Origin: Methylobacterium aquaticum
GTDB lineage: Bacteria; Pseudomonadota; Alphaproteobacteria; Rhizobiales; Beijerinckiaceae
Assembly: GCF_016804325.1 (NCBI RefSeq)
Contig: NZ_CP043627.1
Span: 2,059,001-2,123,000 of the forward strand
Direction: 5' to 3'
DNA length: 64,000 nt
Part shown: positions 1 to 64,000 of the stretch, piece after piece
Position numbering within the stretch: the stretch's first letter is position 1
Layout: each line of letters starts with the position of its first letter
Notes under the pieces: generated by a model
The model's input: the letters and a program-made list of their open reading frames with translations, nothing else
Told to the model about the DNA's origin: nothing
The model's database searches: none
Position numbers and translations under genes: made by a program

Positions 1-1
1 C

Positions 2-91
2 CAGGTCATCTTCGACCGCTCGGGCTACCTCTATCACGGCCGGGTCAAGGCCCTGGCCGACGCGGCCCGCGAGGGCGGCCTGGACTTCTGA
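2..91 (+). CDS. rplR: 50S ribosomal protein L18, C-terminal end (partial)
   Basis: Only the last 29 codons are inside the window. The visible end reads [20 protein letters not shown] and closes with GGLDF, the characteristic C-terminus of bacterial L18, which binds 5S rRNA in the large subunit. It lies directly upstream of rpsE, as expected in the spc operon. The start is outside the window. Confidence 0.93.
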
Positions 92-248
92 TCCCGGCGA
101 GAGGGGAGGGCGCCCACGCGGCGCCGCCCCGTCGGGATCGGCACGATGTCCCATGAGGCGAGGGGGCCCGGGGGCTCCCTCTCTCATTACGGCGGATGAC
201 ACACTAGCGAGCGGGACCGCCGCCCGCGTCAGTCGATGGACACACAAC

Positions 249-830
249 ATGGCACGTGAGCGTGAGGGTCGTCGCCGCGACGACCGCGAGGAGCGCGACA
301 GCGAGTTCGTGGACAAGCTCGTCCACATCAACCGCGTCGCGAAGGTGGTGAAGGGCGGCCGTCGCTTCGGCTTCGCGGCTCTCGTCGTCGTCGGCGACCA
401 GAAGGGTCGCGTCGGTTTCGGTCACGGCAAGGCCCGTGAGGTTCCCGAGGCCATCCGCAAGGCGACGGAAGCCGCCAAGCGCGGTCTCGTCCGCGTGGCG
501 CTCCGCGAGGGTCGTACGCTGCACCACGACGTGCAGGGCCGTCACGGCGCCGGCAAGGTCATCCTGCGTGCGGCTCCGGCCGGTACCGGCATCATCGCCG
601 GCGGCCCGATGCGCGCCGTCTTCGAGACGCTGGGCATGCAGGACGTCGTGGCGAAGTCGCTCGGCTCCTCGAACCCCTACAACCTCGTGCGCGCCACCTT
701 CGACGCGCTGAAGAACGAGGATTCGCCCCGTTCGGTCGCGGCCCGCCGCGGTCTCAAGGTCTCGGCCCTGCAGGCCCGTCGTCGCGACGCCGACTCGGCC
801 CCCTCGGCCGATTCGGCCGACGCCGCGTAA
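249..830 (+). CDS. rpsE: 30S ribosomal protein S5
   Basis: 193-residue S5, a small-subunit protein at the decoding and mRNA-entry region. The start chosen is the ATG at 249 ([20 protein letters not shown]), which gives the normal alphaproteobacterial N-terminus; an in-frame extension back to 153 is unlike S5. The N-terminal double-stranded RNA-binding domain begins near residue 20 ([20 protein letters not shown]), and the C-terminal domain carries the [13 protein letters not shown] segment. The end is enriched in Ser, Ala and Asp. It lies in the order rplR-rpsE-rpmD-rplO, 12 bases upstream of rpmD. Confidence 0.97.
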
Positions 831-842
831 GGGAGGCACGAG

Positions 843-1034
843 ATGGCTGAGAAGACCGTCCGCGTGCAGCAGATCGGCTCCCCGATCCGCCGCGAGGCCA
901 GCCAGCGTCAGACGCTGATCGGCCTGAAACTGAACAAGATGCACCGCATCGCCACGCTCGAGGACACCCCGTCTGTCCGCGGCATGATCGCGAAGGTGCA
1001 TCACCTCGTGCGCGTTCTCGACGACGCGGCGTGA
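843..1034 (+). CDS. rpmD: 50S ribosomal protein L30
   Basis: 63-residue L30, one of the smallest large-subunit proteins. The core [20 protein letters not shown] and the following [18 protein letters not shown] are typical of the family. The gene has a purine-rich ribosome-binding stretch (gggaggcacgag) just before the ATG and sits between rpsE and rplO, 10 bases from the latter, so it is surely cotranscribed with them. Confidence 0.96.
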
Positions 1035-1044
1035 GGAGGGCACG

Positions 1045-1533
1045 ATGAAGCTCAACGAAATCCGTGACAACGAAGGCGCAACCAAGAAGCGGATGCGCGT
1101 CGGCCGTGGTATCGGCTCCGGCAAGGGCAAGACCGGCGGCCGCGGCGTGAAGGGCCAGAAGGCGCGCTCCGGCGTCGCCATCAAGGGCTTCGAGGGCGGC
1201 CAGATGCCGCTCCACCGTCGCCTGCCCAAGCGCGGCTTCAACAACCCGGGCGCGACCGACCTCAACGCGGTCAATATCGGGCGCATCCAGGAGGCCGTCG
1301 ATGCCGGCCGCCTGGACGCCTCGGCGCCCGTGACCCTCGAGGCGCTGATCGCCGCCGGCGTGGTCTCCAAGGCCCGCGACGGCGTGAAGATCCTCGGCGT
1401 TGGCGAGCTCACCGCCAAGCTGACCTTCCAGGTCTCCCGCGCGTCCAAGTCGGCCGTCGAGGCGATCGAGAAGGCCGGCGGCTCGGTGACTCAGTCGCTC
1501 GCGACCGCCGACGAGGCTGTTGCGTCGGCGTAA
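1045..1533 (+). CDS. rplO: 50S ribosomal protein L15
   Basis: 162-residue L15, a large-subunit assembly protein. The Gly-rich basic N-terminus (residues about 15-45, [20 protein letters not shown]) is the extended rRNA-binding tail, and [20 protein letters not shown] is the family signature. It is slightly longer than the enterobacterial protein, with an Ala-rich end. It follows rpmD closely and precedes secY by 135 bases. Confidence 0.96.
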
Positions 1534-1559
1534 GCCACACTTTAAGTCACCGATCATCG

Positions 1560-1592
1560 GCGGCGGCCCGTGCTTCCAGCGCGAGGCCGCCG
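1560..1592 (+). other. GC-rich hairpin between rplO and secY
   Basis: CGGCGGCC at 1561-1568 pairs perfectly with GGCCGCCG at 1585-1592, and a short T-rich stretch (gtgtttt) follows. This could be a weak intrinsic terminator or attenuator inside the spc operon. The T-tract is short, so readthrough into secY is likely. Inference from the sequence only. Confidence 0.4.
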
Positions 1593-1668
1593 CTCGTGTT
1601 TTGGGGGGTGCTGACGCATCCCTGACCGCGGCCCGCCGCGGATCCCGATCCCTGAGGACACGTCACCC

Positions 1669-3006
<1,338 letters not shown>

Positions 3007-3025
3007 GGCATCCGGGCGACAGCCG

Positions 3026-3050
3026 ACCGGGCCGGTACAACCGGCCCGGT
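3026..3050 (+). other. Perfect 11-bp hairpin between secY and adk
   Basis: ACCGGGCCGGT at 3026-3036 is followed after three bases by ACCGGCCCGGT at 3040-3050. There is no T-tract, so it is not a standard intrinsic terminator. It may separate secY from adk at the RNA level or be a processing or stability element. Confidence 0.4.
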
Positions 3051-3192
3051 ACGGCGCCCTTGCGCCGGGGCAGGACCTTGGCGCATGGTCTGATACGGCC
3101 GAGAGCCGGTCTCGGGTTAGAACAAGCAGACAGGCCGCGCCCCGGGAGGCAAGGATCCCGTGCGGGACGCGGTGCAGGGGGAGTGACAGGTT

Positions 3193-3792
3193 ATGCGGAT
3201 CATTCTGCTCGGCCCGCCCGGCGCCGGGAAAGGCACCCAATCGGCGCGGATCGTCGAGCGGTTCGGAATCCCGCAGCTTTCGACCGGCGACATGCTGCGG
3301 GCCGCGGTGGCGGCCGGCACCCCGGTCGGCCTCAAGGCCAAGGCCCTGATGGAGAGCGGGGCGCTCGTCTCCGACGACGTCGTGATCGGCATCGTCGCCG
3401 ACCGGATCGAGGAGGCGGATGCCCGCTCCGGCTTCATCCTCGACGGCTTCCCCCGCACGGTGGCGCAGGCCGTCGCCCTCGAGACGATGCTGTCCGAGAA
3501 GGGCCTGGCGCTCGACGCGGTGGTCGAGTTCAAGGTCGACGAGGACGCGCTGGTCGGGCGGATCGCCAAGCGTGCCGCCGAGACCGAGGCCCGCGGCGAG
3601 CCGGTGCGCAAGGACGACACGCCGGAGGTCTTCAAGACCCGGCTCGAGGCCTATCGCAACCAGACCGCGCCCCTCTCGGCCCATTATGCCGGCACCGGCC
3701 TGCTGCGCCAGGTCGACGGCATGGCGCCGATCGACGAGGTGACCAGGCAGCTCGAAACGCTGCTCGCCCCGTTCCAGACCGTGTCGGCGTGA
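3193..3792 (+). CDS. adk: Adenylate kinase (short-LID form)
   Basis: 199-residue adenylate kinase, which interconverts ATP + AMP and 2 ADP in the cytoplasm. The P-loop [10 protein letters not shown] is at residues 7-16, [10 protein letters not shown] follows as the AMP-binding region, and [10 protein letters not shown] is the second signature. The protein is about 15 residues shorter than E. coli Adk: the region after [14 protein letters not shown] lacks the long LID insertion, so this is the short-LID variant common in this bacterial group. It sits between secY and rpsM in the conserved order. Confidence 0.96.
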
Positions 3793-3806
3793 CGGAAGGC
3801 CGATAG

Positions 3807-3835
3807 TTGACAACGGTTCGCGCCCGCGCTAGTGG
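3807..3835 (+). promoter_or_regulatory. Candidate sigma-70 promoter upstream of rpsM
   Basis: TTGACA at 3807-3812 is a perfect -35 box, and TAGTGG at 3830-3835 follows after 17 bases as a plausible alphaproteobacterial -10. It lies about 170 bases before rpsM in a 214-base gap, so it could drive the alpha operon (rpsM, rpsK, the hydrolase, rpoA, rplQ) independently of the spc operon. Confidence 0.45.
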
Positions 3836-4006
3836 GCGCTCCTTCGTTCAGACTTGGACGGCCCGGCGTGCCTCTCTGGAGGCCGCTCCGGGCCGATTTG
3901 CCGTCGGGACGAGCGTGCAGGGGCCGGCCTCCACCGGACGCGCGCGACACCAGAAGAACAGCCGTCCGGGCGTGAAGCCCTGGGCGTGATGGAGAGCAGG
4001 AACACC

Positions 4007-4375
4007 ATGGCCCGTATCGCCGGCGTCAACATCCCGACCAACAAGCGCGTCGTCATCGCGCTCCAGTACATCCACGGCATCGGTGCCAAGAAGGCCGAGG
4101 AAATCACCGAGAAGGTCGGCATCCCGGCCGAGCGTCGCGTGAACCAGCTCACCGATGCCGAGGTGCTGCAGATCCGCGAGACGATCGACCGCGACTACGT
4201 CGTCGAGGGCGACCTGCGCCGCGAAGTCTCGATGAACATCAAGCGCCTGATGGATCTCGGCTGCTACCGCGGCCTGCGCCACCGCCGCAACCTGCCGGTC
4301 CGCGGCCAGCGCACCCACACCAACGCTCGCACCCGCAAGGGCAAGGCGAAGCCGATCGCCGGCAAGAAGAAGTAA
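4007..4375 (+). CDS. rpsM: 30S ribosomal protein S13
   Basis: 122-residue S13 of the small-subunit head. The ATG at 4007 is chosen because [20 protein letters not shown] is the normal N-terminus; the open frame runs 51 codons further upstream without S13-like sequence. [13 protein letters not shown] and the C-terminal [19 protein letters not shown] with a basic tail are family hallmarks. First gene of the alpha operon, followed by rpsK. Confidence 0.97.
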
Positions 4376-4517
4376 GCCGCGATCCGCTAGACCGATCGGC
4401 GGGGCCGTCTCTCGGTCCCGCCCGTTACCGGCGGTGCGCGAGCGCCGTCACCGCGACTCGTAAGAGACGTCCCGAGCGCCTGGCACCACGGGCGCGCCTG
4501 AAGGATCGAAAGACAGT

Positions 4518-4907
4518 ATGGCCAAGGAAGCAACCCGCGTCCGCCGTCGCGAACGCAAGAACATCGTGTCGGGCGTCGCCCACGTGAACGCCTCGTTCAA
4601 CAACACGATGATCACCATCACGGACGCCCAGGGCAACACGATCTCGTGGTCGTCCGCCGGCGCCATGGGCTTCAAGGGCTCCCGCAAGTCGACCCCCTAC
4701 GCCGCCCAGGTCGCGGCCGAGGATGCCGGCCGCAAGGCCGCCGAGCACGGCATGCGCACCCTCGAGGTCGAGGTCTCGGGCCCCGGTTCGGGCCGCGAGT
4801 CGGCCCTGCGCGCGCTCCAGGCGGCGGGCTTCACGGTGACGTCGATCCGCGACGTGACCCCGATCCCGCATAACGGCTGCCGCCCGCGCAAGCGCCGCCG
4901 CGTCTGA
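4518..4907 (+). CDS. rpsK: 30S ribosomal protein S11
   Basis: 129-residue S11 on the small-subunit platform. [40 protein letters not shown] and the C-terminal [17 protein letters not shown] are all diagnostic. It lies 142 bases after rpsM. In most bacteria rpsK is followed directly by rpsD or rpoA; here a hydrolase gene intervenes. Confidence 0.97.
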
Positions 4908-4970
4908 TCGTCCACCGGCCGGGAGGCTTCGCCAGAGGCCTCCCGGCCGACGGTCCGCGAAGAGGATTGC

Positions 4971-5855
4971 GTGTCGAACCCCTTCACCGCCGACAGCATC
5001 CGGCCCGGCGTCCTTCCCTGGACGCTGGGCGATCGCGTTGTCGTCGCCCTCAACGACGGTCACCTCGATGCGTCGCTCTCGCTGGTGCAGGGAATTTCCT
5101 CGGAGGAGGCCGCCCGGCTCCAGATCGAGGGTTTCCGTTCGGCTGAGGCGCCGCGCATCACCGTCAACGCCTTCCTGATCCTCGGCGGACCGGCCCCGGT
5201 CCTGGTCGATGCCGGGATGGGCGCGGGCGGTCCCGCCTCCCTCGGGCACCTGCCGAAGGCCCTCGCGGCCTGCGGCGTGGCGGCCGACGCCATCGGCACC
5301 GTGCTGGTGACCCACCTGCATTCCGATCACATCGGCGGGCTGACGGGACCGGACGGCGCGGCGCTCTATCCGAATGCCGAGGTGGTGATCCCGCAAGCCG
5401 AGGCCGCCTACTGGCTCGCCGACGGGGCCGAGGGGCGGGCGCCGGAGGGCGCGAAGGCCGGTTTTCGCCGCGCCCACGCGCTCGTCGCGGCCTACGGCGA
5501 CCGGATCCGCCGGGCCGGCGAAGGCGAGGTGCTGCCGGGAATCGAGGCGATCCTGGCGCCCGGCCACACGCCCGGCCACACCGCCTACCGGGTCCAGTCG
5601 GGCGATCACAGCCTGCTGATCTGGGGCGACGTGGTGCATCTGCCGGCGATCCAGTTCGCCCAGGCAGAGGCGACCCTGTCCTTCGACGTGGACGGCGCGA
5701 TGGCCGCCGCCACGCGCAAGCGCATCCTCGACCGGGCGGCGGCCGACCGTCTTCTGGTCGCCGGGATGCATCTCGAGTTTCCGGCCCTCGGCAAGGTCCG
5801 GCGCGACGGCGCCGGCTTCGCCTGGGTCCCGGAGCAGTGGAGCGCGGCGTCCTGA
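4971..5855 (+). CDS. Metallo-beta-lactamase-fold hydrolase inserted in the alpha operon
   Basis: 294-residue MBL-fold protein, presumably a cytoplasmic metal-dependent hydrolase. The zinc motif HLHSDH is at residues 115-120 (H115, H117, D119, H120). [13 protein letters not shown] supplies the third-region His, [11 protein letters not shown] the bridging Asp, and [10 protein letters not shown] a late His, so the binuclear site looks complete. The GTG start at 4971 has an AGAGGA ribosome-binding stretch just before it. No signal peptide is visible. It lies 63 bases after rpsK and 119 before rpoA on the same strand, so it is probably cotranscribed with ribosomal and polymerase genes. Its general shape resembles lactonase/AidA-like members, but the substrate cannot be told from sequence. 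Confidence 0.88.
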
Positions 5856-5974
5856 CCGCCCCTGCTCCGACCGTGTGAGAGATCAGGACGGCGGTGTCTC
5901 CCGGGCGCGGGGGAGACCGCGAGGGGAGGGCCTGTCCAAGGCCGCCCCGGTGTAAGTTGGCGAGAGGTGCGAAC

Positions 5975-6994
5975 GTGGTCATTCAGAAGAACTGGCAAGA
6001 GCTGATCAAGCCGAACAAGCTCGAGGTCACCCCCGGGCACGACCCGAAGCGGATCGCCACCGTGGTGGCCGAGCCGCTGGAGCGCGGCTTCGGCACCACC
6101 CTCGGCAACTCCCTGCGCCGTGTCCTCCTCTCGTCGCTCCAGGGCGCGGCCGTCACCGCGGTCCAGATCGACGGCGTGCTGCACGAGTTCTCGTCGATTC
6201 CCGGCGTGCGCGAGGACGTCACCGACATCGTCCTCAACATCAAGACGATTGCCATCCGCTCGTCGAGCGACACCCCCAAGCGCATGACCCTGCGCAAGAC
6301 CGGCCCGGGCCTGGTCACGGCGGGCGACATCGCGACGATCGGCGATGTGCAGATCCTCAATCCCGACCTGGTGCTCTGCACCCTGGATGACGGGGCCGAG
6401 ATCCGCATGGAGTTCACCGTGTCGGCCGGCAAGGGCTACGTCCCGGCCGAGCGCAACCGGCCCGAGGACGCGCCGATCGGCCTGATCCCGGTCGATGCGC
6501 TGTTCTCGCCGGTCACCAAGGTGTCCTACCGCATCGAGAACACCCGCGAGGGCCAGGATCTCGACAAGGACAAGCTGACCATGACGGTCGAGACCAACGG
6601 TGCGGTCTCGCCCGAGGATGCGCTGGCCTATGCCGCCCGCATCATCCAGGACCAGCTCCAGATCTTCGTCAACTTTGAGGAGCCCCGCAAGGAAGAGGCT
6701 GCGCCGCTGGCGCCGCAGCTGCCCTTCAACCCGGCCCTGCTCAAGAAGGTCGACGAGCTCGAACTGTCGGTCCGCTCGGCCAACTGCCTCAAGAACGACA
6801 ACATCGTCTATATCGGCGACCTCATCCAGAAGACCGAAGCGGAGATGCTGCGCACGCCGAACTTCGGCCGCAAGTCGCTCAACGAGATCAAGGAAGTGCT
6901 CGCCGCCATGGGCCTGCACCTCGGCATGGACGTGCCCGGCTGGCCGCCGGAGAACATCGAGGACCTGGCCAAGCGCTTCGAGGAGCACTACTAG
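5975..6994 (+). CDS. rpoA: DNA-directed RNA polymerase alpha subunit
   Basis: 339-residue alpha subunit, the assembly platform of RNA polymerase and a contact for activators. The GTG at 5975 is chosen because [18 protein letters not shown] is the typical start; the frame is open further upstream but not RpoA-like. The N-terminal dimerisation domain (residues about 10-230) contains [19 protein letters not shown]. The C-terminal domain (about 255-320) contains [20 protein letters not shown] and [20 protein letters not shown]. It sits between the MBL-fold gene and rplQ. Confidence 0.97.
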
Positions 6995-7027
6995 GCCCTG
7001 TTTCGGCGGCGCGGGCCTCGTCCCGCG

Positions 7028-7074
7028 CCGCCACTCCGGATGCGCCCCCCATGATGGCGCATCCGGAGTGGCGG
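7028..7074 (+). other. Perfect 19-bp hairpin between rpoA and rplQ
   Basis: The 19 bases at 7028-7046 are exactly complementary to 7056-7074, with a nine-base loop (CCCCATGAT). No T-tract follows. It is the strongest hairpin inside the alpha operon. It may attenuate or process the rpoA-rplQ transcript, or be a remnant of a palindromic repeat. Confidence 0.55.
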
Positions 7075-7141
7075 GAATCCGCACTCACCACAAAGGACGG
7101 CCGACCCGTGGCACGGCGGCCGAGAACCAAAGGAGACAGCC

Positions 7142-7563
7142 ATGCGTCACGGTTTCCGGGGTCGTCGCTTCAACCGCACCGTCGAGCATCGCAAGGCGAT
7201 GTTCTCGAACATGTCGGCCGCGCTGATCAAGCACGAGCAGATCATCACCACCCTGCCGAAGGCCAAGGACCTGCGTCCCGTGGTCGAGAAGCTGATCACG
7301 CTGGGCAAGCGCGGCGACCTGCACGCCCGCCGCCAGGCGATCGCGGCGCTGCGCGGCGACGAGGTGATGGTCAAGAAGCTGTTCGACGTGCTTGGGCCCG
7401 CTACGCCGGCCGCCCGGGCGGCTATTGCCGCATCATGAAGGCCGGCTTCCGCTACGGCGACAACGCCCCGATGGCGGTGATCGAGTTCGTCGACCGCGAC
7501 GTCGATGCCCGCGGCAAGGATTCCGGCCCGGTCCAGGTCGCCGACGAGACCCCGGCGGAGTAA
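7142..7563 (+). CDS. rplQ: 50S ribosomal protein L17, reading frame broken by one missing base
   Basis: L17 of the large subunit. The first frame gives [20 protein letters not shown] through [13 protein letters not shown]; the normal continuation [20 protein letters not shown] and the end [14 protein letters not shown] are in the next frame. Adding one C to the CCC at 7397-7399 gives GGG-CCC-CGC-TAC and restores a 140-residue L17 of normal length. The gene is essential in bacteria, so the break is most likely a sequence error. A good ribosome-binding site (aaaggagacagcc) precedes the ATG, and an intrinsic terminator follows. Confidence 0.93.
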
Positions 7564-7589
7564 TCCGCTCGACCTTTTCGATGCCTTCG

Positions 7590-7620
7590 AAGGCGGCCCT
7601 CGCGGGCCGCCTTTCTTTTT
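7590..7620 (+). terminator. Intrinsic terminator after rplQ
   Basis: AAGGCGGCCC at 7590-7599 pairs perfectly with GGGCCGCCTT at 7604-7613 around a TCGC tetraloop, followed by TCTTTTT. It lies 27 bases after the rplQ stop and marks the end of the alpha operon. Confidence 0.9.
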
Positions 7621-7694
7621 GGTCGGGAACCGCGCGGGCCCGACAGGCGATTTCCCTGCGGCACACGCCGCATGCCACAGGAGACGATCGCCCC

Positions 7695-7958
7695 ATGACC
7701 AAGCTGACCATTCCGGCCCTCGCCGCCCTGATCCTCGCCGGCACCGGCACGGCCGCGCTCGCCGACAAGGTCGGCGCCGACTGGATGCCGATCGGCCAGG
7801 TGATCCAGAAGGTCGAGGCCGCCGGCTACAGCCAGATCTCCGAGATCGAGGCCGATGACGGCCATTGGGAAGGGGAGGGGATGAAGGACGGCAAGCCGAT
7901 GAAGTTCAAGGCCGACCCCCGCACCGGCGCCATCCTGTCGGAGAAGGCCGGCAAGTAG
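7695..7958 (+). CDS. Small secreted PepSY-type protein
   Basis: 87-residue protein. Residues 1-23 (MTKLTIPALAALILAGTGTA and following) form a signal peptide, predicting export to the periplasm. The mature part (IGQVIQKVEAAGYSQISEIE, then GHWEGEGMKDGKPMKFKADP and TGAI) has the pattern of a PepSY/YpeB-like domain, a family often described as binding partners or inhibitors of enzymes in the cell envelope. The ATG at 7695 is preceded by a GGAGA stretch. It lies between the rplQ terminator and an aminotransferase gene; no functional link is evident. Confidence 0.8.
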   Translation: MTKLTIPALAALILAGTGTAALADKVGADWMPIGQVIQKVEAAGYSQISEIEADDGHWEGEGMKDGKPMKFKADPRTGAILSEKAGK

Positions 7959-8056
7959 GGCGGTTCCGGCGAGCGATCGACGCGCGAGAGGCTGGATTCC
8001 CGGCGGCGGGAGGCGCAAAGGTGACGCGCTTTTTCGTCCACCAGCGATCTTGTCCG

Positions 8057-9327
8057 ATGACCACCATTCCTTCGCTCGCCGACCTCCAGGCCCGCTACGC
8101 TGCTCTCCAGGAGCGCGGCCTCAAGCTCGACATGACCCGGGGCAAGCCCTCGCCCGAGCAGCTCGACCTGTCAGAGGGCCTGGCGGCCCTCCCCGGCAAC
8201 CGCGACCACCGCACGGAAGCCGGCGAGGATGCGCGCAATTACGGCGGCGTGCAGGGCCTCGCCGAGGTGCGGGCGCTGTTCGCCCCGGTGCTCGGCGCGC
8301 CGCCGGAGCGGATCGCCGTGGGTAACAATTCGAGCCTCGCGCTGATGCACGACTGCATCGTCTACGCGCTGCTCAAGGGCGTGCCCGGCGGGACGCAACC
8401 CTGGTCGAAGGAGGAGGAGATCCGTTTCCTCTGCCCGGTGCCGGGCTACGACCGCCACTTCGCCCTGTGCGAGACCTACGGCATCGGCATGATCCCGGTC
8501 CCGATGACCGCCGATGGGCCGGACATGGACGTGGTCGAGCGGGAGGTTCGCGATCCCGGGTGAAGGGGATGTGGGCGGTGCCGCAATATTCGAACCCCGG
8601 CGGTGAGACCTATTCCGACGCCACCGTCGCGCGGCTGGCCCGGATGGAGACCGGCGCGCCGGATTTCCGGCTGTTCTGGGACAACGCCTACGCGCTCCAC
8701 CACCTGACCGAGCGGCGCCCCAACCTCCGCAACATCCTCGAGGCCTGCGCGGAGGCCGGCCACCCGGACCGGGCGATCGTCTTCGCCTCGACCTCGAAGG
8801 TGACGCTTGCCGGCGCGGGCCTCGCCATGCTGGCCTCGTCGGAGGCCAACATCCGCTGGTATCTGGCGAATGCCGGCAAGCGCAGCATCGGGTCGGACAA
8901 GCTCAACCAGCTGCGCCACATCCGCTTCCTGCGCGACCAGGCCGGCCTCGACGCGCTGATGGACGGCCATCGCCGGCTGCTGGCGCCGAAGTTCAAGGCC
9001 GTCACCGAGACCCTGAGCCGCCATCTCGGCGGCACCGGCGTCGCGCGCTGGAGCGAGCCGGAGGGCGGGTACTTCATCCTGCTCGAAGTACCGGAGGGTT
9101 GCGCCACCCGCGTCGTCACGCTCGCCGCCGCCTGCGGCCTGGCGCTGACGCCGGCCGGCGCCACCCATCCCTATGGCCGCGACCCGCAGGACCGCCTGCT
9201 GCGCCTCGCCCCGTCCTATCCGAAGCCGGCCGAGGTCGAGGCGGCGGCCGAGGTCGTGGCGACCTGCGTGCTGCTTGCCGCAGTCGAGAGCCGGGAGAAT
9301 GGCGGGAGCGGGCAGGTCGCGGCGTAG
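8057..9327 (+). CDS. PLP-dependent aminotransferase (aspartate aminotransferase Ic-like), frame broken once
   Basis: Fold-type I aminotransferase of about 423 residues. The N-terminal MTRGKPSPEQLDLSEGL and NYGGVQGLAEVRALF are typical of the group with type Ic aspartate aminotransferases (Aminotran_MocR-like). The Schiff-base Lys is in FASTSKVTLAGAG. The first frame ends falsely at the TGA 8561-8563, and sequence resumes in the next frame as VKGMWAVPQYSNPGGETYSD. One extra G in the GGG at 8558-8560 restores DPGVKGMW. The specific substrate is inferred from family likeness only. The gene is monocistronic between the PepSY gene and the convergent toxin gene. Confidence 0.85.
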
Positions 9328-9381
9328 GAACCGCCTCGTCGGTCCCGAACCGCTCACGCCCGGGATGGTTCGGGACCAGGC

Positions 9382-9786
9382 TCAGCCGTCGCGCCGGCCC
9401 GAGCACCGGATGAACCGCATCATCACGCGGGGCACGGCCGGATCGTCGGAGACCAGCACCGCCTGCTCGGCCATGGCCTGGGCAATGAGCATCGGGCCGA
9501 ACGGATCCCGGTGCTCCGGCCCGAACGGCAGCTTGCGCAGCGCCCGGAGGTGTTCGGGACGCAGGTCGAGCCAGGTGAAGCCGCCTGTCTCGACCGCCTG
9601 GAGGATGTCCCGGATCTCGGCCTCCAGGGTGCCGAGGCGGATCGCATCCGTGATCTCCCAGAGCGAGACGGCGCTGACCATCACCGTGTTGCGGGGATCC
9701 GCGATGCGGTCCCGCGCCCGCTCGCCGAGGCGGGGATCGTCGCCGAGCCACCGGAGCAGGGCCGGCGTTCCGAGGAGCAGCCTCAC
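9382..9786 (-). CDS. VapC-like PIN-domain toxin with degraded active site
   Basis: 134-residue PIN-domain protein of the VapC type; active members are Mg-dependent RNases. The scaffold is clear: VSAVSLWEI with E44, then HRDPFGPMLIAQAMAEQAVL and VSDDP. However, the N-terminal motif usually LLLDTHALLW reads LLLGTPALLR, so the first catalytic Asp is Gly6, and the usual DPFDR reads DPFGP (Gly97). Two of the four conserved acidic positions are therefore missing, and the protein is probably catalytically inactive. The start is GTG at 9786, overlapping the antitoxin stop in a GTGA. Confidence 0.85.
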   Translation of the reverse strand: MRLLLGTPALLRWLGDDPRLGERARDRIADPRNTVMVSAVSLWEITDAIRLGTLEAEIRDILQAVETGGFTWLDLRPEHLRALRKLPFGPEHRDPFGPMLIAQAMAEQAVLVSDDPAVPRVMMRFIRCSGRRDG

Positions 9787-10043
9787 CTCTCGTCGCCCTC
9801 GATCGTCGCGGAGACCCGGCCGGCATCCTCCGTCATGCGGATCCTGCCCTTGAGCGCGCCCGGTTGGCGGGGCGGCGGTTCGGGCTGCGACGGGGGACGA
9901 ATCTCGGCGATCACCACACCATGCGACGTGACGGCGAAGGACCGGCCCTGCCGGGCCTGATCGAGATACGCCTTCATCTGCGCCCGGAACGTCCGTAGGC
10001 CAACCCGCTCGGGCGGAGCGTCGTCCCGGTGCTGATCGGCCAA
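9783..10043 (-). CDS. Phd/YefM-family antitoxin
   Basis: 86-residue antitoxin partner of the adjacent PIN protein. The Phd-like N-terminal region VGLRTFRAQMKAYLDQARQG followed by RSFAVTSHGVVIAEIRPP is the DNA-binding and dimerisation fold; the C-terminal tail, PGALKGRIRMTEDAGRVSAT, matches the toxin-binding segment of VapB/Phd partners. The start taken is TTG at 10043 because a perfect AGGAGG lies seven bases upstream; the open frame extends much further without similarity. Its stop overlaps the toxin GTG by four bases. Such antitoxins normally autorepress their operon. Confidence 0.82.
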   Translation of the reverse strand: MADQHRDDAPPERVGLRTFRAQMKAYLDQARQGRSFAVTSHGVVIAEIRPPSQPEPPPRQPGALKGRIRMTEDAGRVSATIEGDER

Positions 10044-10153
10044 GGCGACACCTCCTGTTGCGTCACGATAACGACCTCTACACAAGCCCGTCCGTCGAGT
10101 CAGTCGGGGAGAGCCCGCGGGGGCGGTATCGGTCGCGGTCCGGGCAGCGTGGA

Positions 10154-11092
10154 TCAAGAGGTCCCGCGGGTGGCTGCCCGGTAATCCCGCGGGCTCACGC
10201 CATAGGCTTGCCGGAACGCGCGGCTGAGGAACGCGGCATTGCCGAAGCCGTAAGCCTCTCCGATCTCCCCGATGGACCGACGCTCGAGAGGATCCTCGAG
10301 CGCCGTCCGGATCGCGGCGAGGCGCTGGCGCGCGAGGGCGCGGGCGACCCCGCCCTCCGGCTCGAACAGGCGGTAGAGTTGCGAGCGCGACATGCCGAGC
10401 GCCTTCGCCATCGCGTCGATCCGGAGCGGCGTGGAGAGATGATCGCGAAGGAAGCGTTTGGCGGTCCTGAGCCGGGCGGCATCGAGCGGCGCGCTGGCGC
10501 CGGCGGCCGTCTCCAGGCTCGGGCGGGCGCAGGCCGCGACCATGTGGAGCGTCGCCTGGGCGAGATGGGCCGCGTCCATCGTCGTGACGGCCTGGCTGTT
10601 CATGGCCAGGCTCCGGATGTGATCGGCCAGGAGGCGGCCTGCGCCGCCATGCAGGATCAAGCCGTGCAACGCCTCTTCGTCGGGTACCACGGCGGCAATG
10701 GCGGATCGCGGCAGAGCCAGGATCAGCGAGCCCGTCTCCGGCACCCGGCTGCGGCGATAGGGCTGCGACAGGTCGTTGAGGCTGACCGCGCCCGCCGGAA
10801 CCTCCACGATGCCGCGTTCGGTCTCCACGCTGTAGGCGTGGCGGCTCAGATGCAGGATGAAGCCGTCCTGGCCGTCGCGCCGGATCTGCGATCGGGAGCG
10901 GGCGGGGCCTTGGGACGTGGCATTCATCACGCGCAGGGCCATCGCACCCACCACGACCGTCTCGATGCTGCCCGAGAACCCGACCGGGTCGGCGTCGAGG
11001 TCGTGGGCGGAGAACAGGCTGCGCCACGCCTCGAAACGGTCGCGCTCGGGCAGGGCGTCCGTCGTGAAGAGGGACCGGGGAACGAGGGTCAC
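10154..11092 (-). CDS. AraC-family transcriptional regulator
   Basis: 312-residue regulator. The N-terminal about 190 residues (start MTLVPRSLFTTDALPERDRF) look like the AraC-binding-like domain found in NphR/FeaR-type regulators. The C-terminal about 100 residues hold two helix-turn-helix motifs, recognisable in LRIDAMAKALGMSRSQLYRL and IGEIGEAYGFGNAAFLSRAF, ending YGVSPRDYRA. It lies upstream of the toxin-antitoxin pair and downstream of the RND genes, all on the minus strand, with gaps of 110 and 188 bases. Effector and targets are unknown. Confidence 0.9.
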   Translation of the reverse strand: MTLVPRSLFTTDALPERDRFEAWRSLFSAHDLDADPVGFSGSIETVVVGAMALRVMNATSQGPARSRSQIRRDGQDGFILHLSRHAYSVETERGIVEVPAGAVSLNDLSQPYRRSRVPETGSLILALPRSAIAAVVPDEEALHGLILHGGAGRLLADHIRSLAMNSQAVTTMDAAHLAQATLHMVAACARPSLETAAGASAPLDAARLRTAKRFLRDHLSTPLRIDAMAKALGMSRSQLYRLFEPEGGVARALARQRLAAIRTALEDPLERRSIGEIGEAYGFGNAAFLSRAFRQAYGVSPRDYRAATRGTS

Positions 11093-11220
11093 GGCACGTC
11101 TGCGGATTGCGATGTCGGGCGATGTTAGCTCATGGCGCGCCGCTGGCCAGACTCATTCGGGACGGGTTCGACGATCGCGCGTCGTCCCTCCGCGACATCG
11201 CCCGTGATGCCCGCCCGAGG

Positions 11221-11246
11221 CGGCCGAGGACCGGGAGCCTCGGCCG
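11221..11246. other. Hairpin after the RND pump gene
   Basis: CGGCCGAGG at 11221-11229 pairs with CCTCGGCCG at 11238-11246 around an eight-base loop. It is 35 bases past the RND gene stop on the minus strand. There is no T-tract, so a terminator role is only possible. Confidence 0.35.
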
Positions 11247-11280
11247 TCCGGTTCGGTCGGGGGCGGGCGCGGCCCTCCCG

Positions 11281-14200
11281 TCAATGCATCGCCGCCCCGG
11301 CCGGTGCCGCGGCGCCCGGCTCCGCCGGCATGGGGATCGCCGCCGGCCGCCGCCGGGAGAACAGCAGGATCAAGACCGGCAGGATGATCAGGATCAGGAT
11401 CGGCGCCAGGCTCATGCCGCCGACCACCACCAGGGCGAGCGGCTTCTGCACCTGCGAGCCGACGCCCTGCGAGAAGGCGGCCGGCAGGAGGCCGACGCCG
11501 GCGACGACGCAGGTCATCACCACCGGGCGCATCTGGGTGGTGCAGGTCTTCAGCATCGCCTCGGCCCGCGCCTCGCCGCGGGCGATCAGGCCGTTGTAGT
11601 GGGTGAGCACGATGATGCCGTCCATCACCGCGATGCCGAGGAGCGCGATGAAGCCGATCGCCGCCGAGACCGAGAACGGCGTCTCGGTGACGGCCAAGGC
11701 CACCACGCCGCCGGCCACCGCCATCGGGATCACGGAGAGCGCCAGCAGCGTGTCGACCAGCGAGCCGAAATTGACGAAGAGCAGCACGGCGATCAGCAGG
11801 ATCGCCAGCGGCACGGTGACCGAGAGGCGGGCGAGCGCGCCCTGCATGTTGTTGAACTCGCCGACCAGCTCGAGCCGGTAGTCGGGCGGCAGCTTCACCT
11901 CGCGGGCGACGCGCTCGCGGGCCTCGATGATCGTGCTGCCGAGGTCGCGGTCGCGGACGCTGAACTTCACCGGCAGGTAGCGCTCCTGGCCCTCGCGGTA
12001 GATGTAGGCCGGCCCCGACACCAGCTCGACGTCGGCGACGGCATTGAGGGGGATCTGGACCGGCGTGCCGGTCTGGGTCTGGCCGGCGATGCGCAATTCG
12101 CGGATCGCCCGCACGCTCTGGCGGTACTGCGAGGCCAGCCGCACGATGATCGGATAGTGGCGCTCGCTGCCGGTATCGTAGAGCTCGCCCGCCGAATCGC
12201 CGCCGATCGCGGTGCGGACCGTGGTGTTGATGTCGCCCGGGGTCAGGCCGTAGCGGGCGGCCCGGGTCCGGTCGACGTTGATCTGCACCGTCGGCTGGCC
12301 GAGCGAGGTGAAGACGCCGAGATCGGTGACGCCGGGTACCCGCTTCAGCACTGCCTCGACCTCGCGCGCCACGTCGGTGAGCGTCTGCAGGTCGGGCCCG
12401 AACACCTTGAACGAATTCTCGCCCTTGATGCCCGACACCGCCTCGGCGACGTTGTCCTGGAGATACTGCGACAGGTTGAACTCGACGCCCGGGAACTCGG
12501 TGCGCAGGCGCTCCAGCAGCGCGCCGGTCATCGCGTCCTTGCTCATGCCCTCGCGCCATTGCTCGGCGGGCTTCAGGGGCGCGAAGAACTCGCCGTTGAA
12601 GAAGCCGGCGGCATCGGTGCCGTCGTCGGGCCGGCCGTGCTGCGACACCACCCGCTCGACCTCCGGCACCTCGGCGATCACCCGGCGGATGCGGTTGACG
12701 TAGGTGTTGCCCTCTTCCAGCGAGATCGTCGCCGGCATGGTGGCGCGGATCCAGAGGTTGCCCTCCTCGAGCTTCGGCAGGAATTCGAGGCCGAGATTGC
12801 GCCCCTCGACGGCGACGCCGAGGAAGATCAGGCCGGCGAAGCCCAGGGTCAGGGTGCGGTGGGCGAGTGCGGCCCGGATCACCGGCCGGTAGGCCCGGTC
12901 GAGGGCGCGGACCAGGATCGTCTCGACCTCGTGGATGTGGTCCGGCAGCAGGTAGGCCGACAGCACCGGCGTCACCGTGAAGGTGGCGATGAGGCCGCCC
13001 GCCAGAGCGTAGGCATAGGTCTGGGCCATCGGCCCGAAGATGTTGCCCTCGACCCCCGACAGGGTGAAGAGCGGCAGGAAGCCGGTGACGATGATGACCG
13101 CCGCGAACACGATCGAGCGGCTGACGTCGGAGGAGGCGAGCGCGATCAGCCCGAGCTTGCGCGGCATGCCCTTGGCGCCGGCGAGCCCCGGCGGGAGCGG
13201 CGGGCCGTGGCCGGACAGGCGGCGGAAGATCGCCTCGACCATGATGACCGTGCCGTCGACGATCAGGCCGAAATCCAGCGCCCCGACGGAGAGGAGGTTG
13301 GCGGATTCCCCCCGCGCCACCAGGATGATGACGGCGAAGAACAGCGCGAAGGGAATCGTCGCCACGACGATGATCGCGCTCCTCAGGTTGCCGAGGAAGA
13401 GCCACTGCACCACCAGGATCAGCAGGATGCCGACCATCATGTTGTGCAGGACGGTGTGGGTGGTGACGGCGATGAGGTCGGCGCGGTCGTAGATGCGCTC
13501 GATCCTGACGCCGGGGGAAGGATGCCGGCGGCCTCGATCTTCGCCACCTCGGCCTTCACCGCCTCGATCGACGGCGTCGAGCGCTCGCCGCGGCGCATCA
13601 GCACGATGCCCTGGACGATGTCGTCGTCGTCGTTCATCCCGGCGATGCCGAGCCGCGGCTGGTGGCCGATGGTGATGGTGGCGACGTCCTTCACAAGGAC
13701 CGGCGCGCCGCCCGACTGGGCCAGGACCGTCTCGCCGATGTCGTCGACGGAGCGGATCAGGCCGACGCCGCGCACCACCGCCGACTGGCTCCCCAGGGTG
13801 ATGCGGTTGCCGCCGACATTGAGGTTGCTGTCGTTGAGGGTCTTGACCACGCCCGAGAGGGTGAGCCCATGGGCCATCAGCCGGTCGAGGTCGACGCCGA
13901 TCTCGAAGGTCTTGGTCTTGCCGCCCCAGCCGATCACGTCGATGACGCCCGGCACGGCGCGGAAGCGCTTGCGCAGCACCCAGTCCTGGAGCGTCTTCAG
14001 GTCGAGCACGCTGTAGCCGTCCGGCGCGACGAGCTTGTAGCGGAAGATCTCGCCGATCGGGCTCACCGGCGAGATGGTCGGCTTGGCGCCGTTCGGCAGG
14101 GTGTCGAGCTGGGCGAGCCGGTTGAGCACCTGCTGCTCGGCCTCGCGGTAGCTGTTGGCGAAGCCGAATTGCAGCTTCACGTCGGACAGGCCGTAGAGCG

Positions 14201-14453
14201 AGACGGTGCGGACCTGCTTGAGGTCGGGGAGCCCCGAGGTGATGACCTCGATCGGCACCGTGATGTAGCGCTCGATCTCCTCGCCCGAGAGGCCCGGCGC
14301 CTGGGTGATGACGTTCACCATCGGCGGCGTCGGATCGGGATAGGCCTCGATGTTGAGGCTCTGGAATGCCGCGAGCCCGCCGAGCATCAGGGCCACGAAG
14401 GCCAGGACGACGAGGGCGCGCTGGCGCAGGGCGAGGCCGACGATGCCGGTCAT
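11281..14453 (-). CDS. Heavy-metal-type RND efflux permease (CusA/CzcA-like), frame broken once
   Basis: About 1057-residue inner-membrane proton-driven pump. The N-terminal frame runs from MTGIVGLALRQRALVVLAFV to KIEAAGILPP and the C-terminal frame from HNMMVGILLILVVQWLFLGN to the end. One extra base in the G5 run at 13513-13517 (C5 in the gene) restores the normal PPGVRIERIYDRADL. The TM4 motif DFGLIVDGTVIMVE has the acidic residues typical of the heavy-metal (HME) subgroup rather than the drug pumps. The metal cannot be assigned. The adaptor gene lies 46 bases upstream; no outer-membrane channel gene is nearby. Confidence 0.9.
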
Positions 14454-14499
14454 GGCCGTTGATCCGAAAGGCTGGAAGGGAACGGGGGCGAGGAGCGCG

Positions 14500-15726
14500 T
14501 CAGCTCTGGGTCGACATCCGGTCGATGAAGAGCGAGCCGCGGGAGATCACCCGCTCGCCTTCCCGCAATCCGTCGAGGATCTCGACGGTCGAGCCGTCGA
14601 CGATGCCGGCCCGGACCGGCCGGCTCTCGACGGAGTTGTCGGCTCGCAGCACCCAGACGCTGGCCTTGTTGCCCTCCAGGATCACCGCGGCGCGGGGCAC
14701 GGCGTGGGACAGGTTCTCGCGCTCGTTGATGATGCGGACGCTCGCATACATCTCGGGCTTGAGCAGGCCCTGGCGGTTGTCGATCTCGGCCCGCACGGTG
14801 ATGCGCCGGGTCGCCGGGTCGACCGAGGTGCCGATGAAGTTGATCTTCCCCTCGAAGGTCTTCTCCGGGTGGGCCGGCACCCGGAAGGTCACCTTCTCGT
14901 CGACCTCGACCTTGGCGGCATCGGCCTCGCGCAGCTGCGCGATGAGCCAGACCTTCGACAGGTCACCGATGATGTAGGACGGCTCGCCGCTCGAGCCGAC
15001 ATACTGGCCGGGCCCGATCTTGCGCTGGATGATGGTGCCGCTGAGCGGGGCGTTGATCGGGGTGTTGGGGTTGATCGCCGAGCCCTTCTGGAGGGCGGCC
15101 ATGTCCTCGTCGCGAAGCCCCAGGATGCGCAGGCGGTTGCGCACCGCCTCGAGCCCGACCTCGGCGGTGCGGTTGTCGTTGGTGGCCGAGGTCAGGTCGT
15201 TCTGCGCGGTCTGCAACTCGCGCAAGGTCGTGGTCCGGGTCTCGTAGAGGTCGCGCTGCCGCTTCTCGGCGGCCTGCGCGAAGGTGAGCTGCGAGCGGCT
15301 CTTGTTCAGCACGTTGAGTGCGGCGAGGTAGTCGTTCTGTGCCTGCACCATCTCGTTGGCCTGGACCGAGAACAGCGGCTCGCCGCGCTTCACCTGATCG
15401 CCGGCCCGGGCGAAGATCGCGATCACGCGGCCGGGATAGGGCGAGAAGACCGGCGTCGCCTGGTACTCGTCGACCCCGATCTTGCCCTCGGTGGCGATCT
15501 CCTCGAAGAACCGGCGCTTGACCACCGGCTCGCTCGACACCGTGGCGAGCTGGGACGCCGTGAGGGTGAAGGGCTTGCCCGAGGCCGGCTTGGCCGGCAC
15601 GTCCGCGAAGGTGGCGATCGGTTCCTGGCGGTGGCCCGGGCGCAGATAAGGATAGGCGACGACCGCCCCGGCGGCCACGACGGCCAGGATGACGACTTGG
15701 CTGATCGGTCTCAGCGTCCGGGGCAT
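14500..15726 (-). CDS. RND efflux periplasmic adaptor subunit (membrane fusion protein)
   Basis: 408-residue adaptor. The ATG at 15726 is chosen because it gives an N-terminal membrane anchor (ISQVVILAVVAAGAVVAYPY). The order of parts is typical: a lipoyl/barrel-sandwich half (VFSPYPGRVIAIFARAGDQV), a long alpha-hairpin (NKSRSQLTFAQAAEKRQRDL onward), the second lipoyl half (INAPLSGTIIQRKIGPGQYV), the beta-barrel domain, and the membrane-proximal domain ending LREGERVISRGSLFIDRM. It is the first gene of the operon, followed by the RND pump. Confidence 0.92.
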   Translation of the reverse strand: MPRTLRPISQVVILAVVAAGAVVAYPYLRPGHRQEPIATFADVPAKPASGKPFTLTASQLATVSSEPVVKRRFFEEIATEGKIGVDEYQATPVFSPYPGRVIAIFARAGDQVKRGEPLFSVQANEMVQAQNDYLAALNVLNKSRSQLTFAQAAEKRQRDLYETRTTTLRELQTAQNDLTSATNDNRTAEVGLEAVRNRLRILGLRDEDMAALQKGSAINPNTPINAPLSGTIIQRKIGPGQYVGSSGEPSYIIGDLSKVWLIAQLREADAAKVEVDEKVTFRVPAHPEKTFEGKINFIGTSVDPATRRITVRAEIDNRQGLLKPEMYASVRIINERENLSHAVPRAAVILEGNKASVWVLRADNSVESRPVRAGIVDGSTVEILDGLREGERVISRGSLFIDRMSTQS

Positions 15727-15896
15727 GTTCGTCACACTCTTCGACGGCGGGCGCAGGGTCGCGGCGCGACGGGAATCACCGATCGGCAACGCGCGGGCAA
15801 TACTCAGCCAAAGTTGCTGACGCAAGCGTGAATGGATTCCAGGCCCGAACATTTCGCGGCCGGCTGTGCCGCCGGCGATACACTCGTCCGTCTTAG

Positions 15897-15916
15897 TTCG
15901 ACCGTACTAGATCGAA
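15897..15916. promoter_or_regulatory. Imperfect palindrome, candidate operator upstream of the RND operon
   Basis: TTCGACCGTACTAGATCGAA has seven-base arms (TTCGACC and GATCGAA, one mismatch) around a six-base centre. It lies 171 bases before the adaptor start in an intergenic region that is AT-richer than its surroundings. The size and symmetry fit a dimeric regulator site, but no regulator is assigned. Confidence 0.3.
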
Positions 15917-15946
15917 GGTGCGAGAGAAGATGAGGCGGCTACGGAG

Positions 15947-17863
15947 TCAGCCCTCCGGCGCGAGCAGGGCCGCGACCCGGGCCGCCAGGTCGGCGGAGAG
16001 GAAGGGCTTTTCCAGCACCGAGAAATCCGGCGGGATCCGCACCGCCTCGGCGTGCCCGGTGACGAGGAGGAAGGGCAAGGCCGGCCAACGGCCGCGCACC
16101 GCTTCGGCGAGGTCGATGCCGCTCATGCCGGGCATCGCCAGGTCGGCGACGACGAGGTCGAACCGCGCGGTCTCCAGCCGTTCGAGGGCCGCCTCGCCGC
16201 TCGGCACCGCGGTCTCGTCGTAGCCGAAGCCGTTGAGGAACGAGGCGGTGACGTGGCGGACCTGGGGATCGTCGTCGACCACCAGGATGCGGGCCCGGCG
16301 CGGCGCCGGGACCGGGGTGCTCGCCGCGACGGGGCCCGCCTCCACTGCCTCGTGGGAGCGCGGCAGGTAGAGCAGCACCGTGGTGCCGTGCCCGACCTCG
16401 CTCTCGATCCGGATCGTGCCGCCGGATTGCTGGACGAGGCCGAACACCATGGCGAGGCCGAGACCCGTACCCTGGCCGACGCCCTTGGTGGTGAAGAACG
16501 GCTCGAACACCCGGCCCAAGATCTCCGGCGGGATGCCGGTGCCGGTGTCGCGGATCGCGATCACCGCATAGTCGCCGGGCTTCAGGTTCGGATCGGAACT
16601 CGCCCGGACCGTCTCGTTGCGGGTCGCGAGGGCGACGACCCCGCCCTCGGGCATCGCGTCGCGGCCGTTGATGCAGAGGTTGAGGATCGCGAGTTCGAGC
16701 TGGTCGGGATCGACCTTCACCGGCCACACATCGTCGCTCAAGGCGCGCTCGACCTGCACGAAGCCGCCCAGGCTGCGCCCGAGCAGGTCGTCCATGCCGA
16801 GGATCACGGCGTTCAGATCGACGACCCGGGCCTGGAGGTCGCGGCGGTGGCTGAAGGTCAGCAGGCGCTTGGTCAGCGCCGCACCGCGCTGCGCGGCCTG
16901 GGCGGCGTTGGTCATCAGCCGCGTCAGGCGCGCATCCCCCGCCACCTTCGGCAGGGCGAGTTCCAGGCTCCCGAGGATTGCGGTGAGCAGGTTGTTGAAA
17001 TCGTGCGCGACGCCGCCCGCCAGCGTGCCGAGCGCCTGCATCTTGTCGGCCTGGCGCAGGCGCCGCTCCAGCAGGCGCTGCTCGGTGATGTCGCGTTCGA
17101 TGACGGCGAGATGGACCACCGCCCCGGCGGGATCGCGGATCGGCACCCGCGTCACCTGGTTCCAGGATTCCCGGGTCTGCCCCGCCTCCGGGCCGCCGCC
17201 CGCCGCCGTGATCTCGGTCGGCGCGCCGGATTCGATCGCCGCCCGGTCGGCGGCCTCGGCCGCTTCCGCGTCGGCGCCGAGAAGAGCCGCCTCGGTGCGG
17301 CCGAGGCAGGCCTCGATCGAGGGAGCGCCCAGGCGCTCCGCCATGCGGGCGTTGAGGCGCAGGAAGCGCCCGTCGGTGTCCTTGAAGGCGATCGCGTCGC
17401 CCGAATGGTCGAGGAGGCCGCGCAGGAGGGCGCGCTCGGTGGCCAGTTCCCGGGCGAGGCGGTGGCGCTCGTAGGCGCTGCGCACCGCGTTGCGCAGGAG
17501 CGCCGGGTCCCACGGCTTGGTGATGTAGCCGGTGATGCCGCCGCGGTTGAGCGCCGAGACCACCGCCGAGATGTCGGCATAGCCCGTGAGCAGGATCGAC
17601 TGCGCGTCCGAGATCTCCCGAGCCCGGGCCAGCAGGGCGTCGCCGGTCAGGCCCGGCATGCGCTGGTCGGACAGGATCACGTCGATGTCGGGCTCGGCGG
17701 CGATCAGCTCCAGGGCCTCGGCCGGCCGGCTGGTGGTGATCACCCGGTACTCGTCCTCGAACAGGTCCTCGAGGGCGACCAGAATGTCCGGCTCGTCGTC
17801 GACCGCCAGGATGGTGCCGCGCACCGTCGGCGGCGATGCCTTGCCCGTCACACCCATGGTCAT
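15947..17863 (-). CDS. Hybrid histidine kinase, REC-PAS-HK-REC
   Basis: 638-residue soluble kinase without membrane segments. An N-terminal receiver (residues about 15-130) has phospho-acceptor D66 and Lys116 in GYITKPWDP. A PAS domain (about 145-265) ends in the DITEQRLLERRL linker. The HisKA domain has H287 in AGGVAHDFNNLL. The HATPase domain (about 385-500) contains DTGTGIPPEI and GQGTGLGLAMVFG. A C-terminal receiver (about 525-637) has D574. Last gene of the chemosensory operon; its ATG overlaps the stop of the upstream kinase by four bases. The N-terminal receiver could accept phosphate from CheA, making this a second-tier output. Confidence 0.92.
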   Translation of the reverse strand: MTMGVTGKASPPTVRGTILAVDDEPDILVALEDLFEDEYRVITTSRPAEALELIAAEPDIDVILSDQRMPGLTGDALLARAREISDAQSILLTGYADISAVVSALNRGGITGYITKPWDPALLRNAVRSAYERHRLARELATERALLRGLLDHSGDAIAFKDTDGRFLRLNARMAERLGAPSIEACLGRTEAALLGADAEAAEAADRAAIESGAPTEITAAGGGPEAGQTRESWNQVTRVPIRDPAGAVVHLAVIERDITEQRLLERRLRQADKMQALGTLAGGVAHDFNNLLTAILGSLELALPKVAGDARLTRLMTNAAQAAQRGAALTKRLLTFSHRRDLQARVVDLNAVILGMDDLLGRSLGGFVQVERALSDDVWPVKVDPDQLELAILNLCINGRDAMPEGGVVALATRNETVRASSDPNLKPGDYAVIAIRDTGTGIPPEILGRVFEPFFTTKGVGQGTGLGLAMVFGLVQQSGGTIRIESEVGHGTTVLLYLPRSHEAVEAGPVAASTPVPAPRRARILVVDDDPQVRHVTASFLNGFGYDETAVPSGEAALERLETARFDLVVADLAMPGMSGIDLAEAVRGRWPALPFLLVTGHAEAVRIPPDFSVLEKPFLSADLAARVAALLAPEG

Positions 17864-19599
17864 GCCGCCCGCCTCGGAATGCTGATCACGAAGCAGGCCC
17901 CTCCCTCGGGCGACGATTCCACGGATAATTGTCCGCTATGCGCCTGCACGACGCTATAGGCAATGGCGAGACCGAGCCCGGTGCCGGATCCGACCGGCTT
18001 CGTCGTGAAGAACGGCTCGAAGATACGCTCGCGAAGATCCTCCGGCACGCCCGGGCCGGTGTCGCAGATCCGGATCACGTCGTGGTCGTCGCGGATCGCG
18101 GTCTCGATCGTGATGGTGCCCTCATCGGGGATCGCGTCGGCGGCGTTGCCGAGGATGTTCATCACCACCTGGTTGAGCAGGGCCGGCGAGCAGCGGATCT
18201 CGGGCGCGCCGGCAAACTCCTTGCGCACGGCGATGCGCGTGCCGAGCTTGTGCTGGATCAGCGCCAGCACGTTCTCGATCGCGTCCGGCACGTTGACGGT
18301 CTGCATCTCGCCCTCGTCGAGGCGCGAGAACTTGCGCAGGTTGACGACGAGATCCTGGATCCGGGACAGGCCGAGGCGCATCGACCCGACCCGGTCGCGG
18401 GCCTTGTCGAGGGCGCGCCGCGACGGGTCGCCCTCCGGTACCGCCGCCGCGACCTCGCCGATCAGCCGCTCGACCGTGCCCTGGTGGGCGAGGATGAAGG
18501 CCAGCGGATTGTTGATCTCGTGGGCGATGCCCGCGACCAGCTCGCCGAGGGACGCCATCTTGGCGGCCTGGACGAGCTTGGCCTGGGTGTCCTTGAGGCG
18601 GTGATTGGCCTGTTCGAGGTCGTGGTTGGCCTGCGCCAGGGCGCCGGCGAGAGCCGCCTTGGCTTCCGCGGCGGTGGCCTCGGCCTTGGCGCGCTCGGCG
18701 GCGAGCGCGTGGCGGCGCACCTCGTCGGCGACCCGGCGGTCATCCTCCTCCAGGAGCTTGCGGCGCACCAGGGTCCGCACCCGGATCGCCAGGAGGTCGG
18801 CATCGCCGCCCCGCGGCGAGACGTCCTTGGTCACCACGTCGTCGGCGCCGGCCGAGAAGGCCTCGACCAGGAGGTCCTTGCTGGAGGAGGCGGCCGAGCC
18901 GATCCCGACGAGGGAGAAGCCCGGTGCGCCGGCGCCGGTGGCGGCGACGCGAAAGCCGTCGATCCGGCGGCACAGCGCGATGGCGTCGAAGCCCGTGCCC
19001 AGGAGGTCCACGGTGACGCAGTCGAAATGCTTGCCAGGCGCCTCGAGCGCCGCCATCGCCTGGTCGGGCCCGTCGGCGGCGACGACCTCGTGGCCCTCCT
19101 GGCCGAGCAGCGCCGAGAGATAGGCCCGGAAGGTCGCCGAGCCGTCGACGACGAGGATGCGGGCGCGGCGAAAATTCGCCGTCCGGCCCGGCTCGTCCGC
19201 CGGCACGGCGGTGCGCTCGCGCAGGAGCGCCCGGATGCGCAGCAGCAGCAGGTCGCGGTCGGCGGATTTCGGCACGTAGGCGTCGGCGCCGCTCTCCAGG
19301 CCCTGGCGCTCGATGTCCCGCCCGCTCGCCTCGGTCAGCATCAGCACCGGCGTCGCCCGGGTGCGCATGGCGAGCCGCATCTGACGCGTCAGCTCGTCGC
19401 CGTTCATCCCCGGTAGGTGGTAATCGGCCACCACGAGGTCGGGCAGGCCGTGATTCATCGCCTCGAGCGCCGCTTCCGCGGTGGCGTGGCGCGTCACCGC
19501 AAAGCCGTTGCGCTCCAGGAAGAGGCGCAATTGCAGGGCCTGGGTCTCGGAATCCTCGACCAGCAGGATGCGGGGCGAGGAAGCGGGCGAGCCCGTCAC
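17860..19599 (-). CDS. Histidine kinase with two N-terminal receiver domains (CheS-like)
   Basis: 579-residue soluble kinase. Receiver 1 (residues about 10-130) has an intact acidic pocket (LLVEDS) and D59. Receiver 2 (about 147-280) has D198 in VTVDLLGTG, but the usual acidic pair reads VVDGSA (D152, G153), so one Mg-binding acid is lost. A helical linker (about 285-345) rich in Ala and Glu precedes the HisKA His, H360 in VAGIAHEINNPLAF. The HATPase follows, with FFTTKPVGSGTGLGLAIAYS. Its GTG start overlaps the cheB stop by four bases. A comparable REC-REC-kinase (CheS3) is known from the Rhodospirillum centenum Che3 cyst-development cluster; the link is by architecture only. Confidence 0.9.
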   Translation of the reverse strand: MTGSPASSPRILLVEDSETQALQLRLFLERNGFAVTRHATAEAALEAMNHGLPDLVVADYHLPGMNGDELTRQMRLAMRTRATPVLMLTEASGRDIERQGLESGADAYVPKSADRDLLLLRIRALLRERTAVPADEPGRTANFRRARILVVDGSATFRAYLSALLGQEGHEVVAADGPDQAMAALEAPGKHFDCVTVDLLGTGFDAIALCRRIDGFRVAATGAGAPGFSLVGIGSAASSSKDLLVEAFSAGADDVVTKDVSPRGGDADLLAIRVRTLVRRKLLEEDDRRVADEVRRHALAAERAKAEATAAEAKAALAGALAQANHDLEQANHRLKDTQAKLVQAAKMASLGELVAGIAHEINNPLAFILAHQGTVERLIGEVAAAVPEGDPSRRALDKARDRVGSMRLGLSRIQDLVVNLRKFSRLDEGEMQTVNVPDAIENVLALIQHKLGTRIAVRKEFAGAPEIRCSPALLNQVVMNILGNAADAIPDEGTITIETAIRDDHDVIRICDTGPGVPEDLRERIFEPFFTTKPVGSGTGLGLAIAYSVVQAHSGQLSVESSPEGGACFVISIPRRAA

Positions 19600-20669
19600 G
19601 CCGGAAAGCCCGGCTGCACCGCCCGCAGGATCCGCGGGGCGATCAGGTCGAGGGGGAGCACGCTGCCCGCCGCCTTGAGCCGCACCGCCGCCGCCGGCAT
19701 CCCGTAGACGACGGCCGAGCTCTCGTGCTCGGCGATGGTGGCCGCGCCCGCGAGATGCATGTCGAGGAGGCCGGTGGCGCCGTCCTCGCCCATGCCGGTG
19801 AGCAGCACGCCGAAGCCCCGCGGCCCGGCCGAGCGGGCGACGGAGCGGAACAAAACGGTGGCCGACGGGCGCTGCCCGCCGACCGGCGGTTCGTCGAGGA
19901 GGGCCAGGAGCCCGCCGGGACCAAGGGCGAGGTGCCGGTCGCCGGGCGCGACGTAGACGTGGCCGGGTTGCGGCCGCACGCCCTCGGTGGCGATGACGAC
20001 GGTGAGCGGCACGACGCCGTTCAGCCAGTCGGCGAAGCCCTCCATGAAGGCCGCGCCCATGTGCTGGACGAGAAGCACGGGGAGCGGGAAATCCGCCGGC
20101 AGGCCGCCGAGCAGCTTGGCGAAGGCGGGCGGTCCCCCCGTCGAGGCGGCGACCGCCAGCACGCTCGGCGCCTGGGTCGCGGGGATCGTGCCTCGAAGAT
20201 CCTCCCGGGGTGCATCGCCGCGGGTGAGGCGTTCCGCGCCGATCGGCCGGCGCCGGATCACCGGCACCTGGCTCATGATGCGCAATTGCGTGCAGATCTG
20301 GTCGGCGATCGCCTCGTAGGCGCGGTTCCCGGTGCCGACCGGCTTCTCGACCACGCTGAGCGCGCCCGCCCGCAGGGCGTTCATCGAGATCTTGAGCGAG
20401 GAATCCTCGACCGCGTCGGCCACGACCACGATCGGGGTCGGGCGCTCGGCCATGATCCGCCGGGTGGTCTCGAGCCCGTCGATGCCGGGCAGGCGGATGT
20501 CCATCGAGATCACGTCGGGCTGGACCCGGTGGATCTCGCGCAAGGCCTCCTCGCCGGAATCGACCGCGGCGACGAGGGCGAGCCGCGGGTCGCGGCTGAC
20601 GATGTGGGCGAGGAGCTGGCGCACCACCAGCGAATCCTCCACCAGCATGACGCGGACGGGGGTGCTCAC
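19596..20669 (-). CDS. cheB: CheB-type chemoreceptor glutamate methylesterase
   Basis: 357-residue methylesterase/deamidase that resets receptor methylation. The receiver domain has D57 (VISMDIRLPG) and Lys109. The catalytic domain has the triad S176 (AVAASTGG), H203 (LLVQHMG) and D296 (GMGEDGATG). All expected residues are present. The GTG start at 20669 overlaps the cheA stop (GTGA), and its own stop overlaps the next kinase start, so expression is translationally coupled. Position corresponds to WspF in Wsp-type operons. Confidence 0.95.
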   Translation of the reverse strand: MSTPVRVMLVEDSLVVRQLLAHIVSRDPRLALVAAVDSGEEALREIHRVQPDVISMDIRLPGIDGLETTRRIMAERPTPIVVVADAVEDSSLKISMNALRAGALSVVEKPVGTGNRAYEAIADQICTQLRIMSQVPVIRRRPIGAERLTRGDAPREDLRGTIPATQAPSVLAVAASTGGPPAFAKLLGGLPADFPLPVLLVQHMGAAFMEGFADWLNGVVPLTVVIATEGVRPQPGHVYVAPGDRHLALGPGGLLALLDEPPVGGQRPSATVLFRSVARSAGPRGFGVLLTGMGEDGATGLLDMHLAGAATIAEHESSAVVYGMPAAAVRLKAAGSVLPLDLIAPRILRAVQPGFPA

Positions 20670-22987
20670 AGCAGCTGACCGATCGTGTCGAGAAGCTCGC
20701 GCTGGTCGAACTTCTGCTTGGTGATGTAGGCGTCGGCCCCGAGATCGAGGCCCCGGCGGATGTCGGCGGGATCGCCGCGGGAGGTCATCAGGATCACCGG
20801 CAGCCGCGTCAAGCCCGGATCGGCCTTGACCGCCTGGAGCAGGCCGAACCCGTCGAGGCGCGGCATCTCCACGTCGGCGACCACGAGGTCGACGTCGGCC
20901 CCGTCCCGCCGCAGGCGGTCGAGGGCGTCCTGCCCGTCGACGCAGACGAAGACCCGGTAGCCATGCGCCTCCAGGATGCTCTTCTCCAGGGTCCGGGTGG
21001 TGATCGAATCGTCGACCACCAGCACGGTCGGCACGCGCTTCGCGCGGCGCTCCGGCGTATGCGCGGGAGCGGCGGCCACCAGCCCGCCGGTTCGCGCCCG
21101 GGCGCACAGGCCGTCCGGGTCGAGCACCAGGGCCGGCATCTCGTCGGCGAGCATGACGGTGCCGGACATCAGCGCGGGGTCGCCGCCGAAGGGCGGGGCC
21201 GGGCCGACGAGGAGCACCCGCACGTCGAGGAGCCGGTCGACGGCGACGGCCACGAGCGCGGGGCCGCAGCGCAGGAGGACGGCGCGGACGAGGCCGTCAC
21301 GGAGGGGGAGGGGAGCGACACCGGATCCGAGGAGCGAGGCGAGGGGAACGAGAGGCACGACAACGTCCCGTCCCCCCTGCTTGATCCGTGCCGCCGGCTC
21401 GCCCGCCACGGACGCGAGGTCGCGCTCGGCGAGGCGCAGGAGGCCGGCGACCGCGCCGCTCGGCAGGCCGAAGGTCTGGGGCGCCTCGCCGGGCGCCAGG
21501 GCCGCCTCGACGAGCAGCACCGGCTGGCGCGCGGCCGACAGCGGCACCGTGATGACGACCTCGGTGCCGGAGGGCTCCGCCGGCCGCAAGGACGCCCGGC
21601 CGCGCAGGGACCGCGCGGCTTCCGCCACCACCGACAGGCCCATGCCGCGCCCGGCGATCCGGTCGACCGCCGTCGCGGTCGAGAAGCCCGGCGCGAAGAC
21701 GAGGTCGAGGATCTCGTCCGGGCCGGGCTCGTCCCCCGCGGCCACCAGGCCCTGGCGCCGTCCGGTCTCGAGGATGCGGGCGAGATCGGGGCCGCGGCCG
21801 TCGTCGCGGATCGTCACGACGAGCTGGCTGCCCTTCGAGGCGACCGACAGGGTGACGGACAGGGCCTCGGGCTTGCCCGCCGCCCGGCGCGCGTCCGGGG
21901 ATTCGGCACCGTGGCTGATCGTGTTGCGCAGGGCGTGCAGCACCGGGTCCTTCAGCGCCTGCAGCAACCCGCGATCGACCTGGAGGTCGAGGCCGTGGAG
22001 CCGCACCTCGATCGGCAGCCCGGCCTCGCGGGCGATCTCCCGCACCATCCGGCCGTAGCCGCCGAACACCGTCTCGGCCGGGACCAGCAGCAGCCGGTCG
22101 GCATCGTCGCGCAGGCGCCGCAGGGCGGTATCGACCGCGCCGGTGCTGCGGCTCTGCACCCGGGCGAGGCCCGAGATGCCGCGGATCACCGCCCTCAGGT
22201 CGCCGTCGAGGCGGCGCACCCGGTCGACGAAGCCGTCGAGCGCGATCCCCGCCGGGTCGCCGGCCTCGCGCAGGCGGCGGGCGAGCGCCACCATCTCGCC
22301 GGTGCGGCCCTGCACCGTGTCGACGCTGCGGCGCAAGGACCGCGCCCCGGATTCGAGGCCCGTGATCGCGCCCCCGATCGCCTCCTGGCCCTGGAGCACG
22401 GCGGTGAGGTCGTGCACCGCCTTTGACAGGCTCTCGACCTGGTCGCTGGCGATGCGCAGGTAGGAAATCGCGCCGTCCTGCGGGGCGGGCTCGGACGCCG
22501 GCTTCGGCTCGGGCTTCGGTTCCGTCTTGGGCTTCGCCTCCGTCTTGGGTGCGGGCTTGGGGTCGGATTCCGGCTCGGATCGGGAGGCGGGCTCGGCCGA
22601 CGGGACCGGCGCGCCGGACAGGCAGGCATCGAGCGCCGCGATGGCGTCGGCGGGAGCCGCCGGCTCAGGGGTCTCGGCGAGGCCCGCGACCAGCCCCTCG
22701 ATCCGGTCGAGGGCGAGATCGACCACCCCGGCGGTCGCCCGGTCGAGGCCGGTGCGGCCCTGCACCACCCGGTCGAACAGGGCTTCCAGCCGGTGGGCGA
22801 TCTCCTCCACCGCCGGCAGGTCGACGGCCCGGGCCGCCCCCTTCAGGCTGTGGGCGCGGCGGAAGACGTCGTTCCAGTCCGCCGGACGGCCCGCCTCGGC
22901 CGCGGCGAGGGCCGCCCGGATCGCCGCGAGATGCTCGCGGTGCTCGGCGTCGAAGGCCGCGAGGAGAAGCTGGCGGATATCGTCCAT
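20666..22987 (-). CDS. cheA: CheA-type hybrid kinase with C-terminal receiver (WspE-like)
   Basis: 773-residue chemosensory kinase. The N-terminal Hpt domain carries H46 (FRRAHSLKGAAR). A Pro/Glu/Lys-rich linker (about 130-170, repeats of PKPEPK type) follows, then the dimerisation region, the HATPase (VLHALRNTISHGAE as N-box, RGMGLSVVAEAARSL as G-box), a CheW-like regulatory domain, and a receiver (about 655-770) with its Asp in VVADVEMPRLDG. The fused receiver is typical of WspE/ACF-class CheA. Its ATG lies 25 bases after the receptor stop, and its stop overlaps cheB. Confidence 0.94.
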   Translation of the reverse strand: MDDIRQLLLAAFDAEHREHLAAIRAALAAAEAGRPADWNDVFRRAHSLKGAARAVDLPAVEEIAHRLEALFDRVVQGRTGLDRATAGVVDLALDRIEGLVAGLAETPEPAAPADAIAALDACLSGAPVPSAEPASRSEPESDPKPAPKTEAKPKTEPKPEPKPASEPAPQDGAISYLRIASDQVESLSKAVHDLTAVLQGQEAIGGAITGLESGARSLRRSVDTVQGRTGEMVALARRLREAGDPAGIALDGFVDRVRRLDGDLRAVIRGISGLARVQSRSTGAVDTALRRLRDDADRLLLVPAETVFGGYGRMVREIAREAGLPIEVRLHGLDLQVDRGLLQALKDPVLHALRNTISHGAESPDARRAAGKPEALSVTLSVASKGSQLVVTIRDDGRGPDLARILETGRRQGLVAAGDEPGPDEILDLVFAPGFSTATAVDRIAGRGMGLSVVAEAARSLRGRASLRPAEPSGTEVVITVPLSAARQPVLLVEAALAPGEAPQTFGLPSGAVAGLLRLAERDLASVAGEPAARIKQGGRDVVVPLVPLASLLGSGVAPLPLRDGLVRAVLLRCGPALVAVAVDRLLDVRVLLVGPAPPFGGDPALMSGTVMLADEMPALVLDPDGLCARARTGGLVAAAPAHTPERRAKRVPTVLVVDDSITTRTLEKSILEAHGYRVFVCVDGQDALDRLRRDGADVDLVVADVEMPRLDGFGLLQAVKADPGLTRLPVILMTSRGDPADIRRGLDLGADAYITKQKFDQRELLDTIGQLL

Positions 22988-23012
22988 CGGGGCGTGGCGC
23001 TGTCGTCGTCGC

Positions 23013-24689
23013 TCAGAGCCGGTAGCGCTCGGCCAGCGCCAGGAGGGCGGCGGCGAGTTCGCTCAGGTTGGCGGCGGCGGCCTCGACCTGGCGGGTGCCG
23101 GCGGCGGTCTGCTGGCTCGCCTGGCGGATGTTCTGGAGCGCGCCCATCACCTGCTCGATGCCGAGCTGCTGCTGGTTGGTCGAGGCGACGATCTGCTGGA
23201 AGGTCTGGACGCTCTCCTGCACCCGGGCGGTGATCTCTTCGATCGTCGCATGGGTGGTATCGGTGCGCTCCTTGCCCACCGCGACGCGCTTGACCGCCTC
23301 CTCCGTCAGCATCACCGAGGCGTTGATGCCGCGCTGGATGTCGCCGAGGATGGCCCGCACCTGGCCGGTCGCCTCCTTGGCCTGGTCGGCGAGCGCCTTC
23401 ATCTCCGAGGCCACCACCGCGAAGCTGCGCCCGCTCTCGCCCGCCGCCGCCGCCTCGATGGCGGCGTTGAGCGCCAGGAGATGGGTGCGCTCCGAGACGT
23501 CGTTGACGGTCGCGATGATCTCGCCGATCGCCTGCGTCTTCTCGCTCAAGGCAACGATGTTCTCGGCCACCGCCTCGCTCTGCTCGCGGATCGCGTCCAT
23601 GGCCTTCGCCGTCTCGTCGACGGCGCGCAAGCCCGCACTCGAGGTCTGGGCGGTGGCCTGCGCCGTGGCGATGACCTCCTGCGCGCGCTTGCCGATCTGG
23701 GCACCCGCATGGGTGATCTCGTCGACGGTGGCGGCGGTCTCCTGCACGGCGGCGAACTGCTCCTCGACGCTCGCCGCCTGCTCCTGGGCCGAGGCGCGGA
23801 TCTCGGCGGCGGCGGCGTTGAGGTTCGAGGTCGAGGCGCGGTTCTGGCTGGCGAGCTGGCGCAGGCCCTCGACCATCTGGTTGAGGACGCCGCCGAGGCG
23901 GCCGAGCTCGTCGCGCCGGCTGTCGGCGATGCGGCCGGTGAGGTCGCCGCTGCCGACCTTGCCGACGAAGGCCATCACCGCGTCGAGGGGCTGCACCACC
24001 GAGCGGCGGATCAGAACCGTGATGACGACCGCCATGACGACGCAGAGGGCCAACGCCACCAGGGTCGAGAGCCGGCTCTCCTCGTAGATCGCCCCGACCC
24101 GGCGCTGGCCGGCGGTGATCGCGCCGTCGAGGGCGTCGCGTGCCGCGCCCATGGTGCGCACGAAGTTCTCGCCGGACTGGTCGAGGGCGGTCTCGGAGGC
24201 CTGGATGGCCGGCACGTCGCTGGCGTTGATCGCCTCGAACTGGCGCTCGGTGGCGGTGCGCGTGGTGCGCAACTCGGCGCCGGCCGCGACCAGCAATTCG
24301 GCGATGCGCTGCCAGGCGGCGGCGCGGTCGGCCGAGAGCGACTGGGCCCGGTAGTCGTTGGCGGTGGTGATCGCGCCGGCCAGAGCCGTCTCGGCGGAGG
24401 CGGCGGTGCGGCGCCAGGTCACCGTCGGCTCCTCCTTGGAGGTCAGCTCGCGGCCGAGCGCCCGCAGATAGTAGCGGGTGGCCGCCTCGTCGCGCAGGTC
24501 GCTCATCCGGCGCTGCGCCTCACGGATGTTCTCGAGCTGGTGCATCACCGTCAGGTCGCGGGTGACGATGATGTCGGTGGCGTTGCGCACCTCGCCGATC
24601 TGCCCGACCGCGTAGACGCCGAGCGCCACGATCACCAGGACGACGGCGGCGAAGCCGAGGAGGATGCGGTTCCCGATCGAGAGCGACAC
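23013..24689 (-). CDS. Methyl-accepting chemoreceptor of the Wsp-like operon
   Basis: 558-residue receptor. TM1 (residues about 7-29, [20 protein letters not shown]) is followed by an all-helical periplasmic region of about 160 residues resembling a four-helix-bundle sensor. TM2 (about 190-215) leads to a HAMP domain ([20 protein letters not shown]) and a long signalling coiled coil whose tip reads [20 protein letters not shown] and [13 protein letters not shown]. No C-terminal CheR-tethering pentapeptide is seen. The GTG start is at 24689. It is the only receptor in the operon, so it is presumably the dedicated input. Confidence 0.93.
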
Positions 24690-24720
24690 GCGAGAATTTC
24701 TCTTTGGCTGGATGGCGGGG

Positions 24721-25317
24721 TCAGGCCGGCCCGGGCCGGCCGGAGGCGAGGAGCGGCGCCAGGAGAGAGGCCAAGTCTATCACTGCGAAGTCGATCACCG
24801 CGGAGACGGGTTCGTCGGGATTCCGTGCGGCGACGCGGGCATACCCCGCCACCGCCCGCCTGCCCAGCCCCTCGGCCGAGGGCTCGACCACGGCCTCGGT
24901 CATCGACAGGACGCGATCGACCCTGAGGCCGATGCGGGGACCGTCGCGGCGCAGGGCCACGACGTGGCCGCCGGCTTCCTCCCGAGAGGCCGGCCCTGTG
25001 CCGAGGGCCGCCGCGAGATCGAGCACGGTGACGAGCGCCCCGCCGCGCCCGGTGAGTCCGACGAGGGCGGCCGGCGCCCCCGGCACCGGGGTGCAGGGCC
25101 TGAACGGAAACACCTCGGCGACGCCGTCGAGGGGGAGACCGACCGTCTCGGCGCCGGCCCGGCAGACCAGCAGCGAGCGGGTCGGCCGCGCCTCCGGCGC
25201 CGCGCCCCGTGTGGCGAGGCTGCGGGTGCGGGACTCCAGGATCTCCTCGATCCGGGCGGCGGTCAGGGCGTTGTCGCCGGGCAGGGCCGGCCCGGCGGGA
25301 AGGGCGGATTGCGGCAT
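24721..25317 (-). CDS. cheW: CheW-like adaptor (second of the operon)
   Basis: 198-residue adaptor with one CheW domain (residues about 45-185, starting [20 protein letters not shown]). [17 protein letters not shown] and [20 protein letters not shown] are the usual beta-barrel segments coupling receptor and CheA. The N-terminal 40 residues are an extra helix-rich extension. Its ATG shares one base with the cheR stop (TGATG). Confidence 0.9.
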
Positions 25318-26738
25318 CAGGCGGCCTCGTCGCCCAGAAGCGGCCGGGCGGCGCCGGAGAGATCGCCGGCCGTGAGCCCGTCGCCCTCGGGCAGCACCGC
25401 CTCGGCCGGCAGGGTCGCGGCGAGCCGCAGGGCGTTGGCTACGGCACGCCGACCGGCCTCGCGGCGGCCGGCGGCGATCAGGGTCAGCCCGAGGTGGTAA
25501 TGCGCCATCACGAAGCCTTTATCGAGATAGAGCGCGCCGCGGAAGGCACGTTCCGCCTCGTCCGGCCGGGCCCGGGCGCGGGCGAGCAGTCCTTCGTAGT
25601 AGCGCAGGCGCGGATCGGTCGGGTCCTGCCCCAGGGCCGCCCGGCAGGCCTGCCAGCTCGCCTCGAGGTCGCCCGCATCGGCGAGCGCCCGGACGAGGGC
25701 GAGGGCCCCCGGGGGGCTCGCTCCCTCCGTCGTGGCCGGGATGGGCGCCGGTGTCTCCGGCACGAGCCGGGGCGCCGGGGCCGGCTCGGGCGCCGTCGGA
25801 GGCAGGAGCGGCATCCAGGCCGTGTCCGGGACCGGCTCGGGCAGGGCGGCCGGGGGCGGGCCCATGTCCGGCAGCATCCCGTCTCCCCGGCGGCGATAGG
25901 CGGCGGTGCCCGGCAGGGAGACGGGGTCCAGGAACTCCGCGAAGGCCGGGTTCGGCTCGGCATGTCCCAGCAGCAGCCAGCCGCCGGGCCGCAGGCGCTG
26001 CGCCAGCGCCCGCACCAGGGCCTGCACCACGTCCGGGTGGAAGTAGATCAGGACGTTGCGGCACAGGATTAGGTCGTACTCGGTCAGCGCCAGGGAGGCC
26101 GTGCCGTCCAGCAGGCTCATCAGGTTCTGCGGCTCGAACCGGGCGAGCCCGCGGAACTCCGGTTTCAGCGCGAAGGTGCCCTCCCGCGGGCCGGGCCGGA
26201 AGTAGCGCTCGCGCTCCTCCGCCCCGAGGGTGCGCAGGGCCCAGGTGCCGTAGACCGCCCGCCGGGCGATTCCGAGCACGTCGCGGTTGATGTCGGTGCC
26301 GGTGAGCCCGATGCGCCAGTCGGGCAGGCGCTCGCCCAGGAGTTCGTGCAGCACGATCCCGACCGAATAGGTCTCCGGCCCGGTGGAGCAGCCCGCGCTC
26401 CAGATCCTCAGCCGCCGCTCGGCGCCCCTTGCGGCGATGCGCTCGGGCAGGATCGTGCCGCGCAGGGCCGCGAATTGCTCGGCGTAGCGGAAGAAGAACG
26501 TCTCGCCGATGGTGATCTCGGATTCGAGCGCCGCCCACTCCCCCTCCGATCCCTCCAGGAGCGCGAGGTAGCCGGCGGGATCGGGGACGCCCCGGGCGCG
26601 CATGCGCCGGCCGACCCGCTCCCACAGGAGGTCGTCCTTGTCGGCGTAGTAATGGTGGCCGGTTCGGGCGACGAGGCGGCCCTTGAGCGCCGCGAAGGCC
26701 GGGTCGCAGGTCGGGGCCGCGCCCTTCAGGGGCCGCAT
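25317..26738 (-). CDS. cheR: CheR-type methyltransferase with C-terminal TPR region (WspC-like)
   Basis: 473-residue SAM-dependent glutamate O-methyltransferase for chemoreceptors. The N-terminal CheR helix bundle (about 15-85) leads into the Rossmann-like catalytic domain: ESEITIGETFFFRYAEQFAA, the SAM motif RIWSAGCSTGPETYSVGIVL, and the CheR signature ILCRNVLIYFHPDVV. A Pro/Ala-rich linker (about 290-345) precedes a TPR-like C-terminus (LVRALADAGDLEASWQACRA; FRGALYLDKGFVMAHYHLGL). A TPR-tailed CheR between two CheW genes is the WspC arrangement. Confidence 0.94.
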   Translation of the reverse strand: MRPLKGAAPTCDPAFAALKGRLVARTGHHYYADKDDLLWERVGRRMRARGVPDPAGYLALLEGSEGEWAALESEITIGETFFFRYAEQFAALRGTILPERIAARGAERRLRIWSAGCSTGPETYSVGIVLHELLGERLPDWRIGLTGTDINRDVLGIARRAVYGTWALRTLGAEERERYFRPGPREGTFALKPEFRGLARFEPQNLMSLLDGTASLALTEYDLILCRNVLIYFHPDVVQALVRALAQRLRPGGWLLLGHAEPNPAFAEFLDPVSLPGTAAYRRRGDGMLPDMGPPPAALPEPVPDTAWMPLLPPTAPEPAPAPRLVPETPAPIPATTEGASPPGALALVRALADAGDLEASWQACRAALGQDPTDPRLRYYEGLLARARARPDEAERAFRGALYLDKGFVMAHYHLGLTLIAAGRREAGRRAVANALRLAATLPAEAVLPEGDGLTAGDLSGAARPLLGDEAA

Positions 26739-26745
26739 CTCCGGG

Positions 26746-27252
26746 TCAGGCCGCCCACTCGGCGAGGCGCGCCTGCGCGTCCCGGGTCTGCGCCGCGAGG
26801 CGGTCGCGCTCCTCGGCGAGGAGGATGCGGTCGACGGCGAGCCCGTGCACCAGCCGCTCGCCCACCCGGATCTCGGCGGCGACGCAGCCGTTCAGCGTCG
26901 CCCCGTCGGCGACCGGCCGCACACGGTCCGGTTCGACCCGCACGACGTCCGCGACCCGGTCGACGAGCAGGGCCAGGGGCGACTCGCCCTTGAGCAGGAT
27001 CAGGTGGCGGTAGAGCGCCGCCCGATTCGTCGCAGCGATGGCCGTCCCCGGCTGGCCGAGGCCGAACAGCGCCGCGAGATCGACCACCGGCACGGCGCTG
27101 CCGGCGAGGTTGAGGAAGCCCGCGAGCGCCCCCGGCGCCCCCGGCGGACGCCACAGCCGCGGCAGGGGCAGGATCTCCCGCACCGCCCCGCGCGGCAGGG
27201 CGCACTCCGTTCCGGCGATCGCGACCAAGAGGTAGGCCGTCCCGGTCGTCAT
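26746..27252 (-). CDS. cheW: CheW-like adaptor (first gene of the chemosensory operon)
   Basis: 168-residue single CheW domain protein. The ATG at 27252 (MTTGTAYLLVAIAGTECALP) is chosen because upstream codons are not CheW-like. LAGFLNLAGSAVPVVDLAAL and LALLVDRVADVVRVEPDRVR are the core strands. It ends with a charged helix (ILLAEERDRLAAQTRDAQAR). It lies seven bases upstream of cheR and opens the eight-gene operon, whose promoter should be in the 27.25-27.4 kb gap. Confidence 0.9.
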   Translation of the reverse strand: MTTGTAYLLVAIAGTECALPRGAVREILPLPRLWRPPGAPGALAGFLNLAGSAVPVVDLAALFGLGQPGTAIAATNRAALYRHLILLKGESPLALLVDRVADVVRVEPDRVRPVADGATLNGCVAAEIRVGERLVHGLAVDRILLAEERDRLAAQTRDAQARLAEWAA

Positions 27253-27417
27253 CCTGTGCACCCCCGCGGGCCGATCCGCCCGCGGGAGAGATAGGGGAGG
27301 CGGGGAAAGTTTCCAAACCGCCCGAGGCGTCCGCATCGCCTCGGCCTTGCGCCCTGTCGGCCCGCGCCGGAGGTGCTATGAGGTGGCGCCAGTCGACAGG
27401 TTCCAGCCGGTGCAGGG
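27253..27417. other. Intergenic region upstream of the chemosensory operon
   Basis: 165 bases between the cheW start and the palindromic element. It should hold the chemosensory operon promoter, but I see no convincing -35/-10 pair, sigma-54 or sigma-28 motif. Confidence 0.5.
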
Positions 27418-27670
27418 CTGTCCGGAGAAAGGCGTGGCGCGGGTTTCTCCTCTCCCCGCGGGCGGGGAGAGGGCTGTGTTCCCGTTCAGGGAACACAGCG
27501 AGGCGTCAGCCGAGGGTGAGGGGGTGTTTCCGGAAGAGCCTCACTCGTCGACACCCCCTCACCCTCGCTTCGGCTGCGCCTCCGCTTGCTCCATCGACGA
27601 CGAGGTCGATGGAGCCCTCTCCCCGCCCGCGGGGAGAGGGGAAGCCCGCGCCATTCTTTTCTCCGGACAG
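27418..27670. repeat. 253-bp palindromic (MITE-like) element
   Basis: The outer arms 27418-27475 and 27613-27670 are near-perfect inverted repeats of about 58 bases, starting CTGTCCGGAGAAA and including the CTCTCCCCGCGGGCGGGGAG core. Three perfect hairpins lie inside: 27475-27483/27489-27497 (9 bp), 27511-27527/27551-27567 (17 bp) and 27589-27598/27605-27614 (10 bp). No transposase is encoded. The structure fits a non-autonomous mobile element or a large dispersed intergenic palindrome. It separates the divergent chemosensory and biotin-transport operons. Confidence 0.8.
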
Positions 27671-27717
27671 TCCGCCGTTCCTTGAGGAGAGGCCCAATCC
27701 ATGACCGAGAGGTCGCC

Positions 27718-28392
27718 ATGATCGAGATCCGGCAGGTCGGCCATGCCTTCGGCGAGCGCGTGGTGCTGCGCGACCTCACCCTCGACCTGGCGGAGCGGCG
27801 CATCGCGGTGGTGGGTGGCAACGGCAGCGGCAAGAGCACCTTCGCGCGCCTGCTCAACGGCCTCCTGCTGCCCTCGCGGGGAAGCGTGCGGGTCGACGGG
27901 CTCGACACGCGCCGCGACGGCAAGGCGGTGCGCCGCAAGGTCGGCTTCGTGTTCCAGAATCCCGACAACCAGATCGTGCTGCCGGTGGTGGCCGAAGACC
28001 TCGCCTTCGGGCTGAAGAACCTCGGGCTGCCCAAGGACGAGATCGCCCGGCGGACCGAGGCGGCTCTGCGCCGCTACGACCTGTTCGACCTGCGCGACCA
28101 CCCGGCCCACCTGCTCAGCGGCGGCCAGAAGCAACTCCTGGCGCTCGCCGGCGTGCTGGCGATGGCGCCCGACGTGATCGTGTTCGACGAGCCGACGACG
28201 CTCCTCGACCTGCGCAACAAGCGCCGGATCGCCGAGGCCATCGACGGGCTGTCCCAGCGGGCGATCGTGGTCTCGCACGACCTCGCCTTCCTGGAGCATT
28301 TCGACCGGGTGCTGGTGTTCGAGGACGGCCGCGTCGTGATCGACGACCGACCGTCGATCGCCCTGCCGGCCTATGTCGCGAGGATGTCGTGA
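27718..28392 (+). CDS. bioM: Biotin ECF transporter ATPase BioM
   Basis: 224-residue ABC-type ATPase of an energy-coupling-factor transporter. Walker [10 protein letters not shown] is near residues 33-41, the signature is [10 protein letters not shown], and Walker B is VIVFDEPTT. The ATG at 27718 has GAGAGG five bases upstream and gives the usual start [20 protein letters not shown]. Its stop overlaps the bioN GTG (GTGA). The biotin assignment rests on the neighbouring bioY. Confidence 0.92.
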
Positions 28393-28996
28393 CCCCGTAC
28401 GTGCCGGGGGAGAGCCTCGTCCATCGCTGGCCCCCGGGAGCGAAGATCCTGGCGCTGGTCCTCGCCGGCACCGGTCTGTTCGCCCTGCCGCGGGTCGACC
28501 TCGCCGTCGCGGCGCTCGTCGTCGCCGGGCTCCTCTACCGGATCGCCGGCATCCCGGCCCGCCTCGTCCTGGTGCAGTTGCGGCCGCTCGCCTGGATGCT
28601 GGCCGTGCTGGTCCTGGTCCAGCTCGCCCTCGACGGCTGGCTCGCCGGGCTGCTGGTGGCCGCCCGCCTCGCCGCGCTCGTCCTGCTCGCCGGCCTCGTG
28701 ACGCTCACGACCCGCACCGCCGACCTGATCGAGGCGCTGCAACGCGGCCTCGCCTGGCTCAGGCCGCTCGGCGTCGATCCCGCCAAGGTGGGGCTCGCCA
28801 TCGCGCTGACCCTGCGCTTCATTCCGGTGCTCGCCGCCATCACCGCCGAGGTGCGCGAGGCGCAGCGGGCCCGGGCCTGGAGCGCAGCCTCGTGGCGCTC
28901 ACCGTCCCGGTGGTCGTGCGGATGCTCAAGATGGGCGACGACATCGCGGCGGCGATCGATGCGCGCTCCTACGACCCGGACGGGGCCACCCGCTGA
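28389..28996 (+). CDS. bioN: Biotin ECF transporter transmembrane protein BioN, frame broken once
   Basis: About 202-residue T-component that couples BioM to BioY in the inner membrane. Four to five hydrophobic helices are seen from residue 20 onward. The first frame reaches [15 protein letters not shown]; the normal [20 protein letters not shown] and the end [11 protein letters not shown] are in the next frame. One extra G after 28873-28875 restores the Ala-Arg-Gly coupling motif (QRARGLE). Without that base the frame reads on into bioY and gives a false BioN-BioY fusion. The GTG start at 28389 overlaps the bioM stop. Confidence 0.9.
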
Positions 28997-29024
28997 ATAC
29001 CCCTCCCTCACACCAAGGATACCC

Positions 29025-29573
29025 ATGTCGACCCGGGACATCGTCTTCGTCGCGCTCTTTGCCGCCCTCACGGCGGCGCTCGGCCTGTTTCCGCCCGTGA
29101 CCCTGCCGGTGATCGGCGTGCCGATCACCGCGCAATCGATGGGCGCGATGCTGGCCGGCGCGATCGCGGGGGCTACCCGGGGCGGGGCGGCGCTCGCCCT
29201 GTTCGTGCTCCTGGTCTGCGCCGGGCTGCCGCTGATGGCCGGGGGCCGGGGCGGGCTCGGCATCGTCATGGGGCCGGGGGGCGGCTTCGTGCTGATGTGG
29301 CCGGTCGCCGCCTTCGTGATCGGGTTCCTGTACGAGCGATCCCTGCGCACTCTCACCGTCTGGAAGGAGGTGCTGATCCTCGTCCTCGGCGGGGTCGTCC
29401 TCACCTACGCGGTCGGCATCCCGTGGATCGCCGCCGTCGCCCGGGTCGACCTCGCCAAGGCGGCGATCGGCTCCGCCTGGTTCCTGCCGGGCGATGCCGT
29501 GAAGGTCGTTCTGGTCGTGCTGATCGCCCGGGCGGTGCGCCGGGCCTATCCGACGCTCCAGTCCCGGGCATAA
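29025..29573 (+). CDS. bioY: Biotin transporter substrate-binding component BioY
   Basis: 182-residue membrane protein with about six hydrophobic segments. MSTRDIVFVALFAALTAALG, LPVIGVPITAQSMGAMLAGA and the GGRGGLGIVMGPGGGFVLMW region are characteristic of BioY, the S-component that binds biotin with high affinity. The ATG at 29025 lies 28 bases after the bioN stop. The three genes form a complete ECF biotin uptake system; no biotin synthesis gene or BioR-like operator was noticed nearby. Confidence 0.94.
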   Translation: MSTRDIVFVALFAALTAALGLFPPVTLPVIGVPITAQSMGAMLAGAIAGATRGGAALALFVLLVCAGLPLMAGGRGGLGIVMGPGGGFVLMWPVAAFVIGFLYERSLRTLTVWKEVLILVLGGVVLTYAVGIPWIAAVARVDLAKAAIGSAWFLPGDAVKVVLVVLIARAVRRAYPTLQSRA

Positions 29574-29583
29574 GCGGGTCGGG

Positions 29584-30174
29584 TCAGGCGCCCGGCAGGG
29601 CGCGGCTGCCGGGCTTCACCGCCGGGATCGCGGCAAGCTCCGGCGGCAGCTGGTCGGCCGGGTAGTTCGGGATGTCGAGGGTGACCAGCGCAACCAGCGG
29701 CATGCCGAGATCGGCCTTGCCGCCCGAGCGGTCGATCAGGCAGGCGGCGCCCACCACCTCGCCGGGCTCGGAGGTCAGGGCCGCCAGGCACTCGCGCGAG
29801 GACAGGCCGGTGGTGACGATGTCCTCGACCATCACCGCGCGGGCGCCCTTCGGGATCTGGAAGCCGCGGCGCAGGGCGAAGGGCTTGCCGGGGTCGCGCT
29901 CGACGAAGATCGCCTTGGCGCCGAGCGCCCGGGCGGTCTCGTAGCCCGGCACGATGCCGCCGATCGCCGGCGAGACGACGTAGTCGACCCGGCCGTAGCG
30001 CTCCTCGATCCGCTCGGCCAGCGCGCCGCAGACCCGTGCGGTCCGCACCGGATCGGTGAAGATCGCCATCTTCTGCAGGAACACTGCGCTGTGCAGCCCG
30101 GAGGAGAGCACGAAATGCCCCTCGAGCAGGGCACCGGCGGAGCGGAATTCGGCGAGGACGTCGTCGGAGGTCAT
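29584..30174 (-). CDS. pyrE: Orotate phosphoribosyltransferase
   Basis: 196-residue enzyme that joins orotate to PRPP in UMP synthesis. The PRPP-binding motif [13 protein letters not shown] and the [20 protein letters not shown] segment identify it. The ATG at 30174 ([20 protein letters not shown]) is chosen because the upstream extension is unlike PyrE. It is convergent with bioY, the stops being 10 bases apart. Confidence 0.93.
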
Positions 30175-30302
30175 GGTGGCCTTCAGTGGTCGTTGGGGCG
30201 TCACTGAATCGGGGCTTGTGGCAGCGCGTCGGTCCAGGTGCAATCCTGTCCGCCGGTGGCTCCCGTTTCCGGCTCCCGCTTCCGGCCCCCTTGCAGCCCA
30301 GG

Positions 30303-30333
30303 AAAAAAGCCCCGGCGCGACCGCACCGGGGCT
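30303..30333 (-). terminator. Intrinsic terminator after amtB
   Basis: On the minus strand AGCCCCGG (30333-30326) pairs with CCGGGGCT (30315-30308) around a ten-base loop, followed by six T residues (A tract at 30303-30308 on the plus strand). It lies 56 bases past the amtB stop and ends the glnK-amtB transcript. Confidence 0.88.
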
Positions 30334-30388
30334 CATCATCGTCGTCAGGCACGAGCCGGGGCGACGACCGCCCCGGCCCGCGAAGGTC

Positions 30389-31897
30389 TCAGTAGTTGTA
30401 GGCCCGCTCGCCGTGATCGGCGAGGTCGAGGCCCTCGCGCTCCTCGTCCTGCGTCACGCGCAGGCCGACCACCACGTCGACGATCTTGTAGAGGATCGCC
30501 GAGCCGACGCCCGACCAGATGATCGTGAAGCCGACCGCCTTGGCCTGGGCCAGGAAGGCCGGGCCGAACTCGTAGGCCGCGGCCACCAGCTCGCCGGGCT
30601 TCGCGGCGTAGTCGGGGGCGCCGACGCCGCCGAGAGCCGGGTTGACCAGGATGCCGGTGGCGAGCGCACCCAGGATGCCGCCGACGCAGTGCACGCCGAA
30701 GACGTCGAGGGAGTCGTCGTAGCCGAGCGCGTTCTTGACGGTCGAGCACATCACGAAGCAGACGGCGCCGGCGACGAGGCCGAGCACGATGCAGCCCATC
30801 GGGCCGGCGAAGCCGCAGGCCGGGGTGACGGCGACGAGGCCGGCGACCGCGCCCGAGAGCATGCCGAGCAGCGAAGGCTTGCCCTTGGCGGCCCACTCGA
30901 CGAGGAGCCAGGACAGGCCGGCCGCGGCGGTGGCCACGAAGGTGTTGATCATCGCGAGCGCCGCCGAGCCGTTGGCCTCGAGGTTGGAGCCGGCGTTGAA
31001 GCCGAACCAGCCGACCCACAGCAGCGAGGCGCCGATCATCGTCATGGTCAGCGAGTGCGGGGCGAGCAGGTCGCGGCCGTAGCCGATGCGCTTGCCGATC
31101 ATCAGGCAGCCGACGATGCCGGCGATGCCCGCGTTGATGTGCACCACGGTGCCGCCCGCGAAGTCGAGGGCGCCCCACTTGAACAGCATGCCGGCATCGG
31201 CATTGACCGCGTCGAGCGCGTCCTGGGCCGCCTTCTTGGAGGCCTCGTCGGTGGCCGCGGCCAGCGCCTTGGCGGCGTTGCCGACCGCGTCCGGGCCGCC
31301 CCAGTACCAGACCATGTGGGCCATCGGGAAGTAGATGAAGATCAGCCACAGCAGGCAGAACAGCATCAAGGCCGAGAATTTCATGCGCTCGGCGAAGGCG
31401 CCGACGATCAGCGCCGGGGTGATCATCGCGAACGTCATCTGGAAGCAGATGTAGACGTATTCGGGGATGACGACGCCGTTCGAGAAGGTCGCCACGACCG
31501 AGTTGGCGTCGACGCCGCGCAGGAACGCCTTCGAGAAGCCGCCGACGAAGTCGTTGAGGCCGCCGCCATTGGTGAAGGCGAGGCTGTAGCCGAAGAACAC
31601 CCAGACGATGCAGGCGAGGCTGACGATGGCGAAGACCTGGGTCAGCAGCGACAGCATGTTCTTGGTGCGGACGAGGCCGCCGTAGAACAGGGCGAGGCCC
31701 GGGATCGACATCATCAGCACCAGCGCGGACGAGATCAGCATCCAGGCGGTGTCGCCCTTGTTGGGCACCGGCGCCGCCGCCGCGGCGGCCGCCGTCGGCG
31801 CCTCGACGGTCGGCGTCTGCGCCAGGGACGGCTCCACCAGGAGGAGCGCCAGCGCGGCGCCTCCCAGGCCCAGAGCCAGGACGTTGCGAAGCTTCAT
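30389..31897 (-). CDS. amtB: Ammonium transporter
   Basis: 502-residue inner-membrane ammonium channel. The ATG at 31897 gives a signal-peptide-like N-terminus ([20 protein letters not shown]) followed by an Ala/Pro linker; about eleven membrane helices follow. Typical AmtB stretches are [38 protein letters not shown] with the first pore His, and [18 protein letters not shown] with the second. The C-terminal tail [17 protein letters not shown] is the conserved GlnK-responsive end. Located 81 bases after glnK. Confidence 0.96.
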
Positions 31898-31978
31898 GGA
31901 AGAGGAACTCCCGATGGGGTCAAGGGCAATGACGGGAAGGGGGCGGCGGGGCACGGGAACCGGCCCCGCCCGCGGGCC

Positions 31979-32389
<411 letters not shown>

Positions 32390-32436
32390 TCAAGGCGAAC
32401 CCGTTGGGCTCCGGCGCCGGTCTCGAAAGGCATCAA

Positions 32437-32451
32437 TCAAGGAACGTGCCA
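32437..32451 (-). promoter_or_regulatory. Sigma-54 (RpoN)-like promoter upstream of glnK
   Basis: On the minus strand TGGCACG, four bases, TTGA matches the -24/-12 consensus (TGGCACG-N4-TTGC) except for GA in place of GC at -12. It lies 120 bases before the glnK ATG, a normal distance for nitrogen-regulated glnK-amtB operons. No convincing NtrC site was identified upstream. Confidence 0.6.
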
Positions 32452-32575
32452 CGATCGGGCCGCAGACCTACGGACAAGCTGCCCGGTTCCTGGGCCGATT
32501 GCGGATATTGAAGCCGCTCCCGGCGGCAATGCCGATGAAATAAGCGGCAATCGCTCAAAATGGCAGCAGGTCGCC

Positions 32576-33454
32576 TCAGGCCTCCGGCTCGACGGGCACC
32601 CGCTTCTCGCGGATCATGCCCTCCTGCGCGACCGAGGCCACGAGGGTGCCGTCGCGGGTGAAGATCAGCCCGCGGGAGAAGCCGCAGCCCCCTGACGCGC
32701 TCGGGCTGTCCTGGGCGTAGAGCAACCACTCGTCGGCCCGGAACGGCCGGTGGAACCACAGGGCGTGGTCGAGGCTCGCGGGCTGGATCTCGCTCTCGAA
32801 CACCGTGCGGCCGTGGGGGCCGAGCGAGGTGTCGAGCAGCGTCATGTCGGAGGCGTAGGCGAGCACCGCCCGGTGGATCGCCGGATCGTCCGGCAGGGGC
32901 GAGGTCGCCCGGATCCAGACGTGGAACCGCGCCGGGCCCGGCTCGCGCGAGGCGTAGCGGGACAGCTCGACCGGGCGCAGCTCGATCGGCCGCTCACGCT
33001 CGAAATAGGCCCGCACCGGCTCGGGCATCCGCGGCAGCATCGAGGCCTTGAGCGCGCCCTCGCCCGGCAGGTCCTCGGGCATCGGCACCGCCGGCATCGT
33101 GGCCTGGTGGTCGAAGCCCGGCTCCTCGACGTGGTAGGAGGCCGACATCGAGAAGATCGGCCGCCCGTGCTGGATCGCCACCACCCGCCGCGTGGTGAAG
33201 CTGCGGCCGTCGCGGATGCGGTCGACCTCGTAGACGATCGGCACCCTGGGGTCGCCGCCGAGCAGGAAATAGGCGTGGAGCGAGTGCGGCCGGCGTTCCG
33301 GCGGCACCGTCCGGGTCGCGGCGACCAGCGCCTGGCCGATCACCTGGCCGCCGAAGACCCGCTGCCAGCGATCCTTCGGCGAGCGACCCCGGAAGAGGTT
33401 CTGCTCCAGCGGCTCCAGGTCGAGGATGTCGAGGAGGTCGGCGACCGCGCGCAA
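32576..33454 (-). CDS. tesB: Acyl-CoA thioesterase II
   Basis: 292-residue double-hotdog thioesterase that hydrolyses acyl-CoA to free acid and CoA. Typical TesB segments are LEQNLFRGRSPKDRWQRVFG, GQVIGQALVAATRTVP, HSLHAYFLLGGDPRVPIVYE, DMTLLDTSLGPHG and SLDHALWFHRPFRADEWLLY with the C-terminal GLIFTRDGTLVASVAQEGMI. Length fits the family. It is divergent from the Ubi-type hydroxylase gene. Confidence 0.93.
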   Translation of the reverse strand: MRAVADLLDILDLEPLEQNLFRGRSPKDRWQRVFGGQVIGQALVAATRTVPPERRPHSLHAYFLLGGDPRVPIVYEVDRIRDGRSFTTRRVVAIQHGRPIFSMSASYHVEEPGFDHQATMPAVPMPEDLPGEGALKASMLPRMPEPVRAYFERERPIELRPVELSRYASREPGPARFHVWIRATSPLPDDPAIHRAVLAYASDMTLLDTSLGPHGRTVFESEIQPASLDHALWFHRPFRADEWLLYAQDSPSASGGCGFSRGLIFTRDGTLVASVAQEGMIREKRVPVEPEA

Positions 33455-33581
33455 GGGACGAGTTCCGGGCTGGTGGAGGGGCGCGTAGCTGACGCAGGCC
33501 GATGCGCGCCGTCAAGCGACGCCAAGCGCCTGCACTATGCTATGAGCCGTGCCCAACGGACGAGCAGCGGGCGATCACGAG

Positions 33582-34850
33582 ATGGCGCAGGGTGACGGCG
33601 TGAGCGGGTTGCGGGGATCGGCGCGGGAGATCGTGATCGCGGGCGGAGGCTTGCCGGGGCTGGCCCTGGCGCTCGCCCTGCGCCAGGGCCTGGGCCAGGC
33701 CGTGCGGGTCACGGTCTGCGATCCGGCCTTCGGCCGCGCGGATCCTCCGCGGGACCTGCGTGCCTACGCGGTGGCGGCGGCGGCCCGGCGGATGCTGGAA
33801 CGCCTCGGCGTGTGGGACGCGGTGCTCCCCAGCGCCCAGCCGATCCGCGAGATGGTCATCACCGACAGCCGCCTCGCCGACCCGGTGCGGCCGACCTTCC
33901 TGACCTTCGAGGGCGAGGTGGCGGAGGGCGAGCCCTTCGCCCACATGATCGAGGGCGGCGGCCTGCTCGCGGCGTTGCGTGACGCCGCCGTCGCCGCGGG
34001 CGTGGTGCTGGAGGCAAGCCCCGTTGCGGCCGCCGTGCCGGAGACCGACACGATCACCGCGCGCCTGCCGGACGGCCGGACGATCCGGGCCGACCTCGTC
34101 GTGGCGGCGGACGGTGCCCGCTCGCGCCTGCGCGAGGCCGCGGGCATCGGCTGGGTCGGCTGGTCCTATCCGCAATCGGGCATCGTCGCCACGGTGGCGC
34201 ATGAGCGCGACCACGAGGGGAGGGCGATCGAGCACTTCCTGCCCTCCGGCCCCTTCGCGGTGCTGCCGCTTCCCCCCGGGGGATCGCTCGGGCATCGCTC
34301 CTCGATCGTCTGGACCGAGCGGCAGGCGGACGTGGCCGCTCTCCTCGGCGGCGGGCCCGAGGAGGCCCTGCTGGAGGTCGAGCGGCGCTTCGGCCTGGGC
34401 CTCGGCCGCCTCGCCCTCGAATCGCCGCTCCGGGCCTATCCGCTCTCCTTCGGCATCGCCCGGCGCTTCGGTGCCCGGCGCCTGCTGCTGCTGGGCGACG
34501 CCGCCCACGTCATCCACCCTATCGCCGGCCAGGGCCTGAATCTGGGCCTGCGCAGCGCCGCCGCCCTGGCGGAGGCGCTCGCCGATACGATGCGCCTCGG
34601 CCTCGATCCGGGCGGGCCGGAGGCGCTGGAGACCTACGAGCGCGGCCGGCGCTTCGACACGCTGGCGATGGGGGCTGCCACCGATGGCCTCAACCGCCTG
34701 TTCTCCAACGATGCCCTGCCGGTCCGCCTCGCCCGCGACCTCGGCCTCGGCCTGGTCGACCGCCTTCCGGGCTTGAAGCGGCTGTTCATCCGCGAGGCCG
34801 CGGGCTTGCGGGGCCGGCAGCCGCGGCTGATGCGGGGCGAGGCGCTGTAG
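33582..34850 (+). CDS. Ubiquinone-biosynthesis-type FAD monooxygenase (UbiH/UbiF family)
   Basis: 422-residue flavoprotein hydroxylase. The Rossmann motif IVIAGGGLPGLALALAL lies near the N-terminus, ADLVVAADGARSRLREAAGI is the middle FAD/NAD(P)H motif, and LLLLGDAAHVIHPIAGQGLN is the second FAD motif, all typical of the UbiH/COQ6 group. Which ring position it hydroxylates cannot be told. The ATG at 33582 is preferred; a GTG at 33549 and a GTG at 33600 are alternatives. Monocistronic by context. Confidence 0.85.
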   Translation: MAQGDGVSGLRGSAREIVIAGGGLPGLALALALRQGLGQAVRVTVCDPAFGRADPPRDLRAYAVAAAARRMLERLGVWDAVLPSAQPIREMVITDSRLADPVRPTFLTFEGEVAEGEPFAHMIEGGGLLAALRDAAVAAGVVLEASPVAAAVPETDTITARLPDGRTIRADLVVAADGARSRLREAAGIGWVGWSYPQSGIVATVAHERDHEGRAIEHFLPSGPFAVLPLPPGGSLGHRSSIVWTERQADVAALLGGGPEEALLEVERRFGLGLGRLALESPLRAYPLSFGIARRFGARRLLLLGDAAHVIHPIAGQGLNLGLRSAAALAEALADTMRLGLDPGGPEALETYERGRRFDTLAMGAATDGLNRLFSNDALPVRLARDLGLGLVDRLPGLKRLFIREAAGLRGRQPRLMRGEAL

Positions 34851-34857
34851 GGCCGTC

Positions 34858-34894
34858 ATACGACGTCCGGAAGGACTCCCACCGGACTTCGTAT
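34858..34894. terminator. Hairpin between convergent hydroxylase and rhodanese genes
   Basis: ATACGACGTCCGG at 34858-34870 pairs with CCGGACTTCGTAT at 34882-34894 with one mismatch and an eleven-base loop. It lies between two convergent stops, where a bidirectional terminator would be expected. No T-tract is present. Confidence 0.45.
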
Positions 34895-34904
34895 CGGCCG
34901 GCTG

Positions 34905-35318
34905 TCACTTCGCGAGAGGCAGGCTGAGCTTGTTCCACTCTTCCATGCCGAGGGCGTAGTAGTAGACCTGGCTGTAGCCGAGGCCGATCGCGGTCTCGGT
35001 CGCCTTCGCGGCCCGGCCACATTTCGTGCCGTTGCAGTAGAACAGGACCGGCGCGGCCTTCGTCTTGACGATTCCGCCGAGGGCGTCCGCGGTCACGTCG
35101 GTGTCGAGCAGGCGGACGGCGCCGTCGAGATGGCCTGCATTGAAGTCCTCGGCGCGACGGGTGTCGATGATCGCGAGATCCGGCTTGGCCTCGACGAGCG
35201 CCAGGATCTTCTGGGCGTCGACGGTGGTGGCGCCCGATACCTGCAAGGGGGCGTCGGCATAGGCCGGCAGGGCGGCGCAGAGGAGCAGGCCGAGAAAGGC
35301 GAGGCGGCGGGTCGTCAT
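34905..35318 (-). CDS. Exported rhodanese-domain protein
   Basis: 137-residue protein. Residues 1-21 (MTTRRLAFLGLLLCAALPAY and following) are a signal peptide, so it should act in the periplasm. The rhodanese fold is visible from DAQKILALVEAKPDLAIIDT through ALGMEEWNKLSLPLAK. The active-site loop reads FYCNGTKCGRA, with Cys in the expected position plus a second Cys. The ATG at 35318 has GGAG six bases upstream. Sulfurtransferase activity is inferred; substrate unknown. Confidence 0.87.
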   Translation of the reverse strand: MTTRRLAFLGLLLCAALPAYADAPLQVSGATTVDAQKILALVEAKPDLAIIDTRRAEDFNAGHLDGAVRLLDTDVTADALGGIVKTKAAPVLFYCNGTKCGRAAKATETAIGLGYSQVYYYALGMEEWNKLSLPLAK

Positions 35319-35386
35319 CGGAAACTCCATGGGCGGCGTGGCAGAGGGGGGATGGGCCGAGCGGGGATCGCGGTGCAGGGGAAGCG

Positions 35387-37237
35387 TCACGCCGACTTGA
35401 GGCGCAGGACGAGGTCGCCGACCTCGCGGTCGAGGGTCGTCATCGCGCCCGTGAGATCGTGCATCGAGGCCAGGGAGGTGCGGGAGCCGTGATCGAAGGC
35501 CTCGATCGTCCGGCCGAGGCCCGCGATGTTGCCGGACAGGCCGCGGCTCGCCGCCAGCGCGTCCTCGGCGCTGCGGGTGATCTGGGCGATCACCTCGCCC
35601 TGCTCGTCGAACGCGGCCGCGATGCTGCGGAAGGTGCCGTCGACCTCGCCGATCGCGGCCGCGACCTCGCCGATCGCGGTCACCGCGGCCCCGGTCCCCT
35701 CCTGGATCGCACCGATGCGCCCGACGATGTCCTCGGCGGCGCGACCGGTCTGGCTCGCCAGTGCCTTCACCTCGGCGGCCACCACCGCGAAGCCGCGGCC
35801 GGCCTCCCCGGCCCGGGCCGCCTCGATCGTGGCGTTGAGCGCCAGCAGGTTGGTCTGCTGCGAGATCGCCCCGATCAGGCGAACGACCTGACCGATCTCC
35901 CCGCTCGCCCGCTCCAGCTGCCCGATCCGGTCACGGGCCTGCTCCGTCAGCGCGACCACGTCGCCGGTACGGTCGGCCGCCGCGGCGGACTTGTCGGCGA
36001 TCAGGCCGATCGAAGTGCGGAATTGCTCGCCGGCTGCCGCGACCGCCCGCGCCGTGGCCAGGGACGAGGCGCACAGGTTTTCCGCGTCGCCGGCCTCGGC
36101 CCGGGCCCGGTCCGATTGCTCCGCCAGCCGGGCGCATTCCGCTGCGACCGCCTCCGCGCTGCGGGCGCATTCCCCCGTGGCTCGGCGCACGCTGGTTTCG
36201 ATCGTGCCGGCCAGGGACTGCATCTCGGCCTCGCGCTCCTGGGCGCGGAGGATCTCCGCCTTCCGCTCCCGCTCGATCCGCGCCGACGCATCCCGGTCGC
36301 GCTCCTGCTGGGTGGCCTGCTGGGCCTCCGTCGCACCCTCGCGGGCCGCGACCCGGACCAGCATCAGGATCGCCGCTCCGGTGAGCAGGGCGACGAGGCC
36401 GCATACGCCGCCGAAGATCGCGAAGGTGCGGGTCGCGATGGCATCCAGTTGCCCCTGGAGGCCGCTGGTATCCGCGCGAGCCCGGATGGTGGCGACCACG
36501 GCGCCGTCCGGCCCCTTGGCAACGAGGTCGTGGATCGTCTGGCCCGGTGCGCTCGCGGCCCCACCGCTTGCCGAAAGGAGCGTCTCACCCGACAGGCTGG
36601 TGACGTCGAGGGCCATGCCGACTGCCGTCTCGAGGCCCGCAAAGGCCGGCATCGGGTCGGTGTGCAGCATCGCGTAGCCAGCGAGCCGCAGGCCGCCGAT
36701 CGGCACCGACACCGTCAGGCGCGGGCGCCCGTCGTCGAGCCAGACCGTTCGCAGAACCTGGAAGCGGTCGCGCCCCTCGCGTTTCGCCACGGCTTCGGCG
36801 AGGCTGGCGGGCACCGCAGAAGGCCGCTCCGCCCAGCGCTCGGCGATCCTGGCGCCTTTTGCGTCGACCAGGGTCAGCCCGAGCAGGACGACCTTGCCGC
36901 TCGACACCGCGCCGCGCGACCATTCGGCGGCCAGACGATCGGGCGTCCCCGCCTTTTCGGCGACGATCGCGCGCGCAGTCTCGCCCTGGGCGATCTCGCG
37001 GGCGGTATCGGTCACCGCGGCGCCGTAGCCGTCCCAGACGTCGCTGCGGATCTGGGCGTCGAGGATCGACTGGCTTTGGTGCCGGTGGAACGAGAAGAAC
37101 TCCGCCTCGTAGAGCCGCGACATCCGGCTCCCGGTCACCGCCGCCGTCACCAGGATGACGAGGTTCGCGGCAACGCTCGCAGCTGCGATCTTGCTGATCA
37201 GTTTCAAAGCCGCCTGCCGGAAGGGAACAATCTGCAC
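35387..37237 (-). CDS. Methyl-accepting chemotaxis protein (transmembrane)
   Basis: 616-residue chemoreceptor. TM1 (about 12-36) is followed by a periplasmic domain of about 235 residues with [20 protein letters not shown] and [16 protein letters not shown], probably a large dCache-unlike alpha/beta sensor that I do not recognise. TM2 (about 270-292) leads straight into a long coiled coil ([20 protein letters not shown]), without an obvious HAMP domain. The signalling tip reads [20 protein letters not shown] and [20 protein letters not shown]. No CheR pentapeptide is seen. It stands alone, so it probably feeds a main chemotaxis array encoded elsewhere. Confidence 0.92.
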
Positions 37238-37481
37238 GGCGGTCGTTAAACGAAATGTCTAACTATTCGTGAAAATCGCTGACGGTCGGATGAGGCCTGC
37301 GGGGTACCATCCGTCAAGCAGGTCACGGTGGTCCGACGTCCGACGGCTCTGCCGACGGTCGTGCCCCGGCGATCGGACGAATGGGCGGCTGCCATGGACG
37401 GGTGCGCGCTATCGACGCGAACTCGTCTTGCCGTCGCCCGGGCGTGAGCCGCCGCGACCGAACTGCCCCGAACCCGAAGCC

Positions 37482-38114
37482 TCACCGCAGGTCGGTCACG
37501 TGCCGCACCGCAAAATGCGTCAGCTCGGTCAGCGTCGCCACGCCGAGGCGCTGGCGCAGGGCCGCGCAGGAATTGGTCACGGTCTTGTAGCTGACCGACA
37601 GATCCTCGGCGATCGCCGCGTAGCCCCGTCCCTCCGCCAGCAGGGCCAGGATACGGCGCTCGCGGGCGGTGAGCGTACCCAGCAGGGAGCGGCGCGGATC
37701 GGCCTGGAGCAGGGCGACCTCGGTGGCGAGCCGTCCGTCGAGATAGGGCCGCCCGATCCGGACCTGCTCGTAGGCCCGCACCAGGTCGCCGGCCGGCGCG
37801 TCCTTGAGCACGTAGCCGATGGCGCCTGCGGCGAGCGCGCGGGCGACGATCGCCGGGTCGGCATGCATGCTGAACACCAGCACGCGGGTGGCCGGCACCC
37901 GCTTGCGCACCCGGCCGACCAGCGCGAGGCCGGCGAGTTCCCGGCCCGGGAACGTCAGGTCGATCACCGCCACCCCGGGCCGGTGGCGCAGGATCGCGCG
38001 GTAGCCGCGGGGCAGGCAGGCGGCCCCCCATACCTCGGCGCCCGCATCCTCGAGCAGGCGCCGGGCACCCTGGAGCACGATCGGGTGATCGTCGACGATG
38101 ACGACGCGGGTCAC
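37482..38114 (-). CDS. NarL/FixJ-family response regulator
   Basis: 210-residue DNA-binding response regulator. The receiver begins VTRVVIVDDHPIVLQGARRL; the phospho-Asp is in VAVIDLTFPGRE and the Lys in GYVLKDAP. The LuxR-type helix-turn-helix is TLTARERRILALLAEGRGYA with LSVSYKTVTNSCAALRQRLG; the usual NhLkHI reads NSCAAL. The GTG start at 38114 overlaps the kinase stop (GTGA), so the two are translationally coupled partners. Confidence 0.92.
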   Translation of the reverse strand: MTRVVIVDDHPIVLQGARRLLEDAGAEVWGAACLPRGYRAILRHRPGVAVIDLTFPGRELAGLALVGRVRKRVPATRVLVFSMHADPAIVARALAAGAIGYVLKDAPAGDLVRAYEQVRIGRPYLDGRLATEVALLQADPRRSLLGTLTARERRILALLAEGRGYAAIAEDLSVSYKTVTNSCAALRQRLGVATLTELTHFAVRHVTDLR

Positions 38115-39460
38115 GCGGCCTCCTCCTCGGGCGTTCCGGCCGGGAGCACGATCCGCAGGGAGGTGCCGGGCTCGCGCGGCACCAGCGCGAGGCGGCCGCC
38201 CAACGCCTCGACCCGCTCGCGCATCCCGGCAAGCCCGCGTCCCTCGCCCTCGCCGTCTCGCTCGGCCTGATCCGCCGCCACGCCGCTCCCGTCGTCGTCG
38301 ACGGCAAGGCGCAGGCTGCCCTCCCGCCCGGCGACCGCCACCGTCACCCGCGACGCCCCGGCATGGCGCAGCGCGTTGGTCAGCCCCTCCTGCACGCAGC
38401 GATACACGGTCAGGTCGACGAGGTCGCCGTAGCCGGACTCGAGGTGCTCGAAGCGGCCCTCGATCGCGACCTCGGGATGGTGCCGCGCCGTCTCGCGCAC
38501 CAGGAGCTCGAGGCAGCGGGCGAGCGGCACCTGGCCGAGGCCGGCCGGGCGCAGGCGGTTGAGGAGCGCCCGGTTGATGGTCTGGACCCGCGTGACGATC
38601 GCCGCGATGTCGTCGGTGCGCTGGGTCAGGCGGCTGCGGGCCGGCTCGTCGAGGGTTGCGGCGATGCGGGCGATCGAGGAGGAATTGGCCTCCATGGCGA
38701 ACAGGCACGGGCCGAACTCGTCGTGGAGTTCGAGCGCGGTGCGCCGGCGCTCGTCCTCCTCGGCGGTCATGACGCGGCGATGGAGCCGGAGGTTGGCCGC
38801 CCGCGCCGCGCCGAGCACTCCGGCGAGGCGGTTGAACCTCGTCGCGATCACCGCGAGCTCGCGGGTGTCGGGCCGGTCGACCCGGGCGTCGTAATCCTGC
38901 TGCTCCAGCCGGGTCAGGCCGGCGGCGAGCTGGGCGAGCGGGCTCAGGATCCGGCCGAAGGCGACATGGAGGATCGCCAGCATGGCGAGGCTCAGGGCGA
39001 GGCCGGTGAGGCCGAGCGCCAGGGCGTAGCCCCAGACCTCGTCGATCTCGTCCGAGGGCTCGGCGGTGACCAGCGCGGTGCCGATGCGGGCGCCGCGCAG
39101 CACCAGCGGCACCTCGTGGGTTTGTGCCGGCGGGGCAATCAGGGCGGCGAACCAGTGCGGCGCCCGCCGCGTGCCCTCCCGCCGCGGGCCGGCGGCCACC
39201 GGCTGGCTCGCGGCGTCGAGCAGGGTCACCCGGACGTGGCGCAGGCCCTGGAAGCGGTAGGACAGGGTGCGGAACAGGCCCGGGAGCGGCGCATCCTGCA
39301 GCGCCTGCAGGGTCTCGGCCACCAGCGGCTCGACCACCGCCAGCGAGGCCGCGGTCTCGACCTCGGTGGCGGTGCGCGCCTTGTGGATGATGACCGCGCC
39401 CGAGATCGCCGCCGCCACCAGATTGATGAGGACGACGACCACCATCAGCCGCGCCCGCAT
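38111..39460 (-). CDS. Sensor histidine kinase (HisKA_3/UhpB-like)
   Basis: 449-residue membrane kinase paired with the NarL-type regulator. TM1 (RLMVVVVLINLVAAAISGAV) and TM2 (YALALGLTGLALSLAMLAIL) flank a periplasmic domain of about 125 residues; a HAMP-like segment follows. The phospho-acceptor His is in RTALELHDEFGPCLFAM. The HATPase contains YRCVQEGLTNALRHAGASRV and GRGLAGMRERVEALGG. The ATG at 39460 is preferred because the open frame upstream runs into a repeat-like hairpin; a start up to about 25 codons earlier is possible. Confidence 0.85.
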   Translation of the reverse strand: MRARLMVVVVLINLVAAAISGAVIIHKARTATEVETAASLAVVEPLVAETLQALQDAPLPGLFRTLSYRFQGLRHVRVTLLDAASQPVAAGPRREGTRRAPHWFAALIAPPAQTHEVPLVLRGARIGTALVTAEPSDEIDEVWGYALALGLTGLALSLAMLAILHVAFGRILSPLAQLAAGLTRLEQQDYDARVDRPDTRELAVIATRFNRLAGVLGAARAANLRLHRRVMTAEEDERRRTALELHDEFGPCLFAMEANSSSIARIAATLDEPARSRLTQRTDDIAAIVTRVQTINRALLNRLRPAGLGQVPLARCLELLVRETARHHPEVAIEGRFEHLESGYGDLVDLTVYRCVQEGLTNALRHAGASRVTVAVAGREGSLRLAVDDDGSGVAADQAERDGEGEGRGLAGMRERVEALGGRLALVPREPGTSLRIVLPAGTPEEEAA

Positions 39461-39603
39461 CGGGCGGCCGGACCAGAGGGCGGGCAGGAGCCGGCGGGCG
39501 GCGGGCTCGGCAGCGGGGGGCGGGGTCGGGCGCAACGGGCTCTCGGGGGAGCGGGGGAAAGCCGCGATGCGGCAGGCTGCGGGCGACCGGAAAAGCGCAG
39601 AAC

Positions 39604-39627
39604 CCCCTCTCCCACCCGGGAGAGGGG
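39604..39627. repeat. Small hairpin related to the 27.4-kb palindromic element
   Basis: CCCCTCTCCC at 39604-39613 pairs perfectly with GGGAGAGGGG at 39618-39627 around ACCC. The right flank (atcccgcgccat) resembles the corresponding flank in the 253-bp element, suggesting a solo half or decayed copy of the same family. It lies between the TonB receptor gene stop and the kinase start, and may also act in termination. Confidence 0.55.
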
Positions 39628-39723
39628 ATCCCGCGCCATCCGGTCCCGAAGGTGTCGACGGACGGGCTCGGCGCGACACGAACCCCGCCGCGGGCCCGTG
39701 TCAACCGGCGGCCGGGGAGCCGC

Positions 39724-42180
39724 CTACCAGGTCATCCGCACGCCGCCATAGACCGAGAGCGGCTGCACCAGGGTGGTCGTCCGCGGGTCGTTCAGCACGT
39801 AGCGGCCGGCGAAGTCGTCGCTGCGCTCCAGGAAGGTGCCGAAATTGGCGTAGCGGTTGTTGAACAGGTTGGTCACCAGGCCGAAGACCTGCACGGTCGG
39901 CGTCAGCTGGAAGCTGGTGTTCAGGTTGGCGGTGAAGTAGGCCGGCAGCTTGCGGTTGATGTTCGACTCGTCGCCGCGGAAATAGGACGAGGAGAACGCC
40001 TGCATGTTCATGCCGAAGCGCCATTGCGGCGTGATGGCGTAGTCGAAGCCGGCCTTGATCTGGTGGTCGGGCACCAGCGGCAGCTTGTTGCCCGGGCGCA
40101 CCGAGATGAGGCCGTCCTCGGCGAGCGGGTTGTTGGGCGAGGACAGGTCGCCGCGGAACTGGAAGGTGGCGTCGATCAGCGCGTAGTTGGCGTAGAGGCT
40201 CAGGCGTCCGGTGGTGTACTCGGCCGCGACCTCGATGCCCTGGCGCTGCGTCGCCGGCACGTTCACGAAGTAGCCGCGCGCCGCGTTGCCCGGCACCGCG
40301 ACCTGGAGGATGTCGTTGGTCAGGTCGGTGCGGAAGGCGCCGAGCTTGTAGGTGAGCAGGCCGCCCTCGTAGAAGTTCGGCACCGAGCCGCGGATGCCGA
40401 CCTCGTAGGTGCGGGCCTCAACCTGGCGGAGCGGCGGGTCGGCGACCAGCGAGTTCGGCAGCAGGCAGGGCCGGTTCGGGTTGGCGCAGGCGAGTTCGAG
40501 CGGCGTTGGCGCCCGGTTCGACTCGGAATAGCCGCCATAGACGCTCAGCCAGTCGTAGACCCGGTAGGTCAGGCCGGCGACAGGGTTGATGCGGCTGAAG
40601 TAGTGGGTGCCGGTGACGTCGGGCGAGAAGCCGGTCAGGTCCTGGGTCGAGATCCGGGCGAAGTTCAGCCGGGCGCCGGCGGTGAGCGACAGCCGGTCGG
40701 TGACGTCGAACGTGTCGAGGGCGTAGAGGCCCATATAGAGGTTCGAGCCGGTGACCGAGCTCGGCGCGATGCCGAGGGCGCCGGCGGTGCGGATCGGCCC
40801 GATGCCGAGGCCCGGGATGTTGCCGTAGGTCGGGTTGTTCGGGTTCGTCGTGACGCTCAGGTCGGGATTGATGACGCCGAGCGTGCTGCCCGACTTGAAC
40901 CCGTAGCTCGCGACGTCGATGCTGCCGCCGACGATGAAGGTGTTCGGGCGGTCGAAGATCCGGTCGCGGTTGGTGGCCTGGAGCGAGCCGCCATAGCCCG
41001 TCGCCTCGGTCCGCACGGTGTCGACCGTGCCGTAGGGGATGCCGGCCCGGAACGGGATCTGCTGGTTGCGGGGACCCAGGATCAGGAACTGGTTGCGGAA
41101 CTGCGCCTGGGTCTGGCCCGGCGCGGCCGAGAAGCCGTCATCCTCGAAGCAGAGGTTGCCGCGGAAGTTCGAGCGCGACGAGCAATTCTCGAAGTTGCCG
41201 TCGTTGCCGTCGATCACATACTGGCTGAAGCGGCGGACATAGGCGTTGCCCGACAGGTCCCAGGTCGGCGACACGTTGACCTTGCCGGTGACCTGGATCT
41301 GGCCGACCGCGGTGTCGATCGATTGCGGATAGGTGAAGATCGCCCGCTCGTTGTCGCGGGTGAAGTCGACCGGCGCGGCGGCGGCGGCGCCGAAATAGGT
41401 CTTGGCGCCCGAGGCGATGATGTGGAACTCGGAATCGAGGGAGCGGTGGCCGATATCGGCGTAGACTCGGCCGATCTCCGAGGGCGACTGGTAGCGCCAG
41501 CCGGCATCGCGCAGCCCCTCGCCGGCGAAGTAGAAGCTCCAGGGGCCGATCACCTCGCCGTATTGCAGGGTGCCGAGGATGCGGCCGTCGGAGCCGCCCA
41601 TCACCGAGACTTCCTTGCCCTGCCAGGTGAAGCCGTTCTTCATCTCGATGTTGACCGCGCCGCCGAGCGCGTTGAGACCGAAGATCGGGTTGCCGGTGAC
41701 GATGTCGATGCGGTTGATCGCGACCTGGGGAATCAGGTCCCAGTTCACCACGTCGCCGAAGGCCTCGTTGATGCGGGTGCCGTTCTGGTAGACGGCCAGC
41801 CCCTGCGGCGCGCCGAGCAGCGGCGAGGCGTCGAAGCCGCGATAGGTCAGGGTCTGGCGGAAGCTGTTGCCCTGGCCGTCGGACAGGTTCACGCCGGGCG
41901 TCGTGCGGGCGAGCGTGAAGGTCGGGTCGAGGGTGGCGCGGTCCTGTTCGAGCTTCTTCGCCGTCACGGTCTCGACGGTGAACGGCACCTTGGCCAGCGG
42001 CAGGGCGCCGCCGTCGATCCGCTCGCCGGTGCTGCGGGTGCCGCCCGCGCCGCCGACCGGCGTCACCGGCACGACGTCGATCGTCTCGAGGGCGATGGTG
42101 CCCTGCGCGCCCGCCGGCGCGATCAGCGCGGCCGAGACCAGAGCGGTCGTGACCAGAAGTCCCCAGCGCGACGCCACCAT
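39724..42180 (-). CDS. TonB-dependent outer-membrane receptor
   Basis: 818-residue receptor. Residues 1-25 (MVASRWGLLVTTALVSAALI and following) are a signal peptide, and a TonB-box-like ETIDVVPVTP follows. The plug domain includes FTLARTTPGVNLSDGQGNSF and INRIDIVTGNPIFGLNALGG. The beta-barrel ends in VYGGVRMTW with the terminal aromatic residue expected for outer-membrane insertion. The best-known members of the family carry iron chelates, but the substrate is not evident. Upstream of the kinase/regulator pair on the same strand with a 263-base gap. Confidence 0.92.
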   Translation of the reverse strand: MVASRWGLLVTTALVSAALIAPAGAQGTIALETIDVVPVTPVGGAGGTRSTGERIDGGALPLAKVPFTVETVTAKKLEQDRATLDPTFTLARTTPGVNLSDGQGNSFRQTLTYRGFDASPLLGAPQGLAVYQNGTRINEAFGDVVNWDLIPQVAINRIDIVTGNPIFGLNALGGAVNIEMKNGFTWQGKEVSVMGGSDGRILGTLQYGEVIGPWSFYFAGEGLRDAGWRYQSPSEIGRVYADIGHRSLDSEFHIIASGAKTYFGAAAAAPVDFTRDNERAIFTYPQSIDTAVGQIQVTGKVNVSPTWDLSGNAYVRRFSQYVIDGNDGNFENCSSRSNFRGNLCFEDDGFSAAPGQTQAQFRNQFLILGPRNQQIPFRAGIPYGTVDTVRTEATGYGGSLQATNRDRIFDRPNTFIVGGSIDVASYGFKSGSTLGVINPDLSVTTNPNNPTYGNIPGLGIGPIRTAGALGIAPSSVTGSNLYMGLYALDTFDVTDRLSLTAGARLNFARISTQDLTGFSPDVTGTHYFSRINPVAGLTYRVYDWLSVYGGYSESNRAPTPLELACANPNRPCLLPNSLVADPPLRQVEARTYEVGIRGSVPNFYEGGLLTYKLGAFRTDLTNDILQVAVPGNAARGYFVNVPATQRQGIEVAAEYTTGRLSLYANYALIDATFQFRGDLSSPNNPLAEDGLISVRPGNKLPLVPDHQIKAGFDYAITPQWRFGMNMQAFSSSYFRGDESNINRKLPAYFTANLNTSFQLTPTVQVFGLVTNLFNNRYANFGTFLERSDDFAGRYVLNDPRTTTLVQPLSVYGGVRMTW

Positions 42181-42503
42181 GGCCGTAACACTCCCCGAAC
42201 CCGAATCGTCTGTGCGGCGCCGCACGGCACTGCGAAGTTCAGGAGAGATAGCGAGCTTCACCGTTCCGCCGCAATCCCGGCGAAGGTCACAGGGCGCTCT
42301 CAGGAAGTATCGCGGCAGGATCGGCGTACGAACCGCGACCACAGTGACGAGGCTGCAACATTCCGGCGGCGTGCGAACGTGGCGGAAGGGTCGGGGTGGC
42401 AATTGCGATTGCCGAATTTTCCTGGATGCTCGACTTGGCTATGGCTTCGACTTGGGTGGTCGGCTTCGACTTGGGTGGCCAGAGCGGAAGCCGTCGCTCC
42501 GGC
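42181..42503. other. Intergenic region upstream of the TonB receptor gene
   Basis: 323 bases between the receptor start and the aat stop. It contains a perfect 14-base palindrome (GTGCGGCGCCGCAC, 42212-42225) about 32 bases before the receptor ATG, and two tandem 19-base copies at 42443-42461 and 42462-42480 differing at one base. No cobalamin-riboswitch motif or Fur-like box was recognised. Confidence 0.5.
42443..42480. repeat. Tandem 19-bp direct repeat
   Basis: GGCTTCGACTTGGGTGGTC at 42443-42461 is followed directly by GGCTTCGACTTGGGTGGCC at 42462-42480, with a partial match (gctcgacttgg) just before. It lies just downstream of aat on the minus strand; function unknown. Confidence 0.75.
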
Positions 42504-43166
42504 TCAGGGCCCGAGCAGGGCCGCGACCGCCTCCGGCCCGGTGAGGGCGGCGCTGTCCCATTGCGCCGGCCGGTCGATCGCGTCGCGCAGCATCGTCTTG
42601 TAGACGTGGCGCGGCACCTCCTCGGCGCCGAACTGGGAGAGGTGGCTGGTGACGAACTGCGCGTCGAGCAGGGTGTAGCCGCCGCGCTTCAGCCGGGCGG
42701 CGAGATGGACGAGCGCCACCTTCGAGGCGTCCCGGGCGAGGTGGAACATGCTCTCGCCGAAGAAGGCCGCGCCGAGGGAGACGCCGTAGAGGCCGCCGAC
42801 CAGGGTCCGCGGCTCGCCGGCATAGACCTCGACGGTGTGGCAATGGCCGAGATCGAACAATTCGCCGTAGAGGGCGCGGATGCGGGCATTGATCCAGGTG
42901 CGGTCGCTGTCGCGGCGCGGCGCGGCGCAGCCCTCGATCACCGCGTCGAAATCGCGGTCGGTCACCACCTCGAAGTCGCCGTTGCGCACCGTGCGGGCGA
43001 GGCGGCTCCCGAGGTGGAACCGGTCGAGGGGCAGGATGCCCCGCTCCTTCGGCTCGACCCAGTACAGGGTCGGGTCGTCCGCATCCTCCGCCATCGGGAA
43101 GATGCCGGCCGCATAGGCCTTGAGCAGGATCTCGGCGGTGATCTCGACGTTCAGGCTGCCGTGCAT
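42504..43166 (-). CDS. aat: Leucyl/phenylalanyl-tRNA-protein transferase
   Basis: 220-residue N-degron enzyme that adds Leu or Phe to proteins with N-terminal Arg or Lys, marking them for ClpAP. Characteristic segments are [78 protein letters not shown] and [20 protein letters not shown]. The ATG at 43166 ([20 protein letters not shown]) is preferred to one 23 codons upstream. The order accB-accC-aat is common in alphaproteobacteria. Confidence 0.94.
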
Positions 43167-43262
43167 CGACCAGGGTTCCGGGCGCGAGCCGAGGGCGCGG
43201 GGGTGCCATTCTCCCTCATGGCCGGGCCGAGGCAAAGAGTGGGGGCGGGCGGCCGACGGACG

Positions 43263-43295
43263 AAAAACGGCCCGCGGCCGTGAGCCGCGGACCGT
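43263..43295 (-). terminator. Intrinsic terminator downstream of the small secreted protein gene
   Basis: A 12-bp stem (43267-43278 with 43284-43295, one G-T pair) with a five-base loop is followed on the minus strand by a run of five T residues (A at 43263-43267). It lies 42 bases past the stop of the 43338-43625 gene. Confidence 0.85.
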
Positions 43296-43337
43296 TCGTC
43301 GTGGGAGCGGGACGACCGTCGCCGCCCGTGTCGCTCG

Positions 43338-43625
43338 TTACGGGCGCACGAGCGGACCGCCCGAGGTGTTGCCGAGATTCGGGTTCATCCGCTCCGGCAT
43401 CGCCGCGTTGCCGCCCGTCGCCGGGTCGATGTCGGTCGCCAGGGTGCTGGTGCCGACGCCGCCGACGCGGGCCGGGCGGTAGGGATTCGCCACGCTGCCG
43501 GTGGAGAGCGGGTCGATGATCGAGGCGGCCGGGTTCGGCAGGACCGGGCCCTGATAGGCCGGCGCCTGGGCGAGGGCGGGGGTAGCCAGCAGGGCAGCCA
43601 TGGCGGCGAGCTTGATGACGCGCAT
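43338..43625 (-). CDS. Small exported protein of unknown function
   Basis: 95-residue protein with an N-terminal signal peptide (MRVIKLAAMAALLATPALAQ). The mature part is rich in Pro, Asn, Gly and Thr (GPVLPNPAASIIDPLSTGSV; PATGGNAAMPERMNPNLGNT) and has no recognisable domain. A good terminator follows it, which supports a real transcription unit. Codon use matches the neighbours. Confidence 0.75.
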   Translation of the reverse strand: MRVIKLAAMAALLATPALAQAPAYQGPVLPNPAASIIDPLSTGSVANPYRPARVGGVGTSTLATDIDPATGGNAAMPERMNPNLGNTSGGPLVRP

Positions 43626-43831
43626 CGTCGGTCTCTTTCGAATGTCGGATTGTGACGAGACGGCCTCGACTGAGGTGGGTCCCCGACTAACGCAGGGATC
43701 GTCTCGGTCGTGTCGGCCGTTCTTGGCGGGAAAACTGACGAAACGTCATGGCGTTCCGCGCTGCCGCAAAAATCTTGCGCGCCCAAGAAGCTCGCGCGTC
43801 ATCGATTGCTGCGATGCCGCAGCCGGGCACG

Positions 43832-43856
43832 AAAAAGGGGCGCCTCGCGGCGCCCC
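43832..43856 (-). terminator. Intrinsic terminator after accC
   Basis: GGGGCGCC at 43837-43844 pairs perfectly with GGCGCCCC at 43849-43856 around TCGC, followed on the minus strand by five T residues (A at 43832-43836). It lies 30 bases past the accC stop. Confidence 0.9.
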
Positions 43857-43885
43857 TGTCGATGGTCCGATCCCGTCTGCCGCCC

Positions 43886-45241
43886 TCAGGCGATCTCAAG
43901 CCCGCCGGTCTTGAGGAATTCCTCGAGCCAGTGGATGTCGTAGAGGCCGTTCTGGATGTCGGCGTTGCGCACCAGGGTGCGGAACAGCGGCAGCGTCGTG
44001 TCGACGCCGGCGACTACGAACTCGTCCAGCGCCCGGCGCAGGCGCATCAGGCACTCGTTGCGGGTGCGGCCGTGGACGATGAGCTTGCCCATCAGCGAAT
44101 CGTAGTGCGGCGGGATGCGGTAGCCCTGGAAGGCGGCCGAATCGACCCGCACGCCGAGGCCCCCGGGCGGGTGGAAATAGGTGATCGTGCCCGGCGAGGG
44201 CCGGAAGGTCGCCGGATGCTCGGCGTTGATCCGGCACTCGATGGCGTGGCCCTCGACCCGCACGTCCTCCTGGCGCACCGACAGGGGCGCGCCCGCCGCC
44301 ACCCGGATCTGCTCGTTGACGAGGTCGATCCCGGTGATCATCTCGGTAACGGGATGCTCCACCTGAATACGAGTGTTCATCTCGATGAAGTAGAACTGCC
44401 CGTCCTCGTAGAGGAACTCGATCGTGCCGGCGCCGAGATAGCCGAGTTCCTGCATCGCCCGGGCGACCGTGCCGCCGATCTGCTCGCGCATCTCGGCGTT
44501 CAGCGCCGGGGAGGGGCCTTCCTCCCACACCTTCTGGTGCCGGCGCTGGAGCGAGCAATCGCGCTCGGCGAGGTGGATGGCGTTGCCGCGGCCGTCGCCG
44601 AGCACCTGCACCTCGATGTGGCGCGGCTTCTCGAGATACTTCTCGATGTAGACCGCGTCGTCGCCGAAGGCCGCCTTGGCTTCGGTGCGGGCGGTCATCA
44701 AGGCGTTCTCGATGTCGGCCTCGCTGCGGGCGACCTTCATGCCGCGGCCGCCGCCGCCGGAGGCCGCCTTGATCAGCACCGGGTAGCCGATATCGGCGGC
44801 GATGCGCTTGGCCTCGTCGGTGTCGGTGACGCCGCCCTCGGAGCCCGGCACGCAGGGGATGCCGAGGCGCTTGGCGGTGCGCTTGGCCTCGATCTTGTCG
44901 CCCATGATCCGGATGTGCTCGGCCTTCGGGCCGATGAAGCCGATGCCGTGGTGGTTGAGCACCTCGGCGAAGCGCGCATTCTCCGACAGGAAGCCGTAGC
45001 CCGGATGCACCGCGTCGGCGCCGGTGATCTCGCAGGCGGCGATGATCGACGGGATGTTGAGGTAGCTGTCGCGGGCCGGCGGCGGGCCGATGCACACGCT
45101 CTCGTCGGCGAGGCGCACGTGCATGGCGTCGGCATCGGCGGTGGAATGCACCGCCACCGTCGCGATGCCGAGCTCCTTGGCGGCCCGCAGGATCCGGAGC
45201 GCGATCTCGCCCCGGTTCGCGATCAGGATCTTGTCGAACAT
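43886..45241 (-). CDS. accC: Acetyl-CoA carboxylase, biotin carboxylase subunit
   Basis: 451-residue ATP-grasp enzyme that carboxylates the biotin of AccB in the first step of fatty-acid synthesis. The start is the ATG at 45241 ([20 protein letters not shown]). The Gly-rich ATP loop [11 protein letters not shown], the [20 protein letters not shown] catalytic region and [12 protein letters not shown] are all present. Length is normal. It follows accB by 100 bases and is terminated at 43.84 kb. Confidence 0.97.
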
Positions 45242-45341
45242 GGGGGCCCGAGCAGGTTTCGCAACAATGGCCGCCGGTTTTGCGATCAAAACCTGCGGCA
45301 GACCAGAAAACGAAGCGGACGACGCGCCGTCCGCTGAGCGA

Positions 45342-45830
45342 TTACTCGATCAGGAGGAGCGGCTCGCCGAACTCGACCGGCTGACCGTCCTCGATGAAGA
45401 TTGCCGTCACGGTGCCGGCGCGCGGCGCCACGATGTCGTTGAAGGTCTTCATCGCCTCGACGAGCAGCACCCGGGCGCCGCTCTCGACCCGCGAGCCGAC
45501 CTCGACGAAGGTCTTCGCCTCCGGCGACGGCTTGCGGTAGGCGGTGCCGACCATCGGCGAGAGCACCGCGCCCGGATGGGCGGCGAGCGCCTTCGGGTCG
45601 GATTCGGCGGTGAGGGCCGGGGCGGCGGCGGGGATCGCGGCGGCAGGCAGCGCCGGGGCGACGGCGGCCACCGGAACCTGCACCTGCTGCACGATGCGCT
45701 CGCGGGCGACGCGGATGCGCAGGTCGCCCTTCTCGACCTCGATCTCGCTGAGATCGGTCTCGGCGATCAGGGTCGCGAGCTCGCGGACGAGCTCGGGGTC
45801 GAAGGGATCATGCTTGTTGTTGGAGGGCAC
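45342..45830 (-). CDS. accB: Acetyl-CoA carboxylase, biotin carboxyl carrier protein
   Basis: 162-residue carrier. An N-terminal dimer/interaction region ([20 protein letters not shown]) and an Ala/Pro-rich linker (about 55-80) precede the biotinyl domain. The biotin attachment site reads VEAMKTFND, with Lys in the normal place and Phe replacing the more usual Met after KT. Operon accB-accC. Confidence 0.95.
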
Positions 45831-45998
45831 GGGCGGGTCTTCGACAATCGTGATGAGGGCGGGGCAGGCCCACCGGGGCGACGCGCGGACGACGCGGGGG
45901 CGTCGGGATGTCCGGCGGGCGATCGGCGGGCCTCATAGACCATGCGGCCGGCGCGCGATAGTGGCGCCGGCGCGACGGGCAAGCGGGAAGGCTCGGCG

Positions 45999-46832
45999 TC
46001 AGCAGGTGGCGTGGCCGCACTGACGCACGCCGGCCACCGTCTTGCGGATCGGCTCGACGCCGACGGCGCCCGGGATGATCTCGTCGCCGATGATGAAGGC
46101 CGGGGTGCCCGACAGGCCGAGCTTGTCGCCCAGGCCCACATTCTCCTGCAGGGCCGCCTGGATGTCGGGGGCCTGCATGTCCTTCTGGAGCTTGGCGACG
46201 TCGAGGCCCATTTCCTTCGCCACCGCGATCGCCCGCTCGCCGTTCACCCGGCCGCGGCTCTCGAGCAGGCGGGTGTGGTAGTCGAACAGCTTGTCGCCCT
46301 TGAGCTGCTGCTTGGCGGCGAGCGCGACCTTGCTGGCCTCGAGCGAATCGGGCCCGAGCACGGGGAAGTCGCGCAGGACCACCTTCAGCTTCGGGTCGCC
46401 CTTGATCAGGGTCTGGAGGTCGGCGAGCGCCCGCTTGCAGTAGCCGCAATTGTAATCGAAGAACTCGACCACCGTGACGTCGCCGTTCGGGTTGCCGGCG
46501 ACGAAGCCGTGCGGCGAGTTGTGCAGGGTGTCGCGGGTTTCCTTCAGGGCGCTGGCCTGGGCGACCTTCTGGGCCTCCTGCTGGCGCTTCTCCAGCTCGG
46601 CCATCGCCTCCTGGAGGATTTCCGGGTTCTTCATCAGGTAGTCGCGCACCACGGTCTCGATCGCCTGGCGCTGGGCATCGCCCATCGGGGTCGCCGCTGC
46701 AGGGGCGGCCGGCGCGGGCGCTGCCGGGGTGGTGGTCGGCGACTGCGCCTGCGTCGGGGCAACCGCGGCGACGAGGCCCGCGAGGGCGAGGGCGGGCAGA
46801 AGGCGGGGCAGGGGCAGCATCGTCGTCCTCAT
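45999..46832 (-). CDS. DsbA-family periplasmic thiol-disulfide oxidoreductase
   Basis: 277-residue exported protein. A signal peptide (LLPALALAGLVAAVAPTQAQ) is followed by an Ala/Pro-rich linker and a helical region (DYLMKNPEILQEAMAELEKR) typical of DsbA/Com1-like alphaproteobacterial proteins. The thioredoxin-like active site is FFDYNCGYCKRAL (CGYC), and the cis-Pro loop is SGTPAFIIGDEIIPG. Two further Cys lie at the C-terminus (RQCGHATC). The ATG at 46832 is preferred, with one at 46820 possible. Separated from accB by 168 bases. Confidence 0.9.
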   Translation of the reverse strand: MRTTMLPLPRLLPALALAGLVAAVAPTQAQSPTTTPAAPAPAAPAAATPMGDAQRQAIETVVRDYLMKNPEILQEAMAELEKRQQEAQKVAQASALKETRDTLHNSPHGFVAGNPNGDVTVVEFFDYNCGYCKRALADLQTLIKGDPKLKVVLRDFPVLGPDSLEASKVALAAKQQLKGDKLFDYHTRLLESRGRVNGERAIAVAKEMGLDVAKLQKDMQAPDIQAALQENVGLGDKLGLSGTPAFIIGDEIIPGAVGVEPIRKTVAGVRQCGHATC

Positions 46833-47003
46833 CGGGGTCGTCCACCGTCGGTGGCGCACAATCCTGGCGCGCTTCGTGGCCTGCGGGTTAGGCGGTTTCG
46901 CGGCGGCCTTGTCAAATCACGCTTGGTGCGGGCCGCGGGGCGCAATCTCCGGCAAACCCCGCTATGTGCGGGGGCGCACCCGTACCATGTTCCAAGGTCC
47001 GTC

Positions 47004-48170
47004 ATGTCCGATCCCGCTTCTCTCGTCTCCCGCCGCGCCGCCCGCGTCGCGCCCTTCCTGGCGATGGACGTGCTCGCCGCCGCGGCCCGGCGCGAGCGGC
47101 AGGGCGACAGCGTGGTCCACATGGAGGTCGGCCAGCCCTCGGCCCCGGCGCCGCGATCCGCCATCGCGGCGGCGCAAGCGGCGCTGGTCTCGGGCCGCAT
47201 CCCCTATACCGAGGCGCTCGGCATCGCCCCCCTGCGCGAGCGCATCGCCCGCCACTACGCCGAGGCCTACGGGGTCGCGGTGGCGCCGGAGCGGGTCGTC
47301 GTCACCACCGGCTCCTCGGCGGGCTTCGTGCTCGCTTTTCTCAGCCTGTTCGATGCCGGCGGGCGCGTCGCCATCGCCGCACCCGGCTACCCGGCCTATC
47401 GCTCGGTGCTCCAGGCCGTGGACCTCGAACCGGTGGGCCTGACCCTGCGGGCCGAGGACGGCTTCGTGCCGACGGCCGCTAGCCTTCGGGCCGCCCACGC
47501 CGTCTCGCCGCTTTCCGGGTTGCTGGTGATGAGCCCGGCCAACCCGTCGGGCACGATGATCGACGAGGCGGGTCTTCGGTCCCTGGCTCAGGCCTGCCGC
47601 GAGATGAACCTGCGCTTCATCTCGGACGAGATCTATCACGGCCTGACCTACGGCCAGCCTGCCGCGACCGCGCTCGCCGTCGATCCGGACGCGGTCGTGA
47701 TCAACTCGTTCTCGAAATACTATTGCATGACCGGCTGGCGCATCGGCTGGATGGTGGTGCCGGACGCCCTGGTGCGGCCGATCGAGCGGCTGGCGCAGAA
47801 CCTCTACATCTCGGCGCCCTACCTGTCGCAGGTCGCGGCTCTGGCCGCCTTCGACGCCACCGAGGAGCTGGAAGGGGTGAAGGCCGACTACGCCCGGGCC
47901 CGGGCGCTGCTGCTGAACGAGTTGCCGGCGATCGGCCTCGGCGACGTGCATCCGGCCGACGGCGCCTTCTACCTCTATGCCGACGTCGCCCGGCTCACCA
48001 ACGACTCGATCGGCTTCTGCCGCCGCATGCTCGACGAGGCCGGCGTCGCGGCGACGCCCGGCCTCGATTTCGACCCGGAGGCCGGCGCCCACCATCTGCG
48101 CCTGTCCTTCGCCGGCGGCGAGGCCCAGGCGCAGGAGGCGGTGCGGCGGCTCAAGGGCTGGCTTCGTTGA
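47004..48170 (+). CDS. PLP-dependent class I/II aminotransferase
   Basis: 388-residue fold-type I aminotransferase. VVTTGSSAGFVLAFLSLFDA, MSPANPSGTMIDEAGLRSLA and SDEIYHGLTYG are standard class I motifs; the PLP Lys is in NSFSKYYCMTGWRIGWMVVP. The ATG at 47004 (MSDPASLVSRRAARVAPFLA) is chosen because the upstream frame is not aminotransferase-like. The substrate is unknown. It is divergent from the DsbA-like gene and is followed after 19 bases by a methyltransferase gene, probably in one transcript. Confidence 0.92.
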   Translation: MSDPASLVSRRAARVAPFLAMDVLAAAARRERQGDSVVHMEVGQPSAPAPRSAIAAAQAALVSGRIPYTEALGIAPLRERIARHYAEAYGVAVAPERVVVTTGSSAGFVLAFLSLFDAGGRVAIAAPGYPAYRSVLQAVDLEPVGLTLRAEDGFVPTAASLRAAHAVSPLSGLLVMSPANPSGTMIDEAGLRSLAQACREMNLRFISDEIYHGLTYGQPAATALAVDPDAVVINSFSKYYCMTGWRIGWMVVPDALVRPIERLAQNLYISAPYLSQVAALAAFDATEELEGVKADYARARALLLNELPAIGLGDVHPADGAFYLYADVARLTNDSIGFCRRMLDEAGVAATPGLDFDPEAGAHHLRLSFAGGEAQAQEAVRRLKGWLR

Positions 48171-48189
48171 GCGGAGGAGGACGCACGGC

Positions 48190-48960
48190 ATGAGCGATCT
48201 GCACCCGGCGGCTGCGACCGGCTTTGCCTCGAGCGCCGAGACCTACTCCCGCGGCCGGCCCGACTACCCGGCGGCCCTGGGCGCCTGGCTGCGCGAGACC
48301 TTGCGCCTGGGACCCGGCCGGACGGTCGCCGATCTCGGCGCCGGGACCGGCAAGTTCACCGGATTGCTGGCCGCCACCGGCGCCGCCGTGACGGCGATCG
48401 AGCCGGTCGATGCGATGCGGGCGCGGCTCGCCGCGTCGCTTCCCGGCGTGACGGCGCTCGCCGGCTCCGCCGAGGCGATGCCGCTCCAGGAGGGGAACCT
48501 CGACGCCCTCCTCTGCGCCCAGGCCTTCCACTGGTTCTCGACGACGGCGGCGTTGGCCGAGATCCGCCGGGTGCTCAGGGTCGGCGGCCGCCTCGGCCTG
48601 GTCTGGAACGTCCGCGACGAGGACACCGCCTGGGTGAGGGAGCTGACGGCGATCATGAACGCCCACGAGGGCGACGCGCCGCGCTACCATACCGGGGCAT
48701 GGCGGACCCTGTTTCCGGCCGAGGGCTTCGGGCCCCTGCACGAGGCGTCGTTTCCGCACGGCCATACCGGCACGCCCGAGCAGGTGATCCTCGACCGTAC
48801 CCTGTCGGTGAGCTTCATCGCGGCGTTGCCGGAGGCGGAGCGGGCGCGGGTGGCGCAGGACGTGCGCGACTTGATGACCCGCACGCCGGAACTGGCCGGG
48901 CGGGACGAGGTGACGTTTCCGTATCGGACCTTTGTGTATTGGTGCGAGCGAGAGGCATGA
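48190..48960 (+). CDS. Class I SAM-dependent methyltransferase
   Basis: 256-residue methyltransferase. Motif I is VADLGAGTGKFTGLL, followed by VTAIEPVDAMRARLAA and GSAEAMPLQEGNLDALLCAQ, the pattern of Methyltransf_11/UbiE-like small-molecule enzymes. GFASSAETYSRGRPDYPAAL at the N-terminus is typical of a large family with unassigned substrates. Probably cotranscribed with the preceding aminotransferase. Confidence 0.9.
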   Translation: MSDLHPAAATGFASSAETYSRGRPDYPAALGAWLRETLRLGPGRTVADLGAGTGKFTGLLAATGAAVTAIEPVDAMRARLAASLPGVTALAGSAEAMPLQEGNLDALLCAQAFHWFSTTAALAEIRRVLRVGGRLGLVWNVRDEDTAWVRELTAIMNAHEGDAPRYHTGAWRTLFPAEGFGPLHEASFPHGHTGTPEQVILDRTLSVSFIAALPEAERARVAQDVRDLMTRTPELAGRDEVTFPYRTFVYWCEREA

Positions 48961-49299
48961 CGGGCCGCTCGATTGATAATCCAAGGACGCGGGGAAATTT
49001 TACATCCCACCCGCGACCTCATCCTGAGAGCCTGTTCGAGCAGGGTTTTCTACCAAAGACTTGAGGCAGACGGGATCATCCTACCCTCTAACCTCATCCT
49101 GAGGTGTTAGCCGATTGAAAATCGGCTGACCTCGAAGGAGGGCTCCAGGGATCGCCGAGGCTTCTGGAGGCCTCCTTCGAGGTCAGTCCATCGTTGATGG
49201 ACTGACACCTCAGGATGAGGTGGAAGGGTAGGATGTCGCCTATCATTTCTGATGGGATAGGCGACCTTGCGCAAGCATGCCCCCGAAGCGCACTCCCCC
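48961..49299. other. Intergenic region carrying a nested palindromic element
   Basis: 339 bases between the methyltransferase and VOC protein genes, which are convergent. Apart from the palindromic element at 49077-49235 there is a truncated related piece near 49018-49027 (ctcatcctga). No ORF is supported. Confidence 0.6.
49077..49235. repeat. 159-bp nested palindromic element
   Basis: Outer arms: 49077-49106 and 49206-49235 are inverted repeats of 30 bases with three mismatches, each containing CCTCATCCTGAGGTG or its complement. Inside lie TGACCTCGAAGGAGG at 49128-49142 against CCTCCTTCGAGGTCA at 49171-49185 (perfect), and two small hairpins (ccgattgaaaatcgg and gtccatcgttgatggac). No coding capacity. 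It is organised like the 27.4-kb element but unrelated in sequence. Confidence 0.8.
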
Positions 49300-49779
49300 T
49301 CACTCCCGGGCCGCCGCCCGCTCCAGCGCCGCCACGTCGATCCGGACCATGCCTTGCATCGCCGCAAACACCCGGGCGGCGACGGCAGGGTCCGGGTCGG
49401 CGAGCAGGCGCGGCAGGATTTCCGGCACGATCTGCCAGGGCACGCCCCAGCGGTCGCGCAGCCAGCCGCACTGGATCTCGCTGCCGCCCCCCGCGAGCAG
49501 CCCGTCCCACAGGCGGTCGACCGCGTCCTGGTCCGGGCAGGCGACGGCGATCGAGGCGGCGGTGCCGTACTCGGCCGTCATGCCGCCGTTCAGGGCCTGG
49601 AAGCTCTGCCCGCCGAGGGTGAAGCTCACCAGGATCGCGGCGCCGGGCTCGCCCCCGGGCCAGGGGCCCGGGGCACGCAGGATCGACCCGATCCGCGAGC
49701 CCGGGACGAGGGACACGTAGGTCGCCACCGCCTCCTCGGCGTCGCGCGCGAACCATAAGCACGTGCTGACATGGGCCAT
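49300..49779 (-). CDS. VOC-superfamily protein (PhnB/3-demethylubiquinone-methyltransferase-like)
   Basis: 159-residue protein of the vicinal-oxygen-chelate fold. MAHVSTCLWFARDAEEAVAT, SFTLGGQSFQALNGGMTAEY and CGWLRDRWGVPWQIVPEILP are hallmarks of the PhnB-like group. The ATG at 49779 is 14 bases after the upstream AHSA1 gene stop, so both are in one operon. No enzymatic activity is assigned. Confidence 0.87.
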   Translation of the reverse strand: MAHVSTCLWFARDAEEAVATYVSLVPGSRIGSILRAPGPWPGGEPGAAILVSFTLGGQSFQALNGGMTAEYGTAASIAVACPDQDAVDRLWDGLLAGGGSEIQCGWLRDRWGVPWQIVPEILPRLLADPDPAVAARVFAAMQGMVRIDVAALERAAARE

Positions 49780-49793
49780 GGTCGTGTCTCCCG

Positions 49794-50258
49794 TCACAGC
49801 CGGGCGGCGAGATCGGCGAGCTGGTCGGCGCAGCGGCCCCAGCCATCGTGAAAACCCATCGCCTCGTGGGCGGCGCGATCCTCCGCACTCCAGTGCCGGG
49901 CGAGCGCGGTGTAGCGCGTGCCCCCGCCCTCGGGCGCGAAGGTGACGATGCCGGTGAAGAACGGTTTCGCCGCCGGCTCCCAGGCTTTCGTATAGGCGTC
50001 GGTGAAGACGATGCGGGCATTCTCGACCAGTTCGAGATAGACGCCGCTGCTGGCGAACTCGCTGCCGTCCGGGCCCCGCATGACGATGCGGGTCGTGCCG
50101 CCGGGGAAAAGCTCCGTCTCGGCCGCCGCGACCGTGAAGGGTTTGGGGGCGAACCACTGCCTGATCAGGTCCGGCTCGGTCCAGGCGCGGTAGAGCGCGG
50201 CTGCCGGGGCGGGGATCAGGCGGGTGAGGACGAGGTCGCGTCCGGTCGGATCGGTCAT
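49794..50258 (-). CDS. SRPBCC/AHSA1-family protein
   Basis: 154-residue START-like domain protein. [40 protein letters not shown] and [20 protein letters not shown] are typical of AHSA1-type proteins, which bind small hydrophobic ligands or act as Hsp90 co-factors in eukaryotes. Bacterial members often sit next to VOC proteins and ECF sigma factors, as here. Confidence 0.88.
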
Positions 50259-50315
50259 GGGGCGCTCGCTGGCGAGAGGGCAGGGGACCGGCCGTGGCCG
50301 GTCCCATCGGCGGCG

Positions 50316-50753
50316 TCAGCTGTTCTGCTGGTTCTTTTGCTGATTCATGGCCCAGACCACCCCGAAGGGGTCGCGCAGCTGGCCGTAGCGGTCGCCCCAG
50401 AACATCTCGGCCGGCGGCATCATCGCGGTGGCGCCGGCCTCGACGGCGCGGGCGTAGCGGGCGTCGATATCCTCGACCATCAGGGTCAGGGTGAAGCTCT
50501 GGGGCGGCTGAAGCGGGTGGCCGTGCTCCGGGTAGGCGTCGCTCAGCATCAGCGAGGAGCCGTTGACGTGGAGATGGACGTGGCAGGTCCGTCCCTGCTC
50601 GTCCGCCGGCAGGGCGGCGACCATCTCGGCGCCGAAGGCGCGGGTGTAGAACTCGGCCGCCTTCAGGGCGCCATCCACCGTCAGGTAGGTGACGAGGCCG
50701 CCCTTCACCGGGGCGGTCGCGTCGGACGGGTGGTTGGAGGTGTCGTCGCTCAT
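50316..50753 (-). CDS. VOC-superfamily protein (glyoxalase/bleomycin-resistance-like)
   Basis: 145-residue protein of the PhnB-like VOC group. GGLVTYLTVDGALKAAEFYT, FGAEMVAALP, HVHLHVNGSSLMLSDAYPEH and MFWGDRYGQLRDPFGVVWAM are characteristic. It ends with a Gln/Asn-rich tail. Located 102 bases after the sigma factor gene and 57 before the AHSA1 gene. Confidence 0.88.
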   Translation of the reverse strand: MSDDTSNHPSDATAPVKGGLVTYLTVDGALKAAEFYTRAFGAEMVAALPADEQGRTCHVHLHVNGSSLMLSDAYPEHGHPLQPPQSFTLTLMVEDIDARYARAVEAGATAMMPPAEMFWGDRYGQLRDPFGVVWAMNQQKNQQNS

Positions 50754-50855
50754 CGGGTCCTCTCCTCGGATGGGCCGGTCATCGATACGGCCTCGCTGGC
50801 AAGGACGGGCGGCGGCGCCGATCCCCGACAGCCCGGCTCGGATTTTTTCGCGATG

Positions 50856-52115
50856 TCAGGAATCGTCGCCGGTGAGCCGGTCGAGATGCCGGCGGATATG
50901 GGCGGCTTCCGCCGGGGTGCCGGCGAGGGCGATCGCCCGGCCCATCGCCTCCCGTGCCTGCGCATTCCGGCCGAGCTGCATCAGCAGGGCGCCGCGCAGG
51001 CCGTGAAAATGGAAGTAGCCCTGGAGCGCCCCGGCCAGGGGCTCGACCAGCGCGAGCCCGGCCGCCGGGCCGGCGACCTTGGCGGTGGCGACGGCGCGGT
51101 TGAGGGTCACGACCGGCGAGGGCTGCATCCGTTCCAGCGCCGCGTAGAGCGCGTCGATCCCGGCCCAGTCGGTCTCGTGGGGGTGCGCGGCGCGGGCATG
51201 CAGGGCGGCGATGGCCGCCTGGACCTGGTAGGGACCGGGCGTGACGTGGCGCATCGCCTTGTCGACCAGCGCCAGCCCCTCGGCGATCATCGCCTGGCGC
51301 CAGAGCCCGCGATCCTGATCCTCCAGCAGGACGATCTCGCCGTCGGCGTCGAAGCGGGCCGGCGAGCGGGCATGCTGGAGCAGCATCAGGGCCAGCAACC
51401 CCATCACCTCCGGGTCGGTGGGAAACAGCCGCAGGAGCAGGCGGCCGAGGCGGATCGCCTCGTCGCACAGCGCGGCGCGCTCCGAGCCGGTCGCGCCCGA
51501 GTAGCCGGCATTGAAGACGAGGTAGAGCATCGCCGCGACGGCAGAGAGACGCTCCGCCCGCTCGGCCGGCCCCGGCGCCCCGTACGGCACCGGGCTCTTG
51601 GCGATGCGGGCCTTGGCGCGGGTGAGCCGCTGCTCCATCGCGACGTCCGAGACCAGGAAGGCCCGGGCGATCTTCGCGAGGGGAAGCCCCGACACGACGC
51701 GCAGCGCCAGCGCGACCTGCTGCGTCGCCGGCAGGTCCGGATGGCAGCAGATGAACAGCAGTCGCAGGATATCGTCCCGGTAGGCCTGCCCGTCGATCGC
51801 CTCGGCCATCGGCGTCTCGGCGTCGTCGAGATCGGACAGGACCTCGTCCGCCGGCAGCGGCGCCTGGCGGGCGCGGCGGCGCGTGCCGTCGAGGGCGGCG
51901 TTGCGCCCGACCAGGATCAGCCAGGCCGCCACGTCCCGCGGCGGGCCGGTGCGGGGCCAGGTGCGCAGGGCCCGCAGGCTGGCCTCCTGGAAGGCCTCCT
52001 CGGCGGTGTCGAGATCGCGAAACACCCGCAGCAGGGCCGAGACCACCCGCGGCCGCGCCGCCGCGAGGGCGGCGGCGAGCCAGGCGGCGTCGGGCGAGGC
52101 CTCGCTCACCGTCAC
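50856..52115 (-). CDS. ECF42-type RNA polymerase sigma factor with C-terminal extension
   Basis: 419-residue extracytoplasmic-function sigma factor. Region 2 (about 15-80) includes FRDLDTAEEAFQEASLRALR. Region 4 (about 120-175) includes TQQVALALRVVSGLPLAKIA and MEQRLTRAKARI. A C-terminal extension of about 230 residues (LSAVAAMLYLVFNAGYSGAT onward, with helical repeats near ALERMQPSPVVTLNRAVATA) is the hallmark of the ECF42 group. Known ECF42 factors pair with a DGPF protein instead of a classical anti-sigma factor; that partner gene overlaps its start by four bases. Confidence 0.9.
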   Translation of the reverse strand: MTVSEASPDAAWLAAALAAARPRVVSALLRVFRDLDTAEEAFQEASLRALRTWPRTGPPRDVAAWLILVGRNAALDGTRRRARQAPLPADEVLSDLDDAETPMAEAIDGQAYRDDILRLLFICCHPDLPATQQVALALRVVSGLPLAKIARAFLVSDVAMEQRLTRAKARIAKSPVPYGAPGPAERAERLSAVAAMLYLVFNAGYSGATGSERAALCDEAIRLGRLLLRLFPTDPEVMGLLALMLLQHARSPARFDADGEIVLLEDQDRGLWRQAMIAEGLALVDKAMRHVTPGPYQVQAAIAALHARAAHPHETDWAGIDALYAALERMQPSPVVTLNRAVATAKVAGPAAGLALVEPLAGALQGYFHFHGLRGALLMQLGRNAQAREAMGRAIALAGTPAEAAHIRRHLDRLTGDDS

Positions 52116-52504
52116 GCCCGCCGGGGATCGGGCGAGGGGGCCCGGGGATCGGGATTGTAGAGCAGGACCGGGCGCAGCTCGTAGGCGCCGCCGGGATTGG
52201 CGCTCGCGAGGTCGCGGGCGATCTCCAACGCCTCGTCGAGGTCGGCGACGTCGACGACGTAGAAGCCGAGCAACTGCTCCTTGGTCTCGGCGAAGGGCCC
52301 GTCGATCACCAAGGGCGGCTCGCTCGCCTTGCGGAGCGTCGTGGCGGCGGTGGTCGGCAGGAGCCGCAAGGACGGGCCGAGCTGGCCCCGGCGCTCCAGC
52401 CGCCCGTGGACCTCGCCGAGCCGCTGCATCACCGCGTCATCCTCCGCCGCGCTCCAGGCGGCGACGACGTCCTCGTCCTTGTAGCACAGGATGGCGTAGA
52501 GCAT
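52112..52504 (-). CDS. YCII-related DGPF-domain protein
   Basis: 130-residue protein. The start MLYAILCYKDEDVVAAWSAA and the motif DGPFAETKEQLLGFYVVDV identify the DGPF/YCII family, the usual neighbours of ECF42 sigma factors. Its stop overlaps the sigma factor start, which suggests coupled expression and possibly a regulatory interaction. Confidence 0.9.
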   Translation of the reverse strand: MLYAILCYKDEDVVAAWSAAEDDAVMQRLGEVHGRLERRGQLGPSLRLLPTTAATTLRKASEPPLVIDGPFAETKEQLLGFYVVDVADLDEALEIARDLASANPGGAYELRPVLLYNPDPRAPSPDPRRA

Positions 52505-52601
52505 GGCCGGTCCTCCCTCGACCCAGGACGCGCGACGCGTCCCGGATCCCACGAGGATCGCCCGGAAGTCTCGATTTGCGAACCGCCCGGCCTGGCGCCC
52601 G

Positions 52602-53921
52602 TCAGCGACGGGCGCCCTCGGCGGCCTCCACCATCGCCTTGGCGGCGGCCTCGAAGGCCTGGAAGGCCGGGATCGCGCTGCCCCAGTCGCCACGCCCCAA
52701 CGCCTCGGCCATGGCCGCGGCGTGGCGATGCGCCTCGGCGCCGGCCGCGACGAGCCGCGCGGTGGCGGGATCGGCCGGGTCGAGGCCGAGATCCGCCGCG
52801 GCGTCGCGGAAGGGCGGCACGGCCGCGGAAACCTGCCCGATCCCGACCAGGGCCGCCGCGAGGCGGCGCTTCCACATCCCCATATCCGCGGGCAGGCGCA
52901 CCAGGGCGTAGGACGGCAGGCCGCGGACGGCACCGGCCTTGAGGGCCTCCTGCGCCGCGGTCTCGGCCCGCACCAGGATCGTCATCAGCCCGGTGATCTC
53001 GGTGCTGGTCTTCTCAGCCTTGCCGGCGACCTGCTGCACGCTCGAGGAAATCTCGGCGGTCGCCGCATCCTGCTGGCCCAGCACCTCGGCGAGCGCCCGG
53101 ATCCCTTCCGCCGAGCGGGCCACGGCCTGACCCTCCTGCGCCACCCGGGCCTCGACCCGGGCGACCGCGGCGGTGCCGCCCGCCACGGCCTGCCGGCTCT
53201 CGGCGACGGCGGCCTGGATCGCCGCGAGTTCCTGGAGGAGCACCGCCAGGCGGCCGCGGATCTGCTCGGTGGCCCGGGCGGTCTGGCCGGAGAGCTGCTT
53301 GACCTCGGCGGCCACGACCGCGAAGCCGCGCCCGGCCTCGCCGGCCCGGGCCGCCTCGATCGTCGCGTTCAGCGCCAGGAGGTTGGTCTGGCTCGAGATC
53401 GCCTCGATCGTGCCGGCCATCTCCTGGATCTGCAGGGCGGCGCCCTCGAAGCCGGTCAGGCGCTGCTCGATCTGCCCGGCATGGGTCTCGATCGCCGCCA
53501 TGGTGCGGCTCGCCTCGCGCATGTCGGCCGCGCAGGCCGCGATCCCGCCGGTCGCCTGCTCGGCGACGTCGGCGCTGGCCTGCGAGCGGCCGGCGAGTTC
53601 CCGGGTCGAGGCCGCGACCTCCTCGACCGCCGCCGCCATGGCGCGGGTCTGCCCGGCGATCTCCCCGGCGTCGTGCGTCATCCAGCCCAGCACCGTGGCG
53701 GCCTCCGAGGCCTCCGCGGCGACGCGGGCGGTGTTGGCGAGATCCGTGGCGGCGGTGCCCCGCATCTGCTCGACCAGGCGCCCGAGGGCGGCGGCCAACC
53801 GGCCGCTTCCCAGCTCGGCACCGGCCGTCCCCGCCCGCTCGACCAATCCGGCGAGACGTGTCTCGACCATCTCGGGAGTCTCGACGGGGGCTGGCGCGGC
53901 GGCTTTGCGGGAGCGGAACAT
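52602..53921 (-). CDS. Soluble (cytoplasmic) methyl-accepting chemotaxis-like protein
   Basis: 439-residue receptor without membrane segments. An N-terminal helical region (about 15-150) precedes the signalling domain, whose tip reads [20 protein letters not shown] and [20 protein letters not shown]. The last about 110 residues contain [15 protein letters not shown] and [19 protein letters not shown]. That spacing recalls the CZB zinc-binding domain, but the expected first His and Cys are missing, so it is at most a degenerate CZB. The ATG at 53921 gives [20 protein letters not shown]; the open frame further upstream is low in GC and not convincing. Confidence 0.88.
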
Positions 53922-54271
53922 GGGAGATATCCAGGGTGTCACCCTGCGATCTCTCGCCGAAGCCCGTATCATTTCCGTTAACGCCCGCTCCCGACTATGG
54001 ATTAGCGTGTTATTTGACCTCGGGTAATATTTTACGCGGAGTGGTGTTGCGACGTTCGTATACAGGGGCGGCGCTGTTCTTACATATGATGGTTGTAAGG
54101 CCTCCCATCGCCGCATTGTATAAAATGCCGCGCCGATCTGCCATCCGGTCCAGGCCCGCCGTCGTCGAAGATCCCTGTCACAACGGCATGGGCCGCGCTC
54201 CCTGCGGAGCGCGGCCCATGCCGTTCATCAGTAAATGAGGGGGACGAGCCGCCGGCTCGCCCCGGGATCGG
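53922..54271. other. AT-richer intergenic region between the soluble receptor and rne
   Basis: 350 bases, clearly richer in A and T than the flanks around 53.97-54.14 kb, probably the promoter region of the soluble receptor gene. It also contains the strong hairpin 54183-54224 behind rne. I do not see a convincing promoter consensus or a gene. Confidence 0.55.
54183..54224 (-). terminator. Perfect 19-bp hairpin downstream of rne
   Basis: 54183-54201 is exactly complementary to 54206-54224 around a CTGC loop, 48 bases past the rne stop. The T-tract is minimal (ccgtt), so it may be a Rho-assisted terminator, a 3'-end stabiliser or a dispersed palindrome. Confidence 0.6.
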
Positions 54272-57200
54272 TCACTCGCCGCCGATCGCCGCCTTGGTGC
54301 GGGACCACCAGCCGGCCCGCTTCGGACGGTCCGGATCGGGCGGGGTGAGCACGACCGCCACCGGCTCGGGCTCGGGCTCCGGCGCGGGGGCCGGGGCTTC
54401 GGCGGCGGGCTCGGGGGCCTGGGCGGCGTGCGAGCCGTGGACGGGCTCGAACTCGCCGACCGGGGCGGGCGCCTCGATCGCCTCGGCGGTCAGGGCCTCG
54501 CGCTCGACCGCAGGAAGATCCGGGCCGCGACCGGATGGCCGACCGCCTCGGGCGCCGGGCCGGCGATCTCGTCGAGGGCGACGATCTCCTCGGCGAGGGA
54601 ATCCTGCACCAGGCTGGCGCCGGTCTCACCCGGCTCGGCCCCGGCCACGACCTCGTCGCCGATCGTGCCGGCGCTCTCCTCGAAGCGGTCGCGCCCGCGG
54701 CCGCCGCGGCGTCCGCGCCGGCGGCGCCGGCTCAGGGCCTCCTCGCGGCTCTCGCGCTCGGGCGCCGCGCCGTCCTCGGTGATCGGGATCGACACGGCCT
54801 GGGAACCTTGCTCGGAACCCGGCTCCGCACCCGTCTCGGCCGAAGCCCGGACCGGCTCGTCGCCGGCCTCGTCGGCCTCGTGACCCTCGGCCTCGCCGCG
54901 CTCGCCCCGGCCGCGCCGGCGCCGACGGCGGCGGCGGCGCTTGCCCCCGCCCTCGTCCTCGCCGGCCGCACCCTCGGCGGTCTCCGCCTCGGTATCGCCC
55001 TCGGCCTCGGCCTCCACTTCGGCCTCGCCTTCCGCCTCGGCCTCCTCGACGATCTCCTCGTCCTCGTCATCCTCCTCCAGCGGGGGCGGCAGCACCGCCT
55101 CGGCCCGGATGCTGGTGACGGGGCGCGGCTCGACCCGCTGGGCGATGTCGCCGCGCTCGAGGTGGAAGGCCGAGGTGGCGGCCAGCCGCTCGTCGGCCGC
55201 GATGATGATCGCGACGCCGAACCGCGCCTCGAGCTCGTGCAGGTGGGCCCGCTTCTGGTTGAGGATGTAGAGCGCCACCTCGGTCCGGGTGCGCAGGATC
55301 AGGTTGTGGCTGTTCGACTTGATCAGCGCTTCCTCGATCGCCCGCAGGATCAGCAGGGCCACCGAGGCGGTCGCCCGCACGAAGCCCGAGCCGCCGCAAT
55401 GCGGGCAGGGCACCGACGAGGATTCGAGCACGCCGGTGCGAATGCGCTGGCGTGACATCTCGAGCAGGCCGAAGGGCGAGATCCGACCGACCTGGATGCG
55501 GGCGCGGTCGTTCTTCAGGCACTCGTTCAGCTTCTTCTCGACGGCGCGGTTGTTCCGCTTCTCCTCCATGTCGATGAAGTCGATGACGATCAGGCCGGCG
55601 AGGTCGCGCAGGCGCAGCTGGCGCGCCACCTCCTCGGCGGCCTCCAGGTTCGTCTTGAACGCGGTGTCCTCGATGTCGTGCTCGCGGGTGGCTCTCCCGG
55701 AGTTCACGTCGATCGAGACCAGCGCCTCGGTCGGGTTGATGACGAGGTAGCCGCCCGAGCGCAGGGAGACGTGGCTGGAGAACATCGCGTCGAGCTGCTG
55801 CTCGACCCCGAAGCGGGCGAAGACCGGCGTCGGGTCGCGGTAGGGCTTCACCACCTTCGACTGCGTCGGCATCAGCATCCGCATGAAGTCCTTGGCCTCG
55901 CGGTAGGCGTCCTCGCCCGCGACCAGAACCTCGTCGATGTCCTTGTTGTAGAGGTCGCGGATGGCGCGCTTGATCAGCGAGCCCTCCTCGTAGACGAGCG
56001 CCGGCGCGGCGGAGGTCAGGGTGAGCTCGCGCACGCTCTCCCACAGCCGCATCAGGTACTCGAAGTCGCGCTTGATCTCCGGCTTGGTGCGCGAGGCACC
56101 GGCCGTGCGCAGGATGACGCCCATCCCCTCGGGCACCTCGAGGTCGGTGGCGATCTCCTTCAGGCGCTTGCGGTCGGCCGCGCTGGTGATCTTGCGCGAG
56201 ATGCCGCCGCCCCGGCCGGTATTGGGCATCAGCACCGAGTAGCGGCCGGCCAGCGACAGGTAGGTGGTCAGCGCCGCGCCCTTGGTGCCGCGCTCCTCCT
56301 TGACGACCTGGACCAGGATGACCTGCCGGCGCTTGATCACCTCCTGGATCTTGTAGTGCCGGCGCGGGGTGCGGGGGCGCTCGGGATCTCGGCCAGCGCG
56401 TCGCCGCGGCCGCCGACCTGCTCGACGACGGCTTCCTCGTGGTCCTCGTCCTCGTCGTCCTCGTCGTCTTCCCCGTCCTCGTCCTCGTCATCCTCGTGGT
56501 CGTCGTCCTCGTCCGAATCGTCGTCCTCGTCCTCGTCGGACTCGTCCGCATCCTCGTCGGCTTCGATCTCGGCCCGGATCTCCGCCTCTTCGGCGTCGAT
56601 CGGCTGCGAGGCGGCGACGGGCTGGGGCAGGACGGCGTCGTCGGCGGGCGACAGGGCCTCGGCCGGCTCGCTCGCGGCGGGGGCGGCCTCGGTCATCTCC
56701 GCGACGGGGGCGGGCTCCGCCGACACGGCGGCGACGATCGCCGCCGGGATCTCGGATCCGGCCTCGCCCGGCACCGGGGCGGCCTCGGCGGCGGGCGCCT
56801 GCGGGGTCGCCGCGTCGTCAGCCGAGCCGGCATGAGCCGCATTGTCCTGCGCGACCGCATCGCCGGCCGGGGCCTCGGCGTGATCCTGCGCCGCGACGGA
56901 CGACCCGTGCGACACGGTCTCGCCGGCCGGAGCGGTCTCCTGCGCCGGATGCTCGCCCCCTCGGTCCGGACATCCTCCTGCCGCGGAGCCTCGTGAGCCG
57001 GGTTCTCCTGCGCCGAATTCTCCTGCGCCGAATTCTCTTGCGCATGGACGTCCTGCGCCGGAGCGTCCTGCGATGACGTCTCCTGGGCGAACGTCTCCTG
57101 CGCCAGGGTCTCCCGGGGATGGGCGTCCTGCCAGTCGGTCGCCTCGGCGCGGGTCTCCTGGACGGCGCTCTCCTGGGTCGCGCTCTCCGGGCAGCGCCCT

Positions 57201-57663
57201 CCTGCCCGTCCTGGACGGGGGCGCTCACCACGGCGTCGGCCGGGCGCGACGAAGCCTCGGCCCGGCGGCCGCGGCGGCGGCGGCGGCGCGGCTGGTCGCT
57301 GCGCTCGGACCGCTCTCCGCGCTCGGACCTCTCGCTGCGCTCCTGGCGCTCGGGACGCTCCTCGTGCTCGCGCTCGGCCCGCGCCTCCTCCTCGAGGAGC
57401 GCCATCCGGTCGGCGATCGGGATCTGGTAATAGTCGGGATGGATCTCGCTGAAGGCGAGGAAGCCGTGGCGGTTGCCCCCGTACTCGACGAAGGCGGCCT
57501 GCAGCGACGGCTCGACCCGCGTGACCTTGGCGAGATAGATGTTGCCCCGCAGCTGGCGGCGGCTAGCGGATTCGAAGTCGAATTCCTCGACCTTCGAACC
57601 CTTGACCGTCACCACCCGGGTCTCTTCCGGGTGGGCGGCATCGATGAGCATCTTGTTGGCCAT
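54272..57663 (-). CDS. rne: Ribonuclease E, reading frame broken four times
   Basis: About 1131-residue RNase E, the main endonuclease of mRNA decay and rRNA processing. Start MANKMLIDAAHPEETRVVTV at 57663. The S1 domain begins RQLRGNIYLAKVTRVEPSLQ and is split by an insertion of about 340 residues with Arg-rich, AQE-type repeat and Asp/Glu tracts, resuming HYKIQEVIKRRQVILVQVVK. The catalytic core has LVINPTEALVSIDVNSGRAT and IVIDFIDMEEKRNNR with the DNase I-like acidic residues, and the Zn-link CPHCGGSG. The C-terminus has Arg-rich [12 protein letters not shown] and ends RAGWWSRTKAAIGGE. One missing base each near 57187-57191, 56956-56960, 56383-56385 and 54505-54525 explains all frame changes. 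Confidence 0.92.
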
Positions 57664-58523
57664 GACGAACTTTCGGCATGGCGACCGACGGCAGCGCCGC
57701 TGGACGGGGGCATCCGGGAACGGACCGTGAGGAGGAAATCCTCGGGGATCCTGGCCGGGCGCGGGAGGACGAGCCTCCGTAATCCGGTGCCGCCCCGGGC
57801 GCGGAAACCTGCGCCGGGAGGGCTCTCCCGTGCCGTGCCCGGTCGGGCGCGGCGGATGATGTCGTGCGGGGTGTGCCGTCAATCGCCGCTGCGCGCATCC
57901 ACGCGCGCGAGGGGTTGACGATGGCCGGGGGCAGGGAGCGCGGACGGGCGCGACGCCGGACGCGTGCGCCGGGGACGGCAGCTTCGAGATCCGAGGCTGT
58001 GCGTCCGCGCATTCTCCCACCGACCTTTCGAATCGAGGCGCCGGGACGCTGAGGTCCGGCCGCCGGTAAACACGGGCGACGACGTTCACGAACGCCGTCG
58101 CGGATCGAAAGACACCTGCCCGGCTCGCGAGATCGTCGGACGATCCGCCGGCGGCCGGCCAGCGCCGAAGCCGCTTCAGGAGCGTCCGGGCGAGCCCGAG
58201 GTCCGCGGCGAAAAGCCGGCGGCAACGGGCAGGGGTCACCATCATTACAGAGTGTCCGGCGGAATTTGCAAGCATCTTCACGGGGCTCGGGCCCGATGGC
58301 CCGTCATTCCCTGTGACCGACGCGGCGACGACCGCGTCCCGCCCTGTGACCGACGCGGCGACGACCGCGTCCCGCCCTGTGACCCGCGCGGCGACGACCG
58401 CGTCCCGCCCTGTGTACCCCCGCGGCCACAGCCGCTCGCCGGTGATCCGGAGGCCTTTGCGATGCGTTAACCATGGCGCGGTTATCGCGTAACCGGGATG
58501 CCGCCTGAGGTCGCCGCGAGACC
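57664..58523. other. Long rne leader and divergent promoter region
   Basis: 860 bases between the divergent rne and amiC starts with no supported gene. A long leader is usual for rne, whose mRNA is autoregulated by RNase E cleavage in its 5' UTR in other bacteria. The region contains a 33-bp tandem repeat (58311-58409) and, nearer amiC, an AT-richer stretch with gcgttaacc and gcgtaaccgg. An open frame crosses it on the minus strand but its composition looks like an out-of-frame translation. Confidence 0.6.
58311..58425. repeat. 33-bp tandem repeat, three copies plus a partial
   Basis: Copies start at 58311, 58344 and 58377 (each begins CTGTGACC and ends CGCGTCCCGCC); the first two are identical and the third has two substitutions. 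A partial fourth begins at 58410. The unit is a multiple of three, so the minus-strand frame stays open through it, but there is no evidence of translation. Confidence 0.9.
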
Positions 58524-59894
58524 ATGCCGACACGCGCACGTCCGATCCGCCTGCTCGTCCGCGCCGCCCTCGTGGCCACGGGCCTGTTCCTGCCGGCCGC
58601 CGCCGGCGCCACTCCGCCGGCGCCCGACCGCGCGGCGGAGCGGCCTGCCGCCGAGCGATCCGCCGCGGACCGTCCCGCGGTGGCGATCGCCGCCGAGACG
58701 GCGGTCATCCCTGAGGGCGGCACCCGCCTGACCGTGGTGCTGTCGCGGCCGGTCGAGGCCCGGGCCTTCGTGATGGAGCGGCCGGACCGGGCGATCGTCG
58801 ACCTGCCCGAGGTCAACTTCCAATTGCCGCCCGAGGCCGGACGCAAGCGCGAGGGCCTCGTCGCCTCCTACCGCTACGGCCTGTTCGCCCCGGGGCGCTC
58901 GCGCATCGTCATCGACCTGGCGCAAGCCGCCACGGTGGCCCGGGTCGCCACCACGACCCGCCCGCGGGACGGGGCGACCCTGCTCACCATCGATCTCGCC
59001 CGCAGCGACCGCGAGGCCTTCCGCCGCGCCGCGCAGGCCCCCGAGCCGCCCCGCGCGGCGGGCCCACCGGCCCGCGAGGGCGTCGATTCGCGTCCCCTCG
59101 TGATCATCGATGCCGGCCATGGCGGCATCGATCCGGGCGCGATCGCGGGCAACGGGGTCTACGAGAAGGACATCGTGTTCGGGGTTGCCCAAGGGCTGGT
59201 CCGGCGCCTGGAGGCCGGCGGCAGGATCCGGGTGCAGATGACCCGCGACCGCGACGTATTCGTGCCGCTCGCCGAGCGGGTGCGCATCGCCCGCGATGCC
59301 CGCGCCGACCTGTTCGTGTCGATCCACGCCGATTCGATCTCGGCCGCGCCGCAGGTGCGCGGCGCCACGATCTATACCGGTTCGGAGAAGGCCACCGACG
59401 CCGAATCGGCCCGGCTCGCCGACCGCGAGAACAAGGCCGACGCCGCGGCCGGCGCCGACCAGGGCGAGGGGCCGGGCGACGTCGCCGACATCCTGCAGGA
59501 ACTCACCCTGCGCGAGACCCGCGGCTTCTCGGCGCGCTTCGCCAAGGGCCTGTTCACCCGCCTCTCCGGCGTGATGGAGATGAGCACGAAGCCCCATCGC
59601 GAGGCGGGCTTCCGCGTGCTGCGTTCGCCCGACGTGCCCTCGGTGCTGGTCGAGCTCGGCTACCTGTCGAGCAAGCGCGACCTCGACCTCCTGCTCTCCG
59701 ACGAATGGCGGCTGAACGTCACCGGCCAGATGGCCGAGGCGATCGAGGCGTTCTTCGCCGCCCGCCTGCCGCCCGCCATCGCCCGCGGGACCGAGGCGCC
59801 GCGGATCGGCAAGGCCGCCCAGATCACGCCGGCCCAGATCGGACCTGCCGAGATCGGACTTGGCCAGATCGCGCCCGCCCCAGTTTCACCATAG
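58524..59894 (+). CDS. amiC: N-acetylmuramoyl-L-alanine amidase
   Basis: 456-residue exported amidase that cleaves septal peptidoglycan between MurNAc and L-Ala. A signal peptide (PIRLLVRAALVATGLFLPAA) is followed by an AMIN domain (about 55-160, AFVMERPDRAIVDLPEVNFQ), a linker, and the Amidase_3 domain (about 185-425). Zinc ligands are seen in IDAGHGGIDPGAIAGNGVYE, with the Glu, and FVSIHADSISAAPQVRG; SVLVELGYLSSKRDLDLLL has the catalytic Glu. The end has short repeats (QITPAQIGPAEIGLGQIAPA). Order rne-amiC-mrcA is conserved in the group. Confidence 0.93.
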   Translation: MPTRARPIRLLVRAALVATGLFLPAAAGATPPAPDRAAERPAAERSAADRPAVAIAAETAVIPEGGTRLTVVLSRPVEARAFVMERPDRAIVDLPEVNFQLPPEAGRKREGLVASYRYGLFAPGRSRIVIDLAQAATVARVATTTRPRDGATLLTIDLARSDREAFRRAAQAPEPPRAAGPPAREGVDSRPLVIIDAGHGGIDPGAIAGNGVYEKDIVFGVAQGLVRRLEAGGRIRVQMTRDRDVFVPLAERVRIARDARADLFVSIHADSISAAPQVRGATIYTGSEKATDAESARLADRENKADAAAGADQGEGPGDVADILQELTLRETRGFSARFAKGLFTRLSGVMEMSTKPHREAGFRVLRSPDVPSVLVELGYLSSKRDLDLLLSDEWRLNVTGQMAEAIEAFFAARLPPAIARGTEAPRIGKAAQITPAQIGPAEIGLGQIAPAPVSP

Positions 59895-60098
59895 AGAACG
59901 TGTCGATAGGGACCCGTCGGCCCCTCGCTGTCCTGGCTTTCGCAAGCCGCTTCCGCTAAGCGCGGGAGCGGTCTGGCGCGCCGCCATGGCTGTCGCGTTT
60001 CCGTGAGGAGCCGTGCCCGGGCGTGGCATCCGCCGCCGCTCCGGGCTCATGGTCAAGGCCCTGCGGGCCGCGCGGCATCATCGACGGATCGGGTATCG

Positions 60099-62527
60099 AT
60101 GCGCTTCATCCTCCGCTTCTTCGGCTTCCTGTTCAGCATCGGCGCGATGGCGGTCGTCGTCGGCGCCGCGGCGGGCGGCTACTTCTTCTGGAAGTACTCG
60201 CGCGACCTGCCCGACCACGCGGCGCTCGCCAATTACGAGCCGCCGGTGATGACCCGCGTCCACGCCGCCGACGGCAGCCTGCTCGCGGAATATGCCCGCG
60301 AGCGCCGGCTCTACCTGCCGATCCAGGCGATGCCGAAGATCGTCATCGCGGCCTTCCTGTCGGCCGAGGACAAGAACTTCTACAAGCATGGCGGCATCGA
60401 CCCCGAGGGCATCGTCCGGGCGGCCCTGACCAACGCCTCGAGCGGCAAGAAGCAGGGCGCCTCGACCATCACCCAGCAGGTCGCCAAGAACTTCCTGCTC
60501 TCCTCCGAACAGACCTTCGACCGCAAGATCCGCGAGGCGCTGATCGCGCTTCGCATCGAGTCGACCTACTCGAAGGACAAGATCCTCGAGCTCTACCTCA
60601 ACGAGATCTTCCTCGGCACGATCGTGCCGGGCCGCAACCTGCACGGCATCGCGGCTGCCGCCCTCGATTATTTCGGCAAGTCGGTCCACGAGCTGACGAT
60701 CCACGAGGCGGCCTATCTCGCGGCGCTGCCCAAGGGCCCGAACAACTACCATCCCTATCGCCGGACCCAGCAGGCGCTGGCGCGCCGCAACGAGATCATC
60801 GGCCTGATGGCCCAGAACGGGTACATCACCAAGGAGGAGGCCGAATCGGAGCGCAAGCTGCCGCTCGGCGTCAACCCGCGCACCGTCTCGCCCAACACCG
60901 CCAACGCGAACTACTTCGCCGAGGAGGTCCGCCGCGAGATCTCCGAGCGCTACGGCGAGAAGAAGCTCTACGAGGGCGGCCTGTCGGTGCGCACCACCCT
61001 CGACCCGAAGATGCAGGCGATGGCCCGCAAGTCCCTCGTCGACGGCCTGGTGCGCTACGACCAAGCGCGCGGCTGGCGCGGGCCCAAGAGCCGGGTCGAG
61101 CTGGCCGGCCGCGACTGGGGCATGGCGGTGGCCGAGGTGCCGGCGCTCGGCGACGTGCAGCCCTGGCGCCTCGCCGTGGTGCTCGACACCTCCGGCGGGC
61201 GGGCCACGATCGGCCTGCAGCCGAAGCGTGAGAGTTCGGGGCAGGTCTCGAAGGACCGCGAGACCGGCATCATCTCGGCGGAGGGCGTGCGCTGGACCGG
61301 CCGGAGCGTCGCGGCGGCGCTGAACACCGGCGACGTGGTCTATGTCGAGCGCATGGACGGGCCCGGCAACGCCTACCGCCTGCGCCAGATCCCGGAGGTC
61401 TCCGGCGCCATTGTGGCGATGGATCCCTATACCGGCCGCGTCCACGCGATGGTCGGCGGCTTCTCCTACGACGAAAGCGAGTTCAACCGCGCCACCCAGG
61501 CGATGCGCCAGCCCGGCTCGTCGTTCAAGCCGATCGTCTACTCGGCGGCGCTCGACAACGGCTACACCCCGGCCTCGATGGTCCTCGACACGCCGATCAC
61601 CATCGAGGCGGGCCCCGGCCAGGAAGCCTGGACCCCGACCAACTACGGCGGCAAGGCCGGCGGGGGGGCCACACCCTGCGCTACGGCATCGAGCACTCGA
61701 AGAACCTCATGACGGTGCGGCTCGCCAAGGATGTCGGCATGCCGCTGATCGCCGAGTATGCCCGCCGCTTCGGCGTCTACGACGACATGCTGCCGGTGCT
61801 GCCGATGTCGCTGGGGGCCGGCGAGACCACCGTGATGCGGATGGTCACCGCCTACTCGATGCTCGACAATGGTGGCCGGCGCATCCGCCCGACCCTGATC
61901 GACCGGATCCAGGACCGCAACGGCGAGACCATCTACCGCCACGACACCCGCAAGTGCATCGGTTGCGACGCGGACAAGTGGTCGGGCCAGGACGAGCCGA
62001 AGCTGGTCGACGATTCCGAGCAGGTCCTCGACCCGCTCACCGCCTACCAGATCGTCTCGATCATGGAGGGCGTGGTCCAGCGCGGCACCGCCACCATCCT
62101 CAAGGAGATCGGCAAGCCGCTCGCCGGCAAGACCGGCACCACCAACGACTCCAAGGACGCCTGGTTCGTCGGGTTCTCGCCCGACCTCGCGGTGGGCATC
62201 TATATCGGCTACGACAAGCCCCGGTCCCTCGGCGACAGCGCCACCGGCGGCGGGCTTGCCGCCCCGATCGCCCGCGACTTCCTGAAGGCCGCCCTGAAGG
62301 ACAAGCCGCCGACCCCGTTCCGGGTGCCTCCGGGCATCAAGCTGATCCGCATCAACGCGGCCAGCGGCACCCGCGCCGGCGGCTCGGAGGGCGGGCTGCT
62401 CGAGGCCTTCAAGCCCGGCACCGCCCCGCCGGACAGCTACTCGGCCCCGGCCAGCGCCCAGCCGGCGGCGCCGGCGGCGGTCCCGGCCGATGCGGACCGG
62501 GCGGCCCAGGCGGGCGGGTTGTACTGA
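60099..62527 (+). CDS. mrcA: Penicillin-binding protein 1A, frame broken once
   Basis: About 809-residue class A bifunctional peptidoglycan synthase. The N-terminal anchor is IGAMAVVVGAAAGGYFFWKY. The glycosyltransferase domain has SAEDKNFYKHGGIDPEGIVR with its catalytic Glu and GASTITQQVAKNF. The transpeptidase has Ser and Lys in RQPGSSFKPIVYS and the KTG box in LAGKTGTTNDSKDAWFVG. An OB-like insertion lies between. The frame changes at the G7 run 61662-61668: NYGGKAGGG continues as HTLRYGIEHSKNLMTVRLAK in the next frame, so one G is missing (or two are extra). Start ATG at 60099. Confidence 0.93.
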
Positions 62528-62635
62528 CGGTGAGAGGAAGGGAGGGGCGCCGGCAGGTGCCTCGCCCTTCGCGCATGTGATCCATGACCGTCAAAGGTCC
62601 GTATCGGACTGCCCCGTCCTGCATGGTCGAACGCG

Positions 62636-62929
62636 ATGATTCGGATCAGGCAGACGAAAACCTATCGTCGCTGGGAACAGCAGCTCAAGGACCCGCGAGC
62701 ACGAGCCGCCATCGCGGCTCGTCTGCTGCGGCTTGCGAACGGCCTCATCGGAGACGCGGCGCCCGTGGGTGGCGGCGTGAGCGAATTGCGCATCCACTAT
62801 GGCCCTGGTTACCGCGTTTATTTTCAGCGGCGGGGCGATGACATCGTGATCCTGCTCTGCGCAGGTGACAAATCCAGCCAGAGTCGCGACATCAAGAAAG
62901 CGCTGCAACTCGCTGCCGACGAGGCCTGA
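62636..62929 (+). CDS. RelE/HigB-type toxin
   Basis: 97-residue protein of the addiction-module killer (HigB/Gp49-like RelE superfamily) type, whose active members cleave ribosome-bound mRNA. TKTYRRWEQQLKDPRARAAI, ARLLRLANGLIGDAAPVGGG and VSELRIHYGPGYRVYFQRRG followed by IVILLCAGDKSSQSRDIKKA are typical. It precedes its antitoxin gene by two bases, the reverse (toxin-first) order usual for HigBA. GC is lower than in mrcA and prfB. Confidence 0.9.
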   Translation: MIRIRQTKTYRRWEQQLKDPRARAAIAARLLRLANGLIGDAAPVGGGVSELRIHYGPGYRVYFQRRGDDIVILLCAGDKSSQSRDIKKALQLAADEA

Positions 62930-62931
62930 CC

Positions 62932-63213
62932 ATGGCTGACGAGATCACCGACTACGATTTTGCCGCCTCGCTCCAAACCGACGAGGCCATCGCGGTCTTC
63001 CTTTCGGACGCCTTCGAGACGGGCGATGCGAACCATATCGCGACAGCTCTCGAGATCGCCGTTCGCGCCAAGGGCGAGGCACGGATCGCGTCCAAGGAGG
63101 GAATGCCAGAGGAGGGGTACGACCTGGATAACCCGACCCTCGCGACTTTGCTGGCCGTGATGAAGGCCCTCGGGGTCGGCTTCTCGCCCATGCCCGTGCG
63201 CCCCGCATCGTGA
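62932..63213 (+). CDS. HigA-like addiction-module antitoxin
   Basis: 93-residue antitoxin of the putative addiction-module antidote family. DYDFAASLQTDEAIAVFLSD and DANHIATALEIAVRAKGEAR match the N-terminal part, and LDNPTLATLLAVMKALGVGF the C-terminal helix-turn-helix. It should neutralise the upstream toxin and repress the operon. Confidence 0.9.
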   Translation: MADEITDYDFAASLQTDEAIAVFLSDAFETGDANHIATALEIAVRAKGEARIASKEGMPEEGYDLDNPTLATLLAVMKALGVGFSPMPVRPAS

Positions 63214-63342
63214 TGGCCGGCCGGGAGCCGGCTTCGATCGCCACAGGGTGCTGATGCATCGGCGTTGCTGCAATCCGTTTACACCCGCGCCCCCCGGCGC
63301 TATCACCCTGCACCCCACCTCACGTGAGTGAACCCACACCAG

Positions 63343-64000
63343 ATGCGCGCCGAGATCGAGCAACTCTCGGATGCCGCCAAGCAGTCGATCGGACTGCTGA
63401 GGAGGCATCTTTGACTGGGATACCGTTGACAAGCGCCTCGCGGAGCTGAACGCCCGCTCGGAGGACCCCTCGCTCTGGAACGATCCGGAGGAGGCCCAGA
63501 AGGTCATGCGCGAGCGCACGCAGCTCGACGAGGCCGTCACGGCGATCCGGCGCCTGGAGCAGGGGCTGGAGGACGGCGCGACGCTGATCGAGCTCGGCGA
63601 GATGGAGGAGGATTCCGCCAGCATCCGCGAGGGCGAGGAGCAGATCCGCGCCGTGCAGGCGGAGGCCGCGCGCCGCCAGATCGAGACCCTGCTCTCGGGC
63701 GAGGCCGACGGCAACGACACCTATCTCGAAGTGCATGCCGGCGCCGGCGGCACCGAGAGCCAGGACTGGGCCAACATGCTCCAGCGCATGTATTCCCGCT
63801 GGGCCGAGCGCCGGAAGTACAAGGTCGACATCGTCGAGTGGTCGGACGGTGAAGAGGCCGGGATCAAGGGCGCCACGCTCCTGATCAAGGGCCACAACGC
63901 CTATGGCTGGCTGAAGACCGAATCGGGCGTCCACCGCCTGGTGCGGATCTCGCCCTACGATTCCAACGCCCGGCGGCACACCAGCTTCGCCAGCGTCTGG
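63343..64000 (+). CDS. prfB: Peptide chain release factor 2, N-terminal part with programmed +1 frameshift
   Basis: RF2 terminates translation at UGA and UAA. The short first frame (63343-63411) encodes MRAEIEQLSDAAKQSIGLLR then RHL and stops at the TGA 63412-63414. The second frame continues DWDTVDKRLAELNARSEDPS through the window end, with ATYLEV-type core visible as DTYLEVHAGAGGTESQDWAN and YSRWAERRKYKVDIVEW. The GGQ motif region lies beyond the window. The frame change is the conserved autoregulatory frameshift, not damage. The ATG at 63343 is preferred; a GTG at 63328 is in frame. Confidence 0.95.
63400..63415 (+). promoter_or_regulatory. Programmed +1 ribosomal frameshift site of prfB
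   Basis: AGGAGG (63400-63405) lies three bases before CTT (63409-63411) and the in-frame TGA (63412-63414) followed by C. This is the classic arrangement: the internal Shine-Dalgarno stalls the ribosome, and slow termination at UGA when RF2 is low lets it slip from CTT to TTT in the +1 frame. Confidence 0.95.

Follow-up and report, generated by a model that had tools for sequence, protein, structure and literature searches.

The output of many non-flagellar chemosensory pathways is unknown, and the locus studied here raises the question of what is controlled by a chemosensory operon that ends in two histidine kinases. The operon occupies positions 15947 to 27252 on the minus strand of the window, i.e., the whole 64,000-nucleotide stretch of Methylobacterium aquaticum DNA that was analysed. 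A sequence-only reading had described eight tightly packed genes here, with a Wsp-like set feeding two multidomain kinases. All eight are present and densely packed, in the order cheW1, cheR, cheW2, mcp, cheA, cheB, hkA, and hkB; the genes and the kinase domains are as follows.

26746..27252, minus strand: cheW1, CheW coupling protein, 168 aa (Pfam CheW, 82 bits)
25317..26738, minus strand: cheR, CheR methyltransferase with TPR-like tail, 473 aa (Pfam CheR, 137 bits)
24721..25317, minus strand: cheW2, second CheW, 198 aa (Pfam CheW, 68 bits)
23013..24689, minus strand: mcp, chemoreceptor, 558 aa, GTG start (MCPsignal, 108.5 bits; HAMP, 43.3 bits)
20666..22987, minus strand: cheA, Hpt-HATPase-CheW-REC, 773 aa (Pfam; Hpt H46, REC D705, K757)
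19596..20669, minus strand: cheB, REC-methylesterase, 357 aa (Pfam; GTGA overlap with cheA)
17860..19599, minus strand: hkA, REC1-pseudoREC2-coil-HisKA-HATPase kinase, 579 aa (4-nt overlap with cheB)
19219..19572, minus strand: hkA REC1, residues 10 to 127, proposed CheA target, putative phosphorylation site D59
18829..19161, minus strand: hkA REC2, residues 147 to 257, degenerate receiver
17863..18645, minus strand: hkA kinase core, residues 319 to 579, putative phospho-acceptor H360
15947..17863, minus strand: hkB, REC-PAS-HisKA-HATPase-REC hybrid kinase, 638 aa (4-nt overlap with hkA)
17456..17821, minus strand: hkB REC1, residues 15 to 136, proposed receiver of HkA, putative phosphorylation site D66
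17075..17413, minus strand: hkB PAS_4, residues 151 to 263 (Pfam, 61.9 bits)
16349..17065, minus strand: hkB kinase core, residues 267 to 505, HDFNN type, H287
15950..16288, minus strand: hkB REC2, residues 526 to 638, putative phosphorylation site D574

Pfam assigned the upstream six proteins as CheW, CheR_N/CheR, CheW, HAMP-MCPsignal, Hpt-HATPase-CheW-REC, and REC-CheB, and the two kinases as REC-REC-HisKA-HATPase and REC-PAS_4-HisKA-HATPase-REC (the CheB query, in this search and in that of NCBIfam, began after the first 16 residues). Among the best 25 NCBIfam families for each larger protein, none matched above its cut-off. The TPR tail ascribed to CheR in the sequence-only reading is seen as a weak TPR-type NCBIfam match (residues 349 to 419, E = 1.3e-4), with no Pfam TPR match, while CheR itself is assigned by Pfam. 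In CheA, H46 is present in all 79 readable loci, and D705 and K757 are present in all 89 distinct loci. Overlaps of 4 nt join cheA to cheB (GTGA, 20666 to 20669), cheB to hkA, and hkA to hkB; the overlaps on which translational coupling had been proposed are thus real, but the coupled run starts at cheA and not at cheB. The operon contains neither a GGDEF gene, by Pfam analysis of its genes, nor a stand-alone CheY gene, and the next gene downstream is a membrane-fusion gene of the CusB/HlyD type.

Both kinases proved to be conserved in the comparison that the sequence-only reading had suggested as a check. The hkA gene was found in 111 of the 111 genus genomes and hkB, at the ortholog level, in 110, the listing for the remaining genome (G328) being a paralogue-level match only. 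The two genes adjoin in all 89 distinct loci (alignment gap of at most 113 nt), including loci of Microvirga and one Pseudoroseomonas plasmid, and the complete eight-gene order is kept in 60 of the 89. Methylorubrum extorquens, a species amenable to laboratory work, has an HkB-like protein of 622 aa, the REC1 of which is 75% identical. These comparisons support the assignment of the two kinases as the conserved output of the operon. Viral contigs aligned with hkB gave general kinases only (27 to 48% identity, 77 loci) and were not used.

The first six genes do match the Wsp set, the gene content being that of Wsp minus the GGDEF regulator; taken as kinship, the name Wsp-like did not stand. The Wsp order is receptor-CheW-CheR-CheW-CheA-CheB followed by REC-GGDEF or WspH, and the operon, which runs CheW-CheR-CheW-receptor-CheA-CheB, differs in order, in output, and in CheA group. 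In a midpoint-rooted CheA tree, which was built without R. centenum Che3 and Pseudomonas or Burkholderia Wsp sequences and in which an Indioceanicola plasmid locus (L267) serves as the Che3 stand-in, 17 rows including the operon and L267 are split with 100/100 support from 10 rows that hold all three Wsp-order CheA proteins. The genes of L267 follow the same order, and the hkA position is taken there by a REC-REC-PAS-HWE_HK protein, to which HkA residues 10 to 382 are 36% identical (E = 9e-40); CheS3 had been rightly named beforehand as the precedent for a REC-REC kinase. Three other loci (L203, L217, and L218) have the same core gene order, yet their CheA proteins fall in the other tree group, so gene order alone is no mark of the Che3 kind. 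A survey describes Wsp as exclusive to beta- and gammaproteobacteria and WspH as a hybrid kinase that replaces WspR in Burkholderia (PMC8552884). The Wsp systems share with this alphaproteobacterial operon two CheW proteins, CheR, CheA-REC, and CheB, and have one output protein instead of two coupled kinases. The earlier doubt as to a Wsp precedent for the second, PAS-containing hybrid kinase is resolved in part by WspH.

By sequence comparison, the operon is nearer to the R. centenum Che3/CheS3 type than to Wsp. The CheA3-CheS3-CheY3 pathway of R. centenum acts in cyst formation, as described in PMC3868531, and its operon likewise encodes two CheW proteins, CheR, a receptor, CheA-REC, CheB, and a REC-REC kinase. 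The gene order followed by a REC-REC kinase, a first receiver with its phosphorylation site (D59 in 89 of 89 loci) beside a degenerate second receiver, and a CheA clade shared with a CheS3-type operon are all found here. The PAS-HWE kinase half and CheY3 are missing, and the operon is therefore a variant of the Che3/CheS3 type and not CheS3 itself; unlike that of CheS3, the HkA core is a HisKA of the HoxJ/HupT kind without PAS, and the first receiver of a second hybrid kinase stands in place of CheY3. The class of alternative-cellular-function pathways has been characterized by CheR-TPR and by regulators carrying histidine kinase modules (PMC3447774); CheR and the kinase regulators are present here, and the TPR tail is weakly detected.

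The first receiver of HkA retains E15, D16, D59, T89, and K111 in all 89 distinct loci and is 52 to 55% identical to REC1 of the CheS3-type L267 protein and of a kinase in L119. The latter (55%) is encoded on a contig that also has a Che cluster, but approximately 100 kb away from it, and this receiver type is thus not confined to Che systems. The second receiver is degenerate in sequence: site 198 is D in 78 loci, N in 10, and S in 1 (i.e., the site is lost in 11 of 89), and the second acidic position, 153, is D in 13 of 89 and missing in 76. The same combination of an intact first and a degraded second receiver occurs in CheS3, where alanine occupies the site (PMC3868531). The four receivers once counted on the two kinases are consequently reduced to three credible ones. 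In the structure model of HkA (mean pLDDT 74.3, pTM 0.41), REC2 has the alternating strands and helices of a receiver-like fold, and a single long helix (residues 267 to 386), of low confidence in places, links it to the kinase; a fold search with the model gave generic receiver/PleD and kinase matches only. The core is of the HisKA-HATPase type by Pfam, with H360 and N485 in all 89 distinct loci. In HkB, D66 of REC1 is present in 89 of 89 distinct loci, H287 of the core in 88 of 88 readable loci, and D574 of REC2 in 87 of 87, although the ortholog in L117 ends after the HATPase domain without REC2. In NCBIfam, the HkB core matches PRK13557 at 413.8 bits and two CckA models at 379 and 317.5 bits, all under cut-off.

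The HkA kinase core and the first receiver of HkB travel as a pair, which, as judged from sequence similarity, is a new observation. In L118, L120, and L121, kinases related to the HkA core show 45 to 54% identity (228 to 269 bits, compared with a maximum of 120 for the other kinases of the set), and near each of them is encoded a protein whose N-terminal receiver is 50 to 52% identical to HkB REC1 (121 to 129 bits, compared with no more than 53.5 for the other receivers). The remainder of these partner proteins has no comparable closeness to HkB; likewise, the HkA partner in G753 has a different kinase half and so is not the best overall HkB match of its genome. With up to 5 candidates scored per genome, 6 of 385 class genomes showed an HkA core, near a REC-PAS-HK partner in all 6; with up to 15 scored per genome, 4 of 289 showed HkB REC1, all 4 together with an HkA core. 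On plasmids, 32 of the 54 records bearing HkB REC1 hold an HkA-core match among the 60 of 72 records listed, and the other 22, with an HkB-REC1-like receiver, hold none among them. In all 32 the two are encoded together, as are HoxJ/HupT and HoxA/HupR, within 8.2 kb at the one place listed per record, whereas for the controls, HkB REC2 and HkA REC1, none lay within 10 kb except in two operon records. A mirror-tree correlation (r = 0.92, 18 loci, uncorrected for shared descent) is not relied on.

The settings of the pair comprise another Che core, one stressosome operon, and HD-domain or sigma-54 regulators (35 to 46% identity), and relatives thus appear to plug the kinase-receiver pair into other kinds of sensor too. 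HkB-REC1-like receivers occur on sigma-54 regulators, and an HkA-core-like kinase precedes one hupU gene. HupT-HupR, like HoxJ-HoxA, is a hydrogen-sensing pair; there the receiver drives transcription, whereas here it is proposed to control a kinase. The stressosome locus (L120, a single 9.1-kb contig from a genome with 4% contamination) encodes an RsbU_N kinase whose core is 52% identical to that of HkA and a REC-PAS-HK-REC protein whose REC1 is 52% identical to that of HkB, the two being separated by four genes of the same operon; no second stressosome copy was found in four other genomes of the G645 family. Stressosomes with an RsbU_N-histidine kinase output are described in PMC9237108 and PMC12143880; their input is presumably RsbT binding, whereas that of the operon would be a receiver phosphorylated by CheA. 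A literature search, with subscription journals mostly outside its range, found nothing on the Methylobacterium operon or the HkA-HkB pair.

The pairing of the HkA core with HkB REC1 across these loci favors a linear kinase-to-kinase cascade over a branched relay, and we propose, with a probability of roughly 0.6, a Che3/CheS3-type (alternative-cellular-function) pathway running from CheA to HkA REC1, HkA, HkB REC1, and HkB; its phosphotransfer steps, the signs of regulation, and the output are inferred. CheR and CheB would tune a membrane receptor array that controls CheA, and CheA would phosphorylate D59 of HkA REC1 as CheA3 phosphorylates CheS3 REC1 in R. centenum (PMC3868531), with CheB and the receiver of CheA itself as sinks or feedback. 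Phosphorylated REC1 may act on the kinase core through the degenerate REC2 and the long helix, and the HoxJ/HupT-like core would have HkB REC1 (D66) as its cognate receiver. This receiver and the PAS domain would set the activity of the CckA-like kinase of HkB, the C-terminal receiver of which may pass phosphate on to an unlinked Hpt protein or regulator. The array thus probably neither steers flagella nor makes a second messenger, but switches one histidine kinase with a second under it. At about even odds, we hold the wider proposition that each lower kinase of a three-tier CheA-HkA-HkB cascade is switched through its own N-terminal receiver and that HkA core and HkB REC1 form an exchangeable cassette used by CheS3-type arrays, another Che core, and a stressosome. 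In evolution, the CheA-facing N-terminal half of CheS3 would have been kept and the kinase core imported together with its cognate receiver; such a swap suggests how these pathways change function and links chemoreceptor arrays and one stressosome through a common output cassette. Conserved throughout the genus, the operon offers wiring that is specific and testable, naming the expected target receiver of CheA, that of HkA, and the degenerate receiver.

The same wiring could operate with the opposite sign, HkA acting mainly as a phosphatase of HkB REC1, so that CheA toggles HkA and HkB is controlled by dephosphorylation. We regard this as possible but doubtful, its odds overlapping those of the cascade; phosphorylation of CheS3 REC1 by CheA3 lowers the kinase output of CheS3 (PMC3868531), and HoxJ phosphorylates and thereby inactivates HoxA (PMC10073562), both of which agree with it, whereas the invariance of H360 and N485, both of them kinase residues, across the 89 distinct loci argues against it. 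The branched phosphorelay put forward earlier, in which CheA phosphorylates the receivers of HkA and HkB directly and the kinases act in parallel, is unlikely: one receiver is degenerate, the HkA core pairs with HkB REC1, and HkB REC1 accompanies an HkA core, with the HkA-type kinase adjoining, in loci that lack a nearby CheA gene (L120 and, for example, L225 and L227 on plasmids). In its favor, CheA is encoded in the same operon as the two kinases, both of which have intact receivers, and WspH, a single REC-kinase, is a predicted direct target of WspE (PMC8552884).

Two further readings place the output elsewhere, and both are very improbable. That the kinases are co-transcribed passengers of a separate pathway, the least probable reading of all, would account for the occurrence of the HkA-HkB pair type without Che genes beside it in L120 and L121, but not for the adjacency and frequent coupling across several families and a plasmid, nor for the CheS3-type N-terminal half of HkA, which L267 has at the same place of its Che operon. 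A genuine Wsp system, in which an unlinked diguanylate cyclase is the output and the kinases are accessories, would fit the shared gene set, a related Wsp-order cluster (L221) that ends in REC-GGDEF, and a REC-GGDEF gene that precedes the hkA of L118 by approximately 6 kb on the upstream side; against it, CheA lies outside the Wsp-order group, and the WspH precedent works without c-di-GMP changes (PMC8552884). Downstream genes were surveyed in 80 loci with at least 3 kb of sequence, 8 of them outside Methylobacterium/Methylorubrum. No family was general among the 80; the absence of a GGDEF protein from the operon had been correctly noted, and the conserved downstream GGDEF gene named as contrary evidence was not found among these loci. 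In the Azospirillum locus L269, the gene after cheB, a DNA-binding regulator according to its record, was rejected as a candidate, Pfam finding a receiver only. Three families span Methylobacterium/Methylorubrum and other loci, the largest (10 of 80 loci) being ABC transporter ATPases related at 27 to 35% only. The largest downstream families (42 of 82 loci) occur in Methylobacterium-type loci only and have no member in the window; one of them resembles, by eye, ribosomal protein S11.

The window lies on contig 1 of a 7.28-Mb genome (G000), and the chemosensory operon with its two kinase genes is arranged as follows:

27252 to 15947, minus strand: cheW1, cheR, cheW2, mcp, cheA, cheB, hkA and hkB, in this gene order
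17860 to 19599, minus strand: hkA, a REC1-REC2-HisKA-HATPase kinase (residues 319 to 579 are the HkA core)
15947 to 17863, minus strand: hkB, a REC1-PAS-HisKA-HATPase-REC2 hybrid kinase (REC1, residues 15 to 136)

The eight genes are spaced by no more than 31 nt, with 4-nt overlaps from cheA on. The domains that the sequence-only reading assigned to them agree with a domain search save at two points: the TPR tail of CheR is detected, but weakly, and HkA has the two receivers described, but the second is degenerate. Among 89 distinct loci (92 checked, i.e., 80 named and 12 others, minus three duplicates; all located via hkA), the phospho-site of HkA REC2 is Asp in 78, Asn in 10, and Ser in 1, and the second residue of its acidic pair is Asp in 13. 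All five tested residues of HkA REC1 and the phospho-site Asp66 of HkB REC1 are kept in 89 of 89 loci, and His287 and Asp574 (REC2) of HkB are invariant in the 88 and 87 readable loci, respectively.

Most named relatives of the locus belong to Methylobacterium and Methylorubrum. Comparison of both kinases across the genus (E 1e-60 or better) matched hkA and hkB in all 111 genomes, hkB at ortholog level in 110, while the listed hkB match of G328 is only paralogue-level; hkB adjoins hkA in all 89 distinct loci. Across the order, hkA was matched in 11 of 297 sampled genomes, with up to 4 candidates scored per genome: six of the same genus, three of one genus of another family, and two of a third family. 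None was found in the six genomes sampled elsewhere in its own family, and the distribution is therefore patchy. All eight genes stand in order in 60 of the 89 loci, and in 25 of the 29 incomplete ones, among them L187 with its cheA match out of order, the sequence ends, with at most 218 nt remaining upstream. In ten loci fetched (L020 to L029), the remaining operon genes lie in order around hkA; L023 begins at cheA because its contig begins there, and the second cheW was unrecognised in L029, being under threshold there and in L027. Two Methylobacterium loci, L181 and L186, lack upstream genes despite 5.1 and 7.2 kb of sequence there, which reflects either a true loss or an assembly fault; the flanking DNA (L181 1-5100, L186 1-7158) holds no cheW or cheR before the remaining operon genes and, in L186, no receptor. 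Many Methylobacterium draft contigs stop inside the receptor gene (L128, L138, L144, L151, and other short loci), probably an assembly problem arising from repeated receptor sequences. Microvirga (L184, L198) and members of two additional families of the class (L116, L117) carry the full gene set as well, as does the Pseudoroseomonas cervicalis plasmid pL11-C; on that plasmid, the cheB between cheA and hkA lacks an annotation and its frame seems broken (L223 12896-13953, plus strand), so that the feedback methylesterase may be absent.

In the 80 loci that have 3 kb or more of sequence 3' of hkB (8 outside Methylobacterium/Methylorubrum), none of the gene families there is general, and therefore no conserved GGDEF or DNA-binding gene was found behind hkB in these loci. 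Three downstream families are common to both locus groups, and the largest (10 of 80 loci) consists of ABC ATPases with 27 to 35% identity. In the window, the operon adjoins a CusB/HlyD-type gene (14500-15852) and an efflux-pump gene, RND type by eye (11281-14453, minus strand), which looks frame-broken because its coding sequence is divided between two overlapping frames (14453-13437 and 13440-11281).

Elsewhere, CheB is followed by REC-PAS-HK-REC plus REC-EAL (L216) and, in Wsp-order clusters, by REC-SpoIIE (L219, L220) or REC-GGDEF (L221). The REC-SpoIIE clusters are alphaproteobacterial, and their last gene (L219 11388-12959, plus; L220 6893-8470, minus) encodes a PP2C-type phosphatase, not a diguanylate cyclase. 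A kinase output as such is not new: in Burkholderia, the hybrid kinase WspH stands in place of the diguanylate cyclase (PMC8552884), and kinase modules were reported in approximately 40% of the regulators of CheR-TPR clusters (PMC3447774). What had been described as not known from Wsp was a second, PAS-containing hybrid kinase coupled to the first; a single hybrid kinase is known there, as WspH, but the two-kinase form was not found in the mostly open-access literature searched.

The operon had been called Wsp-like, with CheS3 of the Rhodospirillum centenum Che3 pathway as a precedent for HkA; the precedent is borne out, and the kinship is to Che3 instead. In a midpoint-rooted tree of 27 CheA cores, with no R. 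centenum or Pseudomonas sequence included, the 14 from hkA/hkB operons form one clade (98/97), joined by two from Azospirillum (95/92) and that of Indioceanicola. These 17 split at 100/100 from the 10 others, namely those of three Wsp-order clusters, L203, L216 to L218, and three further CheA of G000. The gene order of the operon recurs in L203, L217, and L218, yet their CheA falls in the other group, which counts against a simple order rule. On an Indioceanicola profundi plasmid (L267), the genes run CheW-CheR-CheW-receptor-CheA-CheB, as in the operon, and the place of hkA is taken by a REC-REC-PAS-HWE_HK kinase, the architecture reported for CheS3 (PMC3868531). This kinase is 36% identical to HkA residues 10-382 (E 9e-40) and, like CheS3 as described there, has its REC1 aspartate at residue 54 and alanine at the REC2 site. 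Gene position, alignment, and CheA tree together make a CheS3-type kinase with an exchanged kinase half the best reading of HkA. In Azospirillum ramasamyi (L269 12504-15018, plus strand), the same Che core precedes a 255-residue protein, annotated as a transcription factor, with one recognised receiver and no output domain found, and an HK-REC kinase.

Domain by domain, HkA and HkB were compared with relatives from other gene contexts and also against 26 paralogue kinases from five genomes. Outside colinear operons, this set contains three close relatives of the HkA core (L118, 54%; L120, 52%; L121, 45% identity; 228 to 269 bits, the remaining kinases at most 120). Near each lies a protein whose N-terminal receiver is 50 to 52% identical to HkB REC1 (121 to 129 bits; best other receiver, 53.5). 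The PAS domains of these partners are 30 to 32% identical to that of HkB, and their kinase core and C-terminal receiver are outside the 14 best matches to the HkB counterparts. By these similarities, the kept unit is the HkA core plus HkB REC1. In L118 (genome G753), hkA and the partner stand in front of a Che core that differs in the CheA tree (7080-8024 and 13752-19501, plus strand; also L203), with the partner a REC-PAS-HK-REC kinase and a REC-GGDEF gene approximately 6 kb upstream. This partner scores 187 bits against HkB, below other kinases of G753, because its kinase half differs. The sole stressosome example comes from a draft genome (G645), on a contig of 9.1 kb:

L120 605 to 6114, minus strand: protoglobin-type stressosome operon with RsbU_N histidine kinase and REC-PAS-HK-REC hybrid

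It encodes the hybrid, protoglobin-STAS (RsbR-like), STAS (RsbS-like), an RsbT-type ATPase, SpoIIE (RsbX-like), and the RsbU_N-kinase, which is without REC1 and REC2 of HkA, as expected if both are the CheA-facing input. Within G645, no protein scores higher against HkB than the hybrid (451 bits; runner-up, 325), and none of the 24 other matches from G000 reaches that score (351 or less).

With the L120 kinase as query (E 1e-60; up to 5 candidates scored per genome), 6 of 385 sampled class genomes hold the HkA core, and in each of them the cluster also encodes a REC-PAS-HK protein. HkB REC1 (E 1e-22; up to 15 candidates scored per genome) occurs in 4 of 289 sampled class genomes, all of which hold the HkA core as well. 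On plasmids, an HkB-REC1-like receiver was matched in 54 records (E 1e-12, all listed) and an HkA-core-like kinase in 72 (E 1e-36, 60 listed), one place per record. Among the matches listed, 32 records hold both, always within 8.2 kb; these are two operon records and 30 of Burkholderia, Rhizobium, Acidovorax, Agrobacterium, Variovorax, Azospirillum, Vibrio, and Bradyrhizobium, which include many near-copies and hence are not independent. For 16 representative records, the chance expectation is approximately 0.9. As controls, HkB REC2 (60 of 163 records listed) coincides with listed HkA-core matches only in the two operon records, and HkA REC1 (31 records) in these two and in three further records, where the two lie approximately 49 kb or more apart. 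The remaining 22 HkB-REC1 records (Pseudoalteromonas, 9 of 10 Rhizobium, Cupriavidus, Paracoccus, Fuscovulum) have no HkA-core match among the 60 of 72 listed. The paired receivers belong to HD-domain proteins, sigma-54 regulators, and other response regulators, and one HkA-like kinase lies before hupU. We take HoxJ and HupT to be the same kind of kinase as the HkA core, and the Cupriavidus match is presumably HoxA itself. The hydrogen-sensing kinase HoxJ phosphorylates the regulator HoxA (PMC10073562).

We propose a cascade in which the receptor array would signal to CheA and CheA would phosphorylate HkA REC1, as homology to CheS3 and gene position suggest; transfer from CheA3 to CheS3 REC1 in vitro was visible only after mutation of the receiver of CheA3 itself (PMC3868531). 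HkA REC1 would then act on the core by way of REC2 and a long helix, which the structure model places with low confidence, and HkA would pass phosphate to HkB REC1, as the co-occurrence suggests. HkB, with PAS input, would in turn act on some Hpt or regulator. In both precedents, CheA3-CheS3 and HoxJ-HoxA, phosphorylation switches the target off (PMC3868531, PMC10073562). HkB REC2 is dispensable at least once, because the L117 ortholog (3150-4883, minus strand) stops after the kinase, without the C-terminal receiver. The REC1 kind of HkA is not confined to Che clusters: in Niveispirillum (L119 3291-8037, minus strand), away from the Che cluster of that contig, a REC-REC-HK-REC-Hpt kinase has a REC1 55% identical to HkA REC1 and adjoins an Hpt-REC-REC-GGDEF protein.
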